A stretch of DNA of 56,119 nt. Source: a virus. This document shows, piece by piece, positions 1-56,119 of the stretch (positions are counted from its first letter, which is position 1; every line of letters begins with the position of its first letter). Position numbers and translations under genes: made by a program. Under the pieces are notes generated by a model that was not told the origin of the DNA, made no database searches, and was given only the letters and a program-made list of their open reading frames with translations. Where the stretch lies: IMG/VR virus record IMGVR_UViG_3300036801_000212, positions 64,001 through 120,119 of that record; one strand, given 5' to 3'.

Positions 1-97
1 CAAGGCGATCTAGGAAGTCTCCCCAGTCAATCCGGGAATCGGCATACCAGCCGGCGTACACTTCCTCGGCCGCTTCTAGTAGCTCTGACTCGTCCAA
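1..97 (-). CDS. Small phage protein, N-terminal part, cut by the left edge
   Basis: The frame reads leftward from a TTG at 97 and is still open at base 1, so about 32 residues are visible. They start with an acidic helix-like stretch (DESELLEAAEEVY) and continue with RIDWGDFL. A TAGGAG ribosome-binding site 7 bases upstream decides the TTG start. I do not recognise the family. It is the last visible member of a leftward set of tiny early-type genes. The 54 bases just upstream are A/T-rich with runs of A and T, unlike the rest of the window, and may hold a weak terminator or promoter. Confidence 0.55.
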   Translation of the reverse strand, partial: MDESELLEAAEEVYAGWYADSRIDWGDFLDRL

Positions 98-151
98 CGT
101 TTCACTCCTAACTTGAGTCGAGAGTTCTTTCTTTAAAAAGAAAAAAACACT

Positions 152-262
152 TCAATCTTTTAAAGAATAGAACTCCTCCCAGAATTCAATCTCGGAATCA
201 TGTTGCAACATTTCCGCTCTTTCTGATACTGCTAGAGCTATCGTAACCTCATGTGGCAGCAT
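152..262 (-). CDS. Possible 36-residue protein coupled to the gene upstream
   Basis: A short frame starting with ATG (MLPHEVTIALAVSERAEM...) overlaps the last 14 bases of the preceding leftward gene, which suggests translational coupling. The product ends with an acidic, aromatic tail (EIEFWEEFYSLKD). There is no recognisable domain and no separate ribosome-binding site, so the overlap is the main support. It could be a chance frame. Confidence 0.35.
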   Translation of the reverse strand: MLPHEVTIALAVSERAEMLQHDSEIEFWEEFYSLKD

Positions 263-449
263 AGAGCGTGTCATCCCAAATTCTCCCAGCGGTGTGCTGA
301 TGGTCTCTCACCTGCCACGTATTGCGCTCCGACTCACTGATGTGTCGCCACGATGACGTGGGGCACGGGGAAACAAACATTCCGGCATCCGAGATGTAAG
401 CTGGACGATACTGTCCGTTGATCCGGACGCGACCCCAAACTGTACTCAT
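249..449 (-). CDS. Hypothetical phage protein, 66 aa
   Basis: The start was placed at the ATG at 449 because AAAGGAG lies just upstream; an in-frame ATG 24 bases earlier has no such site. The product begins MSTVWGRVRINGQYRPAYIS and is rich in W, R and H, like many tiny actinophage early proteins. I do not recognise a domain. It lies between two other small leftward genes and probably shares their transcript. Confidence 0.55.
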   Translation of the reverse strand: MSTVWGRVRINGQYRPAYISDAGMFVSPCPTSSWRHISESERNTWQVRDHQHTAGRIWDDTLYAAT

Positions 450-519
450 GACTCTCCTTTTTTGGTTGATCATGTCTTCGTGAGAGCATCTCTAGCTTTG
501 CGGCGGTAAATCTCGTCTA

Positions 520-696
520 TCATCTTCGGTGGCGATCTCGATACCGTCCACCTTGATGTCTTTCGTCGCTGACCACCAGGTGCGCGCTGAGCGCGTCAGC
601 CACAAGTTCGTGCAGCGTCTGAGGGTCGACGTTATCTAGGTCCCACTCTGAGGTATCGACAATGACAAAGATTGTCGCTTGCGTCTTGATTTTCAC
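520..696 (-). CDS. Hypothetical early protein, probably frameshifted near its C-terminus
   Basis: A GTG at 696 preceded by TTGGAGG starts VKIKTQATIFVIVDTSEWDL..., a sequence with an alternating strand pattern followed by a helix (LHELVADALSAHLVV). After VV the reading frame turns basic and ends SDERHQGGRYRDRHRR. The neighbouring frame instead gives ATKDIKVDGIEIATEDD and stops at 492, which looks far more like a natural continuation. Dropping one base near 568-570 would join the two. I therefore regard the annotated C-terminus as suspect, either from an indel error or a real frameshift. The family is unknown. Confidence 0.5.
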   Translation of the reverse strand: MKIKTQATIFVIVDTSEWDLDNVDPQTLHELVADALSAHLVVSDERHQGGRYRDRHRR

Positions 697-820
697 AGTG
701 CCTCCAAAATATCGATATTCCCTCGCCGGCCGGAAATAAACCTCTCCCAAAATTCTCTCACGAGACGTGAGATCACTTCAAGAGTTGAGTAACCACGAAG
801 GATGGCCGGTCAACGAACAC

Positions 821-1147
821 TCAGCGGTACATGCGGTGACCATAGGTACGGATCATGTAAGCCACATCGTCGTGACTGTTGACCACCATAGACATTGCGT
901 GGTCCAAAGCATCGAGGGTGATCTCGTCACCGGTCTCACGTGCGGTGATGTAGGCGAGACGCCACGCAACTAGGGCACAGTCGTCGGTGTAGGAGCCGTA
1001 TGTCGAGAAACATTGGAGATGACCGGCGCGGTTGGTGCCATTGCAGGTGGGGCAGCTGTCGATGTCGACTTTGCGACCTTGGTTCCAGTGGTCACCGTGA
1101 CGGTCGGCGCACTGGGTCAGGTAGGTGATTCCCTCGGAACGGTTCAT
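821..1147 (-). CDS. Hypothetical phage protein with a small zinc-ribbon-like motif, 108 aa
   Basis: The start is the ATG at 1147, with GGAGAG about 7 bases upstream; the longer in-frame extension has no such site. Residues near 30-45 contain a C-P-T-C-N-G-T-N-R-A-G-H-L-Q-C pattern that could bind zinc. The remainder is helical and ends RTYGHRMYR. Upstream on the same strand a TTGACC and a TATAGT occur about 14 bases apart, a tight but possible promoter. The function is unknown; the gene belongs to the leftward early-type set. Confidence 0.55.
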   Translation of the reverse strand: MNRSEGITYLTQCADRHGDHWNQGRKVDIDSCPTCNGTNRAGHLQCFSTYGSYTDDCALVAWRLAYITARETGDEITLDALDHAMSMVVNSHDDVAYMIRTYGHRMYR

Positions 1148-1309
1148 TTTCGACTCTCCGTCTACTATAGTGAACGTTTCAGCGGTCAAAGTGCCAGAAT
1201 TCACGGGCTGAGACCAACTATCGGCTCAAAACCGTGTCGGATAGTGGATATTTCGGTCGGACACCGCACGGCTCAGACGGGCTGAGACGCACGGAGACGG
1301 ACCAAACAC

Positions 1310-1453
1310 TCACACCCAAGACTGAGAGTCTCGGGACCACACTAACCCGTCAGGCTCCCACTCAGACCTTTCCTGCTCGGTCCACTCGGGTAGGGGCTTA
1401 GATCGTAGCTCGACAGGTGGTAACCGCAGTTCCCGTCGTCGCTCTGGCAGCAT
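1310..1453 (-). CDS. Hypothetical protein, 47 aa, tryptophan-rich C-terminus
   Basis: The frame is open back to 1561, but the first 36 residues overlap a dyad-rich stretch and have poor initiation signals. The internal ATG at 1453 has AAAGGTG just upstream and is preferred. The product ends with a WT..ERSEWEPDGLVWS pattern resembling the short W-containing tails of many actinophage proteins. No function can be assigned. Confidence 0.45.
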   Translation of the reverse strand: MLPERRRELRLPPVELRSKPLPEWTEQERSEWEPDGLVWSRDSQSWV

Positions 1454-1512
1454 GGCACCTTTCCGATCTTGGGTAACTGACTCTCGCCTAAGACTTTCAC
1501 GTACGATCGTGC

Positions 1513-1536
1513 TCACTACTGTTACTTTTGTAGTGA
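1513..1536. promoter_or_regulatory. Inverted repeat, possible operator
   Basis: TCACTAC and GTAGTGA form a perfect 7-bp dyad with a 10-base spacer, upstream of the 47-residue leftward gene. The spacing suits a dimeric repressor or activator better than a terminator, because no T-run follows on either strand. Confidence 0.35.
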
Positions 1537-1561
1537 CCGTTCCAATATTTCCCTGGCTCAA

Positions 1562-1852
1562 TCAGCATTGATTCCTCGACTAAGCCTAACTTCGTACAGT
1601 TGTACAGAATTACGTACACTCGCCCACTTGTCTCTCGCGCGCGTATAAGTGGACGTTGTGTCCACTAAGTGTTTCCGCAGGTCAGAGACTGTTGATCATG
1701 TGCGAAAACGGTTGTTTCGACTTATGCGACGAGCGACATTCCGCACACGACATGTGCGACAAACGGGGTCTGGCGACCAGCACATATGCACTGGTCGCCA
1801 ACCGATGTTGATGTTCACCGTCTGTCGCACAACCGGCCGATTCCGCACAAGA
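1562..1852. promoter_or_regulatory. Non-coding control region with dyads and repeated TGTCGCA-type words
   Basis: No convincing gene lies here. The stretch holds AGTGGAC...GTCCACT near 1650, a 9-bp perfect inverted repeat GGCGACCAG/CTGGTCGCC at 1772-1799 with a 10-base spacer, and several related words: TGTGCGA at 1699, TGTGCGACA at 1753-1761 and its exact complement TGTCGCACA at 1823-1831, plus two copies of TTCCGCACA. The same TGTCGCA core recurs between the repressor and excisionase genes (51385-51436). This suggests a common DNA-binding protein, or an iteron-type origin. Confidence 0.5.
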
Positions 1853-2089
1853 TCAGACAGAGTGCAGGAAGGCACTTCGCCTAGCCACGACTCGAGCGGC
1901 GGCAATTACTTGCATGTCAGCATGATGTGCGGCTCGGGCTAGCATGCCGTCATCGTCACTAGTCCAGCTGTCCAGGTAGAGCTTGCTCGCTGCCTCTTGC
2001 TTGGTCAGCAGGGAGGCGAGCTCGGTGATTGCATTGTCTCGGGACTCTTCGGCAGCGTAGGCGGCACGGTAGTTGTACATCGTGGTCAT
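1853..2089 (-). CDS. Hypothetical phage protein, 78 aa
   Basis: ATG at 2089 follows GGACAGGAGA with good spacing, so the long upstream extension of the frame, which runs through palindromic DNA, is not coding. The product (MTTMYNYRAAYAAEESRDNA...) is predicted helical and alanine-rich, with no recognised domain. It is the first gene after the cluster of AAGATC/GATCTT palindromes and so is the likely target of any regulator that binds there. Confidence 0.55.
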   Translation of the reverse strand: MTTMYNYRAAYAAEESRDNAITELASLLTKQEAASKLYLDSWTSDDDGMLARAAHHADMQVIAAARVVARRSAFLHSV

Positions 2090-2128
2090 TAGATGATCTC
2101 CTGTCCATTGCGTGATCAACAAGAGTTC

Positions 2129-2418
2129 AAGATCGAATGATCTTCTCTCCAGGTGATCACACAAGATCAAATGATCTTGACTTGCGTGATGGAAGATCAG
2201 CGATCTTGTGAGACCTGGTGATCTTCCTCCGGCCTGTGCCGCGCGGCGCACCCGAAACTTGATCACCCTGCGCCCGCTTGGCCTTCACCGCGCACGTCAC
2301 GCCGGCAGTCCGGTCGTGATCAAATCCTCGCGGGTGGTTCCTAGCGGCGGGTGGGGTCGGGATTGCGGCCAGCCATTGCCGGACCGGTAGCGACATCCAT
2401 TCAAGATCGTTGATCTTG
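2129..2418. promoter_or_regulatory. Cluster of four AAGATC/GATCTT palindromes
   Basis: Four perfect or near-perfect dyads occur: AAGATC-N4-GATCTT at 2129-2144, CAAGATCA-N2-TGATCTTG at 2162-2179, AAGATC-N3-GATCTT at 2193-2207 and CAAGATC-N3-GATCTTG at 2402-2418. Extra half-sites lie near 2219, 2441 and 2457. The first three are about 30-34 bases apart (three helical turns), which fits cooperative binding on one DNA face. They lie directly upstream of the leftward 78-residue gene. A partition site, origin or operator are all possible. Confidence 0.6.
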
Positions 2419-2823
2419 TCCGGGGCTTTCCGGTGAAGTGATCTTGAGTCAAGCTGATCTTGACCCGGGACTCGGTGTCGAGCTCTTTCGCTTACAAGGT
2501 CTAATCTACCCGGCGCCAGACTTGGGACATACCGCCGAATGGGTGGTAGCTGAGAGTGATCAGTTGCTTCGGCTAGCTAACGAGATGGTTACGCCGGCTA
2601 ACGATATGATCGTTACCGAACCGTGATGTTGACCTTCTCAGGCAACCGTTACCGAACCGTGACTGATCAACTGAGAGTCCCCCCCACCTGTTCGTTAGGC
2701 TAACTAACAAAGGCAAGGGTTCATGATCTTGGTCACCCCTACGCGCGGCCGGGTCCCCTTTTTGGTATTCGATTAGCCTCCGATGCCCATTTATATTTTT
2801 GCTAGCTACGTGCGCGAAGTTTT
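2419..2823. promoter_or_regulatory. Non-coding region with a 16-bp direct repeat and a TAACGAT dyad
   Basis: There is no supported gene. TAACGAT-N3-ATCGTTA forms a perfect dyad at 2599-2615. CGTTACCGAACCGTGA occurs twice, at 2611-2626 and 2647-2662, with a 36-base period. A GTTAG-CTAAC type dyad lies near 2692. The region separates the palindrome cluster from the leftward endonuclease genes and probably contains promoters or more operator sites. Confidence 0.4.
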
Positions 2824-3290
2824 TTAGCCATGCTCTCTCAGATACTCAGCAGCACGTTCCATCCTCTCGGGATCATCATCGAAGTGTCCTAGCATTTTGT
2901 TGCAGCTGGAACACAGCAATTCCCTAATAATCCCCGTTTTGTGGCAGTGGTCCACCGCTAGTTTGATAGTGTTGCCGTTTTTCGCCACGGCTGTCTCAAG
3001 TCTTCTGCAGATGGCGCACACGCCGCCCTGTTTAGACAGCATCTCTTCGTACTGTCCACGGGTAAACTCCTTGCACTCGCCGCCGTAAGGGGCGTGCTCG
3101 GACGAGCAGTACGTCCGGGGTCGCCCCTGCTCGGTGTCCAGCGGGATGACGTTGCCGCACCAGCATGTCGTCGGCCTTGCGGTCTGTGCCTGTTCCCAGA
3201 GTTCGGTAACGCGTTGCCGAGTCAGTCCGAGTCGCTGACCGATGGCCTTGTAGTGTCAATCCTTCTTCACGCCACTTGACGATCTGCCGG
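2824..3290 (-). pseudogene. Endonuclease VII-type HNH gene, frame broken
   Basis: The intact C-terminal part (2824-3042) carries the endonuclease VII zinc/HNH signature: C-A-I-C, then VDHCH, then LLCSSCNKMLGHF. Upstream in the same frame lies AIGQRLGLTRQRVTELWEQA, a helix-turn-helix, and a Cys-rich segment (TCWCGN...TYCSSEH), but this frame meets TGA near 3258. Another frame just before it reads EIVKWREEGLTLQ-like sequence, and removing one G near 3250 would fuse them. The gene therefore looks like a frameshifted homing endonuclease with an N-terminal HTH. It follows another endonuclease VII gene on the same strand. Confidence 0.65.
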
Positions 3291-3695
3291 GACCTCTCGG
3301 GCAGCGTGCTTTCGGATGTATGCGGCCGCCTCGGTGAGAGTATCGGGGTTGTCGCTAGCGAAACCGAGACCTCGGTTGCATTTGGTGCACAAGAGTTTGC
3401 GAACTTTCCCCGTCGTATGGCAGTGATCGACACAGAGTTTCCCGCGCGGGGGTTCGGGGACCCCACAGATGGCGCAGTTTGCCCCCTGGGAGGCCCTGAG
3501 ATCGCCGTAGAGCGCACGGTTGGCCTTTGCCCGCCTCTGGCACTCAATGCAGAGGCGGCATCGCTTAGGGGCATCGTAGGGCTTAAGGCAACTCGAACAG
3601 CTGGTGCGCGGCTCGAGTTGCCGTCCGGACCGCTTGACGGGCTTTGCGTCTGTCGTATCTCGCACACACCCGAAGGCTACTAAGCCCCGCGCCAC
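3267..3695 (-). CDS. Endonuclease VII family HNH endonuclease, 142 aa
   Basis: Residues about 35-60 hold two CxxC-type knuckles (SCSSCLKPY, CRLCIEC). The catalytic region near residues 75-120 shows C-A-I-C, LCVDHCHTTG and LLCTKCNRGLGFASDNP, the pattern of the recombination endonuclease VII family that nicks DNA and often behaves as a free-standing homing gene in phages. It overlaps the N-terminal remains of the broken endonuclease gene downstream. The two may be tandem homing elements. Confidence 0.8.
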   Translation of the reverse strand: MARGLVAFGCVRDTTDAKPVKRSGRQLEPRTSCSSCLKPYDAPKRCRLCIECQRRAKANRALYGDLRASQGANCAICGVPEPPRGKLCVDHCHTTGKVRKLLCTKCNRGLGFASDNPDTLTEAAAYIRKHAAREVPADRQVA

Positions 3696-3738
3696 GATTG
3701 GTTAGTTTGAAAATTCCCGGCGCGTCGCGAGTGGCTTT

Positions 3739-4167
3739 CTAGGCAGAAGCTCGATTGAGGGAGGCAATCCCATCTTTCCGGTAGCAGCCACAAGACTTGG
3801 TGTTGCCCTTGAGTAGATGCCCGACGACAACTTTCCGCTGCTTGCCACATTCGCACTGGCACAGAACGGTGCGGTTGTGACCCGGCTGGATTTCTCCAAC
3901 GACGGTGAGACGTCCGAATCTCGCTCCAGGGATGACCTCGGTGTCGCAGTGGAGACTGGAGTCCCACGTTTTGCCTTTGTTGTGGTCGCGCTTCATGGTT
4001 CCCCGGGAGCAGCCACAGGAGAGGCTCTGTCCGGCACGGAGAAGGTGTCTCCACACTTCACGTTCGGTTCCGCACTTGCACTTGCACCAGACTTTCCGTG
4101 CCGTGTCGCTGGGGTTGAGGACGGTCCAGTCGCCGTAGTGATCTTCAAGAGGTTCGATTCTTCTCAT
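3739..4167 (-). CDS. Two-copy zinc DNA-binding module protein
   Basis: The protein is two copies of one module of about 55-60 residues: copy 1 has YGDWTVL...CKCKCGTEREV...SLSCGC, copy 2 has FGRLTVVGE...CQCECGKQRKV...TKSCGC. This Cys4 module is common in phage homing endonucleases of the AP2/HNH type, where it aids DNA recognition. No HNH or AP2 catalytic domain follows, so it may be a truncated endonuclease or a stand-alone DNA-binding protein. It sits with two endonuclease VII genes on the same strand. Confidence 0.6.
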   Translation of the reverse strand: MRRIEPLEDHYGDWTVLNPSDTARKVWCKCKCGTEREVWRHLLRAGQSLSCGCSRGTMKRDHNKGKTWDSSLHCDTEVIPGARFGRLTVVGEIQPGHNRTVLCQCECGKQRKVVVGHLLKGNTKSCGCYRKDGIASLNRASA

Positions 4168-4208
4168 GTCGATACTCTAGCATGCCAGTCTTGGGACGTC
4201 TAGCCGTA

Positions 4209-4234
4209 AGAAAACCCTCCGCCGTGACGGAGGG
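4209..4234 (-). terminator. Rho-independent terminator for the leftward membrane-protein genes
   Basis: CCCTCCG and CGGAGGG form a 7-bp stem with a 6-base loop; on the minus strand it is followed by TTTTCTT. It lies just after the stop of the 80-residue membrane protein gene. Confidence 0.75.
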
Positions 4235-4250
4235 CTCTTACCTACGACTC

Positions 4251-4493
4251 CTAGCGGCGGTTGGAGTAGTACATGCGCGGGTTCAGCGGCCCGTCGGGCG
4301 GCAGCTTCGGCGACGGTTCGACCGGCGGCGGCAGGGGAGGCTGTTCCGGCAGCATCAGGTCGATCGCACTGAGCACTAGCGCGAAGACGAAGAGGACACC
4401 GGCAGCCCCCAAGAGCACTGGGACCACGAAGCCGGCGAGGAAGCTGAAGAAGAACCCCGTCACCGCGGCGTCCGCCAGTTTCGACACGTTCAT
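4251..4493 (-). CDS. Small membrane protein with proline-rich tail, 80 aa
   Basis: An AGGAGG site 6 bases upstream fixes the ATG at 4493. Residues about 8-45 form one or two hydrophobic segments (TGFFFSFLAGFVVPVLLGAA, then VLFVFALVLSAIDLML). A proline-rich hydrophilic tail follows (PEQPPLPPPVEPSPKLPP). The layout fits an inner-membrane protein with a flexible tail. No family is recognised. It is followed at once by a terminator and preceded by another membrane protein, so the two form a short leftward transcript. Confidence 0.65.
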   Translation of the reverse strand: MNVSKLADAAVTGFFFSFLAGFVVPVLLGAAGVLFVFALVLSAIDLMLPEQPPLPPPVEPSPKLPPDGPLNPRMYYSNRR

Positions 4494-4639
4494 AAGGGAC
4501 CTCCTGAAGACGATGCTGCCCAGTTGGTCCTGTCGACTGTACGCTGGCTGGCGGCGACGGGTGCGTCTCCTCCCTCCTCCGAGCACGGCCTTCGTGGCGT
4601 AACGCGCAGTCCGAAACGGACCCGGGAACAAAAAGAACA

Positions 4640-5095
4640 TCACAGTCTCTGTTTCCCGCAGCATCCGCAGAAGTTTCCCTCCGCGCCGGAACAGGATCGT
4701 GTCCCAGCAGCGTGGAACCACTCGTTCGATGCCGGCAGGAACATGGTGGCGAAGGCCATCACGCCGAGGATGAGCAGGAGCGGCACGAGAAGTGATGTCA
4801 GGTAGTGACCGTTGGCCAGGAAGATCAGCAGTCCGACTCCCCCGAGGAACACTCTCCCACCCCCGATGACGGCGAGGGTGATCCGCGCCCAGTTATGGCG
4901 AAGCATGAGGACCACCAGAACAGACATCACCACGTCAGCGGCGAGGGTGCCGACGAGCAGCCCCGTCTGAGCGGATGTCGGGTAGGTGGGGTAGCTGGAG
5001 ATGGTTCCGATCACTTCGGTGAAGATCGAAGCACCCCACAGTGCCACGGAGAGTTCGACCGTGTTCCTCCTGCTTTGGGTCGCGACTGTGGCCAT
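4640..5095 (-). CDS. Four-helix membrane protein, 151 aa
   Basis: ATG at 5095 follows AGGGGGA. Four hydrophobic stretches are visible at roughly residues 15-35, 42-63, 70-94 and 100-120, so it should be an integral membrane protein. The C-terminus carries a cysteine cluster (SCSGAEGNFCGCCGK) that could bind metal or face an oxidising side. The family is not recognised. It is transcribed away from the terminase gene; the 112-base gap at 5096-5207 must hold divergent promoters. Confidence 0.6.
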   Translation of the reverse strand: MATVATQSRRNTVELSVALWGASIFTEVIGTISSYPTYPTSAQTGLLVGTLAADVVMSVLVVLMLRHNWARITLAVIGGGRVFLGGVGLLIFLANGHYLTSLLVPLLLILGVMAFATMFLPASNEWFHAAGTRSCSGAEGNFCGCCGKQRL

Positions 5096-5207
5096 GAGTT
5101 TTCCCCCTGATCTCGGGTTGATGTGGATCTATTTTCCCACGTTACAGCCGTTTTGTAGTTCGGCCAAGTGGGTGACTGTTTAATTTAACTCAATTCCTGG
5201 AGGGGTT

Positions 5208-7103
5208 GTGAAAGACGAAAACCCCGAGGTAATTGAGGCTACCCTCGATCAGTTGGAATTGTTCAAAAGGCTTAAAAGGAAAAGTGAACTTCTAGAGCGT
5301 GCGATTGCGTTGAAGTCGGCGGATAAACCTCGACCTTGGCATTCGAAGGCCCGCGAGAAACAATTAGAACCTCAAGGCGATTTCTCGGTATGGCTCGTAA
5401 TGGCGGGCAGAGGCTGGGGAAAGACGGAAGTCGGGGCGAACTGGCTCGCTGAACAGGCCGTGAAGAATCCCGATACTGAATGGGCCATCGTTGCTCCCAC
5501 TTGGCGGGATTGTAAGAAAACGTGCATCGAAGGCAAATCGGGACTTTTGAAGGCTTTCCTTCCGGGCGAGCTTGATTCATTGAACGCTTCCGACTTGACC
5601 GTGAGATTGAAGAACGGCTCCAAAATCTATGGGTATTCCGCTGATGGTTACGACAGATTACGTGGGTCGAACCTTTCCGGTGCATGGATAGACGAGGCCG
5701 CCGCGATGGGCTCCGTGGATGACATGTTCAGGGAGGCTTTGCTGCCTGCTTTGCGTATCGGCAAGAACCCTCGAGTTCTCATCACCACTACTCCTCGGCC
5801 GATTCAGTTCCTGAAGGAGCTAATCGCACGGGAGGACGGCTCGGTCTATGTAACAAAGGGTTCGACGTGGGAGAACGCGGAGAATCTATCCGAGAGCGCC
5901 TTGACGGAGTTGAGGGTTCGTTACGAGGACACTCGAATCGGCCGCCAGGAGCTTGAGGGCGAGCTTCTTGACGACATCGAAGGTGCTCTCTGGAATCATC
6001 AAACCTTGGAAGACACAAGGATACAGAAATCTGAACTTCCGCAGTTGTCGCGAATTGTTGTCGGCGTTGACCCAGCTGTTACTAGTGGTGACAAATCCGA
6101 CTTCACGGGAATTATCGTGGCCGGTCGCTGTCATGATGGTCATCTATACATTCTTGATGATTTAACGATGAAGGGCACTCCTCATCAGTGTATGGCCAAG
6201 GCCATTGGCGCTTACCACAAGTGGCACGCGGACAGAATTGTCGGCGAGGTCAATAACGGTGGGGACTACATCGAGTCTGTTCTGCGTTCGATTGATTCGA
6301 ATGTCGCGTATAAAACTGTCCGTGCGACAAGGGGCAAGTTGGTTCGTGCTGAACCTATCTCCGCACTGTGGGAGCAGGGTAGGGGTCATATTGTTGGGTA
6401 CCTTCCGAAGTTGGAAGACCAGATGGCCACTTATACGGCGGACGCCAAGAAGAGTCCCGATGAGCTCGATGCGTGCTTCATTGCGGGGACGCCGGTTCTG
6501 ACGTCTTCGGGCGAAGTTCCGATCGAGAAGGTAGTCCCTGGCGATCTGGTTTGGACCCGTGCTGGCTGGAAGCCTGTCCTTCGCAGTGAATGTACACGGC
6601 GTGATGCAACCGTGATGAGCGTCAAACTGTCGAACGGGAATATTTTAACGGGAACTCCAAGCCACCGGATATGGACAGGGAATGGTTGGACTCGTCTCGA
6701 TGATCTCGTTTGTGGTGATATCCTAGAAGGATGGACGACTACCCATCAAGTATCGAATTCCAAGGGTTCACCTAGCGTCTTGTGCCGTGCCCCGTCTGTA
6801 CCACTGAGTTCTGGCAGTCTAATTATCGCGCCAAGCCCGCGACGTGCAGCCTTAAGTGTAGTTGGGTTATTCGCCGAGCCCGCGAAGAAGGACGTCTACG
6901 ACCTGATGGTGGCGCAGCAGCATGAGTTTGTCGCCGCGGGCGCTGTAGTTCATAACTGCGTTTGGGCCTGTACTGAATTAAATATGGGCGCGTCGGCAGC
7001 CATTTGGCTGTCGGCGATTTCGTCTATGTGCGATAACCCTGACTGCGGTTTCGCTAACACAAAAGGTGCGGCTTTCTGTCTCAGATGTCGTGAGCCTCTG
7101 TAA
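5208..7103 (+). CDS. Terminase large subunit, interrupted by a mini-intein
   Basis: The ATPase/nuclease motor packages phage DNA into proheads. Walker A is AGRGWGKT (residues about 66-73) and Walker B is GAWIDEA (about 160). The RNase H-like nuclease has the first acidic strand VVGVDPAVTSGDKSDF (about residue 287), then VNNGGDY, and a final P-D-E-L-D-A motif at residues 417-422. An intein of 161 residues is inserted right after that motif, before Cys584, where VWACTEL resumes the family pattern. The mature protein would be about 470 residues. The C-terminus adds a CDNPDCGF...FCLRC zinc ribbon. GTG start with GGAGGGG upstream. No small terminase subunit is visible nearby. Confidence 0.95.
   Translation: MKDENPEVIEATLDQLELFKRLKRKSELLERAIALKSADKPRPWHSKAREKQLEPQGDFSVWLVMAGRGWGKTEVGANWLAEQAVKNPDTEWAIVAPTWRDCKKTCIEGKSGLLKAFLPGELDSLNASDLTVRLKNGSKIYGYSADGYDRLRGSNLSGAWIDEAAAMGSVDDMFREALLPALRIGKNPRVLITTTPRPIQFLKELIAREDGSVYVTKGSTWENAENLSESALTELRVRYEDTRIGRQELEGELLDDIEGALWNHQTLEDTRIQKSELPQLSRIVVGVDPAVTSGDKSDFTGIIVAGRCHDGHLYILDDLTMKGTPHQCMAKAIGAYHKWHADRIVGEVNNGGDYIESVLRSIDSNVAYKTVRATRGKLVRAEPISALWEQGRGHIVGYLPKLEDQMATYTADAKKSPDELDACFIAGTPVLTSSGEVPIEKVVPGDLVWTRAGWKPVLRSECTRRDATVMSVKLSNGNILTGTPSHRIWTGNGWTRLDDLVCGDILEGWTTTHQVSNSKGSPSVLCRAPSVPLSSGSLIIAPSPRRAALSVVGLFAEPAKKDVYDLMVAQQHEFVAAGAVVHNCVWACTELNMGASAAIWLSAISSMCDNPDCGFANTKGAAFCLRCREPL
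6474..6956 (+). mobile_element. Mini-intein in the terminase nuclease domain
   Basis: The 161-residue insertion spans residues 423-583 of the terminase precursor. It begins with Cys (CFIAGTPVLTSSGEVPIEKV, block A), has a T-x-x-H block B (TGTPSHRIW), and ends with block F VYDLM...GAVVHN followed by Cys+1. All residues for class 1 splicing (Cys1, His in block B, penultimate His, terminal Asn, Cys+1) are present. There is no homing endonuclease domain, so it should splice but not home by itself. The site, next to the last catalytic acidic residues, means the motor is inactive until splicing. Confidence 0.92.
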
Positions 7104-7122
7104 TTTTAGTTAGGGAGGGTAC

Positions 7123-9063
7123 ATGCCGATTCGGCGCCCTGCCCGCATTACGCCCCGGCCTACACGACTTGCTGGTGACGCGTATCGTCGGGCTGCTGTA
7201 GAAGAAATCACCAAAGCGCTCAATCTACCCCGCGGTGCGACGACTCAGACGGCTCAACAGGTCACTGCGGGCTATATGGCGGCGCTTCAGCGCAACAATG
7301 CGGTCAGCGGATTTAACCCTCTCGCTCGTGACCCGGATGACGCATTGCCGTTCGGCCCGGGTTCGCCTCTTTTCCCGGCCCCGATTGCGCCACTTCTCCC
7401 GTCGGGTCGTCAACCTCCGCAGCGTCACGACTTTATGCCTGCGTGGAACCTCCAGACCACCACCACTCGCTTGGTGCCGTGGACCCTTTTGCGGGATGCT
7501 TCCATGCAGATTCCGCTCGTCCGCTCGTGCATGGACGTGTGCATTTCCGCGGTCACCGGCCTCGATTGGTCCTTCGGGATTGACACGGCGAAGGCTAGGG
7601 CGTTGGCGAAGAGGTCGAACACCTCCAGTCATGAAGTCATCAGCGACCTTCAAGATAAATTCGCTGACGATATTGACCGCTTGCATCAGTGGTGGATGAA
7701 GCCGGATCGGGTTAACAATTTGACGTTCGTCCAGTGGCTCACCATGCTACTGGAGGACGAACTCGCGTTGGATGCGGTGAGTATCTGGCCGCATTTCCAA
7801 ATGAATGGCGACCTTTATGCGGCGGAGATTATTGATTCCAGCACGGTGAAACCCCTACTAGATGACCGAGGCGCTGTTCCCCAGCCACCTTTCCCGGCGT
7901 ACCAGCAAATTCGTTACGGGTTCCCTCGGACCGAGTTCACCCAACCCGCTCCGCCGGAATTGATTGACTACGAGTTTACCTCTGTAGTTTACGGGAGACC
8001 TCAAGGTTCGTGGGCGATCACTGATCAGTTGATGTACAAGGTTCGGAATTGTCGCAGCAGCTCGCTTTACGGGTTTTCATGTGTCGAGCAAGCACTTCCT
8101 AGTATTGATCTGTGGTTGAAGCGTTGGGACTGGTTGCGGTCTGAATATTCCGCTGGTGTGACACCGGAAATGCTCGTCAACGTGGATATGACGATGGCGC
8201 CGGAACAGTTAAGGCAGTATGAAGCTGTTTTCAATGACGATTTGTCGGGTAGAACAGCCGAACGTCATAGGGCTCGTTTCCTCCCGGCCGGGTTTACTCC
8301 CATGTTCCCCGCGGGGTTGGATTCGAAGTTCAACTCAGATTTCGATCTGCATCTGGTGAGACTGATTTGCGCGTCGTTTGACGTTTTGCCTACTTCGCTT
8401 GGGTTCACGCCGAACCACAATGGCGGCTTGGCGGGACAGAGCGCTCAGGAGTCGGAGCAGGACACCCAGTTGATGCGAGGTACGAAGCCTAGGGTCAAAT
8501 GGCTTGTCGGCATCATCAACGAGATTTGCATCAACTATCTCGGCATGCCACCTGAGGTTACTTTTAACTTCCACGGCATCGATGATGAGGATGAGCAAAA
8601 AGAGGCCACTCTTCTCGAAGGCTATGTCACCACCGGTGGAATGGTGCTCAATGAGATGCGGGATAGGTTGAATCTGCCTCGCTATGGTATTGAGCAAGCA
8701 AACGAACCGTTCATTGCCACCCCTACAGGGCCCGCGTTCTTCAATCCTGATGTTCAGCCTGTCGGCATGCCGGGGAACCTTCCCTCCGCAGACCAGAACC
8801 GGCCGAGTAAACAGGTCGAGCCGTCCATGGATGTCGGCGCCGCCAAGGAACCTCGCGACCAGCAGGTTCAGGGAACGAGTAAGCAGGCAGAGCAGAAGGC
8901 CTTCATGTCCTGCGTCCGAGCTCAGGCGAAATCCGACCGGGAATGGCGGAATTTTACCTTCAAAGCCCACTCCCCGGTGATGGCCGAGGCCGCGAACCTT
9001 CTTGCCTCCGACGGGAATGTTGAAGCATGTAAGGCGTTGTTTGAGTACGCCGATGCGGCCTGA
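7123..9063 (+). CDS. Portal protein, 646 aa
   Basis: Position directly after the terminase and before a MuF-like gene, and the size, match actinophage portal proteins, which form the dodecameric ring for DNA entry and exit. The body contains the W..RWDWLRSEYSAGVTPEMLVN and HLVRLICASFDVLPTSLGFTP type segments typical of these portals, with a helical C-terminal third (residues about 480-560). A GGGAGG site precedes the ATG. The last 11 bases overlap the next start, so the two genes are coupled. Confidence 0.88.
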   Translation: MPIRRPARITPRPTRLAGDAYRRAAVEEITKALNLPRGATTQTAQQVTAGYMAALQRNNAVSGFNPLARDPDDALPFGPGSPLFPAPIAPLLPSGRQPPQRHDFMPAWNLQTTTTRLVPWTLLRDASMQIPLVRSCMDVCISAVTGLDWSFGIDTAKARALAKRSNTSSHEVISDLQDKFADDIDRLHQWWMKPDRVNNLTFVQWLTMLLEDELALDAVSIWPHFQMNGDLYAAEIIDSSTVKPLLDDRGAVPQPPFPAYQQIRYGFPRTEFTQPAPPELIDYEFTSVVYGRPQGSWAITDQLMYKVRNCRSSSLYGFSCVEQALPSIDLWLKRWDWLRSEYSAGVTPEMLVNVDMTMAPEQLRQYEAVFNDDLSGRTAERHRARFLPAGFTPMFPAGLDSKFNSDFDLHLVRLICASFDVLPTSLGFTPNHNGGLAGQSAQESEQDTQLMRGTKPRVKWLVGIINEICINYLGMPPEVTFNFHGIDDEDEQKEATLLEGYVTTGGMVLNEMRDRLNLPRYGIEQANEPFIATPTGPAFFNPDVQPVGMPGNLPSADQNRPSKQVEPSMDVGAAKEPRDQQVQGTSKQAEQKAFMSCVRAQAKSDREWRNFTFKAHSPVMAEAANLLASDGNVEACKALFEYADAA

Positions 9064-9715
9064 CGTTGCGGCGCTGGTGGCGTTAGCCGAAGCTAAGGCA
9101 GTCCGAGTTCGGCTGGTGAAAGCCCAGGCCACTGAGGCTGCGGTTTTGGCTGCATTGACCGCGTGGTTCGGCTCGAAAGACGCAATTTCCGCAGATCAAC
9201 TGCCGGATCAGATCGTCGACATGCTCGCACAGCTTGGGATTGACCGTAAGGCCGCGCTTCAGGTCGGTGAGATGGCGACGGTGAAAAGTCTCTCCGGGAG
9301 AGGGCGTCACGGTTCACCTTCGGATGACTCAACGCTCGTACGTCGTGTTGCTTCTGAAGAACCGCACATGCGTGCCATGTATGTCCTCGCCGCGTCTCGC
9401 CGACTCTCCAGTGCTGACCGTTTCGACGATGCGCTATCCACAGAGAATACATATCTTATGGCCCACGTAAGGGCTGGCCAGAACCGTAGACGTGCTGCGA
9501 AAAAGGTAGACGGCCTAGGTGACCACGTTTTGGTGTGGCGAACCGCTGGCGACTCAAAGGTCGAGGCGGCATGCGCGTCCCTCGAGGGTCGTCTATTTAC
9601 GGCCAACACTCTCCCCGGTGGCGCGATTCCAGGCGCGGTCACTCCAAGGTGCCGCTGCCATGCGGAAGTTTACGGTCGGGGGCCATTGCTGGATTGGGGA
9701 CTGTCGCAACATTGA
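9053..9715 (+). CDS. MuF-like minor head protein, 220 aa
   Basis: The start at 9053 overlaps the portal stop; the longer frame begins inside the portal gene. The C-terminal end reads T-P-R-C-R-C-H-A-E-V after a PGGAIPG loop, which is the cysteine-containing tail typical of phage Mu F-like head morphogenesis proteins that bind the portal inside the head. The N-terminal half is helical (VAALVALAEAKAVRVRLVKA). At 220 residues it is shorter than many MuF proteins. Confidence 0.75.
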   Translation: MRPDVAALVALAEAKAVRVRLVKAQATEAAVLAALTAWFGSKDAISADQLPDQIVDMLAQLGIDRKAALQVGEMATVKSLSGRGRHGSPSDDSTLVRRVASEEPHMRAMYVLAASRRLSSADRFDDALSTENTYLMAHVRAGQNRRRAAKKVDGLGDHVLVWRTAGDSKVEAACASLEGRLFTANTLPGGAIPGAVTPRCRCHAEVYGRGPLLDWGLSQH

Positions 9716-9754
9716 CAGGGTGTCCCGTGGCGGCTTCGAACGCATGTTCAAGTA

Positions 9755-9783
9755 GCCTGGGGAGTTGTCAGAGAGCCCCAGGC
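9755..9783 (+). terminator. Hairpin between MuF gene and endonuclease insert
   Basis: GCCTGGGG and CCCCAGGC make an 8-bp stem with a 13-base loop after the MuF-like gene. There is no T-run, so it may be a processing or attenuation hairpin rather than a full terminator. It marks the left edge of the inserted homing endonuclease gene. Confidence 0.45.
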
Positions 9784-9835
9784 GGTGTTGACGCACCCCT
9801 GGGGCGTGGCTCGGCCAGTCAGGAGCTAGCCGAAC

Positions 9836-10750
9836 GTGGCTAAAGGTACATGCAGTACGGGTGGTTGCGATAGAGATGTCACCAAACGGGGGATGTGCGA
9901 GTCGCACTACCGCAAGGAGCTCCGACACTCCAGGGACCCGTGTACCGCCGCTGGTTGCGAAACCAAGCAGGAAATCGGCGGCTTGTGTCAGAAACACTAC
10001 AGCCGACAGCGTCGGTGGGGCACGATGGACGACCCGACCCCGACTCGACCGCTGGGTGCGTGTTCGGTCCCCGACTGCGGCAAGACGGTTAAAGCCAAGG
10101 AGTTGTGCGCGATGCATCTTCAGCGGGTTAGCCGCTGGGGCAGTACAGACCTTCGTCCGCGCTCAGAGACTAGGACGTGCAAGCAATGCAACCGTCCGTG
10201 GCCAAGATGTCAGTTCCCGACCACGGTGCCGGTCTGCGAGTATTGCTATCCGCAGTACATGCTCAAGAGGCATGGTCCTTGCTCGGATGATGGGTGCGAA
10301 CGTGTTGTACAAGCGCTCGGATTGTGCAGCCTGCACTACGCACGCTTTCGCGCGCACGGGACGACCGCACTTCCTGGTCCGAAGCCCACGTTGAGGTGTG
10401 TCCACTGCGGCGAGGACGTCCCGCGTGCTGAGTACAACATCAAGAACGGTGCCTGCAATCAGTGCTATCCGCTCGTCAAGCAGGAGCGTAGGGCTAAGCG
10501 GCTTAGTCGGGCCAGCGGGGTATCGCGAAGCGCCGCGGAACTTCGGAAAGAGCAGGATGGCAGATGTGCAATTTGCGGTGTCCTTGAAGAAGATGCCGCA
10601 CGCGGACGCCTGGCCGTCGACCACGACCACGAGACGAATGCGATCCGTGGATTATTGTGCAATAACTGCAACGTCGGACTGGGTCACTTCAAGGACAATG
10701 AGAAACTACTTCTAGCGGCCATTGAATACCTAGCGCGCACGGCCGCCTAG
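9836..10750 (+). CDS. Endonuclease VII-type homing endonuclease with zinc-finger array, 304 aa
   Basis: The N-terminal two thirds contain at least four CxxxxCxx...CxxHY units (CSTGGCDRDV...CESHY, CTAAGCETK...CQKHY, CSVPDCGK...CAMHL, CSDDGCER...CSLHY), probably DNA-binding. Residues about 235-290 are the endonuclease VII domain: C-A-I-C, AVDHDHETN, LLCNNCNVGLGHFKDN. GTG start with AGGAG upstream. The gene splits the head-gene cluster and ends at its own strong terminator, as expected of a mobile free-standing homing gene. Confidence 0.85.
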   Translation: MAKGTCSTGGCDRDVTKRGMCESHYRKELRHSRDPCTAAGCETKQEIGGLCQKHYSRQRRWGTMDDPTPTRPLGACSVPDCGKTVKAKELCAMHLQRVSRWGSTDLRPRSETRTCKQCNRPWPRCQFPTTVPVCEYCYPQYMLKRHGPCSDDGCERVVQALGLCSLHYARFRAHGTTALPGPKPTLRCVHCGEDVPRAEYNIKNGACNQCYPLVKQERRAKRLSRASGVSRSAAELRKEQDGRCAICGVLEEDAARGRLAVDHDHETNAIRGLLCNNCNVGLGHFKDNEKLLLAAIEYLARTAA

Positions 10751-10762
10751 CCAAACGCCGCC

Positions 10763-10801
10763 AAAAACCCCCAAGGCTCCATACCGGTCTTGGGGGTTTT
10801 T
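10763..10801 (+). terminator. Strong rho-independent terminator after the endonuclease gene
   Basis: AAAAACCCCCAAG and CTTGGGGGTTTTT pair over 13 bp around a 13-base loop, with T-runs in both directions, so it may work on both strands. It ends the homing insert and would reduce read-through into the protease gene unless late transcription is antiterminated. Confidence 0.9.
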
Positions 10802-10835
10802 GCTGCGCGCTTTATTCACTTGGGGAGCAATGCTA

Positions 10836-12575
10836 ATGAAGATGACGTCGGTCTTTGCGCCGATCCTGAAGAGTACCGAAAATGATGACGGCACTCTTTA
10901 CGTGTACGGCAAGGCCACGGGGCCAGATTTGGACCTTGACCAACAGCGGTGCGACCCCGACTGGCTGAAGCGCGCAATGCCGGAATGGTTCGGCGTTGGC
11001 GGAATCGGCACTGGTGGGAATATTCGTGAACAACACGACGAAAGAAAGGCCGCCGGCAGGGCTGTCGAGCACGACATCCTTGAAGATGGCCATTACATCA
11101 AGGCTCACATCGTTGATCCGGTGGCGGTTCTAAAGACCAAGGCTGGCGTGTACACGGGTTTTTCTATCGGGATCGGCCAACCGCGTATCGAGAAGTCCAC
11201 GAATGCTCCAAACGGAATAATTCGTGATGGAAAGATATTTGAAGTATCGCTCTGCGATAGGCCATGCCTGCCTACGGCGACTTTTACGATGTGTAAGTCC
11301 GCTAAGCCGGGAATGAAGATTAAGAACTCCGATTTCGATGCTCAACGTCTCTTGGTGCGGTGCGAAGAATTCGTCGAGAAGTCTGATGACTCGAGTGAGA
11401 TGACGGTCAGCATCGGCGATGCCATGTCCCCGGCGAAGGCCCGTGAGTTCGAGGAGAAGTTCGGCCGCGAAGTTGCCGATAAAGCTGTCGAGCCGGTCCT
11501 GGAGAAAGTCGAGAACGCTGTCGATGAACCCGACAGGGACGAGCGGTGGGAGTGGTTGCGCAAGTCCTACACCGGTGAGTTTGACCGCCAGGCCGCATTG
11601 GACCTGATCAAGGCTGAGAATGATCTTCCCCCAGAGTATGACTCTGAGCAGGTCGACATTGAGAATGCTCAGTCGGCGATCGCGATTCTCTCCCAGCTGA
11701 TCATCTCTGAGGCTAGTGAGATGTGCGACAACCCGGCCGAGGATTGTGACATCCAGATTCTCTTGGAGGCCGTGCAGGCGCTGCGGTGCTTTATCCATCG
11801 TGAGCAGCAGCAGGCCATGGGTGCGGATGTCATCAAGAAGCCGGTTCCAGTGTTCCTGTCTGTCGATCCGGATTTGAACAAGGCCAAGTACTCCGCTGAT
11901 CAGTTGCGCCAGATGCTCAAAGAGGGCAAAGCGATGCGCAACCCGGCTGGTGAGCCGTCGTATCCAATCGGCGACAAGAAAGACCTCTCAAACGCCATTC
12001 ACGCGGTCGGCCGCGGTTCTGGCGACCACAACGCGATCCGTGCGTATATCAAGCGCAGGGCGAAGGCGCTAGGAGCATCAAACATGATCCCAGAAGACTG
12101 GAACAGCGACGGTTCGAACAAGTCCGCTGAGCCGACTGAAGTCGAGACCGTCGGGGAGGCTCAGGGTGACGAGGTTCTAAAGAGCGCCGAGTCCGACGCC
12201 GAAGAGATCACCAAGTCCGTTGAGGCCGAAGAGCCTCCGGCCGACGTTTTGTTCAAGGCCTTCTCCGCACTGTTGGAGAAGGATGACAATCCACTATTGA
12301 AGAGTTTTGAAGCCATCATTGAAAAGTCGACGGCGGCCACCGCTGCGCAGCTCGGGGAGCTGGGCGAGCGGTTGGGTCGGGTCGAGCAGATGGCAACCCC
12401 TGGTGGTCCGTCTTTGAAGCGGACCGAAGTTGAGCGCACCGTAGCCCGCAAGCAGGACCTTGATCGAGAGGTTTCGCGGTTCAAGGCGCTCGCAAGCGCA
12501 GCTGAGGATCACGTGCTTCGGAAGGGCTATATGGCCAAGGCCTCCAGTCTGGAAGCCGAACTCAAAGCGCTGTAA
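10836..12575 (+). CDS. Prohead protease fused to scaffold, 579 aa
   Basis: Residues about 15-160 resemble the S78-type prohead protease: a conserved REQHDERKAAGRAVEHD region with the likely catalytic His, YTGFSIGI with the likely Ser, and FEVSLCDRPCLPTATF near the end of the domain. The rest is acidic and helical, as in scaffolds, and holds a segment (AKYSADQLRQMLKEGKAM...HAVGRGSGDHNAIRAYIKRR) shared with DUF6582-type phage proteins. ATG at 10836 has GGGGAG 8 bases upstream; an ATG at 10830 is possible. It should cleave the scaffold and capsid during head maturation. Confidence 0.85.
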   Translation: MKMTSVFAPILKSTENDDGTLYVYGKATGPDLDLDQQRCDPDWLKRAMPEWFGVGGIGTGGNIREQHDERKAAGRAVEHDILEDGHYIKAHIVDPVAVLKTKAGVYTGFSIGIGQPRIEKSTNAPNGIIRDGKIFEVSLCDRPCLPTATFTMCKSAKPGMKIKNSDFDAQRLLVRCEEFVEKSDDSSEMTVSIGDAMSPAKAREFEEKFGREVADKAVEPVLEKVENAVDEPDRDERWEWLRKSYTGEFDRQAALDLIKAENDLPPEYDSEQVDIENAQSAIAILSQLIISEASEMCDNPAEDCDIQILLEAVQALRCFIHREQQQAMGADVIKKPVPVFLSVDPDLNKAKYSADQLRQMLKEGKAMRNPAGEPSYPIGDKKDLSNAIHAVGRGSGDHNAIRAYIKRRAKALGASNMIPEDWNSDGSNKSAEPTEVETVGEAQGDEVLKSAESDAEEITKSVEAEEPPADVLFKAFSALLEKDDNPLLKSFEAIIEKSTAATAAQLGELGERLGRVEQMATPGGPSLKRTEVERTVARKQDLDREVSRFKALASAAEDHVLRKGYMAKASSLEAELKAL

Positions 12576-12624
12576 TCGCTAACAAATCTTACCCCTCTTT
12601 GGGGCTTTCGTTAAGGAGAAAAGG

Positions 12625-14289
12625 ATGGCTGACTGCCCTCCTAACGCATCCGCGATGTTCGGGGATTCTGATGACCCGATGGAGATCGCCGAGCGTTTTG
12701 AAACCTACAAGTCTGAACTGAATAAGAGTACGGCAAACCCGCGGCCGCTTCCTGGCTCGCGTCGCGAGCAGAACAGCGTCGAGGCACTTCAGAAGGCGCT
12801 CGGCTCGGCTGATGTCTCCAAGGCATTGTCACCAGAGCTGGTGGACTCTGTCCGCAACGCTCTGGCCCAGTCTGACGTCGGCAAGGCTGGCGCGGCTGAG
12901 TGGACCACCACCAACCCAGTTCCGCAGGGTCTGGCCGCGTTCGACCTGGAGGCTCCGGCGAAACTGCTGGCTCCGAGGCCGACGCCGTTGCGTAACCGGC
13001 TTCCCCGGCGCCGGGGCGTGGGCTTGGCCCACCGCTTCAAGCGCATCACCGGCTTCACCGGTACTGGAACTGGCGGCGTGGGGATTTTCTTCCCCGGCAT
13101 CACCGAGGGCGGCACTGTCGCCGGCGGGAGTCAGTTCACCCAGGGTGGCTGGACGCCTCTGCGCGGTTCGACGATCCAGTACGCCGGTGATGACCAGGTC
13201 ATCCCGTACAAGCAATACAGTGTCAGTGACACTGTCGCGTGGGACGCACAGTTCGCCGGGCAGGGCTATCAGGACGTTAGGCAGTTGTCGCAGACCGCGC
13301 TTCTATGGTCTTCAATGCTGCTTGAAGAGCGCATGCTTCTGGGTGCTCGAGGTACGGACAGTGCTTTTGCTGGCGCAATTGTTCCGACGATCACCCTGGC
13401 TGTCGGTGCGACCTCTGGCGGTATCACCAACACCATTACCACGAACGTGTGGGTCCAGGTTGTTGCTCACGGTATCTGGGGCACCAGTGCGATCACGACC
13501 AATGCGAGCGTCGCGGCGGCCACTAACGACACGATCGTAGTGACCTTCACCAACGCCAATACCAGCGGCGCTCTGTCGCACGACATTTACTGGGGTACCG
13601 GTGCGTCGGCGCCGGCGGCGACGAGCATGTTCTTCGTCGCCAACACCACTAGTAGCACCTACACCCTTTCTGGGGCTTTGCCTGCGTCTGGGACGAATGC
13701 GTCGACCGCTCCGTCGAGCGACACCACCGCATATGCAACTGGCTATGACGGTCTGCTGACTTATTGCACCGGCGCGAACAGCGGATATGTGAGCCACGTT
13801 AACGGCACGCTGTCCACCATGAACCCAGGCAACGAGTTCAACTTGGCTTTCGCCAGCCTGTACGACAGCGTGAAGGCCTCGCCGGACGAAATCCTTGCGA
13901 ATGGCCATGATCGCAAGCAGCTGTCGGACACTCTGAAGTCCAACAGTGGAAACTCCTACCGCATCATGGTGGACAGTGCATCTCAGGCGCATAACGCGCA
14001 GATCGGTGCGCTTGTTACTGGTGTGCAGAATGAGGTCACTGGGGACATGGTGGACGTGACGGTCCATCCTTGGTTGCCTCAAGGCACGATGCCCATTATT
14101 TCCTGGACGCTGCCGCTTCCTGACTCGAATGTGTCGGACTGCTTCGCGGTGTACAACGTGCAGGACTACATGGGGATCGAATGGCCAGTGAACCAGTTCC
14201 TCTACGAGTCCTCGAGCTACTGGTACGGGACTTTCGTGGCATACGCGCCAGCCTGGTCGGGCGCCGTGATGGGGATCACCGCAACCTAG
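12625..14289 (+). CDS. Major capsid protein with inserted beta-sandwich domain, 554 aa
   Basis: The position after the protease and the GAAEWTTTNPVPQGLAAFDL entry followed by the PLRNRLPRRRGVG segment fit the HK97-fold capsid proteins of actinophages. The first 90 or so residues are helical and could be a delta domain. Residues about 256-375 are Thr/Ala/Gly-rich strands (TNTITTNVWVQVVAHGIWGT, then DTIVVTFTNANTSG...DIYWGTG) that look like an Ig- or FN3-like insertion displayed on the shell. A GGAGAAAAGG site precedes the ATG. Confidence 0.88.
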   Translation: MADCPPNASAMFGDSDDPMEIAERFETYKSELNKSTANPRPLPGSRREQNSVEALQKALGSADVSKALSPELVDSVRNALAQSDVGKAGAAEWTTTNPVPQGLAAFDLEAPAKLLAPRPTPLRNRLPRRRGVGLAHRFKRITGFTGTGTGGVGIFFPGITEGGTVAGGSQFTQGGWTPLRGSTIQYAGDDQVIPYKQYSVSDTVAWDAQFAGQGYQDVRQLSQTALLWSSMLLEERMLLGARGTDSAFAGAIVPTITLAVGATSGGITNTITTNVWVQVVAHGIWGTSAITTNASVAAATNDTIVVTFTNANTSGALSHDIYWGTGASAPAATSMFFVANTTSSTYTLSGALPASGTNASTAPSSDTTAYATGYDGLLTYCTGANSGYVSHVNGTLSTMNPGNEFNLAFASLYDSVKASPDEILANGHDRKQLSDTLKSNSGNSYRIMVDSASQAHNAQIGALVTGVQNEVTGDMVDVTVHPWLPQGTMPIISWTLPLPDSNVSDCFAVYNVQDYMGIEWPVNQFLYESSSYWYGTFVAYAPAWSGAVMGITAT

Positions 14290-14303
14290 AAATTCTCTGA
14301 CAG

Positions 14304-14342
14304 ATAGAAATGCCGCTGGCTACCTGTCAGCGGCATTTCTAT
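14304..14342 (+). terminator. Hairpin after the capsid gene
   Basis: ATAGAAATGCCGCTG pairs perfectly with CAGCGGCATTTCTAT (15 bp) around a 9-base loop. A hairpin after the capsid gene is common in phages and either stabilises that mRNA or attenuates downstream genes; the T-tract is short. Confidence 0.7.
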
Positions 14343-14368
14343 TCCACGTCTTCAAAGGAGTTCTGCGT

Positions 14369-14593
14369 ATGTCTTCCCCCGTGAAGGCGCAGCCCGAGAA
14401 ACGACGTCCCGGCCGCCCACGTAAGACACCGGAAGTCGAGCCTGCCGTCGAATCGGGATCGGAAGAACGAGTGCGGTTCCCGTCAGATGAGCGAATTGGC
14501 CAGTCCGTCGATCCGGCTTGGGTCAGGATTGGCTTCATGGATGGCCGTCAGTATCGAATCGAAAATGGCGTCATCGTCGAGAGGACACATTAA
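14369..14593 (+). CDS. Small head-region protein with AT-hook motif, 74 aa
   Basis: AAAGGAG precedes the ATG. Residues 9-20 (EKRRPGRPRKTP) are a classic AT-hook that binds the DNA minor groove. The C-terminal half (PAWVRIGFMDGRQYRIENGVI) forms short strands. It could be a DNA-contacting head protein or a decoration-type protein. The stop overlaps a possible 17-codon frame (14593-14646) that ends at the ribosome-binding site of the next gene. Confidence 0.6.
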   Translation: MSSPVKAQPEKRRPGRPRKTPEVEPAVESGSEERVRFPSDERIGQSVDPAWVRIGFMDGRQYRIENGVIVERTH

Positions 14594-14659
14594 TGTTGTC
14601 ACCGTCGTCATCGATCCCGTTCGGCGTTGTGGCCGCAGACGCGTAAGGAGGATGTTGCT

Positions 14660-14920
14660 TTGGGAAGGCTCCTTTCCCCCGACGACAAGTGCCTTGGTGT
14701 TGATGTGCCGTACGGCCAGCGCCATGGCAGCTACGACGGGACCGTAATCGACGTGTCCGATCCGTATCACGAGCGCCTCCTCAGGAAGGCCGGCTACACC
14801 GTGGGTGACGTCTCCGGTGCCCCGTCCAAGGCGGACGGGTTCGAATGTGCGTCGTGTCGCTTCCGCTCGTACTTCCGCATCTGTTCTAAGTGCGGTTCAG
14901 AATGTGAGAGGCCGGCCTAA
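14660..14920 (+). CDS. Zinc-ribbon head-region protein, 86 aa
   Basis: TTG at 14660 was chosen because AAGGAGG lies 8 bases upstream; the frame is open further 5' but without a site. The C-terminus carries CASCRFRSYFRICSKCGSEC, a two-knuckle zinc ribbon. The N-terminal part (CLGVDVPYGQRHGSYDGTVI) contains a short beta pattern. The location between capsid and connector suggests a head-tail accessory. No family is recognised. Confidence 0.6.
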   Translation: MGRLLSPDDKCLGVDVPYGQRHGSYDGTVIDVSDPYHERLLRKAGYTVGDVSGAPSKADGFECASCRFRSYFRICSKCGSECERPA

Positions 14921-14961
14921 GTGACTTAACCGGCCATATTTGGACTATTAGGGGGTGTGTC

Positions 14962-15837
14962 GTGATTGCGACGCAAGTCTCCACAATGGGGATTCCAGTC
15001 CCCTACATTACATTAGCCGAGTTCAAGCGCTCCCCTATCTCGAATCAGCTCCAAAAGTTGGTGCCGAACTCTTCCCCCGCTGATTTAGATGGGGAACTGA
15101 ACCAAATAATCCGCCGTATCACAGGGTCGATCAATTCTTATTGTGGCCAGAATCTAGCCGCGACGGTAGATACCGAGATCGGGCAGATGGTGGTGGGGGA
15201 CGATGGTGGGCTGCGTATCCATACACGCGGGAATCCTATTGTCCAGGTTTTGAATGTCTCGATCGGTAACACAGTTTCGAGTCTCGCACCCGTCACTGAT
15301 TTGTCCAACATCGTTTTAGATGCATGGCGGATTACCATTCCGCAAGCTAACGGACTTCTCGGCCTCAATCAGAATCTTCAGTTCGGGAGACGTCCAGGTC
15401 AGAGGCTGTGGTGTCAGTGGACCTATATCAACGGCTATCCGGTGACGACTCTAGCTTCCCCCGCAAGCGCTGGTGACACTGAAATCACCGTGGTCGATGC
15501 GACGGGGATTTTGCCAACATCGGCGCAGCAACCAACTTCTCTCAATATGGAGGATGGGAAGTATTTCGAGTCTTTCTTCCCTTCCGCGGTGAGCGGGAAT
15601 GTTCTCACTGTCCCTCCGTTGCTGTATTCCCATGCTGTCGGTACGGGTGTTTCGAATCTTCCGGACGACGTGAAGGAAGCTTTGTTGCTTCTTGTTTCGA
15701 GAATCCACGATTCGTGGTCTAAGTCTTCCGGGTCTATCTCACATGATGAGACGGGGGCGCGACGTCCCGGTGGTGGTTCGAAATTCAAACTGTGCGATCC
15801 GGCGGATATTCTGAAACCGTATAGGCGTGTGCTTTGA
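14962..15837 (+). CDS. Head-to-tail connector (adaptor), 291 aa
   Basis: This is the usual place for the gp6/HK97-like adaptor that docks on the portal. The N-terminus (YITLAEFKRSPISNQLQKL...LNQIIRRITGSINSYCGQNL) is the helical pattern seen in such adaptors. A central beta region includes a typical VTTLASPASAGDTEITVVDATG loop domain often inserted in these proteins. The C-terminus is helical (DDVKEALLLLVSRIHDSWSK). GTG start. The stop overlaps the next start. Confidence 0.75.
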   Translation: MIATQVSTMGIPVPYITLAEFKRSPISNQLQKLVPNSSPADLDGELNQIIRRITGSINSYCGQNLAATVDTEIGQMVVGDDGGLRIHTRGNPIVQVLNVSIGNTVSSLAPVTDLSNIVLDAWRITIPQANGLLGLNQNLQFGRRPGQRLWCQWTYINGYPVTTLASPASAGDTEITVVDATGILPTSAQQPTSLNMEDGKYFESFFPSAVSGNVLTVPPLLYSHAVGTGVSNLPDDVKEALLLLVSRIHDSWSKSSGSISHDETGARRPGGGSKFKLCDPADILKPYRRVL

Positions 15838-16226
15838 GCAAGTACAACGATATTCGGAAAACGTTGGGTGCGGCGCTACAGAGTTTCAATCCCGCGTTGA
15901 ATGTTTATTTGTATGTGCCGGACAGTTTCGTTATGCCGGCGGCGATCATCAAACCCCAACCTCATAGAACCATAGGTTATTTGGAAGCTCAGTCTTCGAA
16001 TATGGCCTGCTGGTATTTCTATGTCCAGATCGTCATTGGCGAAGTGTACGAGGAAGCAGCACAGGATGCCGCTGGGGAATTGATCTCCCCGGGGTCTCCT
16101 TTAATCGTGGCGCTGCAGAATTGTATGCGATTCGTTCAAGTAACGGATTCTGGGATTAGCTCCATGGGAACCCCCGATGGGGGCACTTACACCTATGCGC
16201 AGCTTTCTTTGATGGTCCAGGCTTAA
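15834..16226 (+). CDS. Probable tail terminator or stopper protein, 130 aa
   Basis: A TTGA overlap couples it to the connector gene. The size and layout, an N-terminal helix (YNDIRKTLGAALQSF), strands, then a helix (ALQNCMRFVQVTD) and a final strand (TYTYAQLSLMVQA), match small tail-terminator proteins that cap the tail tube at the head. It lies directly before the tail tube region, but the exact role (stopper, terminator) cannot be fixed from sequence alone. Confidence 0.6.
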   Translation: MSKYNDIRKTLGAALQSFNPALNVYLYVPDSFVMPAAIIKPQPHRTIGYLEAQSSNMACWYFYVQIVIGEVYEEAAQDAAGELISPGSPLIVALQNCMRFVQVTDSGISSMGTPDGGTYTYAQLSLMVQA

Positions 16227-16236
16227 TTTCTTCCAC

Positions 16237-16261
16237 AGCCCCCTTCTTGGCGGGCTTTTTT
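16237..16261 (+). terminator. Small terminator before the tail tube genes
   Basis: AGCCC and GGGCT form a short GC stem around a 10-base loop, followed by six Ts. It would lower read-through into the tail genes. Confidence 0.55.
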
Positions 16262-16289
16262 GTTGTCCCCAAAACAAGAAAGGCGTGCT

Positions 16290-16505
16290 GTGCCAGTTTC
16301 TAAACAGTACGAAGTCATCCGACCTTTCCGGCGGACGGACCCTAGGACGGGTTTCGACACCCACTTCAAGGTCGGCGACGCATTCACAGGCGCGATCGAC
16401 AAGCCGTATCTGCTGGACCCAGATGGTCCAGACGGCAAAGGCTCCTTAATCGCCGAGAAGTCAGCTCCTCCCGCACCCATTGACTCCAGCGACAAGGAGA
16501 AATAA
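16290..16505 (+). CDS. Hypothetical tail-region protein, 71 aa
   Basis: GTG at 16290 is preceded by AAGAAAGG. The product (MPVSKQYEVIRPFRRTDPRT...) has a short beta region and a Pro/Ser/Asp tail. It sits three bases from the tail tube gene, as do many small actinophage proteins of unknown role at this point. No domain is recognised. Confidence 0.55.
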   Translation: MPVSKQYEVIRPFRRTDPRTGFDTHFKVGDAFTGAIDKPYLLDPDGPDGKGSLIAEKSAPPAPIDSSDKEK

Positions 16506-16508
16506 CTC

Positions 16509-17291
16509 ATGGCCATTGACCTCAATCAGGTGACGGTCGCCTACCCCGGATATAAAGCGCAGTGGGGTCTAGAACAGTACCTGTTCGGCGCGCAGGGTAA
16601 CGACATCGAGCATTCTCGTAAGGCCGATAAGATCGACGGTTCGGGTTTCGGCACTCGTGTGCGGAACTCTCTTCCGGGTATGCAGGAAGGCTCTTTGAAG
16701 ATCAAGGGTCTTGCCGCGATGGACCGGGGGAGTTTGAACTGGCAGATCAACCAGTGGTTCGGTCGGAAATCTCCGGTCAATGCGTGGTATGCGCTGGAAG
16801 GTTTGACGGCACTGTCGCCGATCACCATGCAGCCTTCTTCCATCATTGACGCCTCGATCTCGGCGAAGTTGAAGGACGCGGTCGACTTCAACTTGGAGTT
16901 GGATGCGAGAGGTGCTTACAACGACGGTTTCATTCTGCTTTCCCCGCAGAATCTTCTGACCGGCGCCTCCGGTGTCGGTTCGAGCATGAACGACACTACC
17001 TATTACGGCGGTGCCACCACCACCGGCGGTGTTGGGCAATTGCACGTGTGGGCGTTTGACGGTGGAACTACACCGTCTGTCACCGTGACCATCCAGCATT
17101 CCCCGGATGGGACGACCTGGACGAACCTTATCGCGTTCGCCGCGCAGTCGACTTTGGGTTCGCAGCGGATCACCCTTCCCTCGACGACCACGATTAACCC
17201 GTACATCCAGGCTATTTGGAGCGCCACCGGTTCGCCGACCGACGTGCAGGTTTTGTGTGCTTTCGCCCGTGGTGTGAACCTGGACGTGTAA
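16509..17291 (+). CDS. Major tail tube protein, 260 aa
   Basis: The gene precedes the chaperone pair and the tape measure, which is the tube-protein slot in siphoviruses. The N-terminal two thirds (LNQVTVAYPGYKAQWGLEQY ... ITMQPSSIIDASISAKLKDAV) fit a tube beta-sandwich. Residues about 170-255 (QLHVWAFDGGTTPSVTVTIQ, then SPDGTTWTNLIAF) look like an added Ig-like C-terminal domain exposed on the tail. AAGGAGA precedes the ATG. Confidence 0.82.
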   Translation: MAIDLNQVTVAYPGYKAQWGLEQYLFGAQGNDIEHSRKADKIDGSGFGTRVRNSLPGMQEGSLKIKGLAAMDRGSLNWQINQWFGRKSPVNAWYALEGLTALSPITMQPSSIIDASISAKLKDAVDFNLELDARGAYNDGFILLSPQNLLTGASGVGSSMNDTTYYGGATTTGGVGQLHVWAFDGGTTPSVTVTIQHSPDGTTWTNLIAFAAQSTLGSQRITLPSTTTINPYIQAIWSATGSPTDVQVLCAFARGVNLDV

Positions 17292-17293
17292 CA

Positions 17294-18037
17294 GTGCCGA
17301 TGCTGCCGGATGACCCTAGATGTGTTTTTTCCTCGCAAGTGGAACCGGAGGCTCTTCGGGAAATTCTTAGAGCTCTCGATCCCAAGGAAATCACGGAGCT
17401 GGGGTGTCGGGTCATCAAGCAGCCCGGTGCTTGTGCGCTTTGCGTGGCCAATGACGACTGCAACAAAGTACCAATGCACAACCACTGTTTCCCGGCGGAA
17501 ACGCATGTGATGGCCTCGGGAGTCAAGCGTGCGTATCGACGCTGGTACGAGGGTGAAATGGTCGAGATAGATACGACCAACGGGGATGTCCTGCGTGGCA
17601 CCCCGAATCACCCGATCCTCACCGAAAGGGGATGGGTCGCGCTAGGTGGACTCGACAAAAACGATCACGTTGTCAGCGACCCATCCCACCAGAGCGTCCC
17701 AGGCTCTCAGAATATCCCCATCGGTGAGATTTTTGATTCGGCTGCGGGTCATCGCCACTCGGCAATGGGACAAAGAGCAGAGTTTCACGGCGACGGGTTC
17801 GACGGTGAGATTGTGACCGTGACCAATGACGCCGTAACGCTTGGCAGAAGTCTTGATGGGCTAGCCGGAATGATCAAGCTCGATCAGGTTGTTAAGGTCC
17901 GCCGATTCCCATTCAAGGGTGATGTTTACAACCTTGAAACAGTCAGTGGCTGGTATGTGGCTAACAACATCCTGGTCAAAAACTGCCGCTGTAAGCCGGA
18001 ATTCTTCCTCATGAGGGACTACATCGAAGCGGAGTAG
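17294..18037 (+). CDS. Short Cys-rich virion-region protein carrying a mini-intein
   Basis: GTG at 17294 begins three bases after the tail tube stop. Removal of the intein (residues 65-230) would leave only about 81 residues, whose end reads C-A-L-C...C-N-K-V-P-M-H-N-H joined to CRCKPEFF. This Cys/His pattern recalls the C-terminal tail of MuF-type minor head proteins, though the location between tube and chaperone genes is unusual for one. Role unknown; the host protein is about half the size of its intein. The next gene starts three bases downstream. Confidence 0.7.
   Translation: MPMLPDDPRCVFSSQVEPEALREILRALDPKEITELGCRVIKQPGACALCVANDDCNKVPMHNHCFPAETHVMASGVKRAYRRWYEGEMVEIDTTNGDVLRGTPNHPILTERGWVALGGLDKNDHVVSDPSHQSVPGSQNIPIGEIFDSAAGHRHSAMGQRAEFHGDGFDGEIVTVTNDAVTLGRSLDGLAGMIKLDQVVKVRRFPFKGDVYNLETVSGWYVANNILVKNCRCKPEFFLMRDYIEAE
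17486..17983 (+). mobile_element. Mini-intein in the Cys-rich protein
   Basis: The insertion of 166 residues begins CFPAETHVMASG (block A), has block B with GTPNHPIL, and ends VYNLETVSGWYVANNILVKN before Cys+1. There is no endonuclease domain. The residue before the terminal Asn is Lys, where most inteins have His, so Asn cyclisation may be slow, or conditional. It is only distantly similar to the terminase intein in the same genome. Confidence 0.88.
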
Positions 18038-18039
18038 GC

Positions 18040-18513
18040 GTGACTCGCAGAAAACGTCTAGTCCCTAAGCCTATTCCTAGGAGCACCACCTCTATGTCCG
18101 ACGCCGAAGAGATCGACTTCGAAATTGTCACCAACGTTCGCATGCTTGCGCCTCCCCCCGCATTGCGGCATGAACCTATCACCTTGAAGGACTGGAAGAC
18201 GACGTCCGGCAAGAAGGCTCGATTCTTGGTGTGGGAATTGACCGCCGCTGATCACGCTGACTGGATTGAGTCGGGTCGGGTTTACACCAAGGATGGTGTG
18301 TTCAAACGGTTCGACAACAAAGACAACGACATTCGCTTCCTGGCGTATGTTTTGCGCGATCCTCACGGGAACCGGTTGTGGCACACGGTGGAGACCGCGA
18401 AGGCTGTTTTGGGGAGTATCGGCCGAAGCGACATTGAGGCACTGCTTGAGTTGGCGAACAAAGTGAATTCGGCGAAGGATGGTGCTACGGAGGGAAACTC
18501 CGAGGAAATCTAG
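18040..18513 (+). CDS. Tail assembly chaperone G, 157 aa
   Basis: The gene precedes the tape measure and has a slippery site close to its end, the hallmark of the G and G-T chaperone pair in siphoviruses. The protein starts with a basic segment (MTRRKRLVPKPIP), then a beta/alpha core (WKTTSGKKARFLVWELTAAD) and ends with a charged helix (ALLELANKVNSAKDG). GTG start three bases after the previous stop. Confidence 0.8.
   Translation: MTRRKRLVPKPIPRSTTSMSDAEEIDFEIVTNVRMLAPPPALRHEPITLKDWKTTSGKKARFLVWELTAADHADWIESGRVYTKDGVFKRFDNKDNDIRFLAYVLRDPHGNRLWHTVETAKAVLGSIGRSDIEALLELANKVNSAKDGATEGNSEEI
18492..18498 (+). promoter_or_regulatory. -1 programmed frameshift site, GGGAAAC
   Basis: The bases read G-GGA-AAC in the frame of gene G, an exact X-XXY-YYZ heptamer five codons before its stop. 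Slipping back one base enters the open frame of the T part, which has no good start of its own near this point. The arrangement matches the lambda G/G-T site (GGGAAAG). Confidence 0.85.
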
Positions 18514-18821
18514 AGCGCCTGATTGCTCTAGATTTCGCCTTCGAGTGGGGTTTCCCTTCTGCCGACATGCTGTTGCAGTCCATTCCCGGTCCGGTGTGGA
18601 AGGAGTGGGTTGAGTGGGTGAAGATTCGCGGTCCTATAGGTCCCGCACGTCAAGACCAATATGTAGCCTTCTTGGCGATGCAGATCGCTTTGACGAATCC
18701 GCATCGGAAGGATATTAAGTTTAGTGATTTCGTTTCCCCGTGGTTGAGGCCCGATGAAGTCGACCCTCTGCTATTTGTGAGGCCGTGGATCGATACCCGG
18801 GGAACCGGAGAAGAAGACTGA
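18498..18821 (+). CDS. T domain of chaperone G-T, made by -1 frameshift
   Basis: After slippage the frame reads L-R-G-N-L-E-R-L-I-A-L-D-F-A-F-E-W-G-F and stays open to 18821, giving a fused protein of about 260 residues. The T part is acidic and Trp-rich (WKEWVEWVKIRG, VRPWIDTRGTGEED) and ends 9 bases before the tape measure start. T domains bridge tape measure and tube protein during tail assembly. An ATG at 18567 could in principle start a separate product but lacks a good ribosome-binding site. Confidence 0.78.
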   Translation, partial: LRGNLERLIALDFAFEWGFPSADMLLQSIPGPVWKEWVEWVKIRGPIGPARQDQYVAFLAMQIALTNPHRKDIKFSDFVSPWLRPDEVDPLLFVRPWIDTRGTGEED

Positions 18822-18830
18822 GGTTGTCCT

Positions 18831-21800
18831 GTGCCGAACTTTAACGTTAACTTCATCGGTGACTGTTCCCAGCTGACTAACACGATCGACACCGCCAAGT
18901 CCGCTATGCGGTCGCTGGACGGTACGCAGGCTCGGCTGGGAATTTCGGCGCCGGGTGCGCAGCAGGCTATCAACCAGGTTGGCGATTTGGGCGCTGCGGC
19001 TAGAGAGCTGGATGGCACCGGCGTCACCCTCGGAGTGAATGCTGGCCAAGTCACTGCCGCGGCGGGGAGGGTTCGTGCGCTCAGCAACGAGATCGACGGT
19101 CTATCGGGGAAGGTCTCCGCTGGTCTAGGCAGCCTCAATCTTGACGTGGATTCCAGTTCGGTCGGCAGGTTGGCCGGTGAGCTACGTGGAGTTAGCGCTC
19201 GGCTCGGCGACCTGTCGGGTGGTTCGGGTGTTCTCGGCCGGCTCGACCGGGATGCCAGCGAAGCGTCGAAGTCGGTCGGTGCGCTCAACGAGAGCGGCGC
19301 GAAGCTAAATGCGACGCTCGCTAACACCGGGGCTTCAGCGGCTGAATCGATGGACAAGATCGGTGCGTCGGCCGAGGGAAACATGGGCGCATTACGTGCC
19401 AGTGCCGATGAGGGGACGGGCGCGCTCGGCCGTTTCGGTGCCGCGCATGAAGCGGCCGCGGGTGCGGCGCAGCGTCAGTCAGCGTCGGTCGGGTTGTTGT
19501 CGCGCGACATGTCGGATTTCGAGCAGGAGTTTTCGGCCCGTGCCGGCAACGTTGGGAAATCGGCGCAGCGGATGAGCGAGAAGATCGCGGGTGCTCGGCG
19601 GGTGGCGACGTTCGGTGCCCCCCTCAGCGACGAGCAGCTGCTGAGTGGGACCGGCGTCCCCGGTACGGGTGGCGGCCCTCCGCGTAGGCCGCGGGGTCCG
19701 GGCGGCGGTGGTGGTGGTGGTGGTGGCGGCGGTGGCCATCATGCCAGGGTGCCGGGCGGCGGGGAGTCCGGTGGCGCCGGTGACGTGTTGGACACCGTTG
19801 GAGAGCTGGCCGCCCCGGCGATGATGGGCGCGATGGTCGGCGGTCTGGCGATGGCCGCGACTGCCGCAGTCGGCTTGGGTTCCGTCTACGAAACCATGAA
19901 GCAAATGCCGGTTGCGATGTCCGAAGCGACGATGGCACTCGGACAGTTCAACCACGGTCTGGAACAGACGGTCGGCATGGCGGACGTTTTCGGTAACGCC
20001 GGCGAAATTGAGATGAAGGCGGCTGACCAGCTAAAGGGATTAGGTTCGAAGCTGAACGACTTCGGGGCTGAGGTCGGTAACGTCGGCTTGCAGAACATGA
20101 ATGCCGCACTCAAGGACGCGAACGATTTCGTCTCACAACTCACCCCGGCGTTGGACAGACTTGAACCGGCCATCACCCCGGCTATGAATGGTTTGACCGC
20201 TCTCGGCGATGCCGTTGTGCAGGGTGTTTCCAGTCCGGGCGCGGTTCAAGCTATTACCGCTTTAGGTAACACCCTTTCCGACCCGAAGGTTGAGCAGGGT
20301 ATCGCCGGTCTGGTCTCGGGCGTTGTTACTTCCGGTGGCGTTCTCGGCACTGTCATGGCGAATGTGGCGGGTGCGATCGGTGGGAGTGTCAACGATAGCC
20401 CAGCGATGCAGTCGGCTTTAGACGGTGCCCTCTATGGGGCGATGACGGGCAAAGGAACCCTCGGCAAGCTGAGCAGCGCGGGTATCGGCGGAATCCTGAT
20501 GGGTGCCGGGGCGTATGACCAGAGTCAAGGCATCGACCCCACCGAGGGGTTCATTAGTGGTGGGTTGGGCGCGCTCGGTGGAGGCGCATTGGGAAGGTCT
20601 CTCGGCGCCCGGGCTGGGCTCGGCGAGGAGGGTGCGGCGAGGAGCGGCAAGCTCGGCGGGATAGCGGGTGCACTCGCTGGTGAGGGCGTTGCTTACGGCG
20701 CGCAGAAGCTCGATAAAGCGACCGGTACGGACACCTACGGCAACATGCTGCAGGGTGCTTGGGATGCCGCCGCGACTACGTTCGCGGTCACCAAAAGCCC
20801 GCTTGCCACCGGGGTGGCCGCCGCCGCTGGTGCCCTCGCCGGTCTGCCATCTAAGGACAAGAACGTTTTGGGTGCGATGGGTGATTTCGGCGTGGACGTC
20901 CTGCAGTCTCCGGGTAAGTGGGCTGAGCACCAGCCGACCAATCTCGATAAGTCCGGGAAAGATTTGCAGCAGGCACTGGCGAACGCGACACCTCCGTCGG
21001 GTCCTCTCGGCGGGATGTTCGGCCCACAATCCGGTACGCCCGGCGGTAGCGGTCCTGGTGGCGCGCAACTGCCGATCCCGGGCATGGACAAAACCCTACT
21101 GTCGCCAGGCACCGGTGCGGCGAGCAATACCCAGATCACACCTAAGGGAATTTATTCAGGTTCGCGGGATGCCAATGGCAACTTGACATACAAGAACACC
21201 GGCACGGACGGTAGCAGCGGCGCCTACACCTCGACCCCGGGTGGTCCGAGCCAGTACGACTACACGGGTCCGACCGCGAGTGGTGGATGGCAGCATCAGA
21301 TCGTCACGGAAACCCCTGACGCGCACCAGTTCATTCAGACTGAGGGTACCGACCAGTTCGGCAATGCTTTGCCGTCGAGTAATGTTTCCGCGACACCGGG
21401 TGACCCGGGCTATTTCGGTGGCGGTGCTGGTCCGGGCCAATCGGTGGGTTCGATTTCTCCGAAGCACCTAGCGCAGCTGTACGGCGCCTCCGATCCGTCA
21501 GGTAGGTCAGGGGCGGCTTTTCCAGCATTCCCGGGTGTTAACGACCACCAGCTTCCACCCGCAAATGAACTGGGGCGAATAGCGGCACGCCGGGCAGCGG
21601 CACAACACGCTGGCGCGGCACCTCAGGGCGCCCCGACGGCGAAAGACGGGGGCGCTCATGCGGTGCACGCCGGTTTCGGGATGGGCGCACATGAGGTACC
21701 GGCTGACGTGCTGCAAAAGCTGAACGAGGGTCTCGCCACAGCGAACAAGCAGGGAGGGCTGAGCCAGCAGGGCGGCGCCGTGCAGTCGGGGCCTATGGTG

Positions 21801-23549
21801 CAGAGCGGCACCGCGGGGAGGGAGCTGCAGGCCCAGGGTGGTACCCCGGTCGACAAGTCGGCGGGTGGCGGCCATGGAGGCGCCCCCGCCCCCCATGCAC
21901 CGGGGCAGGCTGGGGGGCAAGGGCCGGGGCAGGTGGCGACAGGTCTTATGTCCGCACCTCCACCGATCATGCTTCCCGCCACTGCCGGGATAGCGCAGGC
22001 ACGCCAAGCGGCGGCGTTCGCGGCGTCGAAGTATGGCGCCCCGGCCCCTGATACCACGCCGTCACTTGAAACTCATGCCTTCGACACCAGCATCGCCTAC
22101 CACGGCATGGCGGACGCCAAAACAGGTGTGCATACTTTCGACACGAAAACGGGAATCGAGTACACCGACCCTCATCTCGGGCCGCCCAGGCCGCTGTCCT
22201 GGCACGAGTTGAACGATCCGATTGGGCCGAAAGCGACTTCGGTGTCCCCGGCCGCGGGGCCGGGTGTGGCGAGTTCGGGGGATTTCGGTATGAAAGGTTT
22301 CGCGTCGCTGCAGTCCGCTGTTGCCGCCGCGCAAGCCCACCCGACCCCGACAGGGCCTCCGGGGCTAGCCCAAGTCAGTCCGGGTCTGCAGTCGGGGTTG
22401 GGCCAAAAATCGGGCCTGGCGGGCATCGGGCTCGGAACTATGGGCCATCCGGGTTCCGCGCTGGGCAATCTAGGGCCGACGATGGGCAGGATCACCCAGG
22501 CCATGACCGCCTATACGAGCGCCGCGAAAACGGCGACAAGTACAAACCAGTCGTTGGCGCCGTCGCTTCACAGTGTCAACCAAAACGCGCAGAGCCAACA
22601 ACAGAGCCAGCACCAGCAGACACCACAACAGGTGGTGCAGTCGCACAACGCGTTGGCACAGTCGGCAGCGTCGGTCGCTACCGGCGCTGCCGCCGCATCG
22701 ACTGGGATGGCGGGGCTGGGGAGCAGCTTGCAAAACGCGATGCATTCCGCCCTCGGGTTACAGAAGTCCGCCCCCCACGCGATTGCGTCTACTGCCCATG
22801 CGGCCGCCGGTGCGTCCGCCGCGATGACTGGTTTGTCGGGTGTGGCGGCGGCGGCGGGTGCCAGTGCGTCCTCCGCAATGGCCGGGGGCATTGCGTCCGG
22901 GGCCGGGCACGCTTCCGCGGCCGGAGCCGGAACGGCCAGCGCGGCGGGGCACGGCGCGGCCGGCGCGGCGGGTACACATTCCCCGTCCACGGTGTTCATG
23001 CAGATCGGCATGTGGATGGGGGAAGGTCTCGAAATCGGCTTGCGGGATAGCACCCCGCAAGCCGCCGCCGCGGCCGGGGCAATGGCTCAAACCGCGGTCG
23101 CCGCGGCTACCAACAGCGCCGCTCAAACCACCCTCAACAGCACACTCGCTGGTGGATTCGGTGCCGGTCTGATCTCTGCATCCAACGGTGTCACCCCCAT
23201 CGCTCAAGATTACGGGCTAATGTTGGGTTATTCGTGGGCCGAGAATGTGGTAACCGGGGCGCAGAATGTGTTGCAGTCGAGTCAGTTCCAGGCGTTGACG
23301 GTGCCGAAGTTCGAATCGGCACTAGCGCAAGCGACAGAGGGTGCGTTGGGATTGCTACCTCCGGCCGGTAGTGGCGCTGAGTACTACACCACCACTTCTG
23401 GTTCGGCTGGGATGGTGTCGATGACACCGACGGTGAATGCCACGATCATGGTGAGCGTGGACGGCACACCTTTGCAGGTGATTGCACAGCAAGTGGTGAA
23501 TGCGTCGATGATCAGCTTGGCTTCGTCGATCGACAACCAACGCGGGTAA
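18831..23549 (+). CDS. Tape measure protein, 1572 aa
   Basis: By far the longest gene, directly after the chaperones, which fixes the role: it sets tail length and is ejected into the cell. The first 280 residues are helical coiled-coil-like repeats. A glycine run near residue 290 is followed by a hydrophobic stretch (MMGAMVGGLAMAATAAVGLG, about residues 327-350) that could form a membrane channel. The middle and end are extremely rich in Gly, Ala, Ser, Pro and His with short Q runs, so they are probably flexible. GTG start. Confidence 0.93.
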   Translation: MPNFNVNFIGDCSQLTNTIDTAKSAMRSLDGTQARLGISAPGAQQAINQVGDLGAAARELDGTGVTLGVNAGQVTAAAGRVRALSNEIDGLSGKVSAGLGSLNLDVDSSSVGRLAGELRGVSARLGDLSGGSGVLGRLDRDASEASKSVGALNESGAKLNATLANTGASAAESMDKIGASAEGNMGALRASADEGTGALGRFGAAHEAAAGAAQRQSASVGLLSRDMSDFEQEFSARAGNVGKSAQRMSEKIAGARRVATFGAPLSDEQLLSGTGVPGTGGGPPRRPRGPGGGGGGGGGGGGHHARVPGGGESGGAGDVLDTVGELAAPAMMGAMVGGLAMAATAAVGLGSVYETMKQMPVAMSEATMALGQFNHGLEQTVGMADVFGNAGEIEMKAADQLKGLGSKLNDFGAEVGNVGLQNMNAALKDANDFVSQLTPALDRLEPAITPAMNGLTALGDAVVQGVSSPGAVQAITALGNTLSDPKVEQGIAGLVSGVVTSGGVLGTVMANVAGAIGGSVNDSPAMQSALDGALYGAMTGKGTLGKLSSAGIGGILMGAGAYDQSQGIDPTEGFISGGLGALGGGALGRSLGARAGLGEEGAARSGKLGGIAGALAGEGVAYGAQKLDKATGTDTYGNMLQGAWDAAATTFAVTKSPLATGVAAAAGALAGLPSKDKNVLGAMGDFGVDVLQSPGKWAEHQPTNLDKSGKDLQQALANATPPSGPLGGMFGPQSGTPGGSGPGGAQLPIPGMDKTLLSPGTGAASNTQITPKGIYSGSRDANGNLTYKNTGTDGSSGAYTSTPGGPSQYDYTGPTASGGWQHQIVTETPDAHQFIQTEGTDQFGNALPSSNVSATPGDPGYFGGGAGPGQSVGSISPKHLAQLYGASDPSGRSGAAFPAFPGVNDHQLPPANELGRIAARRAAAQHAGAAPQGAPTAKDGGAHAVHAGFGMGAHEVPADVLQKLNEGLATANKQGGLSQQGGAVQSGPMVQSGTAGRELQAQGGTPVDKSAGGGHGGAPAPHAPGQAGGQGPGQVATGLMSAPPPIMLPATAGIAQARQAAAFAASKYGAPAPDTTPSLETHAFDTSIAYHGMADAKTGVHTFDTKTGIEYTDPHLGPPRPLSWHELNDPIGPKATSVSPAAGPGVASSGDFGMKGFASLQSAVAAAQAHPTPTGPPGLAQVSPGLQSGLGQKSGLAGIGLGTMGHPGSALGNLGPTMGRITQAMTAYTSAAKTATSTNQSLAPSLHSVNQNAQSQQQSQHQQTPQQVVQSHNALAQSAASVATGAAAASTGMAGLGSSLQNAMHSALGLQKSAPHAIASTAHAAAGASAAMTGLSGVAAAAGASASSAMAGGIASGAGHASAAGAGTASAAGHGAAGAAGTHSPSTVFMQIGMWMGEGLEIGLRDSTPQAAAAAGAMAQTAVAAATNSAAQTTLNSTLAGGFGAGLISASNGVTPIAQDYGLMLGYSWAENVVTGAQNVLQSSQFQALTVPKFESALAQATEGALGLLPPAGSGAEYYTTTSGSAGMVSMTPTVNATIMVSVDGTPLQVIAQQVVNASMISLASSIDNQRG

Positions 23550-23550
23550 T

Positions 23551-23580
23551 AGATAGCCGTCTCGAAAGGGGCGGCTATCT
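23551..23580 (+). terminator. Terminator-like hairpin after the tape measure
   Basis: AGATAGCCG pairs with CGGCTATCT around a 12-base loop and is followed by a C/T-rich tract (CTCTTCTTCTTCTT). Confidence 0.7.
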
Positions 23581-23608
23581 CTCTTCTTCTTCTTAAATAG
23601 GTGGTCTT

Positions 23609-25270
23609 GTGACGTCTCCGTTGACCATTGTCACCTATCAACCGACTTCGAGTCCGCAATTGGGTTCGTGGTCGGTTGTTGGCGCCGCGACAGGGTGGCA
23701 GGCTGTTTCCAGCGGCGGCAACACAGAATATGTAGAACTCGCTTCGGGGATTTGTAGACTTGCATCTCAAGTCATCCAGTTCGGTTTCCAAACACCTTCA
23801 CTCCCATCTGGGGCGCAAATCTATTCGGTAGGTATCGAACGCACGGTACAGGCAGCGCCTACTGGTTCCCAGGTCACCTGCTTCCATTGGTTTGAATGTT
23901 TGAGCGGGACAGTCATTGTCTCCGGCCAATCCCCTAAACCGGCGACGACGTTCTTTTCGTCCCCGCTTCCCACTAATACAGTGGCGAATCAGTGGATCAC
24001 CGAGACTGTCTATACGTCTACTACAGCACCGGATGGGACCGCGTGGAATCCGGCGACGAATCTGTTGTCGGGGAACTTCGCCTACGAGATGGGCCGAGGT
24101 GATCTATCCAGTGTTCCGATTCTGGTTTCTAATGTTTCTCTGGTAATCACATATCAGTCCGAGTCGGGCGTAGCTGTGACCGGTCCGACTGGGACGGTAT
24201 CGACAACTCAGCCGACGATCACATGGACATATTCTAACGCGAATTCCCAGCCACAGCAGGGATATCAGGTCGCGGTTTATACCTACGCGCAGACCACGGC
24301 GCTGGGCTTCGTTCCATTCGAGACGACACCTATCGATGGGACCAATGGTTTCATATTAGGTGAAGACCAGCAGTGGACGATGAACATCGACATCGCTAAC
24401 GGCCAGTACGCCGCCTACGTCCAGGCGGAGTCCCAGTGGGCCGGTCCGGGAAGTTTCTTGTCGGCTATCGGATCGACCACGTGGACTCGTTCAGCATCCT
24501 CGCCACCTTCGGATGCGGTGTTCTCTTCGGCAACGTTCGATGCGGAAAACAATAGGGTGGCATTGACGTTTTCTCCGGGTAGTTCTTCCCCGGCCACGTT
24601 GGCGTTCACAGTTTATGCCAGCCGTGACGGCGGGCAATCCTATCTTCCTATTCCAAGCTTGTCTTACGTCCCGGCGCAAGGTATGAGTGCGATCACCAAG
24701 TATGACTACGTCGCGCCGCTGAACACGCTCTCGGAGTATTTCGTGCTGGCATACGGCGGGTCACCGTTCGAGGCGGCAGCTGGAGCTTCGGGAGTTCTGT
24801 CGGTTACCCCGACAGGTGATCAACCGTGGCTGAAGGACCCGTTGAATCCGATTCTGAATACGATTCTGCCGATCGCCGCTCCGAAACAGAGCGAAGACGG
24901 AATCAAGATCACGAAGAGAAGGATGCAGGGGACCTTTCAACTGCTGGGTGGTCAAGGCTCCCAAGTTCTGCCTTTTATTGTCTCCGGGCCGACCTATGGG
25001 GATGAGTACGAGTTTGAGCTCATATTCATTCAGGGTGATCCGAACTATCCAATGACGCTGTGGGCGCCGGTGGATGAACTCGATCGCTCCGGAAATACTT
25101 TGTTGCTGCAACTGCCGGACGGCACACAGCTTTGGGTGGTCACCGGTCCGGGTGCGACAAGTCAAGACACCACGGAAAAGTACAACGCGGTCCCCGGAGC
25201 TCCATCTGTCACAGCGTGGCGACGTCGCAAACTCACGATGACACAAGTGGATCAGCCACCGTGGTTTTAG
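23609..25270 (+). CDS. Minor tail protein (distal tail type), 553 aa
   Basis: First gene after the tape measure, where the distal tail protein usually lies. The protein is nearly all beta, with FN3-like strands in the middle (PTITWTYSNANSQPQQGYQV..., NNRVALTFSPGSSSPATLAF). A C-terminal region (QLLGGQGSQVLPFIVSGPTY ... FELIFIQGDPNYPMTLWAP) resembles the ring domain of actinophage minor tail proteins. A TAGGTGG site precedes the GTG start. Confidence 0.72.
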   Translation: MTSPLTIVTYQPTSSPQLGSWSVVGAATGWQAVSSGGNTEYVELASGICRLASQVIQFGFQTPSLPSGAQIYSVGIERTVQAAPTGSQVTCFHWFECLSGTVIVSGQSPKPATTFFSSPLPTNTVANQWITETVYTSTTAPDGTAWNPATNLLSGNFAYEMGRGDLSSVPILVSNVSLVITYQSESGVAVTGPTGTVSTTQPTITWTYSNANSQPQQGYQVAVYTYAQTTALGFVPFETTPIDGTNGFILGEDQQWTMNIDIANGQYAAYVQAESQWAGPGSFLSAIGSTTWTRSASSPPSDAVFSSATFDAENNRVALTFSPGSSSPATLAFTVYASRDGGQSYLPIPSLSYVPAQGMSAITKYDYVAPLNTLSEYFVLAYGGSPFEAAAGASGVLSVTPTGDQPWLKDPLNPILNTILPIAAPKQSEDGIKITKRRMQGTFQLLGGQGSQVLPFIVSGPTYGDEYEFELIFIQGDPNYPMTLWAPVDELDRSGNTLLLQLPDGTQLWVVTGPGATSQDTTEKYNAVPGAPSVTAWRRRKLTMTQVDQPPWF

Positions 25271-25288
25271 TCCCTTTGGGGGGTGCTA

Positions 25289-25675
25289 ATGCAGGGATTC
25301 TCTGACGCTTTCGCTGAAACCGTCCAAAACCCCCACACCGCCGTTGTATTGGTGCAGGCAATCCAGAACGGAAAAGTGGTCGCCACGCTCGAGGTGGTCG
25401 CCGGGTCGATAAACGCCGACCGGACCGCGGCGCAACTGCGAACAATGCAATTCGAAATCATCGACCGCGATGGCACTCTCACCCCCACTGGGATGTCTTC
25501 TCTCCTGGCGCCTTTCGGGACACGGGTCCAACTGTATCGGGGGGTTCGAATCAAAAACGTGGAGACATTGAGCGCGGTCTATGACGCGGCGAATCCGTGG
25601 ACGCCACAAACCTCGGTTGGGGATATGAACGGCGTGAAGATCGACAGCGATGGCGCCCTCGCGCTCGGACCGTAG
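25289..25675 (+). CDS. N-terminal module of a tail hub protein (DUF5047-like), 128 aa
   Basis: The sequence GFSDAFAETVQNPHTAVVLV ... SINADRTAAQLRTMQFEIID ... SSLLAPFGTRVQLYRGVR follows the start of DUF5047-type actinophage minor tail proteins, which normally continue for several hundred residues. Here the gene stops after NGVKIDSDGALALGP. A protein with the later parts of such a hub is encoded 1.8 kb downstream (27467-29089), separated by three other genes. ATG at 25289 with GGGGGG upstream. Confidence 0.65.
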   Translation: MQGFSDAFAETVQNPHTAVVLVQAIQNGKVVATLEVVAGSINADRTAAQLRTMQFEIIDRDGTLTPTGMSSLLAPFGTRVQLYRGVRIKNVETLSAVYDAANPWTPQTSVGDMNGVKIDSDGALALGP

Positions 25676-25690
25676 TTTTGGAGTTGATGA

Positions 25691-26215
25691 ATGACCGCAT
25701 ACGTGGTGAGCGCCTCGGTAAGCAATACCGGAACTTCGTTCGTCTCATTATTTGTCAGTCCAGCCTCGTTTGAGATACGCGTTGCTCAGGTTCAATACGC
25801 CTATCAGGCTAACGCATATAACGAAGTTCTCATGACGGCCACCGCGGGGTACTACAGCTCGGGGATGTCTGGGGGCTCTACGGCGACGATCGGCCCTATG
25901 CGTGTGGGTTCTCTTGCCGCGACCGCGACCGCAAAATCGGGCGCTACGGGCTCGGGCACCTTCTTCACAATGGGTGAGTATCTGACCGGACAGTACGTGA
26001 ACAACTCGATCGGCCCAGACAATACGATTATCCAAGGCGTAATTGTCGAGGGCGGCTCGTACACGTTTTCGCCACCGTTTGATCTGATTCTCTCTCCTGG
26101 GACTGCTTTCGCCACGACCCTCAGGGCTGACGCTGCCACTGGCGGCGATGATGCTGGCGGGACGCTCGTTATCGTCATTTATTTCGAAGAGCTGCGGCTT
26201 TCTTGGCCTTACTAG
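25691..26215 (+). CDS. Beta-rich minor tail or adhesin protein, 174 aa
   Basis: The product is Ser/Thr/Ala/Gly-rich with regular strand patterns (SFVSLFVSPASFEIRVAQVQ ... GGTLVIVIYFEELRLSWP), like small trimeric tail-tip proteins. There is no recognised family. It is one of three genes lying between the two hub modules, so it may form part of a composite hub. Confidence 0.5.
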   Translation: MTAYVVSASVSNTGTSFVSLFVSPASFEIRVAQVQYAYQANAYNEVLMTATAGYYSSGMSGGSTATIGPMRVGSLAATATAKSGATGSGTFFTMGEYLTGQYVNNSIGPDNTIIQGVIVEGGSYTFSPPFDLILSPGTAFATTLRADAATGGDDAGGTLVIVIYFEELRLSWPY

Positions 26216-26236
26216 CCATTCACTAAGGAGTTGCTA

Positions 26237-26680
26237 GTGGCTAACTTATTCTCTGAATACGCCTACGGCCGTTGGATCGACAAATACAGTCTGCCGCTTG
26301 GTGGCGACAACATCCTTATTGTTCTCGTCCAGTCGACCAGTCTGCCATCTGACGGCGCATTCGCTGGCTATCAGTATCTCTCCCAGGTGTGGTCCGGCGG
26401 TGGCATTGAGGCGACGTTTACTAACTACTCAAGACTCTCGATTACCACCGGTATCACGACCACGGTTGGCGCGACCACCACGGTGAGTATTCCGAGTCAA
26501 GTGTGGAATTCAGCGGGTGGTGCTACGAACAACTCGTTAGGCGCGTTGCTCACTTGCTATAAGCCCACCTCGATCAGCGCTGATTCTGCTATCCAGTTGA
26601 TGACGAAGCACGATTTCGTGGCCACCACAACGGGCGGCAATTTGACTGCGGTGATCACCAACATTGGTTCGGTGACGTAA
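26237..26680 (+). CDS. Beta-rich minor tail protein, 147 aa
   Basis: AAGGAG 7 bases upstream favours the GTG at 26237 over the TTG six bases earlier. The start (MANLFSEYAYGRWIDKYSLP) leads into a Thr/Ser/Gly-rich beta protein. The family is not recognised. Three-base spacing to the next gene indicates co-translation in the tail operon. Confidence 0.5.
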   Translation: MANLFSEYAYGRWIDKYSLPLGGDNILIVLVQSTSLPSDGAFAGYQYLSQVWSGGGIEATFTNYSRLSITTGITTTVGATTTVSIPSQVWNSAGGATNNSLGALLTCYKPTSISADSAIQLMTKHDFVATTTGGNLTAVITNIGSVT

Positions 26681-27466
26681 GTGCCGGCGACATTGCAGTT
26701 TTTCGACATGTCTGTGTCGGTGACCCCGCCAACCGGCCATCAAGAACCACTGCCGATCACGCTCGGTCCGAACTGGCAGCCGAACGACTATAGGTTGCTG
26801 TTCCTTTCTGGGTCCGGGGCCGAACAGCAATCCCCCAGCGTGACCGCGACCGAGATGAAGATGAACACCGACCCACCCGCCACATTCACCAAAGCCTACG
26901 CATTGAACGTGGGGAAAGAAACCCATGGTGTCTACTACCGGCAGTTGGTGTCTGGCGATGTGGATCAGTTTGTGACGTGGGCGAAGCCGTCGAACTGGCG
27001 CCACTACATGGTGGGTTTCCTTACCGTCCGCGGGGTGAGTCCGGGGAGCACTATCACGGCCGGGTCACTGTCGGGGTGGCGCGGCGGCGCTAATGGCATC
27101 CAGTACACCATCGCCGACACAACAGACTCCGCAACGGTGACCTCGGTGACGGTTCCCGGTGCCGGCACAATGATTTTCGCTGTGGGGAACGTCGCGGCTC
27201 CCACCCAAATCAACTGGCCTAACTGGCCGGTAGCGATGGGCGTGCCGACCGGCTGGACGGCATTAGTCGCAACACCGAATAGTGGTGACACGTTTTTCGA
27301 GTACGACACGAATCCGTGTTTCAACATCGTCGCAAGTTCTTACGGCTCGTCCGGGTCGACCGGGTCTGTGGTGTTCCCTGCCGGTCAAGGCGCGCCGGCG
27401 TTTGCCGGGCTTTATGCGTTTATAACTCCGGCACCTGACGTGTCGGTGACGGTAGGGGCGGCATAG
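26681..27466 (+). CDS. Minor tail protein with lectin-like fold features, 261 aa
   Basis: The frame starts GTG directly after the preceding stop. Repeated pattern of strands with W and N (PITLGPNWQPNDYRLLFLSG ... PSNWRHYMVGFLTVRGVSPG) resembles phage proteins annotated as tail-associated beta-sandwich or carbohydrate-binding domains. The end (FAGLYAFITPAPDVSVTVGAA) is a strand that may pack into a neighbour. The exact role is unknown. Confidence 0.5.
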   Translation: MPATLQFFDMSVSVTPPTGHQEPLPITLGPNWQPNDYRLLFLSGSGAEQQSPSVTATEMKMNTDPPATFTKAYALNVGKETHGVYYRQLVSGDVDQFVTWAKPSNWRHYMVGFLTVRGVSPGSTITAGSLSGWRGGANGIQYTIADTTDSATVTSVTVPGAGTMIFAVGNVAAPTQINWPNWPVAMGVPTGWTALVATPNSGDTFFEYDTNPCFNIVASSYGSSGSTGSVVFPAGQGAPAFAGLYAFITPAPDVSVTVGAA

Positions 27467-29089
27467 ATGGCTGAAGTCGACACCGCATCAGTAATCACCC
27501 CCAGTATCTCCACGGCTGTCACCTACGTCATCGGTACAGCGTTTGAAGCCAATACCGCTGGACAGGTTTTCAATCCTCTAATCGGATACTGGATTTCTGA
27601 TCCCTTGGTGCTACCGGGTAACGCGGTAACAGGTTCGGTGGTTCGCTGGGTTGCGAATACTCCGATAGGTACATCGGTTACTGTTCAAACAAGTATCAAT
27701 AACGGCGCAAGTTGGAATTTGGTCACCAATGACCAGGCCGTGCCAAGATTGTTGAATGGTGACACCACCACCCAATCGGTGTTGGCGAAGATAACTTTCA
27801 CCCGAGCGGTGGCTCCGTCGTTTTTCCCGAGTCCATCGATTTATCCGAGTCCATCACTCTATCCGAGTGGCGGTGGACCTTCGGTGAGCTATTTCGAGTT
27901 GGATGTCTCAGTCGATGCTTCCGTGGATGAATTAGTGCCTATCGGTTTGGGCATGATCGATAGTGTCACTACGCACGCTATCAGCGGAACTACGGGTGGT
28001 GGTTCGACCACGAATGCTTCTTCGACTACCGCGGTGATCAGCCAGGGTGGTGGTCAAACCGGTGGCGGCACTGTTATTAAGGTGCACGCCAACGATTTGA
28101 GTTACGCCATCAAAAGAAATGTGTGGCAGCAGCCGTTCACTGTTCCCGGCGGGCAGTTGTATACGAACGCCATTCAAGCGATGGTGCAAAACCGTCTCCC
28201 GTCGCAGATCGCGTTTAATCTGTCGACTACCACTGAAGTAACCCCACTCTTGGTGTACGGCGCCTCTCAGGGTGGCGATCCGTGGCAGGACATTATGGAA
28301 CTGGCCGCGGCGATCGGTTTTGAGGTTTTCTTCGACGCCACCGGAATATGTGTAGTTAGACCTATCCCAGACCCGTCCACGGGTGATCCGGTGTGGGCTT
28401 TCGACGAAAACATTGTCCAGCTTGTCGCCGAGGCGGAATTCGATTTATCTTCTGAGCAGACGTTCAACGACATTGTTGTCATCGGACAGTCAACTTCTTC
28501 AGAGAACCCTTTCTCGGCGGAAGCCTTTGACAACGACCCAAACTCCCCCACTTATATTCTTGGCAATTACGGGAGAGTCACGCAAAGGGTTAACTCGTCG
28601 CTGATTGGTTCCCAATATCAAGCGCAGGCCATGGCCTATTCGGCTTTGTACGCTTCGCTCGGAGCGGCGAACACTGTCACTTTGACCGTTGTTCCAATGG
28701 CAGCTTTGGAACCCGGGGATCTGATCTTGATTGTGTGTTCGGACGTGAAAGCGAACGGCATCTACATGATCAACTCAATGGTTACCCCATTGTCCCCGGC
28801 GTATCCGATGACGTTGACCTGCTTCCGCCAATCCACCAGCGGAACATTGGGTCTGGCCGGAGCCTTCGGATTCACCGACGGGATCACAATCAACGGCTCG
28901 AATGTGATCACATCCAATTCGGCGGACTTCACCTCAGGTGATGTTGGTGCTTCTGTCTACGGCAATGGAATTCCCGTCAACGCCACCATTTCTTCGGTGA
29001 CCAATTCCACCACCGCGGTGATGTCGGCGAATGCCACTGCCTCCGCTACTGACGTTTACATCGTCGTCAGCGTCGGGTCCGGAACTTAA
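27467..29089 (+). CDS. Tail hub protein, C-terminal modules (DUF5047-like), 540 aa
   Basis: Residues 1-190 form a beta-sandwich that could bind carbohydrate. From about residue 205 the pattern IKVHANDLSYAIKRNVWQQP ... LYTNAIQAMVQNRLPSQIAF and the segment WQDIMELAAAIGFEVFFDAT match the later hub domains of phage base proteins. The C-terminal 70 residues (TDGITINGSNVITSNSADFT ...) look like an added beta module. A normal N-terminal hub domain is missing here but exists as the separate gene at 25289. Confidence 0.68.
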   Translation: MAEVDTASVITPSISTAVTYVIGTAFEANTAGQVFNPLIGYWISDPLVLPGNAVTGSVVRWVANTPIGTSVTVQTSINNGASWNLVTNDQAVPRLLNGDTTTQSVLAKITFTRAVAPSFFPSPSIYPSPSLYPSGGGPSVSYFELDVSVDASVDELVPIGLGMIDSVTTHAISGTTGGGSTTNASSTTAVISQGGGQTGGGTVIKVHANDLSYAIKRNVWQQPFTVPGGQLYTNAIQAMVQNRLPSQIAFNLSTTTEVTPLLVYGASQGGDPWQDIMELAAAIGFEVFFDATGICVVRPIPDPSTGDPVWAFDENIVQLVAEAEFDLSSEQTFNDIVVIGQSTSSENPFSAEAFDNDPNSPTYILGNYGRVTQRVNSSLIGSQYQAQAMAYSALYASLGAANTVTLTVVPMAALEPGDLILIVCSDVKANGIYMINSMVTPLSPAYPMTLTCFRQSTSGTLGLAGAFGFTDGITINGSNVITSNSADFTSGDVGASVYGNGIPVNATISSVTNSTTAVMSANATASATDVYIVVSVGSGT

Positions 29090-29099
29090 GAGAGGTCCC

Positions 29100-29411
29100 A
29101 TGGCAACCGGTTCTCCCATCGATCGGGCCGCCCGAGCTATCAAAAAAGCGGGCAGCACCAGCCCCGCTTGGGTGCAACGTACCCAACAAATGAGCATGCA
29201 TCAAGGAACCTTAACTCGGGTCGACACCTACAACGGTGTGGCCGACTTTCAGTTCCCTGATCAACTCATCATTCCTTCGGTGAACTACATCCGTCCCTAC
29301 ACCGACACCAACCTTCCCCAAGTGGGACATGTTGTGTGGGGTATCAACAACGGCACCGATTTCATGATTTGGGGCCAACACCAGGTTCTCAATGGGCTGG
29401 TGAGCATGTGA
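29100..29411 (+). CDS. Small minor tail protein, 103 aa
   Basis: ATG at 29100 follows AGAGAGG. The protein has a helical start (IDRAARAIKKAGSTSPAWVQ) and a beta region that ends GQHQVLNGLVSM. The following gene ends GQHSVLNGSVTM, so the two share a C-terminal motif and probably the same partner. The genes overlap by GTGA. Confidence 0.55.
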   Translation: MATGSPIDRAARAIKKAGSTSPAWVQRTQQMSMHQGTLTRVDTYNGVADFQFPDQLIIPSVNYIRPYTDTNLPQVGHVVWGINNGTDFMIWGQHQVLNGLVSM

Positions 29412-29719
29412 CCATTCCCCTAGCATTCGGGTTCGTCCCGATCCCCGGGACGATGTTTCTCAATCAGTATTCTGATTTCGTCACCGAGATCATCTCCGAT
29501 GCGGGTTCGTGGCCGGACGGATGCTCTATAGAGTTCCGATTCCAGCCGAGCAACACCACCACGTGGACCACATGGCCTGCCACCATTACCGGAGCAACAG
29601 CGTCGTGGGATGTTCTGCCGGCCGATGTAGCGACGTTAGTGGCGACCCAGACGCTACCCGCTTCGAGCGAGTGGATTTTCGGTCAGCATTCGGTGCTTAA
29701 CGGCTCCGTGACGATGTGA
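29408..29719 (+). CDS. Small minor tail protein with shared C-terminal motif, 103 aa
   Basis: GTG at 29408 overlaps the previous stop. The product begins TIPLAFGFVPIPGTMFLNQY, is beta-rich with several Trp, and ends FGQHSVLNGSVTM, almost the same tail as its neighbour. It is the same length as the neighbour although the rest differs, which suggests a module swap or two subunits of one complex. Confidence 0.55.
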   Translation: MTIPLAFGFVPIPGTMFLNQYSDFVTEIISDAGSWPDGCSIEFRFQPSNTTTWTTWPATITGATASWDVLPADVATLVATQTLPASSEWIFGQHSVLNGSVTM

Positions 29720-29726
29720 GCGCCCC

Positions 29727-30113
29727 GTGACCACTCCACGCTTGACCACCCTGGTATATCCCCTAGTGATCCCACAAGGCGCTGACTGGCCTGGGACGAA
29801 TTTCCCGATCGTCGGCCCTGACGGCACCCCGTATGACCTGACCGGCTGCACCGCGAAGGGGCAAATCAGGCCCTTCCCCGGGTCGGGCGAGCTCTACTAC
29901 ACCTGGTCAACGAGCCCCAGTGCAGGTCAGGGGCTAATCACTTTGTCCGGGAGCACGTTGACCATTCGGGTGCTCGCCGACGAATCCGCGTTGTGGACGT
30001 TCATTCGAGGCGCCTACGACATTCTGCTCACCAACCCTGCCGCTCCCGTCGGGCTAAAGGTGTCCCGGGTGGCGATGGGCACCGTCACGGCTTCCCAAGA
30101 AGTCACGATATAA
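29727..30113 (+). CDS. Minor tail/baseplate-like protein, 128 aa
   Basis: The sequence IPQGADWPGTNFPIVGPDGT PYDLTGCTAKGQIRP and the later LADESALWTFIRGAYDILLT recall the BppU-like N-terminal domain that attaches receptor-binding proteins to the baseplate. GTG start; the spacing of 7 bases from the previous stop keeps it in the operon. Confidence 0.55.
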   Translation: MTTPRLTTLVYPLVIPQGADWPGTNFPIVGPDGTPYDLTGCTAKGQIRPFPGSGELYYTWSTSPSAGQGLITLSGSTLTIRVLADESALWTFIRGAYDILLTNPAAPVGLKVSRVAMGTVTASQEVTI

Positions 30114-30136
30114 ACATAGCTGCTTAAGGAGCACAT

Positions 30137-30397
30137 GTGCCCACTGTTCGTCTCGGCAACCGCGCCGCCATCGACCGGGGTCAAATCCTGGAAGGGAACC
30201 GGGTAACCACAATTCAGATACTCGACGAGAACGACCTCGGCTCGCGGATGCGCACCATCACTCATGCTGACGGTCTATGGCCCAACATGTCTGTTCACCC
30301 CGCCGCGTGGGTTGAGTGTGACGACGATTCTGAGCTGGAAAGCGCGCTTGCGACGCATTTCGGCTGCCCGGTCGGCATGCCCGCCAGCTGGATCTAG
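30137..30397 (+). CDS. Hypothetical protein, 86 aa, just before an endonuclease scar
   Basis: TTAAGGAG precedes the GTG. The product (MPTVRLGNRAAIDRGQILEG...) has a beta N-terminal half and an acidic segment near residue 60 (DDDSELESAL). It stops at 30397 and the next 138 bases encode, in another frame, the tail of an endonuclease VII gene. Its C-terminus may therefore have been reshaped when that element was lost. Confidence 0.5.
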   Translation: MPTVRLGNRAAIDRGQILEGNRVTTIQILDENDLGSRMRTITHADGLWPNMSVHPAAWVECDDDSELESALATHFGCPVGMPASWI

Positions 30398-30535
30398 CAA
30401 ACGACCAACCAGGTGCGCGGCCTTCTCTGCGACGCCTGCAACAAGGGTCTCGGCGCATTCAAAGATGACACGGTACGCCTGTCGGCGGCCATCGATTACC
30501 TAGAACGGGCTGCCTCGCCTCTAGTCGCAGGCTAA
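30398..30535 (+). pseudogene. C-terminal remnant of an endonuclease VII gene
   Basis: With no start codon of its own, this frame reads [19 protein letters not shown] followed by [15 protein letters not shown] and stops at 30533-30535. This is the last part of the endonuclease VII pattern seen in the genes at 3267, 2824 and 9836 (LLC..CN.GLG.F.D). The upstream catalytic Cys and His region is gone. It is best read as the scar of a homing gene once inserted between tail genes. Confidence 0.8.
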
Positions 30536-30547
30536 TCAAATCAGATT

Positions 30548-30588
30548 ACAGAATGGGCACTCCCCGATCCGAGGAGCGCCCATTCTGT
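30548..30588 (+). terminator. Long hairpin after the endonuclease remnant
   Basis: ACAGAATGGGC pairs with GCCCATTCTGT, and inside it CTCC pairs with GGAG. The stem is long and stable but is not followed by Ts, so it could serve as an mRNA-stability or weak termination element left from the lost insert. Confidence 0.55.
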
Positions 30589-30617
30589 CGTGCACGTAAA
30601 TCGAAAGGGCAAGTTCA

Positions 30618-31262
30618 ATGCGGGTAAACTCTGGCGCCGATGCTCAGGCGTGCGCGATGGGTGGCGACGTGGCCGGTTACACCGGTACCGCCTCCGGTAC
30701 GACGACGACTACCACGCTTACTGCTACGGGTACGCCATGGGTAGCAAGTGCGTTCGTCGGCCACATTGTTGTGACCACGTCAGCGCCGATGGCGTATGGG
30801 GTCATCACCGCCAACACGACGAGTGTGCTGACGGTGGATCGGTGGTACGCCCCTGGGAGCCCTGGTGGCGCGGCCACAACTACCCCGAGTAACACTACGA
30901 CCTTTGCTGTCCTTCCGGGCAATGCTCCGTACTGGTACATGGCTCTGACTGCCAACGCCTCTGCGGCGTTGGCTACCGACACGGCCTTGACCGGCGAGAT
31001 CACCACAGCTGGCGGTGGTCTGATCCGTCAGCTGGCCACCTATGCTCACACGACTGGCGCGTCTTCCTACTCGTTGGCCGCCACGTTCACGGCCAATGGT
31101 TCTGACTCGTTGGGTTCACCGGTGACCATCGCTAAGATCGGCATTTTTAACACGCTGACCGGTGCAACTGGGCGTATGCAGTTCGAGACGCTGCTGTCTG
31201 CTACCGCCACGATTACCGCCATTGGGGACGCACTGACCGTAACTGACACGGTCAGCCTTTAA
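30618..31262 (+). CDS. Tail fibre-like protein, 214 aa
   Basis: The sequence is a Thr/Ala/Gly-rich beta protein (GTTTTTTLTATGTPWVASAF, then MAYGVITANTTSVLTVDRWY) ending in TALTGEITTAGGGLIRQLA and ATITAIGDALTVTDTVSL, a style found in phage tail-tip proteins that sit next to fibres. AAAGGG precedes the ATG. A tiny 19-codon frame (31262-31321, ending QVNVTQTITM) overlaps the stop by TAATG and may be a remnant or coupler. Confidence 0.55.
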   Translation: MRVNSGADAQACAMGGDVAGYTGTASGTTTTTTLTATGTPWVASAFVGHIVVTTSAPMAYGVITANTTSVLTVDRWYAPGSPGGAATTTPSNTTTFAVLPGNAPYWYMALTANASAALATDTALTGEITTAGGGLIRQLATYAHTTGASSYSLAATFTANGSDSLGSPVTIAKIGIFNTLTGATGRMQFETLLSATATITAIGDALTVTDTVSL

Positions 31263-31354
31263 TGGATCACGTCCAACATGGGCGACCGCAGGTCAACGTC
31301 ACACAAACCATCACCATGTAGTTGGTGCTCACTACCCAGACGAGGGGTGAGATC

Positions 31355-31567
31355 ATGGCGGAGCTATACCGCCTCATTGAAACCGGTGGCGCCTATCCGG
31401 CGCGGCCGCCAATCGGATATGTCGACTTCCTTGGCTCCGTTGATCCTGGGTCATTGATGCGGGTCGGTGATACCTGGACGCAAACACCATCACCACCAGG
31501 TGGGTATTCGCCTGTTGTCCAGTTCAGGGTGTCTAGGCGTTGCTGGCTGCTTGGTCGGAGTCGTTGA
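31355..31567 (+). CDS. Small tail-region protein, 70 aa
   Basis: ATG at 31355 has GAGGGG upstream. The product (MAELYRLIETGGAYPARPPI...) is beta- and Gly/Pro-rich and ends in a basic stretch (FRVSRRCWLLGRSR). The stop overlaps the start of the spike gene by TGATG, so it may feed ribosomes into it. Function not recognised. Confidence 0.5.
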   Translation: MAELYRLIETGGAYPARPPIGYVDFLGSVDPGSLMRVGDTWTQTPSPPGGYSPVVQFRVSRRCWLLGRSR

Positions 31568-33513
31568 TGGCGGGTCCAACCGCACCTCCGACGGGAACGA
31601 GGTTTTCCACCGGGGAAGACCTTTCATTGTTGAATGGACCTACGTCCGCGCCGCCGGGAGCAGTTGTCGTCGCTCCCGGCGGCACCGGGCTAGACAATGC
31701 CACCATCGCCAACCCGGCAGGTGCCACGTTTTACCTGCTCGCTGGCACACACGTATTGGGCGGTGGCTCGCCAAACGAGTTCAACCAGGTCCAGCCCAAG
31801 GCCGGAAACACCTACATCGGTGCGCCCGGCGCGATCCTGAACGGCCGCAACATCAACCGGTACGCGTTCACCGGCACCGCCGCCGGGGTGACCCTCCGCT
31901 ATTTGGAGGTCACCGGCTTCGCCTGTTTCATCGACCAGTTCGTGGTCAACCACGACGCCGGCTCCGGGTGGACGCTTAGTTACTGCAACATCCACGGCAA
32001 CACCGGCGCCGGAGTCGGTATCGGTATCGGCGCGGTGCTATCGCACTGCTGGCTGCACGACAACTCCCAATACGGGTTTTCTTCGTACAAGCCGCCAGTC
32101 GATGCGGGCGCCACCTCGGCGATCACCAACGTCACCGTCGATCACTGCGAGATCGCGCACAACGGGACGCTGTCCGACGAGGTCAACGCGAACGGAACAC
32201 TCACCGGCAACGGCCGTAACGGTGCCTGCAAATTCTGGGACACTAACGGCATCACGGTCACCGACAATTGGGTGCACCACTCCAACTGGGTTGGTATCTG
32301 GGCTGACACGAACAATATCGGTTGCCAAGTTGATGGAAATCTTGTTGAGTACAACGCCGCCATGGCGTTCATGTACGAAATCTCGTACAACTTCTCCATC
32401 ACCAACAACACGTTCCAGTACAACGCCATTTATGCCGGGTTGAACTTCGCCAGCCGGTCAGACAACTTCCCGGTGCCGGCGGTGTACATCTCCGAATCGG
32501 GAGGTGACTCCGGTGCGTCGAGCACCTATGCGGCCAGCGTCATCTCGGGCAACACATTTTTGAACAACTGGGGAGACATCACGCTCTGGGAGAGCGCCGA
32601 TAGGTTCTGCAATTCTCCCGCGAACAGCTCCGGCAAGATTTACAAACCACGCCACGGCGGCGCATCCCTCGCGGTGTGCAACAACCCCGCACCGAAGGTG
32701 CTGACGGTCAGCTTTACTTCGGGTTCGCCCAGCTTCACCGTGACCTCTGGGACGCTGGAATCCACCGACGAAGGTCGACCGGTCAGCGGTATTGGGATAC
32801 CCGCCGGTACGAAAGTGAACGAGCCGACCTCGGCAACCGGCCCAGTCGGATATCTCTCGCCCACGTCGGGTCAAATGAACCAGAACGCCACCATCACAGG
32901 CAGCTCAACTATCACCCTGGCCGCTGGCACCATTAACGTCAATCCGGCCTATACGGCGTGTCGTTGGCATACCCAGAACATCACCATTTCGGGCAACATT
33001 TTCAAACACGATTCAGCTACTGTCCTCAACGGGCAATCATTGCCTTCCGGTGTGATCACTGGCAAGATTGCTCTCCTGTCCCAGTACGGTAGTTATCCCG
33101 CGTGGTCCCCCTACCAGGGATGGACCATCGCGGACTCGATCACGTACAGCCAGAACAACGTATGGTCGGGCAATACGTATCAGGGCGATTACTCGTGGAT
33201 GCCACACGACACAAGCATGGCGGTCACTTTTGCTGCGTGGCAAGCGACATATGGGCAAGATGCCGGGTCGACATTCGGGTCATTCGGCGGGAGTGCCGCC
33301 GTCTCGGATTCGTTGAATGCGGCGGATAGCGCGTCTCGGTCGGTGCGACTTGTGCGTTTTACCACTGATGCGGTTCTCGCCGCAGACACGGCACGCGGTC
33401 CCTCACGCGTGGGCCTACCAGTCTGGACAACCCTCACCGGAACCGGCCGTGTCCCGGTGACCTTATACGCCGAGACCGCCAGCGGCCGTGTCCCAGCAGT
33501 GATCGGAGCCTAA
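31567..33513 (+). CDS. Parallel beta-helix tail spike, likely receptor binding or polysaccharide-degrading, 648 aa
   Basis: From about residue 80 to 380 the protein shows regular rungs with N, G and H at turns (WTLSYCNIHGNTGAGVGI, AVLSHCWLHDNSQYGF, NVTVDHCEIAHNG, TDNWVHHSNWVGIWADT, FSITNNTFQYNAIYAGLNF), the signature of a right-handed parallel beta-helix as in pectate-lyase-like spikes and depolymerases. The C-terminus contains SDSLNAADSASRSVRLVRF and TDAVLAADTARG, two copies of the repeat that builds the protein at 34823. ATG at 31567 overlaps the previous stop. Confidence 0.78.
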   Translation: MAGPTAPPTGTRFSTGEDLSLLNGPTSAPPGAVVVAPGGTGLDNATIANPAGATFYLLAGTHVLGGGSPNEFNQVQPKAGNTYIGAPGAILNGRNINRYAFTGTAAGVTLRYLEVTGFACFIDQFVVNHDAGSGWTLSYCNIHGNTGAGVGIGIGAVLSHCWLHDNSQYGFSSYKPPVDAGATSAITNVTVDHCEIAHNGTLSDEVNANGTLTGNGRNGACKFWDTNGITVTDNWVHHSNWVGIWADTNNIGCQVDGNLVEYNAAMAFMYEISYNFSITNNTFQYNAIYAGLNFASRSDNFPVPAVYISESGGDSGASSTYAASVISGNTFLNNWGDITLWESADRFCNSPANSSGKIYKPRHGGASLAVCNNPAPKVLTVSFTSGSPSFTVTSGTLESTDEGRPVSGIGIPAGTKVNEPTSATGPVGYLSPTSGQMNQNATITGSSTITLAAGTINVNPAYTACRWHTQNITISGNIFKHDSATVLNGQSLPSGVITGKIALLSQYGSYPAWSPYQGWTIADSITYSQNNVWSGNTYQGDYSWMPHDTSMAVTFAAWQATYGQDAGSTFGSFGGSAAVSDSLNAADSASRSVRLVRFTTDAVLAADTARGPSRVGLPVWTTLTGTGRVPVTLYAETASGRVPAVIGA

Positions 33514-33551
33514 TGACCACTTTTGTCAATGACGCGGCACGGGGATATTAG

Positions 33552-34232
33552 ATGCCTAATTCCATTTCGGCGGTTGGTACCGCCGTTGTATCAAGCTTTA
33601 CCGCTCCGCTGCCCGCGTTCAATGTGAATCCGACCGCTGTCGGCAACATGATCGGCCTTGGCATATTGCTGATCGGCAGTTCCGGGGCGACTGGGGTATC
33701 TGGCGGAAACTGCACCTGGACCCGCATAAACACCTCCCCTCCTAACACGGGAGGACTTGGCACAGTCTGTGATCTGTGGCTGGGCGTTGCCACCAGTACC
33801 GGTTCAGCGGCATTGACGGTAACCGGCGGCAGCAGCGGCGGTGACCTTCAGTACCAGCAGTTCGCCGGGGGTGGCGCGGGCACTGTCTGGTCCGTGGACG
33901 GCACCCAACAGGGCACCACGAATTTAAATACTTCTTCCACGTCGTTAGCGTTCCCGACTCTCGTTCCGGGCGGCGCAAGCCGGCTCTATTTTGGCTTTGC
34001 GGGCACCGCCAGTGCGAGCAGCGGCGTGACCTCGGGTTACACCCTGCAAGACCTATCGGCGACCAACGCCGTTGACATCATTTACAACGTGTCGGTATCG
34101 ACGTCACAAAGCCCGGTGGTGACACAAGGTAGTAGCCCGTATCAAACGTGCGGGGCATTGATCATCGCCGCCAGTCCCTCCGCTGCTGCGACGCCCGTAC
34201 AGGTTGTCTCGCAATACAACAGCTTCTTCTAA
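33552..34232 (+). CDS. Minor tail protein, 226 aa
   Basis: Beta-rich, Ser/Thr/Gly-rich protein (SSFTAPLPAFNVNPTAVGN..., SSTSLAFPTLVPGGASRLYF, CGALIIAASPSAAATPVQ). The last strand pattern is like phage proteins with a C-terminal chaperone or lectin domain, but I do not recognise it firmly. The 38-base gap before it contains a 12-codon frame starting TTFVNDAARGY, possibly a remnant of another tail gene. It is followed by a terminator. Confidence 0.55.
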   Translation: MPNSISAVGTAVVSSFTAPLPAFNVNPTAVGNMIGLGILLIGSSGATGVSGGNCTWTRINTSPPNTGGLGTVCDLWLGVATSTGSAALTVTGGSSGGDLQYQQFAGGGAGTVWSVDGTQQGTTNLNTSSTSLAFPTLVPGGASRLYFGFAGTASASSGVTSGYTLQDLSATNAVDIIYNVSVSTSQSPVVTQGSSPYQTCGALIIAASPSAAATPVQVVSQYNSFF

Positions 34233-34243
34233 CCGCTAAGGCA

Positions 34244-34273
34244 GCCCCGTCGGCTCTCCCGGCGGGGTTTTTT
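34244..34273 (+). terminator. Rho-independent terminator
   Basis: CCCCGTCGG pairs with CCGGCGGGG around a short loop and is followed by six Ts. It ends the first part of the fibre operon. Confidence 0.85.
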
Positions 34274-34309
34274 CGTGCCCGAAACACCCTTGAAAGGGAC
34301 AAAACTCTC

Positions 34310-34777
34310 ATGGCGCGTTACTCCACGATCGCTACCTCTTCAGCCGCTCTCGCCGCCAACACCGCATTCGCCGCCCTAGTGCCCGGCGCCAGCGTCGCGT
34401 TCAAATTGCGTCGTGTCACCCTCGGCGTCATCGCTGGTTCTTCCGCCCCCACCTCGCAGCAGGTGACTGTGGGAATTAACCGTGGCACCGCACGAGGTAC
34501 CGCGTCCACTACCGCTACGCCGCAGCAGCTCGACCCGAGATCACCAGCCAGCGCGATCACCGGGCTGGACACCGCCTGGTCTGTCGCGCCCACCTTGGCG
34601 TCGGCTGACCAGTTTGTGGTGTCGTTCAACACCCAGTCTGGTGTTGATCTGCCTTGGGAGCTGTTGGAAGAATTCGTTTCCGCCACGGGAACCGCGAACC
34701 CGATTGTGTTTGTGAACCGCACCAACGCACTCCCGGCGTCTCATTCGTTCACGATTTCGGTAGAGCACGAGGAGTGA
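34310..34777 (+). CDS. Minor tail protein, 155 aa
   Basis: ATG at 34310 follows GAAAGGG. The start RYSTIATSSAALAANTAFAA leads into a beta protein with a KLRRVTLGVIAGSSAPTSQQ segment; the end (SHSFTISVEHEE) is a strand. The layout recalls small capsid/tail proteins of actinophages that bind fibres, but no function can be fixed. Confidence 0.5.
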   Translation: MARYSTIATSSAALAANTAFAALVPGASVAFKLRRVTLGVIAGSSAPTSQQVTVGINRGTARGTASTTATPQQLDPRSPASAITGLDTAWSVAPTLASADQFVVSFNTQSGVDLPWELLEEFVSATGTANPIVFVNRTNALPASHSFTISVEHEE

Positions 34778-34822
34778 CCTGACGTCACTTAGCCCCTCCA
34801 CTTCAAGAGAGGACGTAGCGGG

Positions 34823-36628
34823 GTGAATCGTCGCTGGCGGAATCTACTGATTCGGCGTCAACGCTTTTTTCATGTACCCACTCGGGTCGCCGCGTCGCTG
34901 TCTCGCACAGTTTCCGACAACGCTTCCGCTAGCGATACACCCACCAGAAACTTAACATTCACCCGGTCGGTGGCGGACAACGCAGCCGCCGGTGATTCGG
35001 CTTCACGGCTGCTTGCTGAGTCCCGCGCCATCGCCGATGCGGTAGCCGCAACTGACGTCGTCACGCGGAGTGTTGCTGAGTCCCGATCGGTCGCGGACAC
35101 TGCGGCGTCGTCTGATTCCGCTACTCGTTCTGCTCTGGTGTTCATCCGGGCGGTGTCGGATTCAGCCGCAGCCTCGGATTCTGCTGTCCGGTCGCTGGTC
35201 ACAACACGTAATGTTGTCGATACCGCTTTGGCGTCGGATTCCTCTGTCCGGTCGCCGCAGGTCTACAGCCGGGCCGTTACAGATTCGGCGCCCGCTACGG
35301 ATTCGGCTAGCCGCAACGTTCAAGCCTTCGCTCGTAGTGTTTCCGATTCGGCGCTGGCCAGTGATGCGGTGGCCCGGGCGCAAAGCTTCACCCGCAGTGT
35401 TTCTGACTCTGCTTTGGCGTCCGATGCCGCGACGCGTGCACCCCAGGCGTTCACCCGTGCTCGTAGTGACACGGCGTTGGCGTCCGATTCGGTTGTTAGG
35501 TCTGCGCAGTCGTTTACGCGGACGGTCACCGATGCAGCGGCGGCCACAGATTCCGGTGCGAGGGCCTCGCAGTCCTTCACGCGTACCTGTAGCGATACAG
35601 CGGCTGCGGTTGACTCTGCTGTCAGGGCCGGTGTTGAGGCTCGGACGGCCGTTGACAGTGCTACCGCAAGTGATGTAGCGACCCGATCGCAGGTTAAAGC
35701 CCGCACTGTTACTGATGCTTCAGCGGCAGCCGATACGGTTGTTAGGGCCGCGCAGGTGTTCACCCGCACCTGTAGCGATTCGGCGTTGGCGTCCGACGTG
35801 GCCATCCCGGGCGGCGGGATAATTCGCGCGGTGGCTGATACGGCCTCCGCGACAGATTCGACCACTAGAACGCTTGTTGAAGCCCGCGTTGTCGCAGATT
35901 CCGCATTCGCGGCGGATGCGGTCGCGCGAGGACTTACCTCCACCCGCCCTGTCGGCGATTCGGCCGCGGCGAGCGACGCCGCTGTTCGATCGGCGCAAAA
36001 CGCTACCCGTCTAGTCGCCGATTCAGCACCGGCTGTCGATACCCCCACACGGTCGTCGCACTTCACGCGCTCGGGCAATGACACCGTCGCGGCCGGTGAC
36101 AACATTGTCCGGCTTGTCGTTATTCCCCGCGCCGTCAGCGACAGTGCCGGAGCCAACGACACCGCCAGTGGCGCTGTGCCAAGTATCGGAGCTGTCGCGG
36201 ACTCCGCGTTGGCCGCCGACGCAGCTGCTCGTTCATTGTTGCTGTTGCGTGTTCTCACCGACACCGCTGCCGTAGGGGATGCAGCTAGCCGCAGCTTCAA
36301 TGGTGCCCGAGCGGTCGGCGACACCGCACCCGCATCAGATTCGGCAGCCCCGGTCCCACTTAATTCCGGGTTTGTTGCCGATTCGGCGTTCGCCACCGAT
36401 GCCGCTGCCCGTAACGGTCTGGTGTTCATCCGGATCGTTCTAGATGCGGCGGCGTGCTCTGACGTTGCTACAGCACATCTGCGGCAGTGGGAAGCGTTTT
36501 CGCTGTTCCCCACTTTGACGCGGGGGGTGTACGCCTCCAACCCCGCCGCACTGGGCGCTGTCACCGCGACTTCGGGTGTGGCTGTAGCCGGTGCTCATTC
36601 TGATTCCCCGTCCCCCGTTCTTCGCTAG
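34823..36628 (+). CDS. Repeat-built tail fibre protein, about 26 copies of a 20-21-residue motif, 601 aa
   Basis: After a basic start (NRRWRNLLIRRQRFFHVPTR) nearly the whole protein consists of a repeat of the type R-x-V-x-D-S/T-A-x-A-x-D-S-x-x-R-x-x-x-x-x (for example RSVSDSALASDAATRAP). The regular D-S/A spacing suggests a stacked beta or collagen-like shaft with Asp at fixed positions, perhaps binding calcium. The last 60 residues (LRQWEAFSLFPTLTRGVYAS...) are unique and could be the tip. The beta-helix spike gene upstream carries two copies of the same repeat at its C-terminus. Confidence 0.65.
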   Translation: MNRRWRNLLIRRQRFFHVPTRVAASLSRTVSDNASASDTPTRNLTFTRSVADNAAAGDSASRLLAESRAIADAVAATDVVTRSVAESRSVADTAASSDSATRSALVFIRAVSDSAAASDSAVRSLVTTRNVVDTALASDSSVRSPQVYSRAVTDSAPATDSASRNVQAFARSVSDSALASDAVARAQSFTRSVSDSALASDAATRAPQAFTRARSDTALASDSVVRSAQSFTRTVTDAAAATDSGARASQSFTRTCSDTAAAVDSAVRAGVEARTAVDSATASDVATRSQVKARTVTDASAAADTVVRAAQVFTRTCSDSALASDVAIPGGGIIRAVADTASATDSTTRTLVEARVVADSAFAADAVARGLTSTRPVGDSAAASDAAVRSAQNATRLVADSAPAVDTPTRSSHFTRSGNDTVAAGDNIVRLVVIPRAVSDSAGANDTASGAVPSIGAVADSALAADAAARSLLLLRVLTDTAAVGDAASRSFNGARAVGDTAPASDSAAPVPLNSGFVADSAFATDAAARNGLVFIRIVLDAAACSDVATAHLRQWEAFSLFPTLTRGVYASNPAALGAVTATSGVAVAGAHSDSPSPVLR

Positions 36629-36690
36629 GAGACCTTGCGGGCGATGACGTAGTAGCCCCCGGCGAAGGTTTTCGTTCTTAAAGGAGCCAC

Positions 36691-37863
36691 GTGACTCTCC
36701 CTACTGATCCAGTCCCAACCTTCGTCGACAGTCCGTCGACTTCCACGCCGCTCGACTCGGCGAATCTGAACGAGTACTCGACCGCTATTGTGCAGCTCCA
36801 GACCTATGTGGCGGGGCTGCAGGTGTACATCCCGTTCACTGGAGTTCAGACCGCGAGCACTGTCACCGCGTCGGCGAACACGTATGTGTTGGTGGACACC
36901 ACTTCAAACTCGGTGACGGTAGATTTTCCCACCGCGCCGACGAACTTCACTGTCGTCGGAGTCAAGCAGGTGACTCGGGGTGGCACTAACACGGTCACCG
37001 CACAACTGGGTGGTTCGGACCATTTCGACACCACCACTGGTTCTCAAACGGCGACACTGACATTGCAGGGTCAAGCCGGTGTGTGGCAATACAACTCGTC
37101 CACTGCTGTATGGGTCCGCATGGCCGATGATCTGCCTTTGTCCCAGCTTGATTCACGATATGTGGCTTCCGGCGGGAGTGTCGTCACCTCGGTTACCGCT
37201 GGGGACTCGACGATCACTATGGGCGGAACTGGCGCCGCGCCGACAGTCAAGGTCGCACAGGGCAACTTGACTCTGGCCGAATCGCAGGTCACTGGGCTAA
37301 CTGCCGCATTGAACCCGACCTATTCGGCGGGTAGTGCATGGGGTCCGAACGTTTATGGCACGTTGATGGAGAATACTGAAAGAGACGATGTCACCAGCAC
37401 TTACGCAATGACGTCGAGCCTAAAAACTCTGCTGGTACTGATCGGACTATGTCCGGCGGCCTCTTATTCGGTATTCAAAACCTTTCAGACTGTTGCTCAA
37501 TCGGGCGGGACACTGACAGCCGCTCTCTATAGTTCGGCGACTATTTCTGGCACATCGTGGTCGCGTCTCGGATCCGGCAATATCACTGCCACGCTCTCGT
37601 CGGGTATCGCCTCGAACTCGCTACCGTTCACGTTGTCGTCACCTGCATTTGTGGCACTCCTGATGTCTTTCACGAGCAGCCCGACAACGTACCCAACACT
37701 CTCGGCTACTGCCGCCGGTGCAGTCCAAGCTGGATTGTTTCAGCCAGCCTCGGGGTGCCCGCTATCCGCGGATCAGAGCGGCGCGGTTACGCCAGGGGCG
37801 ACGTTAAATCCGTTGTCAAGTTTCACGACCATCACTCAAAAGATTTGGTGCGCACTCGCCTGA
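36691..37863 (+). CDS. Tail fibre or tip protein, 390 aa
   Basis: AAAGGAG precedes the GTG. The N-terminus (TFVDSPSTSTPLDSANLNEY...IVQLQTYVAGLQVYIPFTG) resembles the start of many actinophage minor tail proteins; a beta region includes SNSVTVDFPTAPTNFTVVGV and VTAGDSTITMGGTGAAPTV, a segment often found at the neck of fibres. The C-terminal 160 residues are a distinct beta domain that may contact the host. Last gene of the structural block. Confidence 0.62.
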   Translation: MTLPTDPVPTFVDSPSTSTPLDSANLNEYSTAIVQLQTYVAGLQVYIPFTGVQTASTVTASANTYVLVDTTSNSVTVDFPTAPTNFTVVGVKQVTRGGTNTVTAQLGGSDHFDTTTGSQTATLTLQGQAGVWQYNSSTAVWVRMADDLPLSQLDSRYVASGGSVVTSVTAGDSTITMGGTGAAPTVKVAQGNLTLAESQVTGLTAALNPTYSAGSAWGPNVYGTLMENTERDDVTSTYAMTSSLKTLLVLIGLCPAASYSVFKTFQTVAQSGGTLTAALYSSATISGTSWSRLGSGNITATLSSGIASNSLPFTLSSPAFVALLMSFTSSPTTYPTLSATAAGAVQAGLFQPASGCPLSADQSGAVTPGATLNPLSSFTTITQKIWCALA

Positions 37864-37885
37864 CCTCAGAAAAGACGGGGGACAT

Positions 37886-38323
37886 ATGCCTTGGCGGTGG
37901 TTGAAAAAATTCCCGGGGGTGAAATCCAGCAGACGTAGAACCGTCTGCCTCCTCATGGGGTTAGCGTGGGTAGCCTACGGGTTCGGAGTCCTATCCGATC
38001 CCTACCCTGAAGCCAGGTTCGGGAAGGTTATTACTTTCCTCACAGCGTTTCTTGACAGCCCCACCACAGGTTTAGTCTGGGTGATCGCGGGTATAGTGGG
38101 GATTGCCGCGGGGTTATCACTGTTGACTGAGTCGATGGCGTTCAGCGCTTTAGTGATACCGCCCGCCGTGTGGGGAATGCTGTACACGTGGTCGTGGGTG
38201 ACCTGGTGTGTTTTCCGCGACCATGGCAACGGTAGGGGGTGGGTTTCGGCAACGGCGTGGTTCGCGTTAGCTTTAATGCTTTCAGTTACAGCTGACTGGC
38301 CCGACGTTAAGGAGAAGGAATGA
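37886..38323 (+). CDS. Four-helix membrane protein, 145 aa
   Basis: Hydrophobic segments occur at about residues 20-35, 52-78, 84-104 and 122-138. A basic N-terminus (WRWLKKFPGVKSSRRR) suggests an inside start. The gene lies at the start of the lysis-side region and overlaps the following gene by ATGA, so it could be a holin or antiholin partner. Family unknown. Confidence 0.55.
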   Translation: MPWRWLKKFPGVKSSRRRTVCLLMGLAWVAYGFGVLSDPYPEARFGKVITFLTAFLDSPTTGLVWVIAGIVGIAAGLSLLTESMAFSALVIPPAVWGMLYTWSWVTWCVFRDHGNGRGWVSATAWFALALMLSVTADWPDVKEKE

Positions 38324-38736
38324 TCTCCTGGATCGCGGCTCACTCCACGCTGTCACTGTCCATCCTCGGTGGGGTTATGGTTCCTCTCTTCGTGGCGTTT
38401 TGGTCACACCGAACGGGGAAGCAATCCATCAAGGCGCAGACGAGACAAGCTGACGCCTCCGCCTACGACACCGCAAGAGAAATCTGGGGTGACCTCCTCG
38501 ACGACCTGAAAGAGCAGATCAGTGTTCAACGTCGTGAGATAGGTGCGATGAAGAAGCGCTTCGACGAAGAGATGAAAACTCTTCGTTCCCGGCTGGAAGA
38601 TTTAGAGTCTCAACGTGCCGGTGACCGGAGAGCTATCCACCTCTGGAGGGAATACGCTAAAGCATTGTTGCGGGCATTGAAATCGAACGGCATCGAACCT
38701 CCTCCGCATCCCGACGGTCTCGACTTGGATGAGTGA
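38320..38736 (+). CDS. Single-span membrane protein with coiled coil, 138 aa
   Basis: One N-terminal membrane helix (LSLSILGGVMVPLFVAFW) is followed by a long charged helical region with heptad spacing (LDDLKEQISVQRREIGAMKK...LRSRLEDLESQRAG). This is the layout of phage proteins near holins and spanin-like i-components, though actinophages rarely have spanins. ATGA overlap with the gene before and TGATG overlap with the one after indicate a tightly coupled set. Confidence 0.55.
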   Translation: MISWIAAHSTLSLSILGGVMVPLFVAFWSHRTGKQSIKAQTRQADASAYDTAREIWGDLLDDLKEQISVQRREIGAMKKRFDEEMKTLRSRLEDLESQRAGDRRAIHLWREYAKALLRALKSNGIEPPPHPDGLDLDE

Positions 38737-39239
38737 TGGGGAAACATTTTCATCGCCCACGGCGTTGGTCACGTTTTCGTCCGTCCCCAACATCGCGTCG
38801 CAACGTTCTCCTACTTGTCGCCGCACTGGGAGCTGGATGGCTATCCGGACATGTAGGTCCACATCCTGGTTCCGACACTCCCCAAATGGTGCCACAAGCC
38901 GAAGCGGCGAGTAGGGCACAGAAGTTCGCGAACGATGTGATCGGTCAGTGCAACATCAACCCAGGTGGGTGTACCACTCAGCTCACGGGCGAAGCGGCCG
39001 AGGTCGCATCTACTCCCATCCATGACGGGGTCGACGGTAAGGACGGAGCCGATGGCAACGACGGGAAAGACGGCAAGCCGGGGAAAGATGGCAAGGACGG
39101 GAAGGACGCTCCCGACGTAATGGAAATCTTCAAGTTCCCGAACGGCACCGCATGGGCGTGTCCCCGTACTGGCGCAACAGGTACTACTTCTATCCACGAC
39201 TGCACGTCCGCGAAGATTGAACAACCGGAAGGTAAATAA
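38736..39239 (+). CDS. Membrane-anchored protein with collagen-like repeats, 167 aa
   Basis: A basic start and one membrane helix (NVLLLVAALGAGWLSGHVG) lead to an exported part. Residues about 100-128 are G-x-y triplets (GVDGKDGADGNDGKDGKPG...), a collagen-like stretch, followed by a small domain with two Cys (WACPRTG, HDCTSAK). Collagen-like triplets in phages often occur in fibres, but here the gene is among exported proteins next to a sortase. Confidence 0.65.
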   Translation: MGKHFHRPRRWSRFRPSPTSRRNVLLLVAALGAGWLSGHVGPHPGSDTPQMVPQAEAASRAQKFANDVIGQCNINPGGCTTQLTGEAAEVASTPIHDGVDGKDGADGNDGKDGKPGKDGKDGKDAPDVMEIFKFPNGTAWACPRTGATGTTSIHDCTSAKIEQPEGK

Positions 39240-39240
39240 T

Positions 39241-39447
39241 ATGCGACGCATCATGGCCGTCTTGGCCGCCGCGGCTATTGGCGTACTCGGCGCCGGCAGC
39301 GCGCAAGCTCACGACTTCCATCGCCACCCCCATCCTCAGCTTTGCAACATTCTCTTCAACTGCCCGACCTACCCCGAATTCTCATACCACCACGACTTTG
39401 GACATGACTTTGGACATGGCCATTCCACCGGAAGGCGGCAGCACTGA
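39241..39447 (+). CDS. Small exported His-rich protein, 68 aa
   Basis: The signal peptide is clear: MRRIMAVLAAAAIGVLGAGS with a likely cut after AQA. The mature part of about 44 residues has 14 His (HDFHRHPHPQ, YHHDFGHDFGHGH) and two Cys, so it could bind metal outside the membrane. It starts two bases after the collagen-like gene and is followed one base later by a second exported protein. Confidence 0.65.
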   Translation: MRRIMAVLAAAAIGVLGAGSAQAHDFHRHPHPQLCNILFNCPTYPEFSYHHDFGHDFGHGHSTGRRQH

Positions 39448-39448
39448 T

Positions 39449-40432
39449 ATGAAGATTCTGTATTCGCTGATGGCGATTCTTGCCGCGCTGGCAATGACTA
39501 CCGGCGTGGCTCAGGCTAACGGTCACGGTCCACACGGCCATGGCCATTCCATTTCGTGTACCGGTACCGCAGGTGGCACCTGTACCCCGACTCTTCCTAA
39601 CGGGCACATTCTCCCGCCGTGCACCATCACTACCGGCACCACGTGTTCAGACACTGTCGGCGGTTTCGGTGGCCGTGGCGGTTTGGGTGGGCGTTTCGGT
39701 GGCTACCCGGGACTTCCGATGGGATTCCCGCAACTGCTGAATGGCAACCTTCTCTCCCTCGAAGCTTTGGGTGTCGTCGGAGTCAACGCCAATATCGACG
39801 TGTGCGGCTACCCGTCGTTCCAGGATTTCGATGCCTTCGCTGGTCCGCACTATGGTGCCGGTTGGGGAATGGCTCGGGGTCGTTGGTTCCAGGCTCAGCA
39901 GGCCCAGCAGGAATGGCTGGCATTGCGTAATGCCGCCGGGTGTGGCACAGTGCTTAACAGTTTCAACCAGTTCAACGGATTCAACGAGTTCCCGGGGATG
40001 CTGAACGGCCAGAATTTCAACCTCCAGCAGTATGGTGGGGGTCTGGTGAATCTCTGCGCCTATTCGAACTTCAACTCTTTCGATGGCTACCTGGGTTCTC
40101 GCCTCGGTTCTCGCTGGGGTGGTCGTGGCGGTCTGCGTGGACGCTTCGGTAATCAGAATGCGTGGTCGAACAACTTCAACCAGTTACGCAACCAGGTTGG
40201 CTGTCCGGTAGTTGTTACTCCCGGCGCGTATCAGCCTCCCGTGATCCAGCCGCAGCCTGTGATTCAGCCTCAGCCTGTTGTGGAACCGCAGCCTGTGATT
40301 GTTCCTCAGCCCGCTCCGGCACCCGCGGTGACTCCCGCTCCTCCGGTTGGCCCGACCATCATCGAGGTTCCGGAAGGTCCGCCGAATACTGGGGATTCCG
40401 GTCTCGCGCCGGATGCTAGGTGGGTCGACTAG
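39449..40432 (+). CDS. Exported Gly/Asn/Pro-rich protein with a sortase-signal-like PPNTG, 327 aa
   Basis: The signal peptide MKILYSLMAILAALAMTTGV ends AQA, followed by NGHGPHGHGHS. The mature body has Gly/Arg repeats (GGFGGRGGLGGRFGGYPG), repeated Asn/Phe segments (FNQFNGFNEFPGMLNGQNF) and eight or more Cys spaced as two similar halves. A proline/glutamine tail follows (IQPQPVIQPQPVVEPQP), and near the end there is PPNTGDSG, close to an LPxTG sortase motif although without the usual hydrophobic tail. The sortase gene begins three bases later. Confidence 0.65.
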   Translation: MKILYSLMAILAALAMTTGVAQANGHGPHGHGHSISCTGTAGGTCTPTLPNGHILPPCTITTGTTCSDTVGGFGGRGGLGGRFGGYPGLPMGFPQLLNGNLLSLEALGVVGVNANIDVCGYPSFQDFDAFAGPHYGAGWGMARGRWFQAQQAQQEWLALRNAAGCGTVLNSFNQFNGFNEFPGMLNGQNFNLQQYGGGLVNLCAYSNFNSFDGYLGSRLGSRWGGRGGLRGRFGNQNAWSNNFNQLRNQVGCPVVVTPGAYQPPVIQPQPVIQPQPVVEPQPVIVPQPAPAPAVTPAPPVGPTIIEVPEGPPNTGDSGLAPDARWVD

Positions 40433-40434
40433 AG

Positions 40435-41055
40435 ATGTTGCGAGTCCTTGGACTCATGCTGGTGGGAATGCTGGTGTCTTGTGGCTCCGGCATTCCCACT
40501 GCCGACCCGGTGCTGACTCCCGCGGCGATGCCGAGTTCAGCACCGGCTGTGCCCGCTCTCTCCTCCCGGCGGGTTATTCCCGTGGCTATTCGGATTCCCT
40601 CGATCAAGGTCGATGGTCGACAGATCATGGCGCTTGGACTGAACGGTGATCATTCGCTTCAGGTGCCACCGCTGAAGAATCCATTGGTCGCAGGCTGGTA
40701 CACCGGAGCGCCAGTACCCGGGAACCCAGGAAGTGGAATCATGGCCGCGCACGTCGATGCTGGAGGGGTTAAAGGACTCTTCTATCGTCTCTCCGAGATG
40801 AAGCCGGGCGACCTCGTCTTCGTCGACCGCTCGGATGGCAAAACGGCTGAGTTTAAGACCGCGAGCGTGGATAAATATTGCAAGGACGCAGTCGGTTGCC
40901 CGGCGGGCGAGAAAGTGTTCCCTTCGAAGCTGTTCTATAGCAGCCAGCCTCAAGCGCAACTGCATCTCACGACTTGCGGCGGCAGATATGACGCGAAAGA
41001 TCGTAACTACCTGGAATCCATAGTCGTGATTTCAACTCTGGTAAGCATGAGCTGA
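40435..41055 (+). CDS. Sortase (class E/F-like) lipoprotein, 206 aa
   Basis: The N-terminus is a lipoprotein signal (LGLMLVGMLVSC), so it should be anchored outside the membrane. The sortase core shows the catalytic His in GIMAAHVD, Cys in LTTCGG and Arg in YDAKDRN (residues about 105, 182 and 193). IPSIKVDGRQIMALGLNGD is the typical entry strand. Sortases join proteins to the cell wall or to each other. It is rare in phages; here it follows an exported protein with a PPNTG motif, its likely substrate. Start by ATG at 40435. Confidence 0.85.
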   Translation: MLRVLGLMLVGMLVSCGSGIPTADPVLTPAAMPSSAPAVPALSSRRVIPVAIRIPSIKVDGRQIMALGLNGDHSLQVPPLKNPLVAGWYTGAPVPGNPGSGIMAAHVDAGGVKGLFYRLSEMKPGDLVFVDRSDGKTAEFKTASVDKYCKDAVGCPAGEKVFPSKLFYSSQPQAQLHLTTCGGRYDAKDRNYLESIVVISTLVSMS

Positions 41056-41064
41056 GAGGCTTCG

Positions 41065-41964
41065 ATGACTTCTGGCCTCGATTACTACAGTGGCGCCACG
41101 ATCAACCCTGCGGACATCGCGGCGGCCAATTATTCGTTCGTCTGCCGCTACGTAGACAACCCTGTTTATGGCCTCGGCGCGAAAGACATCACCCAGGTCG
41201 AGTACTACGAGTTGATCCGTGCTGGACTGAGTGTCTATCTCGTCTTCGAACACACCGCACAGGACTACGCTGCCGGGTTCCTGGGCGGTGTGGTAAATGC
41301 GCAAAGAGCGTTAGCTGGCGCGCAGTGGCTCGATTACTCTGGGCCGATATTCATGTCAGTTGACACGCATCTCGACGCGCAGCAAATTCCCGTAGCCATC
41401 AGCTATCTTGACGGAGCTCAACACATCCTCGCGACCAAGCTGGGTGTCTATGGCTTCAGTGAACTGATCCAGGCATGCCAGGCCCAGAATGTCGGGGCTT
41501 ACTTTTGGCAGGCCGGCGATAAACCAGCGCCGAATTCCGGCGTGCATCTATGGCAGGAAAACAACAACACGGTAACCATCGATGGCACCCCGTGCGACGT
41601 CGACTTGATGTTACTTCCGATGCCGCCTCCGGAGGAAGATATGACACCCGATCAATCGGCGATGCTCACGGCGCTCTACCAGTATGTATCCGGCAGTGCC
41701 GAGGTCGTTCCGCAGGGAACATCATGGCCGGGATGGCAGACGTGGCCGGGAGGATCAGACCAGAGTCTCTCAGCGACAGACTATCTCCGCCAAGCCAATG
41801 TGGACATCACTCTCCTGAAAGCCGAGATCGCAGCTATCAAAGCCACTATGGATTCACTTTCTGTGGGTCAAGAAGGTAGCTTCGGTAATCTCTCGCCGGA
41901 GGACATTTCCCGAATCGCCGCGGCGGTGATGGAGTCAATGGCAAGTAAACTCGGTGGCTCCTGA
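41065..41964 (+). CDS. Endolysin, DUF1906 glycoside-hydrolase-like, 299 aa
   Basis: Residues 1-195 match the Rv2525c/DUF1906 fold: GLDYYSGATINPADIAAANY, FVCRYVDNP, then VYLVFEHTAQDYAAGFLGG, GPIFMSVDTHLD, GVYGFSELIQACQ, YFWQAGDKP and LWQENN...CDVDL, a TIM-barrel with acidic active-site candidates (D7, E75, D109). The C-terminal 100 residues include a Trp-rich linker and a coiled coil (LKAEIAAIKATMDSL) that may bind the wall. Placed directly before the holin pair, it should cut peptidoglycan. No second lysin or LysB is seen. Confidence 0.8.
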   Translation: MTSGLDYYSGATINPADIAAANYSFVCRYVDNPVYGLGAKDITQVEYYELIRAGLSVYLVFEHTAQDYAAGFLGGVVNAQRALAGAQWLDYSGPIFMSVDTHLDAQQIPVAISYLDGAQHILATKLGVYGFSELIQACQAQNVGAYFWQAGDKPAPNSGVHLWQENNNTVTIDGTPCDVDLMLLPMPPPEEDMTPDQSAMLTALYQYVSGSAEVVPQGTSWPGWQTWPGGSDQSLSATDYLRQANVDITLLKAEIAAIKATMDSLSVGQEGSFGNLSPEDISRIAAAVMESMASKLGGS

Positions 41965-42171
41965 ATGTGTCGCTACGTCTGGTTCGCATGGCTCGGTGTC
42001 GGCATATACCTTGAGTGGCGCGGTTTCAACCACGATTGCCATCGTACGTTTTCCCGGGAAGTGCACCACTGGACCCATGTGAAGCGCTGTCAATGGTCGC
42101 CGCTTCTATGGGTCGCACTAGGGATCTGGTTCTCTTACCATCTTCGCGTACTCAAAGATTTGGAAGCTTGA
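41965..42171 (+). CDS. Small membrane protein of the lysis cassette, 68 aa
   Basis: ATG follows the lysin stop directly. It has two hydrophobic Trp-rich segments (YVWFAWLGVGIYLEWRG and WSPLLWVALGIWFSYHL) flanking a His/Cys stretch. It overlaps the holin start by TGATG and could be an antiholin or holin partner. Confidence 0.55.
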   Translation: MCRYVWFAWLGVGIYLEWRGFNHDCHRTFSREVHHWTHVKRCQWSPLLWVALGIWFSYHLRVLKDLEA

Positions 42172-42464
42172 TGTTCACCTGGGTTTTCTGGAAGGCCACA
42201 CTATCTGCGGCGATTACCGCTTTCGCATACACGCTTATTGGCGTCTTGGGTACGGGACCGTCGGGGCTTGACTTCTTCTCGATCGATTGGAAGCACGCGC
42301 TGGGCGTCTCGCTTGTGGTCGCGCTGGTTGCGATTTTGCACGCCATTGTGCCGGTCGCACCGCAGGTGGCAGCAGTGCGACGTCTCCGCACTTCGCCGAC
42401 CGTTCCGATGGCCCCCGTGGAGGCAGTCCCTCATCGGGGTGAACACGAGGCGCCGGATTCGTAA
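42171..42464 (+). CDS. Holin, r1t-like, 97 aa
   Basis: The start MFTWVFWKATLSAAITAFAY, a first membrane helix, a short loop with FFSIDWKHALGVSLV, and a second helix (VALVAILHAIVP) match the r1t-type holins of actinophages. A Pro-rich charged tail follows. It forms the membrane lesion that lets the lysin out. Coupled by TGATG to the gene before. Confidence 0.8.
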   Translation: MFTWVFWKATLSAAITAFAYTLIGVLGTGPSGLDFFSIDWKHALGVSLVVALVAILHAIVPVAPQVAAVRRLRTSPTVPMAPVEAVPHRGEHEAPDS

Positions 42465-42567
42465 ATGTCCACACTGCGGTTTGGTGTTCCGCAGGTGGAC
42501 GACACGCAACGCGATTTTGGATAGGGACCTGCACGCCGTGGTGTGCCCTCTGAATCCGCCTAGGTGA
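42439..42567 (+). CDS. Short zinc-finger protein overlapping the holin end, 42 aa
   Basis: In another frame than the holin, a GTG starts NTRRRIRKCPHCGLVFRRWT and ends HAVVCPLNPPR. The C-x2-C...H-x3-C pattern is a complete small zinc finger, which is unlikely by chance in this length. The start lies inside the holin gene and the ribosome-binding site is weak. Role unknown; late in the operon. Confidence 0.5.
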   Translation: MNTRRRIRKCPHCGLVFRRWTTRNAILDRDLHAVVCPLNPPR

Positions 42568-42607
42568 GAGCTCCGGAATTCGGGACCGGGGACCCTTAGG
42601 TGGAGTG

Positions 42608-42650
42608 TCTCCCCGTGCGCCTTGCAGCCTCTGGCTCGGCGCCGGGGAGA
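42608..42650. terminator. Long hairpin after the lysis cassette
   Basis: TCTCCCCG pairs with CGGGGAGA, and after a one-base bulge GCGCC pairs with GGCGC around a 16-base loop. There is no T-run; the true terminator lies 20 bases further on. It may protect the mRNA end. Confidence 0.55.
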
Positions 42651-42668
42651 TGCTTTACGACAAGAATT

Positions 42669-42712
42669 GGCCTAGCTTCTCTTAACTGAGAGGCTAGGCC
42701 ATCTTTTTTTTT
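42669..42712 (+). terminator. Terminator of the late operon
   Basis: GGCCTAGC pairs with GCTAGGCC, with additional TCTC/GAGA pairing in the upper stem, followed by nine Ts. It ends the 37-kb rightward late operon and faces a leftward terminator 20 bases away. Confidence 0.92.
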
Positions 42713-42727
42713 GCCCAAAATCAGCGC

Positions 42728-42765
42728 AAGAAAGGACCCCCGCCACGTAGCCTGTGACGGGGGTC
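42728..42765 (-). terminator. Terminator of the leftward tRNA-like region
   Basis: GACCCCC and GGGGGTC form a 7-bp stem, and on the minus strand a CTTTCTT tract follows. It would stop transcripts that pass through the 43115-43855 gene and the tRNA-like elements. Confidence 0.75.
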
Positions 42766-42814
42766 AGCAAGTTAGACCGCGAAGAACGCTGCCACAGTTG
42801 ACGACAGATCAACT

Positions 42815-42899
42815 TGAGGGTCGGTGTGCGATGCCGTTACGCCACGGGGGTATGGATTTTGGCACCCCCGCCGGGGGTCGAACCCGGGTCCCACCAATC
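42815..42899 (-). tRNA. Permuted tRNA-like gene P2: 3' half encoded before 5' half
   Basis: In transcription order the first part (42896 down to 42860) holds the T arm (CCGGG, loop TTCGACC, CCCGG), the acceptor 3' strand CGGGGGT, a G and an encoded CCA. After 8 bases the 5' half begins at 42851: ACCCCCG, fully complementary to the acceptor strand, then T8, a D arm (GCG, loop with A14 and GG, CGC), and CACCG, which pairs with TGGTG before the T arm. The order of a normal tRNA is thus reversed. The anticodon loop cannot be fixed because the junction in the mature RNA is unknown and no T33 is evident. No normally ordered partner halves were found nearby. Confidence 0.6.
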
Positions 42900-42969
42900 G
42901 GTGCCTGTCGCCCGAAGATGCAGCGAATGCAGTTGTCAGTAACTTGGAGCGTGCGAGAATAACCTTGGG

Positions 42970-43049
42970 GTCGCAGCCTGGCGCCTCTGCCAATTGGGCT
43001 ATCCCGGCATGTGGTGCCGGGAGTAGGGTTCGAACCTACACTGAACAGG
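42970..43049 (-). tRNA. Permuted tRNA-like gene P1: 3' half encoded before 5' half
   Basis: The 3' half (43049 to 43012) has CCTGT, the T arm GTAGG/TTCGAAC/CCTAC, acceptor strand TCCCGGC, A73 and an encoded CCA. Three bases later (CAT) the 5' half begins at 43008: GCCGGGA (7 of 7 pairs with the acceptor strand), T8, a D arm with A14 and GG, and CCAGG followed by CTGCGAC at 42976-42970. CCAGG pairs with CCTGT at four of five positions. Joining the halves at the shared GC would give a 7-base loop CTGCTAG with T33 and A37. All conserved T-arm bases are present. It follows the 43115 gene on the same strand. Confidence 0.6.
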
Positions 43050-43104
43050 CTAGCGGTGACACGGAAAAGAATCTTAATCTTGCGCTCCTGCGCACCACTA
43101 GCCT
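43047..43104 (-). ncRNA. Structured RNA element preceding the permuted tRNA-like genes
   Basis: AGGCTAGTGGTG (43104-43093) pairs over 12 bp (one G-T) with CACCGCTAGCCT (43058-43047). Inside lie a GCGC-AGGA-GCGC hairpin and an AAGA-TTAAGAT-TCTT hairpin whose 7-base loop is anticodon-like. The outer stem overlaps three bases of the anticodon-stem strand of P1, so the two folds compete. It could be part of a processing structure or an unrelated tRNA-like fold. Confidence 0.45.
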
Positions 43105-43114
43105 AGCACGATTT

Positions 43115-43855
43115 CTAGTCGAACAGGTACCCAAGAATCCGTGCACCGACTACGGGCTCCACAGCTTCCACGCGGTTCGCCTGCTCCCGTGCCGCATGAA
43201 CCGCGGCACGCAGCGTGGAAATGCGACGAAGCAACGTCTCTCGACGAGATACTGGTACCGCACCTGAGAACTTGATTCGCGTCCACGTCCCAGCGGTGAC
43301 CTGCTCGGCAACCACCTGGGCCTGCGCCTGATGCTTATCGGTGGCCGCCGCCAGGGTGATTACCTTGTGCTGCTGCACCTGCCGAGAGGTCTTGACTGGA
43401 GTGGATTTATACACGCCGCGAGACTCCGCAAGCTCCCAAATCGTGCTCGGGCTGTGCGTGGGGATGCGGGTCACGAACGCCTGCAGATCATCCAACTGGC
43501 GGTCCAGCCACAGAATGTACGGGACCGGCGCACTCTCAACCAGTGTCTGCTCTCCGACTATGATGTCAGCCATCGCGGTGCCAGAGGAGTTGGTGAAGTC
43601 TCGAGCAGCGGTGACGTCGAAGAGGCTCGCCAGAGTTTCCCGGGTGGCCTCGACCATCTCCTCAACGGTGGCCTGCACCCGAGCTCCCTCAGATGGAAGC
43701 TGCTCTCCTCCGTCGAAGGCCGGCTCGTAATCGCCGGTCAGCCCTTCCAGAAGCGCGGGCTTGTCGAGCGCGTGGTAAGTGTCGGTCAACTTCCGTGCCG
43801 CTGCCTTGCGAACGTCAGCCTCGATCGCTACGACCTGGCCAAGATACTTCGTCAT
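43115..43855 (-). CDS. Hypothetical helical protein, 246 aa
   Basis: Long helical protein with an N-terminal charged helix (VVAIEADVRKAAARKLTDTYHA), a central part (ATRETLASLFDVTAARDFTN SSGTAMADIIVG) and a basic helical C-terminus (SRRETLLRRISTLRAAVHAA REQANRVEAVE). The family is not one I can name with confidence. Its stop is about 10 bases before the structured RNA and the two permuted tRNA-like genes, so all are likely on one transcript; a role with those RNAs is possible but only inferred. Confidence 0.65.
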   Translation of the reverse strand: MTKYLGQVVAIEADVRKAAARKLTDTYHALDKPALLEGLTGDYEPAFDGGEQLPSEGARVQATVEEMVEATRETLASLFDVTAARDFTNSSGTAMADIIVGEQTLVESAPVPYILWLDRQLDDLQAFVTRIPTHSPSTIWELAESRGVYKSTPVKTSRQVQQHKVITLAAATDKHQAQAQVVAEQVTAGTWTRIKFSGAVPVSRRETLLRRISTLRAAVHAAREQANRVEAVEPVVGARILGYLFD

Positions 43856-43960
43856 GCGGGATTCTCCCGATAGTTGATACGAAAAATCATCACTGTTGCA
43901 AATCTACCAGATTGAGCGGCTGAAGGGTGAGGCGAGGTGCAGAAGCGACGGTAAGGTCAG

Positions 43961-44176
43961 CTAGCAGTCGGCTACCACTATGCAGTTGTCCCAATCCAAA
44001 TCAGCGACATGCTCAGCACCCCACTCGCGCCGGACGAGTTCCTTCGCCCACTCAAAATAATCTTCTCCCCACGGGTGATCGAAGAAGAACTCTTCATTGT
44101 CGTCACCCTTAATGGTGTGGCCACAGCATCCCGTTGCGCAGCCAAACCCTGAGTGGTATACAACGATCTTAGCCAT
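43961..44176 (-). CDS. Small conserved actinophage protein, 71 aa
   Basis: The start MAKIVVYHSGFGCATGCCGH, the middle EEFFFDHPWGEDYFEWAKEL and the end DLDWDNCIVVADC follow a pattern I recall from short conserved hypothetical proteins of mycobacteriophages. Three clustered Cys and His suggest metal binding. It overlaps the phosphoesterase gene by 8 bases and so is coupled to it. Function unknown. Confidence 0.7.
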   Translation of the reverse strand: MAKIVVYHSGFGCATGCCGHTIKGDDNEEFFFDHPWGEDYFEWAKELVRREWGAEHVADLDWDNCIVVADC

Positions 44177-44744
44177 TCGTCTCCCGGATGATCGTGGTGA
44201 GCTGATTAATACTCACCGGCCGCCAGTCCCACATGTCAACACCTACGTTAATCTGGCGATCCTTCACTTTCCACGCATCCTGTACATGACCGTGGATCAA
44301 CCAAAGTCCAGTGTCCTTCAGTCGGTAGGTCGTGTAACGCTCATCCTCCGTGTGATCTCCCCCGTAGGGGAAGTGACTTAAGAGAACATCCTGACCGTCT
44401 ATTCGACGTCGTGCATAAGCCTGTACTGACTCCCAGACTTCAAGCCACGTACGTTGGTGTCTGTGTGAATCTTTATGTCCGGGCCATACGTCATCATGAT
44501 TACCGGTGATCAAATGCTTGTGGCCGTTGAGTCGGGAAACTCTCTCGAGGATTCCCGCTTCCGAACCCATCCCGACATCCCCGAGATGCCAGACTTGATC
44601 TCCCGCGCGGACGATCTTGTTCCACTCTTGGATCAGATGCTCGTCGTGTTCTTCGACTGTCTCAAAAGGTCTCCAGCCTTTACCTTCGGCGGCCATAGCT
44701 TTGTGGCCGAAGTGGGAATCGGCTGTGAACCAGATTTCAGTCAC
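44169..44744 (-). CDS. Metallophosphoesterase, 191 aa
   Basis: The cal-cineurin-like motifs are complete: ADSHFGH (residues about 8-14), VWHLGDVGMG (52-61), TGNHDD (79-84), LSHFPYGGD (123) and LIHGHVQD (149-156). These ligate two metals and hydrolyse phosphomono- or diesters. Similar single-domain enzymes are common in actinophages, with substrate unknown. Its location in the same leftward cluster as tRNA-like genes makes RNA end processing one option, but this is speculation. Confidence 0.85.
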   Translation of the reverse strand: MTEIWFTADSHFGHKAMAAEGKGWRPFETVEEHDEHLIQEWNKIVRAGDQVWHLGDVGMGSEAGILERVSRLNGHKHLITGNHDDVWPGHKDSHRHQRTWLEVWESVQAYARRRIDGQDVLLSHFPYGGDHTEDERYTTYRLKDTGLWLIHGHVQDAWKVKDRQINVGVDMWDWRPVSINQLTTIIRETNG

Positions 44745-45446
44745 TCAAACGTCAACTTTCCTCCGACACACATATAGTCGATCGTGCAGTCCAGCCCATT
44801 GCGGGATGTCCACCGATTCTATCTCTTCGAAGAGGGATTCAGTGCTGCAGCTATCGCAAGTTTCTTGACCTTCGTCATGCCAGCAGTTGTCACTCAATCC
44901 CAGAAGTGAATGCATCTTGTCGTCTCCGGTGCATCCGCCATTACCTTCGCCGATATAAATTATCGTATCGCCGGAGTAGAGTTCCACAACTTCATGCGTC
45001 CAGTCCTCGGAATAGCAGGGCCAACAGAGGAGTAGCGTACGATTTGGCGAACCGATAACCACGGTGTGATCACCAGTCAAGACCTCGGTGAAAGGTTCCG
45101 AAAGCGACCAACTGTCATCCCCGGGAGTCTTGTCGAACGCGAGCACATCAAGTCCGCGCTGGCGAAGAAGCGAAGCCCAATAACCCGCACCGGCACCGAT
45201 CTCAATCAGGCCAGTTGGGGAGTAGCGAATGATGGCATCCAAGGCTTTGTCATTCGGAATGGCCCAAGACCATGTCCGACGTTTTTCGTGCTGATGCTCA
45301 CCGTAATCTCGACATTCGATGCAGTATTCCCACGGCTGTCGTATATCTCCGCATAGACTCGGCATCGCGGAACCGTGACTCATCTGATGGTTGAGCATGC
45401 GTTCGTACTCGTCCAGATATGGGTTGTCTATTTGCTCAGTCAGCAC
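44745..45446 (-). CDS. SAM-dependent methyltransferase-like protein, 233 aa
   Basis: Motif I is GLIEIGAGAGYWASLLRQRG followed by an acidic residue in VLAFDKTP, the class I methyltransferase pattern. Further strands (TVVIGSPNRTLLLCWPCYSE) and EVVELYSGDTIIYIGEGNGG complete the fold. N- and C-terminal parts have many Cys (CIECRDYGEH, CSTES). No DPPY or NPPY motif is seen, so the substrate is not obviously adenine; protein or small-molecule targets are equally possible. It abuts the phosphoesterase gene. Confidence 0.72.
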   Translation of the reverse strand: MLTEQIDNPYLDEYERMLNHQMSHGSAMPSLCGDIRQPWEYCIECRDYGEHQHEKRRTWSWAIPNDKALDAIIRYSPTGLIEIGAGAGYWASLLRQRGLDVLAFDKTPGDDSWSLSEPFTEVLTGDHTVVIGSPNRTLLLCWPCYSEDWTHEVVELYSGDTIIYIGEGNGGCTGDDKMHSLLGLSDNCWHDEGQETCDSCSTESLFEEIESVDIPQWAGLHDRLYVCRRKVDV

Positions 45447-45520
45447 TCCAGTTCAGCCTTCCGAATGTCGATCTCCGAGAAAATCTCGGACCACAGGTGC
45501 TCGAGGTCGACGTTACTCAT
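45440..45520 (-). CDS. Possible 26-residue protein, coupled to the membrane gene upstream
   Basis: The ATG overlaps the stop of the DUF475-type gene (ATGA) and the frame (SNVDLEHLWSEIFSEIDIRK...) ends overlapping the start of the methyltransferase gene. The acidic amphipathic helix and perfect tiling between the two genes support translation. Function unknown. Confidence 0.45.
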   Translation of the reverse strand: MSNVDLEHLWSEIFSEIDIRKAELEC

Positions 45521-46608
45521 GATCTGACATCTCGCTCGAACGACGCGACGCCGCCAAGCCAGTCGCGGCGCTGTCGAACGACGCTGGTGCCCAGGGCCAC
45601 GCCGATGAACACCACGCCGAGGGAACCGACCAGCCACTCCGGCAGGTGCACGCCGTACAGCTTCAACAGCATCACCACGCCCAGGAGCAGAATGGCCCAA
45701 TGGGCGCCGTGTTCGAGGTACCGGTACTTGGCGAGGGTGCCGGTGCGGACGAGATGCACGGTCATGGACCGGACCCACATGGCGCCGGCTCCGAGACCGG
45801 CCATGATGACCAGGACGGCGGTAGTGATGGCGAACGCCCCGATCACCCCGTCGAACGAGAACGAGGCGTCCAGCACCTCCAGTCGGATGAACATGATGCC
45901 GGCAGCAGCACCGATCAGTACTTGCACTCTCTGCGTTTCACCCTCGTCGGGGTTGTCAAACGCGGCGCCGAACATGTCGAGGCCGACGTGCAGCAGCACC
46001 CCGATGATCGCGGCAACGAACACGGGAGTGCGCTGTCCGTCATCGACGGTGAAGAACGCGACCACCGCGACGGCGATCATGACGAAGATGGTGATGTTGT
46101 CGAATCGGCCCAGCGGGGCCAGACGCGACTCCAGCCAGCCGATCCAGTGGACGTCTTTCTCGGCGTCAAGGAAGTAGCTGACTCCGATCATGAGCAGGAA
46201 CGTGCCGCCGAACGCGCCGATCATCGGTCCGGCCTGCACCAGGTGCTGTGCGTACACGGCTGGCTGATGGACGGCCAGGTTGACGACGTCCCCGAAGGAC
46301 AGCCCGGCGGCGAGTTGCACGATGAAGATGGGCAGCGCGAACCGGACCACGAAGACGGCGACCAAGATGCCGGCGGTCATGAACGCCTTCTGCCAGACCG
46401 GGGACATGCGGGTGACCAGTTTCGAGTTGACGACAGCGTTGTCGAAGCTGAACGTCACCTCAAGGAGGGTCAGGATGACCGCGGTGAGTAGCGTCGCTGG
46501 GCCGGCCGCGACGGCGACAGCGGCCCAGGCGAAGACGGTGACGGCAGCGGAAGGGCCGTAGATGCCCCACAGGTTTACCCGGCTCCGCGCTGGGGCAGAA
46601 GCAGTCAC
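45517..46608 (-). CDS. DUF475/TerC-like integral membrane protein, 363 aa
   Basis: Two diagnostic repeats are visible: LLEVTFSFDNAVVNSKLVTR (near residue 50) and LEVLDASFSFDGVIGAFAI (near 240), each with the acidic/Asn membrane motif of the TerC superfamily. About nine membrane helices are expected. TerC-type proteins act in metal export (manganese) and tellurite or envelope stress resistance together with TerD and vWA proteins. GTG at 46608 overlaps the stop of the vWA gene (GTGA), so the three form one operon. High GC at third positions, like its neighbours. Confidence 0.85.
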   Translation of the reverse strand: MTASAPARSRVNLWGIYGPSAAVTVFAWAAVAVAAGPATLLTAVILTLLEVTFSFDNAVVNSKLVTRMSPVWQKAFMTAGILVAVFVVRFALPIFIVQLAAGLSFGDVVNLAVHQPAVYAQHLVQAGPMIGAFGGTFLLMIGVSYFLDAEKDVHWIGWLESRLAPLGRFDNITIFVMIAVAVVAFFTVDDGQRTPVFVAAIIGVLLHVGLDMFGAAFDNPDEGETQRVQVLIGAAAGIMFIRLEVLDASFSFDGVIGAFAITTAVLVIMAGLGAGAMWVRSMTVHLVRTGTLAKYRYLEHGAHWAILLLGVVMLLKLYGVHLPEWLVGSLGVVFIGVALGTSVVRQRRDWLGGVASFERDVRS

Positions 46609-47378
46609 GACAGCACGCCGGCCTTCGCCGCGGCGGCGACCCAGGAGTCCCACTCGTCGGCCATGGCGTCGGCGAACACCAGATCGGACACCGATGCGGG
46701 GTCGGCGAAGAACTGTGCGTTGACGTTGTCGAGTAGCCGGTTGTCGGGGCTCATGTTGTCAAGCTCATTGAGATAGGGGACGTCGCGGATGGCCAGGAAC
46801 TTCAGGAACACCGGGTAGCTCGCCAGCTTGCACACGATGTCGGTCGTCGCCGGCTGGGAGTTCGGGTTGCCGTCGGTCACAACCGCGCAGAAGATCGGCT
46901 CGGTGGTGGTCTCCGCCAGCTCCCGGACCGCGATGAGAGCCGATGCCAAATCGGTGGTGCCCATTCGCTCCGGCCGCCAAATCCGCTGGTTGACGACGCC
47001 GCGGTAGTTGTCGACGGTCACATCGACGGCGGGATGGACGCACGAGTCAAACGGGATCACGGGGACGGTGCCGTCCAGGTCGATCTGCAAGGCGAACCCC
47101 AACACCCGCTCCACGAGGGTCTGGACCTTGCCGTTGGCGTAATCGGCGCGCATCGACCCGGAGTGGTCGAGCGCCAACACAGCCTGCGCGCGAATCCCGG
47201 CCAGGCCCCGCTTGGACAGGGCGATACCGGCTTTGTCGGCGCGCTTGGCCAGGTCGATGTGTCCGGCGTCGCGGACCTTCGACAGATTGATCGCTGAGTT
47301 TCCGGTGGAATCCTTGATCAGGTTGACGGTCCGCGACGGACGGAAAACGTCACCGCCTTTACGATTGAACAAGCGCAT
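46605..47378 (-). CDS. vWA-domain protein of the Ter system (TerF-like), 257 aa
   Basis: The N-terminus (VNLIKDSTGNSAINLSKVRD) carries the TerD-like NLSK motif. The vWA domain begins near residue 65 with the MIDAS site LDHSGSM; further conserved parts are MGTTDLASAL and VVTDGNPNSQ. Such proteins associate with TerD-family proteins and TerC-type membrane proteins. It lies between genes of both kinds. ATG with GAGAGGCAAC upstream. Confidence 0.85.
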   Translation of the reverse strand: MRLFNRKGGDVFRPSRTVNLIKDSTGNSAINLSKVRDAGHIDLAKRADKAGIALSKRGLAGIRAQAVLALDHSGSMRADYANGKVQTLVERVLGFALQIDLDGTVPVIPFDSCVHPAVDVTVDNYRGVVNQRIWRPERMGTTDLASALIAVRELAETTTEPIFCAVVTDGNPNSQPATTDIVCKLASYPVFLKFLAIRDVPYLNELDNMSPDNRLLDNVNAQFFADPASVSDLVFADAMADEWDSWVAAAAKAGVLS

Positions 47379-47406
47379 GCCAGTTGCCTCTCGAATAGGG
47401 ATGGGA

Positions 47407-48435
47407 TCAGCCGATGTGGTACGCGGTTACGAGCCCCTGGAGTTCACTGGTGAAGCCATCACCGATGGCCCGGAAATTCCACGCCTGCCCGCGGCGGTAC
47501 AGCTTGCCGAACACCAGCGAGTTGACCCCGGCGTTGGTGTCCTCGGTGAGGTCGTAGCGGGCCAGCTCGGTATTGGTGGTCTCGTCGACAACGCGGACGA
47601 AAGCGTCCTCCACCAGCCCGAAGTTCTGGCCACCTCTCGCCTTGGCCTCGTGGATCGTCACCGCCACCACCAGTTCGGTAACGTCGGCCGGTACTCGTGC
47701 CAGGTCGATCAGGATTTGCTCGTCGTCGCCGTCGCCACCGCCGGTGAGGTTGTCGCCCTGATGCACGATCACGTCGCCCGGGGCCGCCATGTGGTTGTAG
47801 AAGACGAACCATTCGGGGCTCGCACACGCGCCCGAGGAGTTGAGTCCGATGATGGAAGCGTCGAGGTCGTAGGCGGGTCCGTCGGTACGACGGACGTCCC
47901 AACCCAATCCGATGCGGACCTTGGTGAGAGCGCCACCGGCTTCCTTGGACAGGTCCACCTTGCCGCCCTTGGACAGGTTGATCGCCATGAGATTTCCCTT
48001 CGTGGGTTTACCGGTGATGACCACGCCTGTGGGGGCGGTGGCCAATGTCATGCCGATGTCACACAACCACGGGTGCAGCGGTGTGTCGGCCAGGTTGGAA
48101 AGTTCGTGGGTGTCGCGGTGGAGCCCAATGTCTGAGGTGCGGCAGATTCCGGTCGCTACCACAGAAATGCCGTTCCACTGGCCGACCTGCATCCAGTCAG
48201 TAGGGTCGACGGCCATGATGACCGCACCCCAATGGTTGGCCAGAGCGGTGGGAATGTAGGTGTCGCGGCCAGCCATCAAGTCGGTGGAGCGACCACCGGC
48301 CGTGCTGACGAACTGGCGGAGCAGGTACCAGCCTCGGTTGGTGACGATGAGCCGGTGAGCGGGAAGGTCGCTGGCGGTGAGTCCGAGGTCGGCCCGACTG
48401 CCGGGTGTCCAGTGCGTGACCACGTGTCGAAGCAT
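47407..48435 (-). CDS. TerD-family protein with 149-residue N-terminal extension, 342 aa
   Basis: Residues 150-342 are a complete TerD protein: MAINLSKGGKVDLSKEAGGA, KVRIGLGWDVRRTDGPAYDL DASI, FYNHMAAPGD, GGDGDDEQILIDLARVPADV and ARYDLTEDTNAGVNSLVFGK, with the acidic calcium-binding residues. An ATG at 47988 with AAGGGA upstream could start TerD alone (193 residues). The 149 residues before it are open, in frame and have high third-position GC, so they look coding; I do not recognise that part (LIVTNRGWYLLRQFVSTAGG..., GQWNGISVVATGICRTSD). It may be a fusion or two genes that lost a stop. Confidence 0.82.
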   Translation of the reverse strand: MLRHVVTHWTPGSRADLGLTASDLPAHRLIVTNRGWYLLRQFVSTAGGRSTDLMAGRDTYIPTALANHWGAVIMAVDPTDWMQVGQWNGISVVATGICRTSDIGLHRDTHELSNLADTPLHPWLCDIGMTLATAPTGVVITGKPTKGNLMAINLSKGGKVDLSKEAGGALTKVRIGLGWDVRRTDGPAYDLDASIIGLNSSGACASPEWFVFYNHMAAPGDVIVHQGDNLTGGGDGDDEQILIDLARVPADVTELVVAVTIHEAKARGGQNFGLVEDAFVRVVDETTNTELARYDLTEDTNAGVNSLVFGKLYRRGQAWNFRAIGDGFTSELQGLVTAYHIG

Positions 48436-48486
48436 ATCTGACTGAGTGGTACTGCGTCACTAATCTAGTCGGGTCATGTCGTGTAG

Positions 48487-48568
48487 AGTCGGCAAGGCAA
48501 GGCTTGGCAAGGCAGGGCGCGGCGTGGCGGGGCAAGGCGAGGCAGGGGAAGTACTGAGTGGCCAGCAC
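48487..48568 (+). repeat. Truncated copy of the (GGCNN)n plus minihelix unit
   Basis: Twelve GGCNN pentanucleotides end in GGGGAAG, and bases 48542-48568 (27 nt) are identical to 53210-53236, the lead-in and first 13 bases of minihelix unit B. The copy breaks off before the T arm. It lies between the TerD gene and the attP core, which suggests that a recombination joined the array element to this site. Confidence 0.75.
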
Positions 48569-48578
48569 GGCACGAACC

Positions 48579-48592
48579 AAGATCATGGGGCG
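48579..48592 (+). repeat. Integrase arm-type repeat, left copy
   Basis: CAAGATCATGGGGC occurs here and again at 48829-48842 in the same orientation, flanking the tRNA-Lys core at about 137 and 66 bases. A related AAGATCAT lies near 48804. Repeats flanking a core are expected for tyrosine integrase arm sites. The right copy lies inside the end of the integrase coding region. Confidence 0.5.
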
Positions 48593-48716
48593 GATTTTGG
48601 GGCAAACTGGGTTTCACGGTCCGACACGTTTTCGACACTCTCCGATGTAATCCGACTGCAGACGCTACTTATAGTTACCTCAATGCGACCAACCTGGGAC
48701 TTTACCCCTCCGTCGC

Positions 48717-48763
48717 GCTGACTCTTAATCAGCGGGTTCGGGGTTCGAGTCCCTGGCGGCGCA
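48717..48763 (+). other. attP core: 3' part of tRNA-Lys(CUU)
   Basis: Forty-seven bases match the 3' part of an actinobacterial tRNA-Lys: anticodon arm GCTGA-CTCTTAA-TCAGC with anticodon CTT at 48724-48726, then GGGTTC, the T arm GGGGTTCGAGTCCC and acceptor end TGGCGGCGCA. The 5' part of the tRNA is absent (the bases before it are unrelated), so it is not a functional gene. It lies beside the integrase gene, as expected of a phage attachment site that restores the host tRNA on integration. Confidence 0.88.
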
Positions 48764-48814
48764 CTCTAACTACATAGCTCTGACCAGCGGAAACGCCGAT
48801 TCTAAGATCATATC

Positions 48815-49960
48815 TCACTGGTCCGCCACAAGATCATGGGGCAAAAATGGGGCAGGTGGGTTGCGACTGCCAGCCAGCGCGGCGCGAACCTCATCGTGAC
48901 CGTCGTCCTGAAGATGTGAGTACCTTTGAGTCGTCGTGATCGACTCGTGGCCAAGCAGATATTGCACTCGCGCCAGGGAGACGCCGGCGGTGACCAGACG
49001 GCTGGCGTAGGTATGTCGACAGTCGTGCACCCGGGCGTGGCCCACCTCTGCTCGAGCCAGGGCACGCTTCCAGGTGACGTTGTTGAAGTTGTGCGGATCA
49101 ATCACCGCACCCTTCGGGCCGACCACGACAAGCTCTGATCGGCACACTGACCCTTTCGCGTGAGTGAAGCCACACTTCCTCGCCGAATTACTACTCTGCA
49201 GTAGTACTGTGTGTAGATGCCTGGACATCGGGATGGTCCTACGTTTTTTTCCCTTGGGGTAGGACTCGATGACCCTGTCGTACTGGTTCCATTTCTCGAC
49301 CACGTCGATAGTCCCCCGGTCGAAGTCGAGCCGATGCCGATGCAGTCCCACCGCTTCCCCCAGGCGCAGCCCGGTCTCCAGCAGGATGGTGGTCAGTACC
49401 CAGTACGGCCCGGACATCCGCGCGAGGATGAGTTCGACCTCATCGGCGGTGAAGTATCTTTCCGGCGCCGGAGGAAGGGTCGGCAAGGTGACCGCGTAGC
49501 ACGGAGAGTGATCAATGACGTTGGCCCGGATCGCGTCCTTCATTGACCGACTGAGCTGGTAGTAACACTGCCTCACCGTGGACGCGGAAAGATTCGGGCT
49601 CTTGGCGAGTTTGTTGATCCACACCTGGATGTCGGCATGTTCGATTTCGTTGAGCGGGACATCTTTCCAGCGGGGCTTGACATGCTGGTCCCTGAGGGTA
49701 ACCTGAGAACGCATGGTGCCGGCCTCCAGACTTCGGGTGGGCCACCATCGATCGCACCAATCCCCCCAGCGCATCCGGCCCTTGGACGGGTCGCGTCTGC
49801 TTCCCTCGATGACTTTTTGTTCCTGGGCACTGGCCCAGCGGTAGGCGCCTCGTTTGTGAACGAAAACCTGGGAGCGCTTGCTGCCATCGGCCAAACGGTA
49901 GATGCCCCGAACTTTCACTATCCCGGTCTTATCCGGGGGCAAATCTTCGGTCCAGGCCAT
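48815..49960 (-). CDS. int: Tyrosine integrase, 381 aa
   Basis: The catalytic set is complete: Arg in TGLRLGEAVGL (about residue 205), Lys in the beta hairpin region, HDCRHTYASRL (about 312-322), LLGHESITT (335) and Tyr in TTQRYSHL (345). The N-terminal part has an arm-binding domain (TGIVKVRGIYRLADGSKR) and a SAM-like core-binding region (IQVWINKLAKSPNLSASTVR). The ATG at 49960 has GAAAGGA upstream. It inserts and, with the excisionase, excises the phage at a host tRNA-Lys gene. Confidence 0.95.
   Translation of the reverse strand: MAWTEDLPPDKTGIVKVRGIYRLADGSKRSQVFVHKRGAYRWASAQEQKVIEGSRRDPSKGRMRWGDWCDRWWPTRSLEAGTMRSQVTLRDQHVKPRWKDVPLNEIEHADIQVWINKLAKSPNLSASTVRQCYYQLSRSMKDAIRANVIDHSPCYAVTLPTLPPAPERYFTADEVELILARMSGPYWVLTTILLETGLRLGEAVGLHRHRLDFDRGTIDVVEKWNQYDRVIESYPKGKKRRTIPMSRHLHTVLLQSSNSARKCGFTHAKGSVCRSELVVVGPKGAVIDPHNFNNVTWKRALARAEVGHARVHDCRHTYASRLVTAGVSLARVQYLLGHESITTTQRYSHLQDDGHDEVRAALAGSRNPPAPFLPHDLVADQ
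48829..48842 (+). repeat. Integrase arm-type repeat, right copy
   Basis: Second copy of CAAGATCATGGGGC. On the minus strand it encodes the last residues PHDL of the integrase, so site and coding sequence overlap. Confidence 0.5.
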
Positions 49961-50052
49961 GGCTTGATCCTTTCGCGACAGAGCGGCCGGCATAACCGGC
50001 GGCGGACGGGAATCAGATGGGGCGACAGCGGGCTGTCACGAAAGGTTGCTGA

Positions 50053-50334
50053 TCAGCGCTGAAGGCTGCGCAACGGAATGACTGGCGCGACACTATCGCT
50101 GGCGGGCAGAAGGTTTATCGCACACAGTAGCTTGACCGCGGCCACCCACAGTCCCGTGCCTATTTCAGGAGCGCTGAGACTCGCCGGCATTAGGACGGTC
50201 CCACTGGCCCCGTCGACGTAAATTTTGTCTCGTACTTCGATGCGCACGGCCAGGCCTGTCAACGCCTGGAACGCGCGCATTGCGAAGTCCAGATTATGAT
50301 CTTTGCATGATCGTTCCGCGAGTGAGTGGTCCAC
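50053..50334 (-). CDS. Hypothetical protein between integrase and repressor, 93 aa
   Basis: The product (MDHSLAERSCKDHNLDFAMR...) has a central beta part (LAVRIEVRDKIYVDGASGTV) and a helix (GLWVAAVKLLCAINLL). An internal ATG at residue 19 could be the true start. No ribosome-binding site is strong and no family is recognised, so the call rests on position and open frame only. The 161 bases upstream hold no gene that I can support. Confidence 0.4.
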   Translation of the reverse strand: MDHSLAERSCKDHNLDFAMRAFQALTGLAVRIEVRDKIYVDGASGTVLMPASLSAPEIGTGLWVAAVKLLCAINLLPASDSVAPVIPLRSLQR

Positions 50335-50495
50335 GGAGCACCCCGTCCCTACGAAGTCCAGTTGGCCCCGGCGAGGTCTAGGCCGTGAGGGTGCGGTACC
50401 CCGAGCCCCAGAACTATCTCACTAAGACGGGTTACGCCTAGTGGTCCGATCGAGTGAATACGGTCAGGCGGGGTTTAACTTGCGTTCACGCGCCG

Positions 50496-50810
50496 TCACC
50501 TGTGCTCTTCACCCCCGTGGTTATTAATGACACCTCTGCGCAGGTCGATGCTAAATCGTTGCAGAGCTGGACCGATGAGCCCAGCTTCCTCGGCGGTGAG
50601 ATACCCGGCGGCGACCATGGCGTGCAACATGGGAATGTCCAGTGCGGTGGCAAATTTCCGCAGGTCAGTTACCGAGGGTTGCACGTCTTGACTGATCCAC
50701 TGAGAGAGCACGTCGACGGGCACACCCGTCAGTCGAGCGACGTCAGAGACGTCCCAATCGCGCGCGGCCAGCTCTGCGCTGACCCACTTCCCCCAGGTTG
50801 AGGCTGTCAT
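50496..50810 (-). CDS. HTH DNA-binding protein, possible second repressor, 104 aa
   Basis: An XRE-like helix-turn-helix is visible at about residues 18-60: DVSDVARLTGVPVDVLSQWI SQDVQPSVTDLRKFATALD. The C-terminal half is helical (PMLHAMVAAGYLTAEEAGLI). It is the size of small phage immunity or Cro-type regulators. Direction and place between integrase and the other HTH gene suit a lysogeny regulator. Confidence 0.7.
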   Translation of the reverse strand: MTASTWGKWVSAELAARDWDVSDVARLTGVPVDVLSQWISQDVQPSVTDLRKFATALDIPMLHAMVAAGYLTAEEAGLIGPALQRFSIDLRRGVINNHGGEEHR

Positions 50811-50934
50811 GCGGCGGATAGTATGTCCTCATCGCACTCTCAGGAAGCTTTTTCATCAACCTTGGTGAGAAGGTATCCCAGAAGAGATACCTGAGAGCGG
50901 AAGCGTAGTCAGTGTTTACACTCCCGTATAACGC

Positions 50935-51342
50935 TCAGTTACGCGCGCGCTCTTCCTCGTCGTCCGACTCTGAGCTGCTCATCGTTCGGCTGCGGATGTC
51001 GATCTCGAAACGAGCGCCGCGGTCACCGACGGCCCGACGTTGGATTTCCGTCGACAGCATGCTTAGTTCCGCTAACGTCCTGTTGAACCTCGCCAGCAGC
51101 TCGCCACTGGTCAAATCTTCCAGCACCACCCCCGTCGTCGAGGTCGTACCGACCGGGAGTAGGTTGTCGTCCAGTCGCAGCACGGCGCGAAGCTTCGCCA
51201 GCCGGTTGCGAGGGATCGTCCCCTCTTTCTCCCAGCTCAAATATGTCGATCTATGCACCCCGACGAGATCGGCGACCTCCTGCTGCTTCATGCTCAGAAG
51301 CTCGCGCGCCTCGCGGAGTCGGTCCCCGTCGAGTCGTGTCAT
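50935..51342 (-). CDS. Immunity repressor-like XRE HTH protein, 135 aa
   Basis: The HTH lies at residues 6-60: LREARELLSMKQQEVADLVG VHRSTYLSWEKEGTIPRNRL, a clean XRE pattern. The C-terminal half (VVLEDLTSGELLARFNRTLA ELSMLSTEIQRRA) is helical and probably dimerises. Divergent from the excisionase gene across an intergenic region with TGTCGCA dyads, it is the best candidate for the lysogeny repressor. An alternative ATG lies four codons upstream; neither has a strong ribosome-binding site, so it may be leaderless. Confidence 0.75.
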   Translation of the reverse strand: MTRLDGDRLREARELLSMKQQEVADLVGVHRSTYLSWEKEGTIPRNRLAKLRAVLRLDDNLLPVGTTSTTGVVLEDLTSGELLARFNRTLAELSMLSTEIQRRAVGDRGARFEIDIRSRTMSSSESDDEEERARN

Positions 51343-51384
51343 GGGTCCAATCATGGGACTCGGGGCAGCACGAATCAACATTTT

Positions 51385-51515
51385 TGTCGCACCCAGTCGG
51401 GTGACCTGCACGACAGCCATGTGGCCCAATGTCGCATAGAATCCGACATTGATCCGACACACATCGACATCACCCAAAGGGGCGAGTGACACTCCCCGTC
51501 TCAACCCGCTACCGT
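51385..51515. promoter_or_regulatory. Immunity control region with TGTCGCA/CGACATT operator candidates
   Basis: Between the divergent repressor and excisionase genes lie TGTCGCAC (51385-51392), a perfect 7-bp dyad AATGTCG-N9-CGACATT (51428-51450), and further half-sites CCGACAC near 51453, TCGACATC near 51463 and CCGACATCG near 51506. The words match those in the control region at 1699-1831. They probably bind the repressor at 50935. Confidence 0.55.
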
Positions 51516-51576
51516 TCCGACATCGCAAGGAACTGCCCAGGGTCACGACCCTGAGACGACCTGAAGGTGGCGTGGA

Positions 51577-51771
51577 GTGGTGCTTGTCCGCGAGTGGTAC
51601 AGACCCCGTGAAGTCGTGAAGCTCACCGGCTGGAGTCGGACCACCGTGTACGACGCGCTCTGGTCTGGCCGGCTCAAGGGTCACCAACCGGCCAAGGGCC
51701 AGCCTTGGCGCATCTCCGTGTCCGCACTCCGCGAATGGATGGACGGAACCCCGGAAGATGGTGCAGCCTGA
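51577..51771 (+). CDS. Excisionase-like HTH protein, 64 aa
   Basis: The MerR/HTH_17-like fold is clear: YRPREVVKLTGWSRTTVYDALWSGRLKGHQP followed by WRISVSALREWMDG. Proteins of this size beside an integrase act as recombination directionality factors or early regulators. Two adjacent GTG codons are possible starts. It begins the rightward early region, opposite to the repressor. Confidence 0.75.
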   Translation: MVLVREWYRPREVVKLTGWSRTTVYDALWSGRLKGHQPAKGQPWRISVSALREWMDGTPEDGAA

Positions 51772-51905
51772 AATGGCGGTCGCAATCACCGACGAGCTAC
51801 CCCAGCGAGCTGACTGCTATTGAAGGCGCGAGAACTCACCGACAAAATCAAGATCGCGATTGACGACACCTGACAGTTGACACACCTCAAGGAAGGGCTA
51901 GGAAG

Positions 51906-52487
51906 ATGATCATTAATCTGACCGGCAGCACCCCGCTAATGATGCACAGCAGCAGACTGGCGGACTCTGACGATTTCTTTACCAGAGCCATCGCCAAGAT
52001 CGTGGCCAAGCGCACCAACATGACCGACGATGACCGGCTTGAGAAGTCTCGACTGCAGTTCGCCGGCGGTCTGTACCACGACGAAGAAATCGGCCCCTAC
52101 CTCCCCGGACCGAACCTGGTTCGGTCTCTGCGGACTGCCGCACACCTGGTCAAGCACAACAAGGGTGGCGGGGAGATTGAGCGGGGATTCATTCTCCTCT
52201 CGGAGCGCGCACCCCTGGACTACGCGGGGCCTCGCGCCCTCGACGATCTCTGGAATGAAGGCGAATCCAAGTTCGTCGACCGCCGCATGGTGAAGATCGG
52301 TAAGTCGACCGTGTCCACCACTAGGCCGATTTTCGTCAACTGGGGGGCCCAGTTTGAGTTCGAACTGGACCCGAGCGAGATCGACGTCGAGGACTTCCAG
52401 GCCTATGCCGAGAAGTCCGGCAAGGTCGGGGTCGGTGACGCCCGCAAGATTGGGTACGGCCGATTCTCTGTCAAGATCGCCGACTAA
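51906..52487 (+). CDS. Conserved phage protein with RAMP-like glycine loop, 193 aa
   Basis: AAGGAAGGGCTAGG precedes the ATG. The sequence pattern (LTGSTPLMMHSSRLAD, GGLYHDEEIGPYLPGPNLVR SLRTAAH, then VGVGDARKIGYGRFSVKI) belongs to a family of phage early proteins that I recall as hypothetical. The last glycine-rich stretch resembles the G-loop of RAMP proteins such as Cas7/Cas5 and the ferredoxin-like order fits, but the link is only inferred. It is the first gene after the excisionase with its own good start. Confidence 0.68.
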   Translation: MIINLTGSTPLMMHSSRLADSDDFFTRAIAKIVAKRTNMTDDDRLEKSRLQFAGGLYHDEEIGPYLPGPNLVRSLRTAAHLVKHNKGGGEIERGFILLSERAPLDYAGPRALDDLWNEGESKFVDRRMVKIGKSTVSTTRPIFVNWGAQFEFELDPSEIDVEDFQAYAEKSGKVGVGDARKIGYGRFSVKIAD

Positions 52488-52510
52488 CTAAAGCGGTTGG
52501 AGTCTCCATC

Positions 52511-53041
52511 ATGGCGTTGAGTCCTTTTTCTCCCGCTGACGGAAAAGTGTCTCGGCTGCGACACTGTTACGGCCTCGTGGCTTCACGCGAAGCTGGCGAT
52601 GTGATTTCAGTTGAAGAGGTGATGGAGCTTTGCGACTGTGATCGGCCTACCGCGATTCAGGCCATGTGGAGTGTGAAGGCTCCCCTTGAGCGGGATGGTC
52701 TCAACTCGCTTGAGATCATCCGTCCCGGGGGTGGTGGCCGGGCATACGGCTGGCGCATATTGGATCGAGGCGTTCGCAATCTTGATGTTGTGGATGCGCG
52801 GGTTGCTAAGTCGCGCCGTGCTCAGGTTCGGGTGAGCCGTCTGATTAACAACACCGAGCGTGACCGTCTTGATCAGGTCGGTCGGATGCGCTACGACCGG
52901 CTGCAGTCGCACGCGTTGCGGGCCGCGGTGCTCTACGAGCGGAGGCCGTCGAGTTTGGCGGATTTACAGCGCAAGGCGGAGGAGCAGCGCCGCAAGCAGT
53001 TGCCTGGGCGTGATCCGGATGACGGCTCGAGAACGGCCTGA
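52511..53041 (+). CDS. Winged-helix-like protein preceding the minihelix array, 176 aa
   Basis: The N-terminal part (HCYGLVASREAGDVISVEEV MELCDCDRPTAIQAMWSV) reads as a winged helix-turn-helix, with GGGGRAYGWRIL as a likely wing. The C-terminal 90 residues are strongly basic and helical (KSRRAQVRVSRLINNTERDR, DLQRKAEEQRRKQLPG), suited to nucleic-acid binding. The first pentanucleotide tract of the array starts within 10 bases of the stop. It may be the protein partner of that RNA, which is inference from position. Confidence 0.6.
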   Translation: MALSPFSPADGKVSRLRHCYGLVASREAGDVISVEEVMELCDCDRPTAIQAMWSVKAPLERDGLNSLEIIRPGGGGRAYGWRILDRGVRNLDVVDARVAKSRRAQVRVSRLINNTERDRLDQVGRMRYDRLQSHALRAAVLYERRPSSLADLQRKAEEQRRKQLPGRDPDDGSRTA

Positions 53042-53107
53042 GGACTTTCAAGGCGCGGCGCGGCATGGCGCGGCAAGGCGTGGCTAGGCGAGGCGAGGGA
53101 AAGCAGA

Positions 53108-53153
53108 TGGGCGGATGGCATACACCCAGGTTCGAGTCTTGGGCGCCCACGCA
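53108..53153 (+). ncRNA. Minihelix unit A
   Basis: Acceptor TGGGCG/CGCCCA (6 pairs), bridge GATGGCATACA, T arm CCCAGG-TTCGAGT-CTTGGG (one G-T), tail CGCA. Confidence 0.8.
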
Positions 53154-53223
53154 CGGCGTGGCATGGCATGGCGGGGCATGGCTGGGCTTGGCGTGGCAGG
53201 GCCGGGCAGGGCAGGGGAAGTAC

Positions 53224-53269
53224 TGAGTGGCCAGCAGGCACCGACGTGCGAGCCGTCGGCACTCACGCA
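53224..53269 (+). ncRNA. Minihelix unit B
   Basis: Acceptor TGAGTG/CACTCA (6 pairs), bridge GCCAGCAGGCA, T arm CCGACG-TGCGAGC-CGTCGG (6 pairs), tail CGCA. The bridge and loop differ most from the other units, yet both stems are fully paired. Its lead-in is duplicated at 48542-48568. Confidence 0.8.
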
Positions 53270-53331
53270 CGGCGCGGCTCGGCACGGCGTGGCCGGGCAG
53301 GGCTGGGCAAGGCGTGGCGAGGGATAGCTGG

Positions 53332-53377
53332 AGAGCGGACGGCATACATCGAGGTTCGGGTCCTCGACGCTCACGCA
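53332..53377 (+). ncRNA. Minihelix unit C
   Basis: Acceptor AGAGCG/CGCTCA (5 of 6 pairs), bridge GACGGCATACA, T arm TCGAGG-TTCGGGT-CCTCGA (6 pairs), tail CGCA. Confidence 0.8.
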
Positions 53378-53444
53378 CGGCTAGGCAAGGCCCGGCTCGG
53401 CTGGGCATGGCTGGGCAAGGCTAGTCAGGGCGAGGGAAGTTCGG

Positions 53445-53490
53445 CGGGTGAACGGCATACACCGCGGTTCGAGTCTGCGGCACCCACGCA
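53445..53490 (+). ncRNA. Minihelix unit D
   Basis: Acceptor CGGGTG/CACCCA (5 of 6 pairs), bridge AACGGCATACA, T arm CCGCGG-TTCGAGT-CTGCGG (one G-T), tail CGCA. Confidence 0.8.
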
Positions 53491-53551
53491 CGGCGTGGCA
53501 TGGCACGGCGGGGCCCGGCACGGCGAGGCAAAGCGAGGCGAGGGAAGCAGA

Positions 53552-53597
53552 TGGGTGAATGGCATGCACTCGGGTTCGAGCCCCGAGCACCCACGCA
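53552..53597 (+). ncRNA. Minihelix unit E
   Basis: Acceptor TGGGTG/CACCCA (6 pairs), bridge AATGGCATGCA, T arm CTCGGG-TTCGAGC-CCCGAG (6 pairs), tail CGCA. Last unit; no GGCNN tract follows it. Confidence 0.8.
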
Positions 53598-53610
53598 ACA
53601 AACAAGTGAA

Positions 53611-53641
53611 GGGGTCGCGCGCCGGCAAGCACCGCGACCCC
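53611..53641 (+). terminator. Hairpin closing the minihelix array
   Basis: GGGGTCGCG and CGCGACCCC form a perfect 9-bp stem with a 13-base loop 14 bases after unit E. There is no T-run, so it may be a weak or factor-assisted terminator, or a 3' end stabiliser for the array RNA. Confidence 0.6.
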
Positions 53642-53675
53642 CTCCAACCACACACTCCCCGAAAGAAGAAGCTGC

Positions 53676-53903
53676 ATGATCCCCCAAAACAATACAGTCA
53701 GCTCCCTTCAAGCGCTACCGGCGGTGACGCACCGCTCCCCAGTGCGTCGCAGAGGCCAGATAGGTGACAGCGGTCCAATCCTGCGAGTCCCCGGTCGTCC
53801 CGGTCCCCCGACCCCCACAGGTCGTGTATCCCACCGGAGAGGTTTGCCGGGAACCGAACATGTAACCGAGTTGATCGCGCGCATCACTGGATGTGCAAAA
53901 TGA
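53676..53903 (+). CDS. Possible small protein after the array, 75 aa
   Basis: GAAAGAAGAAG precedes the ATG, and the stop overlaps the next start by ATGA, which supports translation. The product is rich in Arg, Pro and Gly (RSPVRRRGQIGDSGPILRVP GRPGPPTPTG) and shows no domain. An opposite-strand frame of similar length exists, so the call is uncertain. Confidence 0.4.
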   Translation: MIPQNNTVSSLQALPAVTHRSPVRRRGQIGDSGPILRVPGRPGPPTPTGRVSHRRGLPGTEHVTELIARITGCAK

Positions 53904-54022
53904 TCCGGTTATCGCTGTATCAGCGAGCGCAACTCGTCTGCGCCGTGTCAATGATTGGCTGGGCGATGGCCGCTAAGGCTGTCCCAGTCGTGGCCAGCCT
54001 CCTCTTTCGAGGCCATACGTGA
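53900..54022 (+). CDS. Small membrane protein, 40 aa
   Basis: The frame starts with an ATGA overlap and ends in a GTGA overlap with the next gene, a tiling typical of early phage operons. The sequence (MIRLSLYQRAQLVCAVSMIG...) has one membrane helix with small residues (WAMAAKAVPVVASLLF). Function unknown. Confidence 0.5.
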   Translation: MIRLSLYQRAQLVCAVSMIGWAMAAKAVPVVASLLFRGHT

Positions 54023-54183
54023 GCGACGCGAAACATCGTCTGACACCGGCCGACGAGGATGAACAACTTCTCAAACGATTCGACGGACTCCAGGCTTCCA
54101 TGTCCTGGCCATGGTCTGAACCGTGGTCAGATGACGAAGTAATAGGCCAAGCGTTAGCTGCTGAATTCGCGGCGAAGACATAG
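54019..54183 (+). CDS. Small acidic protein, 54 aa
   Basis: GTG overlapping the previous stop starts SDAKHRLTPADEDEQLLKRF; the C-terminus (SMSWPWSEPWSDDEVIGQAL) is Trp-rich and acidic. It overlaps the next start by TAGTG. Not recognised, but the overlaps on both sides support it as a real gene. Confidence 0.55.
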   Translation: MSDAKHRLTPADEDEQLLKRFDGLQASMSWPWSEPWSDDEVIGQALAAEFAAKT

Positions 54184-54362
54184 TGCTCGGTTTTTCCGCG
54201 CCGGGTAACGATTCAATTCACCGTATCGAATTGTCGGTAGCTTTTGACTACGACAATGTCGAAGTAATCACAACGTGCGGGATTGTGCTCAAAATTCACG
54301 CGGCGGAAAGTAAAAAGGTTTTCGCCTTAAGCGATGAAATGTGCGCTTCCTGCTGGAGATGA
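54183..54362 (+). CDS. Small beta-rich protein, 59 aa
   Basis: The frame starts LGFSAPGNDSIHRIELSVAF and continues DYDNVEVITTCGIVLKIHAA, an alternating strand pattern, ending in a CASCWR motif. It overlaps the previous gene by TAGTG and ends one base before the next start. Function unknown. Confidence 0.5.
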   Translation: MLGFSAPGNDSIHRIELSVAFDYDNVEVITTCGIVLKIHAAESKKVFALSDEMCASCWR

Positions 54363-54363
54363 A

Positions 54364-54618
54364 ATGACCGCAACAATGGAAGAGCAGCCGACTTGTTTCG
54401 CTAAGAAACTTCGTGAACTTCTCTGTGAAACGTATGGTTTCGTGCCCCGGTGTATGTCCGATACTTTCGCCCGTGACATTGACGCGGAGATCGCGCAAAC
54501 TCAATACGACTGGAAAATGTGGCTGATGCACGATGCTGTGCGAAGTGGAGTCAACCCCGAAATCGTGTGTGATTGTCTGGACGAGTTCCGCGCTATTCAG
54601 ATTCGAGAAATGTTGTGA
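54364..54618 (+). CDS. Hypothetical early protein, 84 aa
   Basis: ATG at 54364 has CTGGAGATGAA upstream and was preferred over an ATG 30 bases earlier inside the previous gene. The helical product (FAKKLRELLCETYGFVPRCM..., VCDCLDEFRAIQIREML) carries four Cys. It overlaps the next start by GTGA. Function not recognised. Confidence 0.6.
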   Translation: MTATMEEQPTCFAKKLRELLCETYGFVPRCMSDTFARDIDAEIAQTQYDWKMWLMHDAVRSGVNPEIVCDCLDEFRAIQIREML

Positions 54619-54800
54619 AGAAGTCGCACCTCGAGGTGCTGGGCGAGGCCTGGGAGTTCCTCATGTTCGACACATCTATTGAGGCCGCGAATAGGAGAGA
54701 CTGCTACACGGACGCTATGCGTTTATTGCGAAGCGGTTCTGTGACGAGTTTCGTCGTCGACGCATACGAGGATGCCTCAACACTATTGGGGACGAGGTGA
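54615..54800 (+). CDS. Hypothetical early protein, 61 aa
   Basis: GTG overlaps the preceding stop. The helical product (KKSHLEVLGEAWEFLMFDTS IEAANRRDCYTDAMRLLRSG) ends TLLGTR. The next gene overlaps by GTGA, continuing the tiled operon. Function unknown. Confidence 0.6.
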   Translation: MKKSHLEVLGEAWEFLMFDTSIEAANRRDCYTDAMRLLRSGSVTSFVVDAYEDASTLLGTR

Positions 54801-54907
54801 ACATCTTCTGCCTTATAGGCGCGGTTTCTTTAGGCATACTCACATTGCGGGTCGTCTGGTGGGGGATTGTTTCTTTCGCTCAGAGACTTTTGGGACGTTC
54901 TGAGTGA
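54797..54907 (+). CDS. Single-span membrane peptide, 36 aa
   Basis: The frame (MNIFCLIGAVSLGILTLRVV then WWGIVSFAQRLLG) is one or two short membrane helices. It is held between two genes by GTGA overlaps at both ends. Function unknown. Confidence 0.5.
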   Translation: MNIFCLIGAVSLGILTLRVVWWGIVSFAQRLLGRSE

Positions 54908-55302
54908 AACTTCAGATGGGTATCGCATTGGCTCTCGGGACAAATTGTCTTATTCGCGGTGGCGTATTTCATGAGCAGGATGGTGATTTCCGCGTGGTTG
55001 GGAGTTCGGTGACCTGGGAAGAGTGGGCCAAAAAGCGGTGTGCGGAAGTAAATCTGGTGCATGAACCCACCCGTATTGAGTTTCTGTCGAGACAGTTGCG
55101 GGGAATGGCTAGACGTGTGGGGGAGTTCCGCAACGCACATCGCGAACTTCAGAAACAGCTAATCAGCGCCAGGGATAGTGCGAACTTCTGGCATGACCAC
55201 TGGTTTAAAGCTTTGGACATCATCGGCGAGCAAGGATACGAACTCATCCAGGCCGAGGATCAGAGTAGTAATTGTTCCGAATGCCAGGCGAGGCGAAGTT
55301 AA
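54904..55302 (+). CDS. Hypothetical early protein with coiled coil and C-terminal Cys pair, 132 aa
   Basis: GTG overlaps the previous stop. After an N-terminal beta part (IRGGVFHEQDGDFRVVGSSV) a long helix (LSRQLRGMARRVGEFRNAHR ELQKQLISARDSANFWHDHW) suggests a coiled-coil dimer; the end has SNCSECQARRS. Similar small proteins occur in actinophage early regions. No function assigned. Confidence 0.6.
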   Translation: MKLQMGIALALGTNCLIRGGVFHEQDGDFRVVGSSVTWEEWAKKRCAEVNLVHEPTRIEFLSRQLRGMARRVGEFRNAHRELQKQLISARDSANFWHDHWFKALDIIGEQGYELIQAEDQSSNCSECQARRS

Positions 55303-55364
55303 TGTTGTGGTTGATATTGTTCTGCGTCATCTTTTATCTGTGCGTGAGCGGACCTTATGAGTAA
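55302..55364 (+). CDS. Possible membrane peptide, 20 aa
   Basis: TAATG overlap with the previous gene starts MLWLILFCVIFYLCVSGPYE, a single hydrophobic helix. The stop overlaps the ribosome-binding site of the SpoU gene. It could be a real micro-protein or a coupling frame. Confidence 0.35.
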   Translation: MLWLILFCVIFYLCVSGPYE

Positions 55365-55372
55365 GGAGCACA

Positions 55373-55879
55373 TTGCCACACCGTGAACCGAACCCCGGAT
55401 TCGATAGGGGCTATTTCGGGATTGCCGTCTATCAGCCGAAGACCGAGGTCAACATCGGAAGTCTCTGGAGATCAGCTTCTGCTTTCGGAGCTGCTTTTAT
55501 CGCCACCGTAGGGAGGCGTTACCCAACTCGGCAAGCATCAGACACGACTTACGCCTCGAAGTACATCCCGTTATTTAACTTCCCGACCATGGATGATCTA
55601 CTAGGACATCTCCCCAATTCCTGTCCTCTAGTGGGTGTCGAGCTCGACACCCGAGCGAAGAGTTTGAACACATATCATCATCGGGAACGAGCGCTGTATT
55701 TGCTTGGCGCGGAAGATAGAGGTATACCTCCGAAGGTTTTGGACATGTGTCACGATTTGGTGCAGATTCCCACCGTGACACCGTGGTCCATCAACTTAGC
55801 CTGCGCTGGGTCGATTCTTCTTGCGAGCCGCCACATGTCCCACCTTCTCCTAAAGACCGCAATGAACGAGGAGGCATAG
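55373..55879 (+). CDS. SpoU (TrmH/TrmL-like) RNA 2'-O-methyltransferase, 168 aa
   Basis: The three SpoU motifs are present: motif 1 VNIGSLWRSASAFGA (residues about 23-37), motif 2 LYLLGAEDRGIPPKVLDMC (about 105-123) and motif 3 VQIPTVTPWSINLACAGSILL (about 126-146). These trefoil-knot enzymes methylate ribose 2'-OH in tRNA or rRNA; the short TrmL-like size suggests a tRNA target. TTG start with AAGGAG upstream. Having a tRNA-type modification enzyme in the operon that carries tRNA-like RNAs is notable. Confidence 0.85.
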   Translation: MPHREPNPGFDRGYFGIAVYQPKTEVNIGSLWRSASAFGAAFIATVGRRYPTRQASDTTYASKYIPLFNFPTMDDLLGHLPNSCPLVGVELDTRAKSLNTYHHRERALYLLGAEDRGIPPKVLDMCHDLVQIPTVTPWSINLACAGSILLASRHMSHLLLKTAMNEEA

Positions 55880-55883
55880 CCCC

Positions 55884-56119
55884 ATGGCTGAATGTACTGT
55901 CCGAACGCAGGCTGAGCTGGACCGTGCAGTCGCAGACCGGATCGAACGGATTGAGATTCGCTCCGACTCTGGGGTGTGGATCGACGTCACCTCAAGCGAC
56001 TCGTCCACGGTGACGGCCTACGACTCGTCCACGGTGAGGGCCTACGGCTCGTCCACGGTGACGGCCTGCGGCTCGTCCACGGTGACGGCCTACGACTCGT
56101 CCACGGTGACGGCCTACGG
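55884..56119 (+). CDS. Octapeptide-repeat protein, cut by the right edge
   Basis: GAGGAGG precedes the ATG. The first 38 residues (MAECTVRTQAELDRAVADRI...EIRSDSGVWIDVTSS) form a cap-like segment. From there the protein consists of the octapeptide D/G-S-S-T-V-T/R-A-Y/C, five copies visible, still open at the end. This S-T-V-x-A repeat suggests a beta-solenoid. I recall similar repeat proteins in actinobacteria and phages but not their function. Starts four bases after the SpoU gene. Confidence 0.8.
   Translation, partial: MAECTVRTQAELDRAVADRIERIEIRSDSGVWIDVTSSDSSTVTAYDSSTVRAYGSSTVTACGSSTVTAYDSSTVTAY
55998..56119 (+). repeat. 24-bp tandem repeat within the octapeptide gene
   Basis: Five 24-base units with the core CTCGTCCACGGTGACGGCC differ at only a few positions and run off the window. 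Such identity at DNA level allows copy-number change by slippage. Confidence 0.9.

What the first reader, a model, noticed from the sequence alone, without database searches (positions are those of the whole stretch)
53049..53600. Array of five tRNA acceptor/T-arm mimics with covarying stems
Five 46-nt elements share an exact 6-11-6-7-6-6-4 layout that copies the top half of a tRNA (acceptor stem continuous with a T arm whose loop is TTCGAGT-like), without D or anticodon arms. T-stem strands CCCAGG, CCGACG, TCGAGG, CCGCGG and CTCGGG each have their own complement, and acceptor strands vary likewise, so base pairing is under selection. Bridge (GGCATACA) and tail (CGCA) are conserved. Minimal acceptor/T minihelices are known to be recognised by RNase P, EF-Tu and some tRNA enzymes, so these could be decoys, guides or tags. 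An alternative is that each mimics a tRNA 3' end as a recombination target. I know of no described phage RNA with this form.
Basis: partly seen in the sequence, partly recalled or inferred. Interest (0 to 1): 0.95.

Follow-up and report, generated by a model that had tools for sequence, protein, structure and literature searches.

The report
tRNA-like separators in phage guide-RNA array
A phage stores five guide RNAs of the newly described VIPR system in a row and separates them with tiny tRNA look-alikes, which probably let the host's own tRNA-cutting enzymes release each guide; the same look-alikes sit between ordinary genes in many other phages.

Summary
Five 40-nt acceptor/T-arm minihelices lie at 53109-53594, and a second array of five lies elsewhere on the same 120-kb phage contig. 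These match vrRNAs, the guide RNAs of VIPR (bioRxiv 2026.04.26.720920). A Vipr RAMP gene (51906-52487; phmmer E=9e-17 to the solved SUSP1 Vipr; AlphaFold/Foldseek match to Csm3/Cas7) and a conserved partner gene (52511-53041) stand directly upstream. The locus is therefore a VIPR system whose guides are separated by tRNA-like elements, an array form absent from that paper's main text (its supplement could not be read). The minihelix is a widespread phage RNA class. In 97 diverse copies, tertiary pairs covary perfectly (linker 2-8, linker 9-loop 7), and the G19-C56 elbow analogue is invariant. It occurs without VIPR in Streptomyces and Mycobacterium phages, one per intergenic gap, sense strand, typically 6-8 nt after a stop codon. 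In VIPR arrays it acts as a fencepost: some arrays start with one and some guides have none after them. Most likely it is an RNase P/RNase Z cleavage site, a natural tRNA-gRNA array. Cleavage is inferred, and no guide target was found.

The parts
51906..52487 (+). vipr gene: 193-aa RAMP protein (phrog_4652)
   Evidence: phmmer E=9e-17 to PDB 36pp_D 'SUSP1 Vipr protein'; family profile E=7e-49; AlphaFold pLDDT 97.3; Foldseek top hits Csm3/Cas7
52511..53041 (+). candidate vap (VIPR accessory) gene, 176 aa
   Evidence: homologues directly downstream of vipr in nearly all of 40 hits in held loci; no Pfam or PHROG hit
53052..53096 (+). vrRNA tract 1, 9 x GGCNN
53109..53150 (+). minihelix 1 (40-nt stem-loop plus A73-C74)
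   Evidence: CM R1, 58.0 bits
53155..53214 (+). vrRNA tract 2, 12 x GGCNN
53225..53266 (+). minihelix 2 (variant elbow A.G instead of G.T)
   Evidence: CM R1, 51 bits; identical copy in second array
53271..53320 (+). vrRNA tract 3, 10 x GGCNN
53333..53374 (+). minihelix 3
   Evidence: CM R1, 54.7 bits
53379..53433 (+). vrRNA tract 4, 11 pentamers in phase, one GTC instead of GGC
   Evidence: sequence
53446..53487 (+). minihelix 4
   Evidence: CM R1, 58.5 bits
53492..53541 (+). vrRNA tract 5, 10 pentamers in phase, one AGC instead of GGC
   Evidence: sequence
53553..53594 (+). minihelix 5
   Evidence: CM R1, 62.9 bits
48491..48573 (+). relic unit: GGCNN tract followed by a minihelix cut off after its linker
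   Evidence: 83% identity to unit 2 region

Best explanation
The region is a VIPR locus: vipr gene, vap-like gene, and an array of five vrRNAs (guide RNAs made of GGC/NN pentamers). The tRNA-like minihelices between the guides copy the acceptor stem, T-arm and elbow of tRNA. They most likely act as processing sites: host RNase P cuts just 5' of each minihelix (the 3' end of one guide, leaving a 10-13-nt tail) and host RNase Z cuts after A73 (the 5' end of the next guide). This would release five separate vrRNAs for Vipr, as in engineered tRNA-gRNA arrays. The same element is used as punctuation between genes in phages without VIPR. Shown here: locus identity, structure with tertiary covariation, placement and fencepost order. 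Inferred: transcription, cleavage, which enzymes cut, and guide function.
For: Vipr identity. GGCNN tracts near vipr homologues: 98 of 135 tract loci have one versus 10 of 304 loci without tracts; nearby tracts lie on the gene's strand 300 to 1. vap-like partner. RNA fold: 99.8% of cells paired, tertiary pairs 7-13, 14-29 and 15-28 100% paired with changes on both sides, G19-C56 analogue invariant; the scanner did not impose the tertiary pairs. Separator role: constant spacing (tract to minihelix mostly 8-14 nt, minihelix to tract mostly 6-9); some arrays begin with a minihelix (L152, L301, L324, L338, Gordonia phage Trine) and some end with a tract lacking one (e.g. L109, L299). Independence from VIPR: 52 of 65 loci with three or more elements have no Vipr in the stretch held (one of these, L008, is part of the window's own contig). 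Punctuation: stop codons end 6-8 nt before the element 185 times versus 44 expected; SD-like motifs 20-39 nt after it; no U-tract; sense strand, one per gap. The middle is dispensable while acceptor + T-arm is constant: linkerless 12-bp hairpin, D-armed and near-full forms; a complete tRNA-Ile stands at the head of one array (L312). RNase P features: R73-C74, unpaired N-1, G1-C72; the ruler, T-loop need and RCC pairing are known (PMC11143913, PMC4919913). Hammerhead-interspersed VIPR arrays show that arrays use built-in cutting elements (PMC13142463).
Against: No RNA data: neither transcription nor cleavage is shown. The common class has an 11-bp stack, not the 12 bp of tRNA (class B has 12). 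C75 is not conserved (T or G). The commonest N-1 is A, not the U that favours E. coli RNase P (general knowledge). No guide target was found. The minihelix could instead be a Vipr-bound tail. Stem pairing percentages are inflated because the scanner required paired stems.
Confidence: 0.62

Rival explanations
1. The minihelix is the vrRNA 3' tail (handle) of this VIPR clade: it stays on the guide and is bound by Vipr, as the structured, pseudoknotted tail of SUSP1 vrRNAs may be.
For: It lies 3' of each tract in the window and contains pseudoknot pairs; SUSP1-clade tails carry a pseudoknot (PMC13142463); other clades have other structured segments between tracts.
Against: The same element is common in phages without Vipr. 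Some tracts have no minihelix after them and some arrays begin with one. A short conserved tail (GGGAAAG-like) already lies between tract and minihelix.
Confidence: 0.15
2. The minihelix is not cut; it is a folded roadblock that protects RNA ends from exonucleases or insulates neighbouring units from ribosomes.
For: It begins 6-8 nt after stop codons, about where a terminating ribosome would leave it folded (ribosome geometry from general knowledge); compact GC-rich fold with tertiary pairs.
Against: A roadblock needs no tRNA elbow, R73-C74 or unpaired N-1, all of which are conserved.
Confidence: 0.12
3. The element binds a host or phage protein (tRNA-modifying enzyme, antitermination factor, EF-Tu) to regulate expression.
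For: Conserved elbow and T-loop; the phage encodes a SpoU/TrmL-like methylase near the array.
Against: Diverse unrelated phages and forms share only the acceptor/T-arm core; the methylase was not tested for co-occurrence.
Confidence: 0.07
4. Decoys or sponges that occupy RNase P, EF-Tu or tRNA-cutting defence nucleases.
For: Multiple copies; tRNA mimicry.
Against: One per gene gap at fixed distance from stop codons, and fencepost order between guides, are not expected of a sponge.
Confidence: 0.03
5. tRNA gene fragments or recombination (att) targets.
For: A real tRNA-Lys att core lies nearby at 48715-48762.
Against: Element-specific covarying mini-D-loop and pseudoknot, absent from tRNA; the probable att core beside the integrase looks different.
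Confidence: 0.01

Closest known systems
VIPR (Viral Interference Programmable Repeat) systems, PMC13142463
   Same: RAMP protein homologous to SUSP1 Vipr, GGY/NN pentamer tracts in arrays on the same strand, partner gene, phage-encoded
   Different: Guides are separated by tRNA-like minihelices; the paper's main text lists spaced, staggered, hammerhead-interspersed and single-vrRNA arrays and never uses the word tRNA. Its supplement could not be read.
Engineered polycistronic tRNA-gRNA arrays (PMC9120480)
   Same: Guide RNAs alternate with tRNA(-like) units that host RNase P and RNase Z can release
   Different: Natural, phage-encoded, minimal 40-nt elements instead of whole tRNAs; cleavage not yet shown
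Mitochondrial tRNA punctuation (general knowledge)
   Same: tRNA or tRNA-like elements between genes of polycistronic RNA
   Different: No D or anticodon arm, not a translating tRNA, phage operons
RNase P model substrates / minihelices (PMC11143913, PMC11221534)
   Same: Stacked acceptor + T-arm with R73-C74
   Different: Natural family with a mini-D-loop restoring the elbow; 11 bp in the common class; no CCA

Membership tests
VIPR | Vipr RAMP protein (single RRM core, glycine-rich loop) | tested here: met
VIPR | vrRNA with 9-16 alternating GGY/NN repeats | tested here: met
   9-12 pentamers in five units
VIPR | vap gene next to vipr | tested here: met
   52511-53041; homologues follow vipr in nearly all of 40 hits; assignment to a named vap family not tested
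VIPR | Conserved 3' tail on vrRNAs | tested here: inconclusive
   Short GGGAAAG-like stretch conserved between tract and minihelix; no structured tail besides the minihelix
VIPR | Target matching the NN code with 1-nt skip | tested here: inconclusive
   No exact match for three 20-base guides in viral contigs; held DNA at background; no near-perfect self target
VIPR | Vipr-vrRNA RNP that binds and represses DNA | not testable with these tools
   Needs an experiment
VIPR array with hammerhead separators | Hammerhead ribozyme between vrRNAs | tested here: not met
   Rfam cmscan finds no hammerhead in the window or in 15 GGCNN-array loci, nearly all with minihelices
tRNA | Cloverleaf with D and anticodon arms | tested here: not met
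   ARAGORN and Rfam find no tRNA in the window
tRNA | T-loop/D-loop elbow (G18-55, G19-C56) | tested here: met
   Linker G5-loop C3 invariant; linker 4-loop 2 switches G/T to A/G together
RNase P substrate | 12-bp acceptor + T stack | tested here: inconclusive
   11 bp in class A, 12 bp in class B and other forms
RNase P substrate | R73-C74(-C75) after the acceptor and unpaired N-1 | tested here: inconclusive
   R73 97%, C74 97%, N-1/73 mostly A.A, but C75 not conserved
RNase P substrate | Cleavage by RNase P | not testable with these tools
   Needs in vitro assay or end mapping
Any Rfam 15 family | Match above gathering score | tested here: not met
   (only a tRNA in L312)

The most novel reading that the evidence does not exclude
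The minihelices form a phage RNA class, found in contigs or prophage-like loci of Actinomycetota, Bacteroidota and Gemmatimonadota, that makes host RNase P and RNase Z cut phage transcripts. It punctuates ordinary phage operons into single-gene mRNAs and releases guide RNAs from VIPR arrays: a natural forerunner of synthetic tRNA-gRNA arrays and a second route, besides hammerhead ribozymes, to mature vrRNAs.
Probability: 0.5. Interest if true: 0.95.

Novelty: new variant of a known kind. Interest (0 to 1): 0.87.

Why it matters
VIPR is proposed as an ancestor-like relative of CRISPR, and how its guides mature is open for most types. These arrays suggest a direct, testable answer: tRNA-like elements cut by host enzymes. 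The element is also a compact new RNA fold (40 nt, covarying elbow) used as punctuation across many phage operons, which would change how phage transcripts are read and offers a minimal separator for guide arrays.

Tried and rejected
Terminators: TTTT follows only 2 of 358 elements. tRNA gene fragments: no tRNA found in the window, and the covariation is unlike tRNA. Host element: only 12 stretches in 84,980 bacterial genomes, and in the five bacterial genomes searched whole the hits cluster in one locus each. GGCNN as unrelated low-complexity repeat: rejected by the vipr association. Guide targets: three exact scans empty and the local search at background for every skip length, so the 1-nt skip rule could not be confirmed here. 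Literature searches before VIPR was recognised found nothing. DNA similarity of the right-hand flank to 296 Actinomycetota genomes: none. Low-GC contig L287 against isolate phages: none. No hammerhead found in 16 other GGCNN-array loci.

Full report
What is there. The five elements are present. Read as whole units, the region is: vipr gene 51906-52487, a second gene 52511-53041, then five times [GGCNN tract, 10-13-nt tail such as GAGGGAAAGCAGA, 40-nt minihelix, A-CGCAC], ending at about 53600. The contig is a 120,119-base virus record. A second five-unit array lies at 56710-57271 on the other strand and a truncated unit lies at window 48491-48573. Four minihelices are shared between the arrays almost unchanged (46/46 three times, 45/46 once) while the tracts between them differ in length and NN content. 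That is what different guides in a constant frame would look like.

The minihelix as an RNA. A scanner that asked only for an acceptor stem, a T-arm with a T-loop and a short linker found hundreds of copies in viral contigs and isolate phages. In an alignment of 97 copies, each below 86% identity to the others, 15 pairs were counted and 99.8% of cells are standard pairs; 13 pairs change on both sides; 0 of 500 shuffles reach the paired percentage or the covariation score. The stems were partly selected by the scanner, but three tertiary pairs were not: linker 2-8 (CG, AU, GC, UA), linker 9 with T-loop 7 (six pair types) and linker 10 with T-loop 6 (CG, GC). All are paired in every sequence. 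Linker G5 and loop C3, the analogue of the tRNA elbow pair G19-C56, never change. The neighbouring analogue of G18-Psi55 switches from G/T to A/G (16 copies of each). So the 11-nt linker is a miniature D-loop that rebuilds the tRNA elbow. A second class (linker ATGGTCGNAR, loop TTCGACT) usually has a 12-bp stack as in tRNA.

Where it occurs without VIPR. In Streptomyces phages (Endor1, phiCAM, Lannister, Yosif, Izzy) and Mycobacterium phages (Oaker, Indlulamithi) it stands in most longer gaps between accessory genes, on the coding strand. Over 358 copies, stop codons end 6-8 nt before it 185 times against 44 expected; position 73 is A or G in 97%, position 74 is C in 97%, N-1 is usually A facing A73 (unpaired), SD-like motifs follow at 20-39 nt, and there is no U-tract. 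Some gaps hold other forms with the same acceptor/T-arm core: a linkerless 12-bp hairpin, D-armed forms and near-complete tRNA-like forms. In the five bacterial genomes searched whole, the hits cluster in one locus each. A scan of 84,980 bacterial genomes gave 12 stretches, including Hymenobacter (Bacteroidota) and Gemmatimonadota. Rfam 15 has no such family.

What lies between. The GGCNN tracts turned out to be common in viral contigs and to follow a gene with a glycine-rich C-terminus. Profile searches put a homologue of the window's ORF 51906-52487 in 98 of 135 tract-bearing loci against 10 of 304 others, with nearby tracts on the same strand 300 times and the opposite strand once. This protein matches the solved SUSP1 Vipr protein (profile E=7e-49). 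Its AlphaFold model (pLDDT 97.3) matches Csm3/Cas7 RAMPs. VIPR was described in 2026 as a phage-encoded RAMP with GGY/NN guide RNAs that read DNA with a one-base skip (PMC13142463). The gene at 52511-53041 is a conserved partner directly after vipr. The window is therefore a VIPR locus with five guides, and the second array adds five more.

Why the minihelix is a separator. In minihelix-bearing VIPR loci the spacing is regular (tract to minihelix mostly 8-14 nt, minihelix to next tract mostly 6-9 nt). Several arrays begin with a minihelix before the first tract, and in at least L109 and L299 the last tract runs into the next gene with no minihelix. 52 of 65 loci with three or more elements show no Vipr in the stretch held. 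In one array (L312) a complete tRNA-Ile stands before the first tract, 20 nt away. VIPR arrays of another kind carry hammerhead ribozymes between guides (PMC13142463). Together this points to a cutting element. RNase P recognises the stacked acceptor/T-arm, the T-loop and RCC; RNase Z clamps the elbow and is blocked by CCA, which is absent here (PMC11143913, PMC4919913). Engineered tRNA-gRNA arrays exploit the same pair of enzymes (PMC9120480).

What is not shown. No transcript or cleavage data exist. Class A has 11 bp rather than 12, C75 is not conserved, and N-1 is usually A. No target of the guides was found. The VIPR supplement could not be read, so tRNA-like arrays may be mentioned there. 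The att core next to the integrase is a tRNA-Lys 3' end matching actinobacterial genomes, best at 98% in several 7-10-Mb genomes including Streptomyces pyxinicus, so the host is probably a Streptomyces-like actinomycete; this is inference.

Noticed in passing
window 48715-48762 and 48815-49993: tRNA-Lys(CTT) 3' end next to a tyrosine integrase gene: the probable att core; 98% identical to tRNA genes in several 7-10-Mb Actinomycetota genomes.
   Followed up: partly
window 55373-55879: SpoU/TrmL-like RNA 2'-O-methyltransferase gene (Pfam PF00588) 1.8 kb downstream of the array.
   Followed up: no
window 5208-7103: Terminase large subunit ORF matches Hint/intein domains in its C-terminal part.
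   Followed up: no
window 45517-46653: TerC/DUF475 family gene in the phage record.
   Followed up: no
window 56000-56119: Tandem repeats of about 24-27 bp at the contig end (GACTCGTCCACGGTGACGGCCTAC).
   Followed up: no
L257 17840-17870; L444 10315-10366: Other tRNA-like forms in intergenic gaps: a linkerless 12-bp T-loop hairpin and a form with a longer linker hairpin; D-armed and near-full tRNA-like gaps were also seen in L444.
   Followed up: partly
L254 (Endor1), 8 sites on the - strand, 41669-48530: TGTGACAGTG repeated in the leftward operon, including short gaps without a minihelix; possible stoperator or promoter motif.
   Followed up: no
L135, L144, L173, L205, L137: VIPR loci of other clades have quite different structured segments between GGCNN tracts; Rfam finds none of those scanned (L144 and L173 not scanned).
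   Followed up: partly
L312 1840-1914: Complete tRNA-Ile(GAT) without CCA stands 20 nt before the first guide tract of a minihelix VIPR array.
   Followed up: partly
L287 (39% GC contig): Low-GC phage with six minihelix variants in 4 kb, tails mostly NCTAA, some ending 16-17 nt before start codons; no relative among isolate phages.
   Followed up: partly
L010 (Mycobacterium phage Donkeykong): Cluster F mycobacteriophages carry GGCNN tracts under annotated ORFs (gp48), so these ORF calls may really be vrRNA arrays.
   Followed up: no
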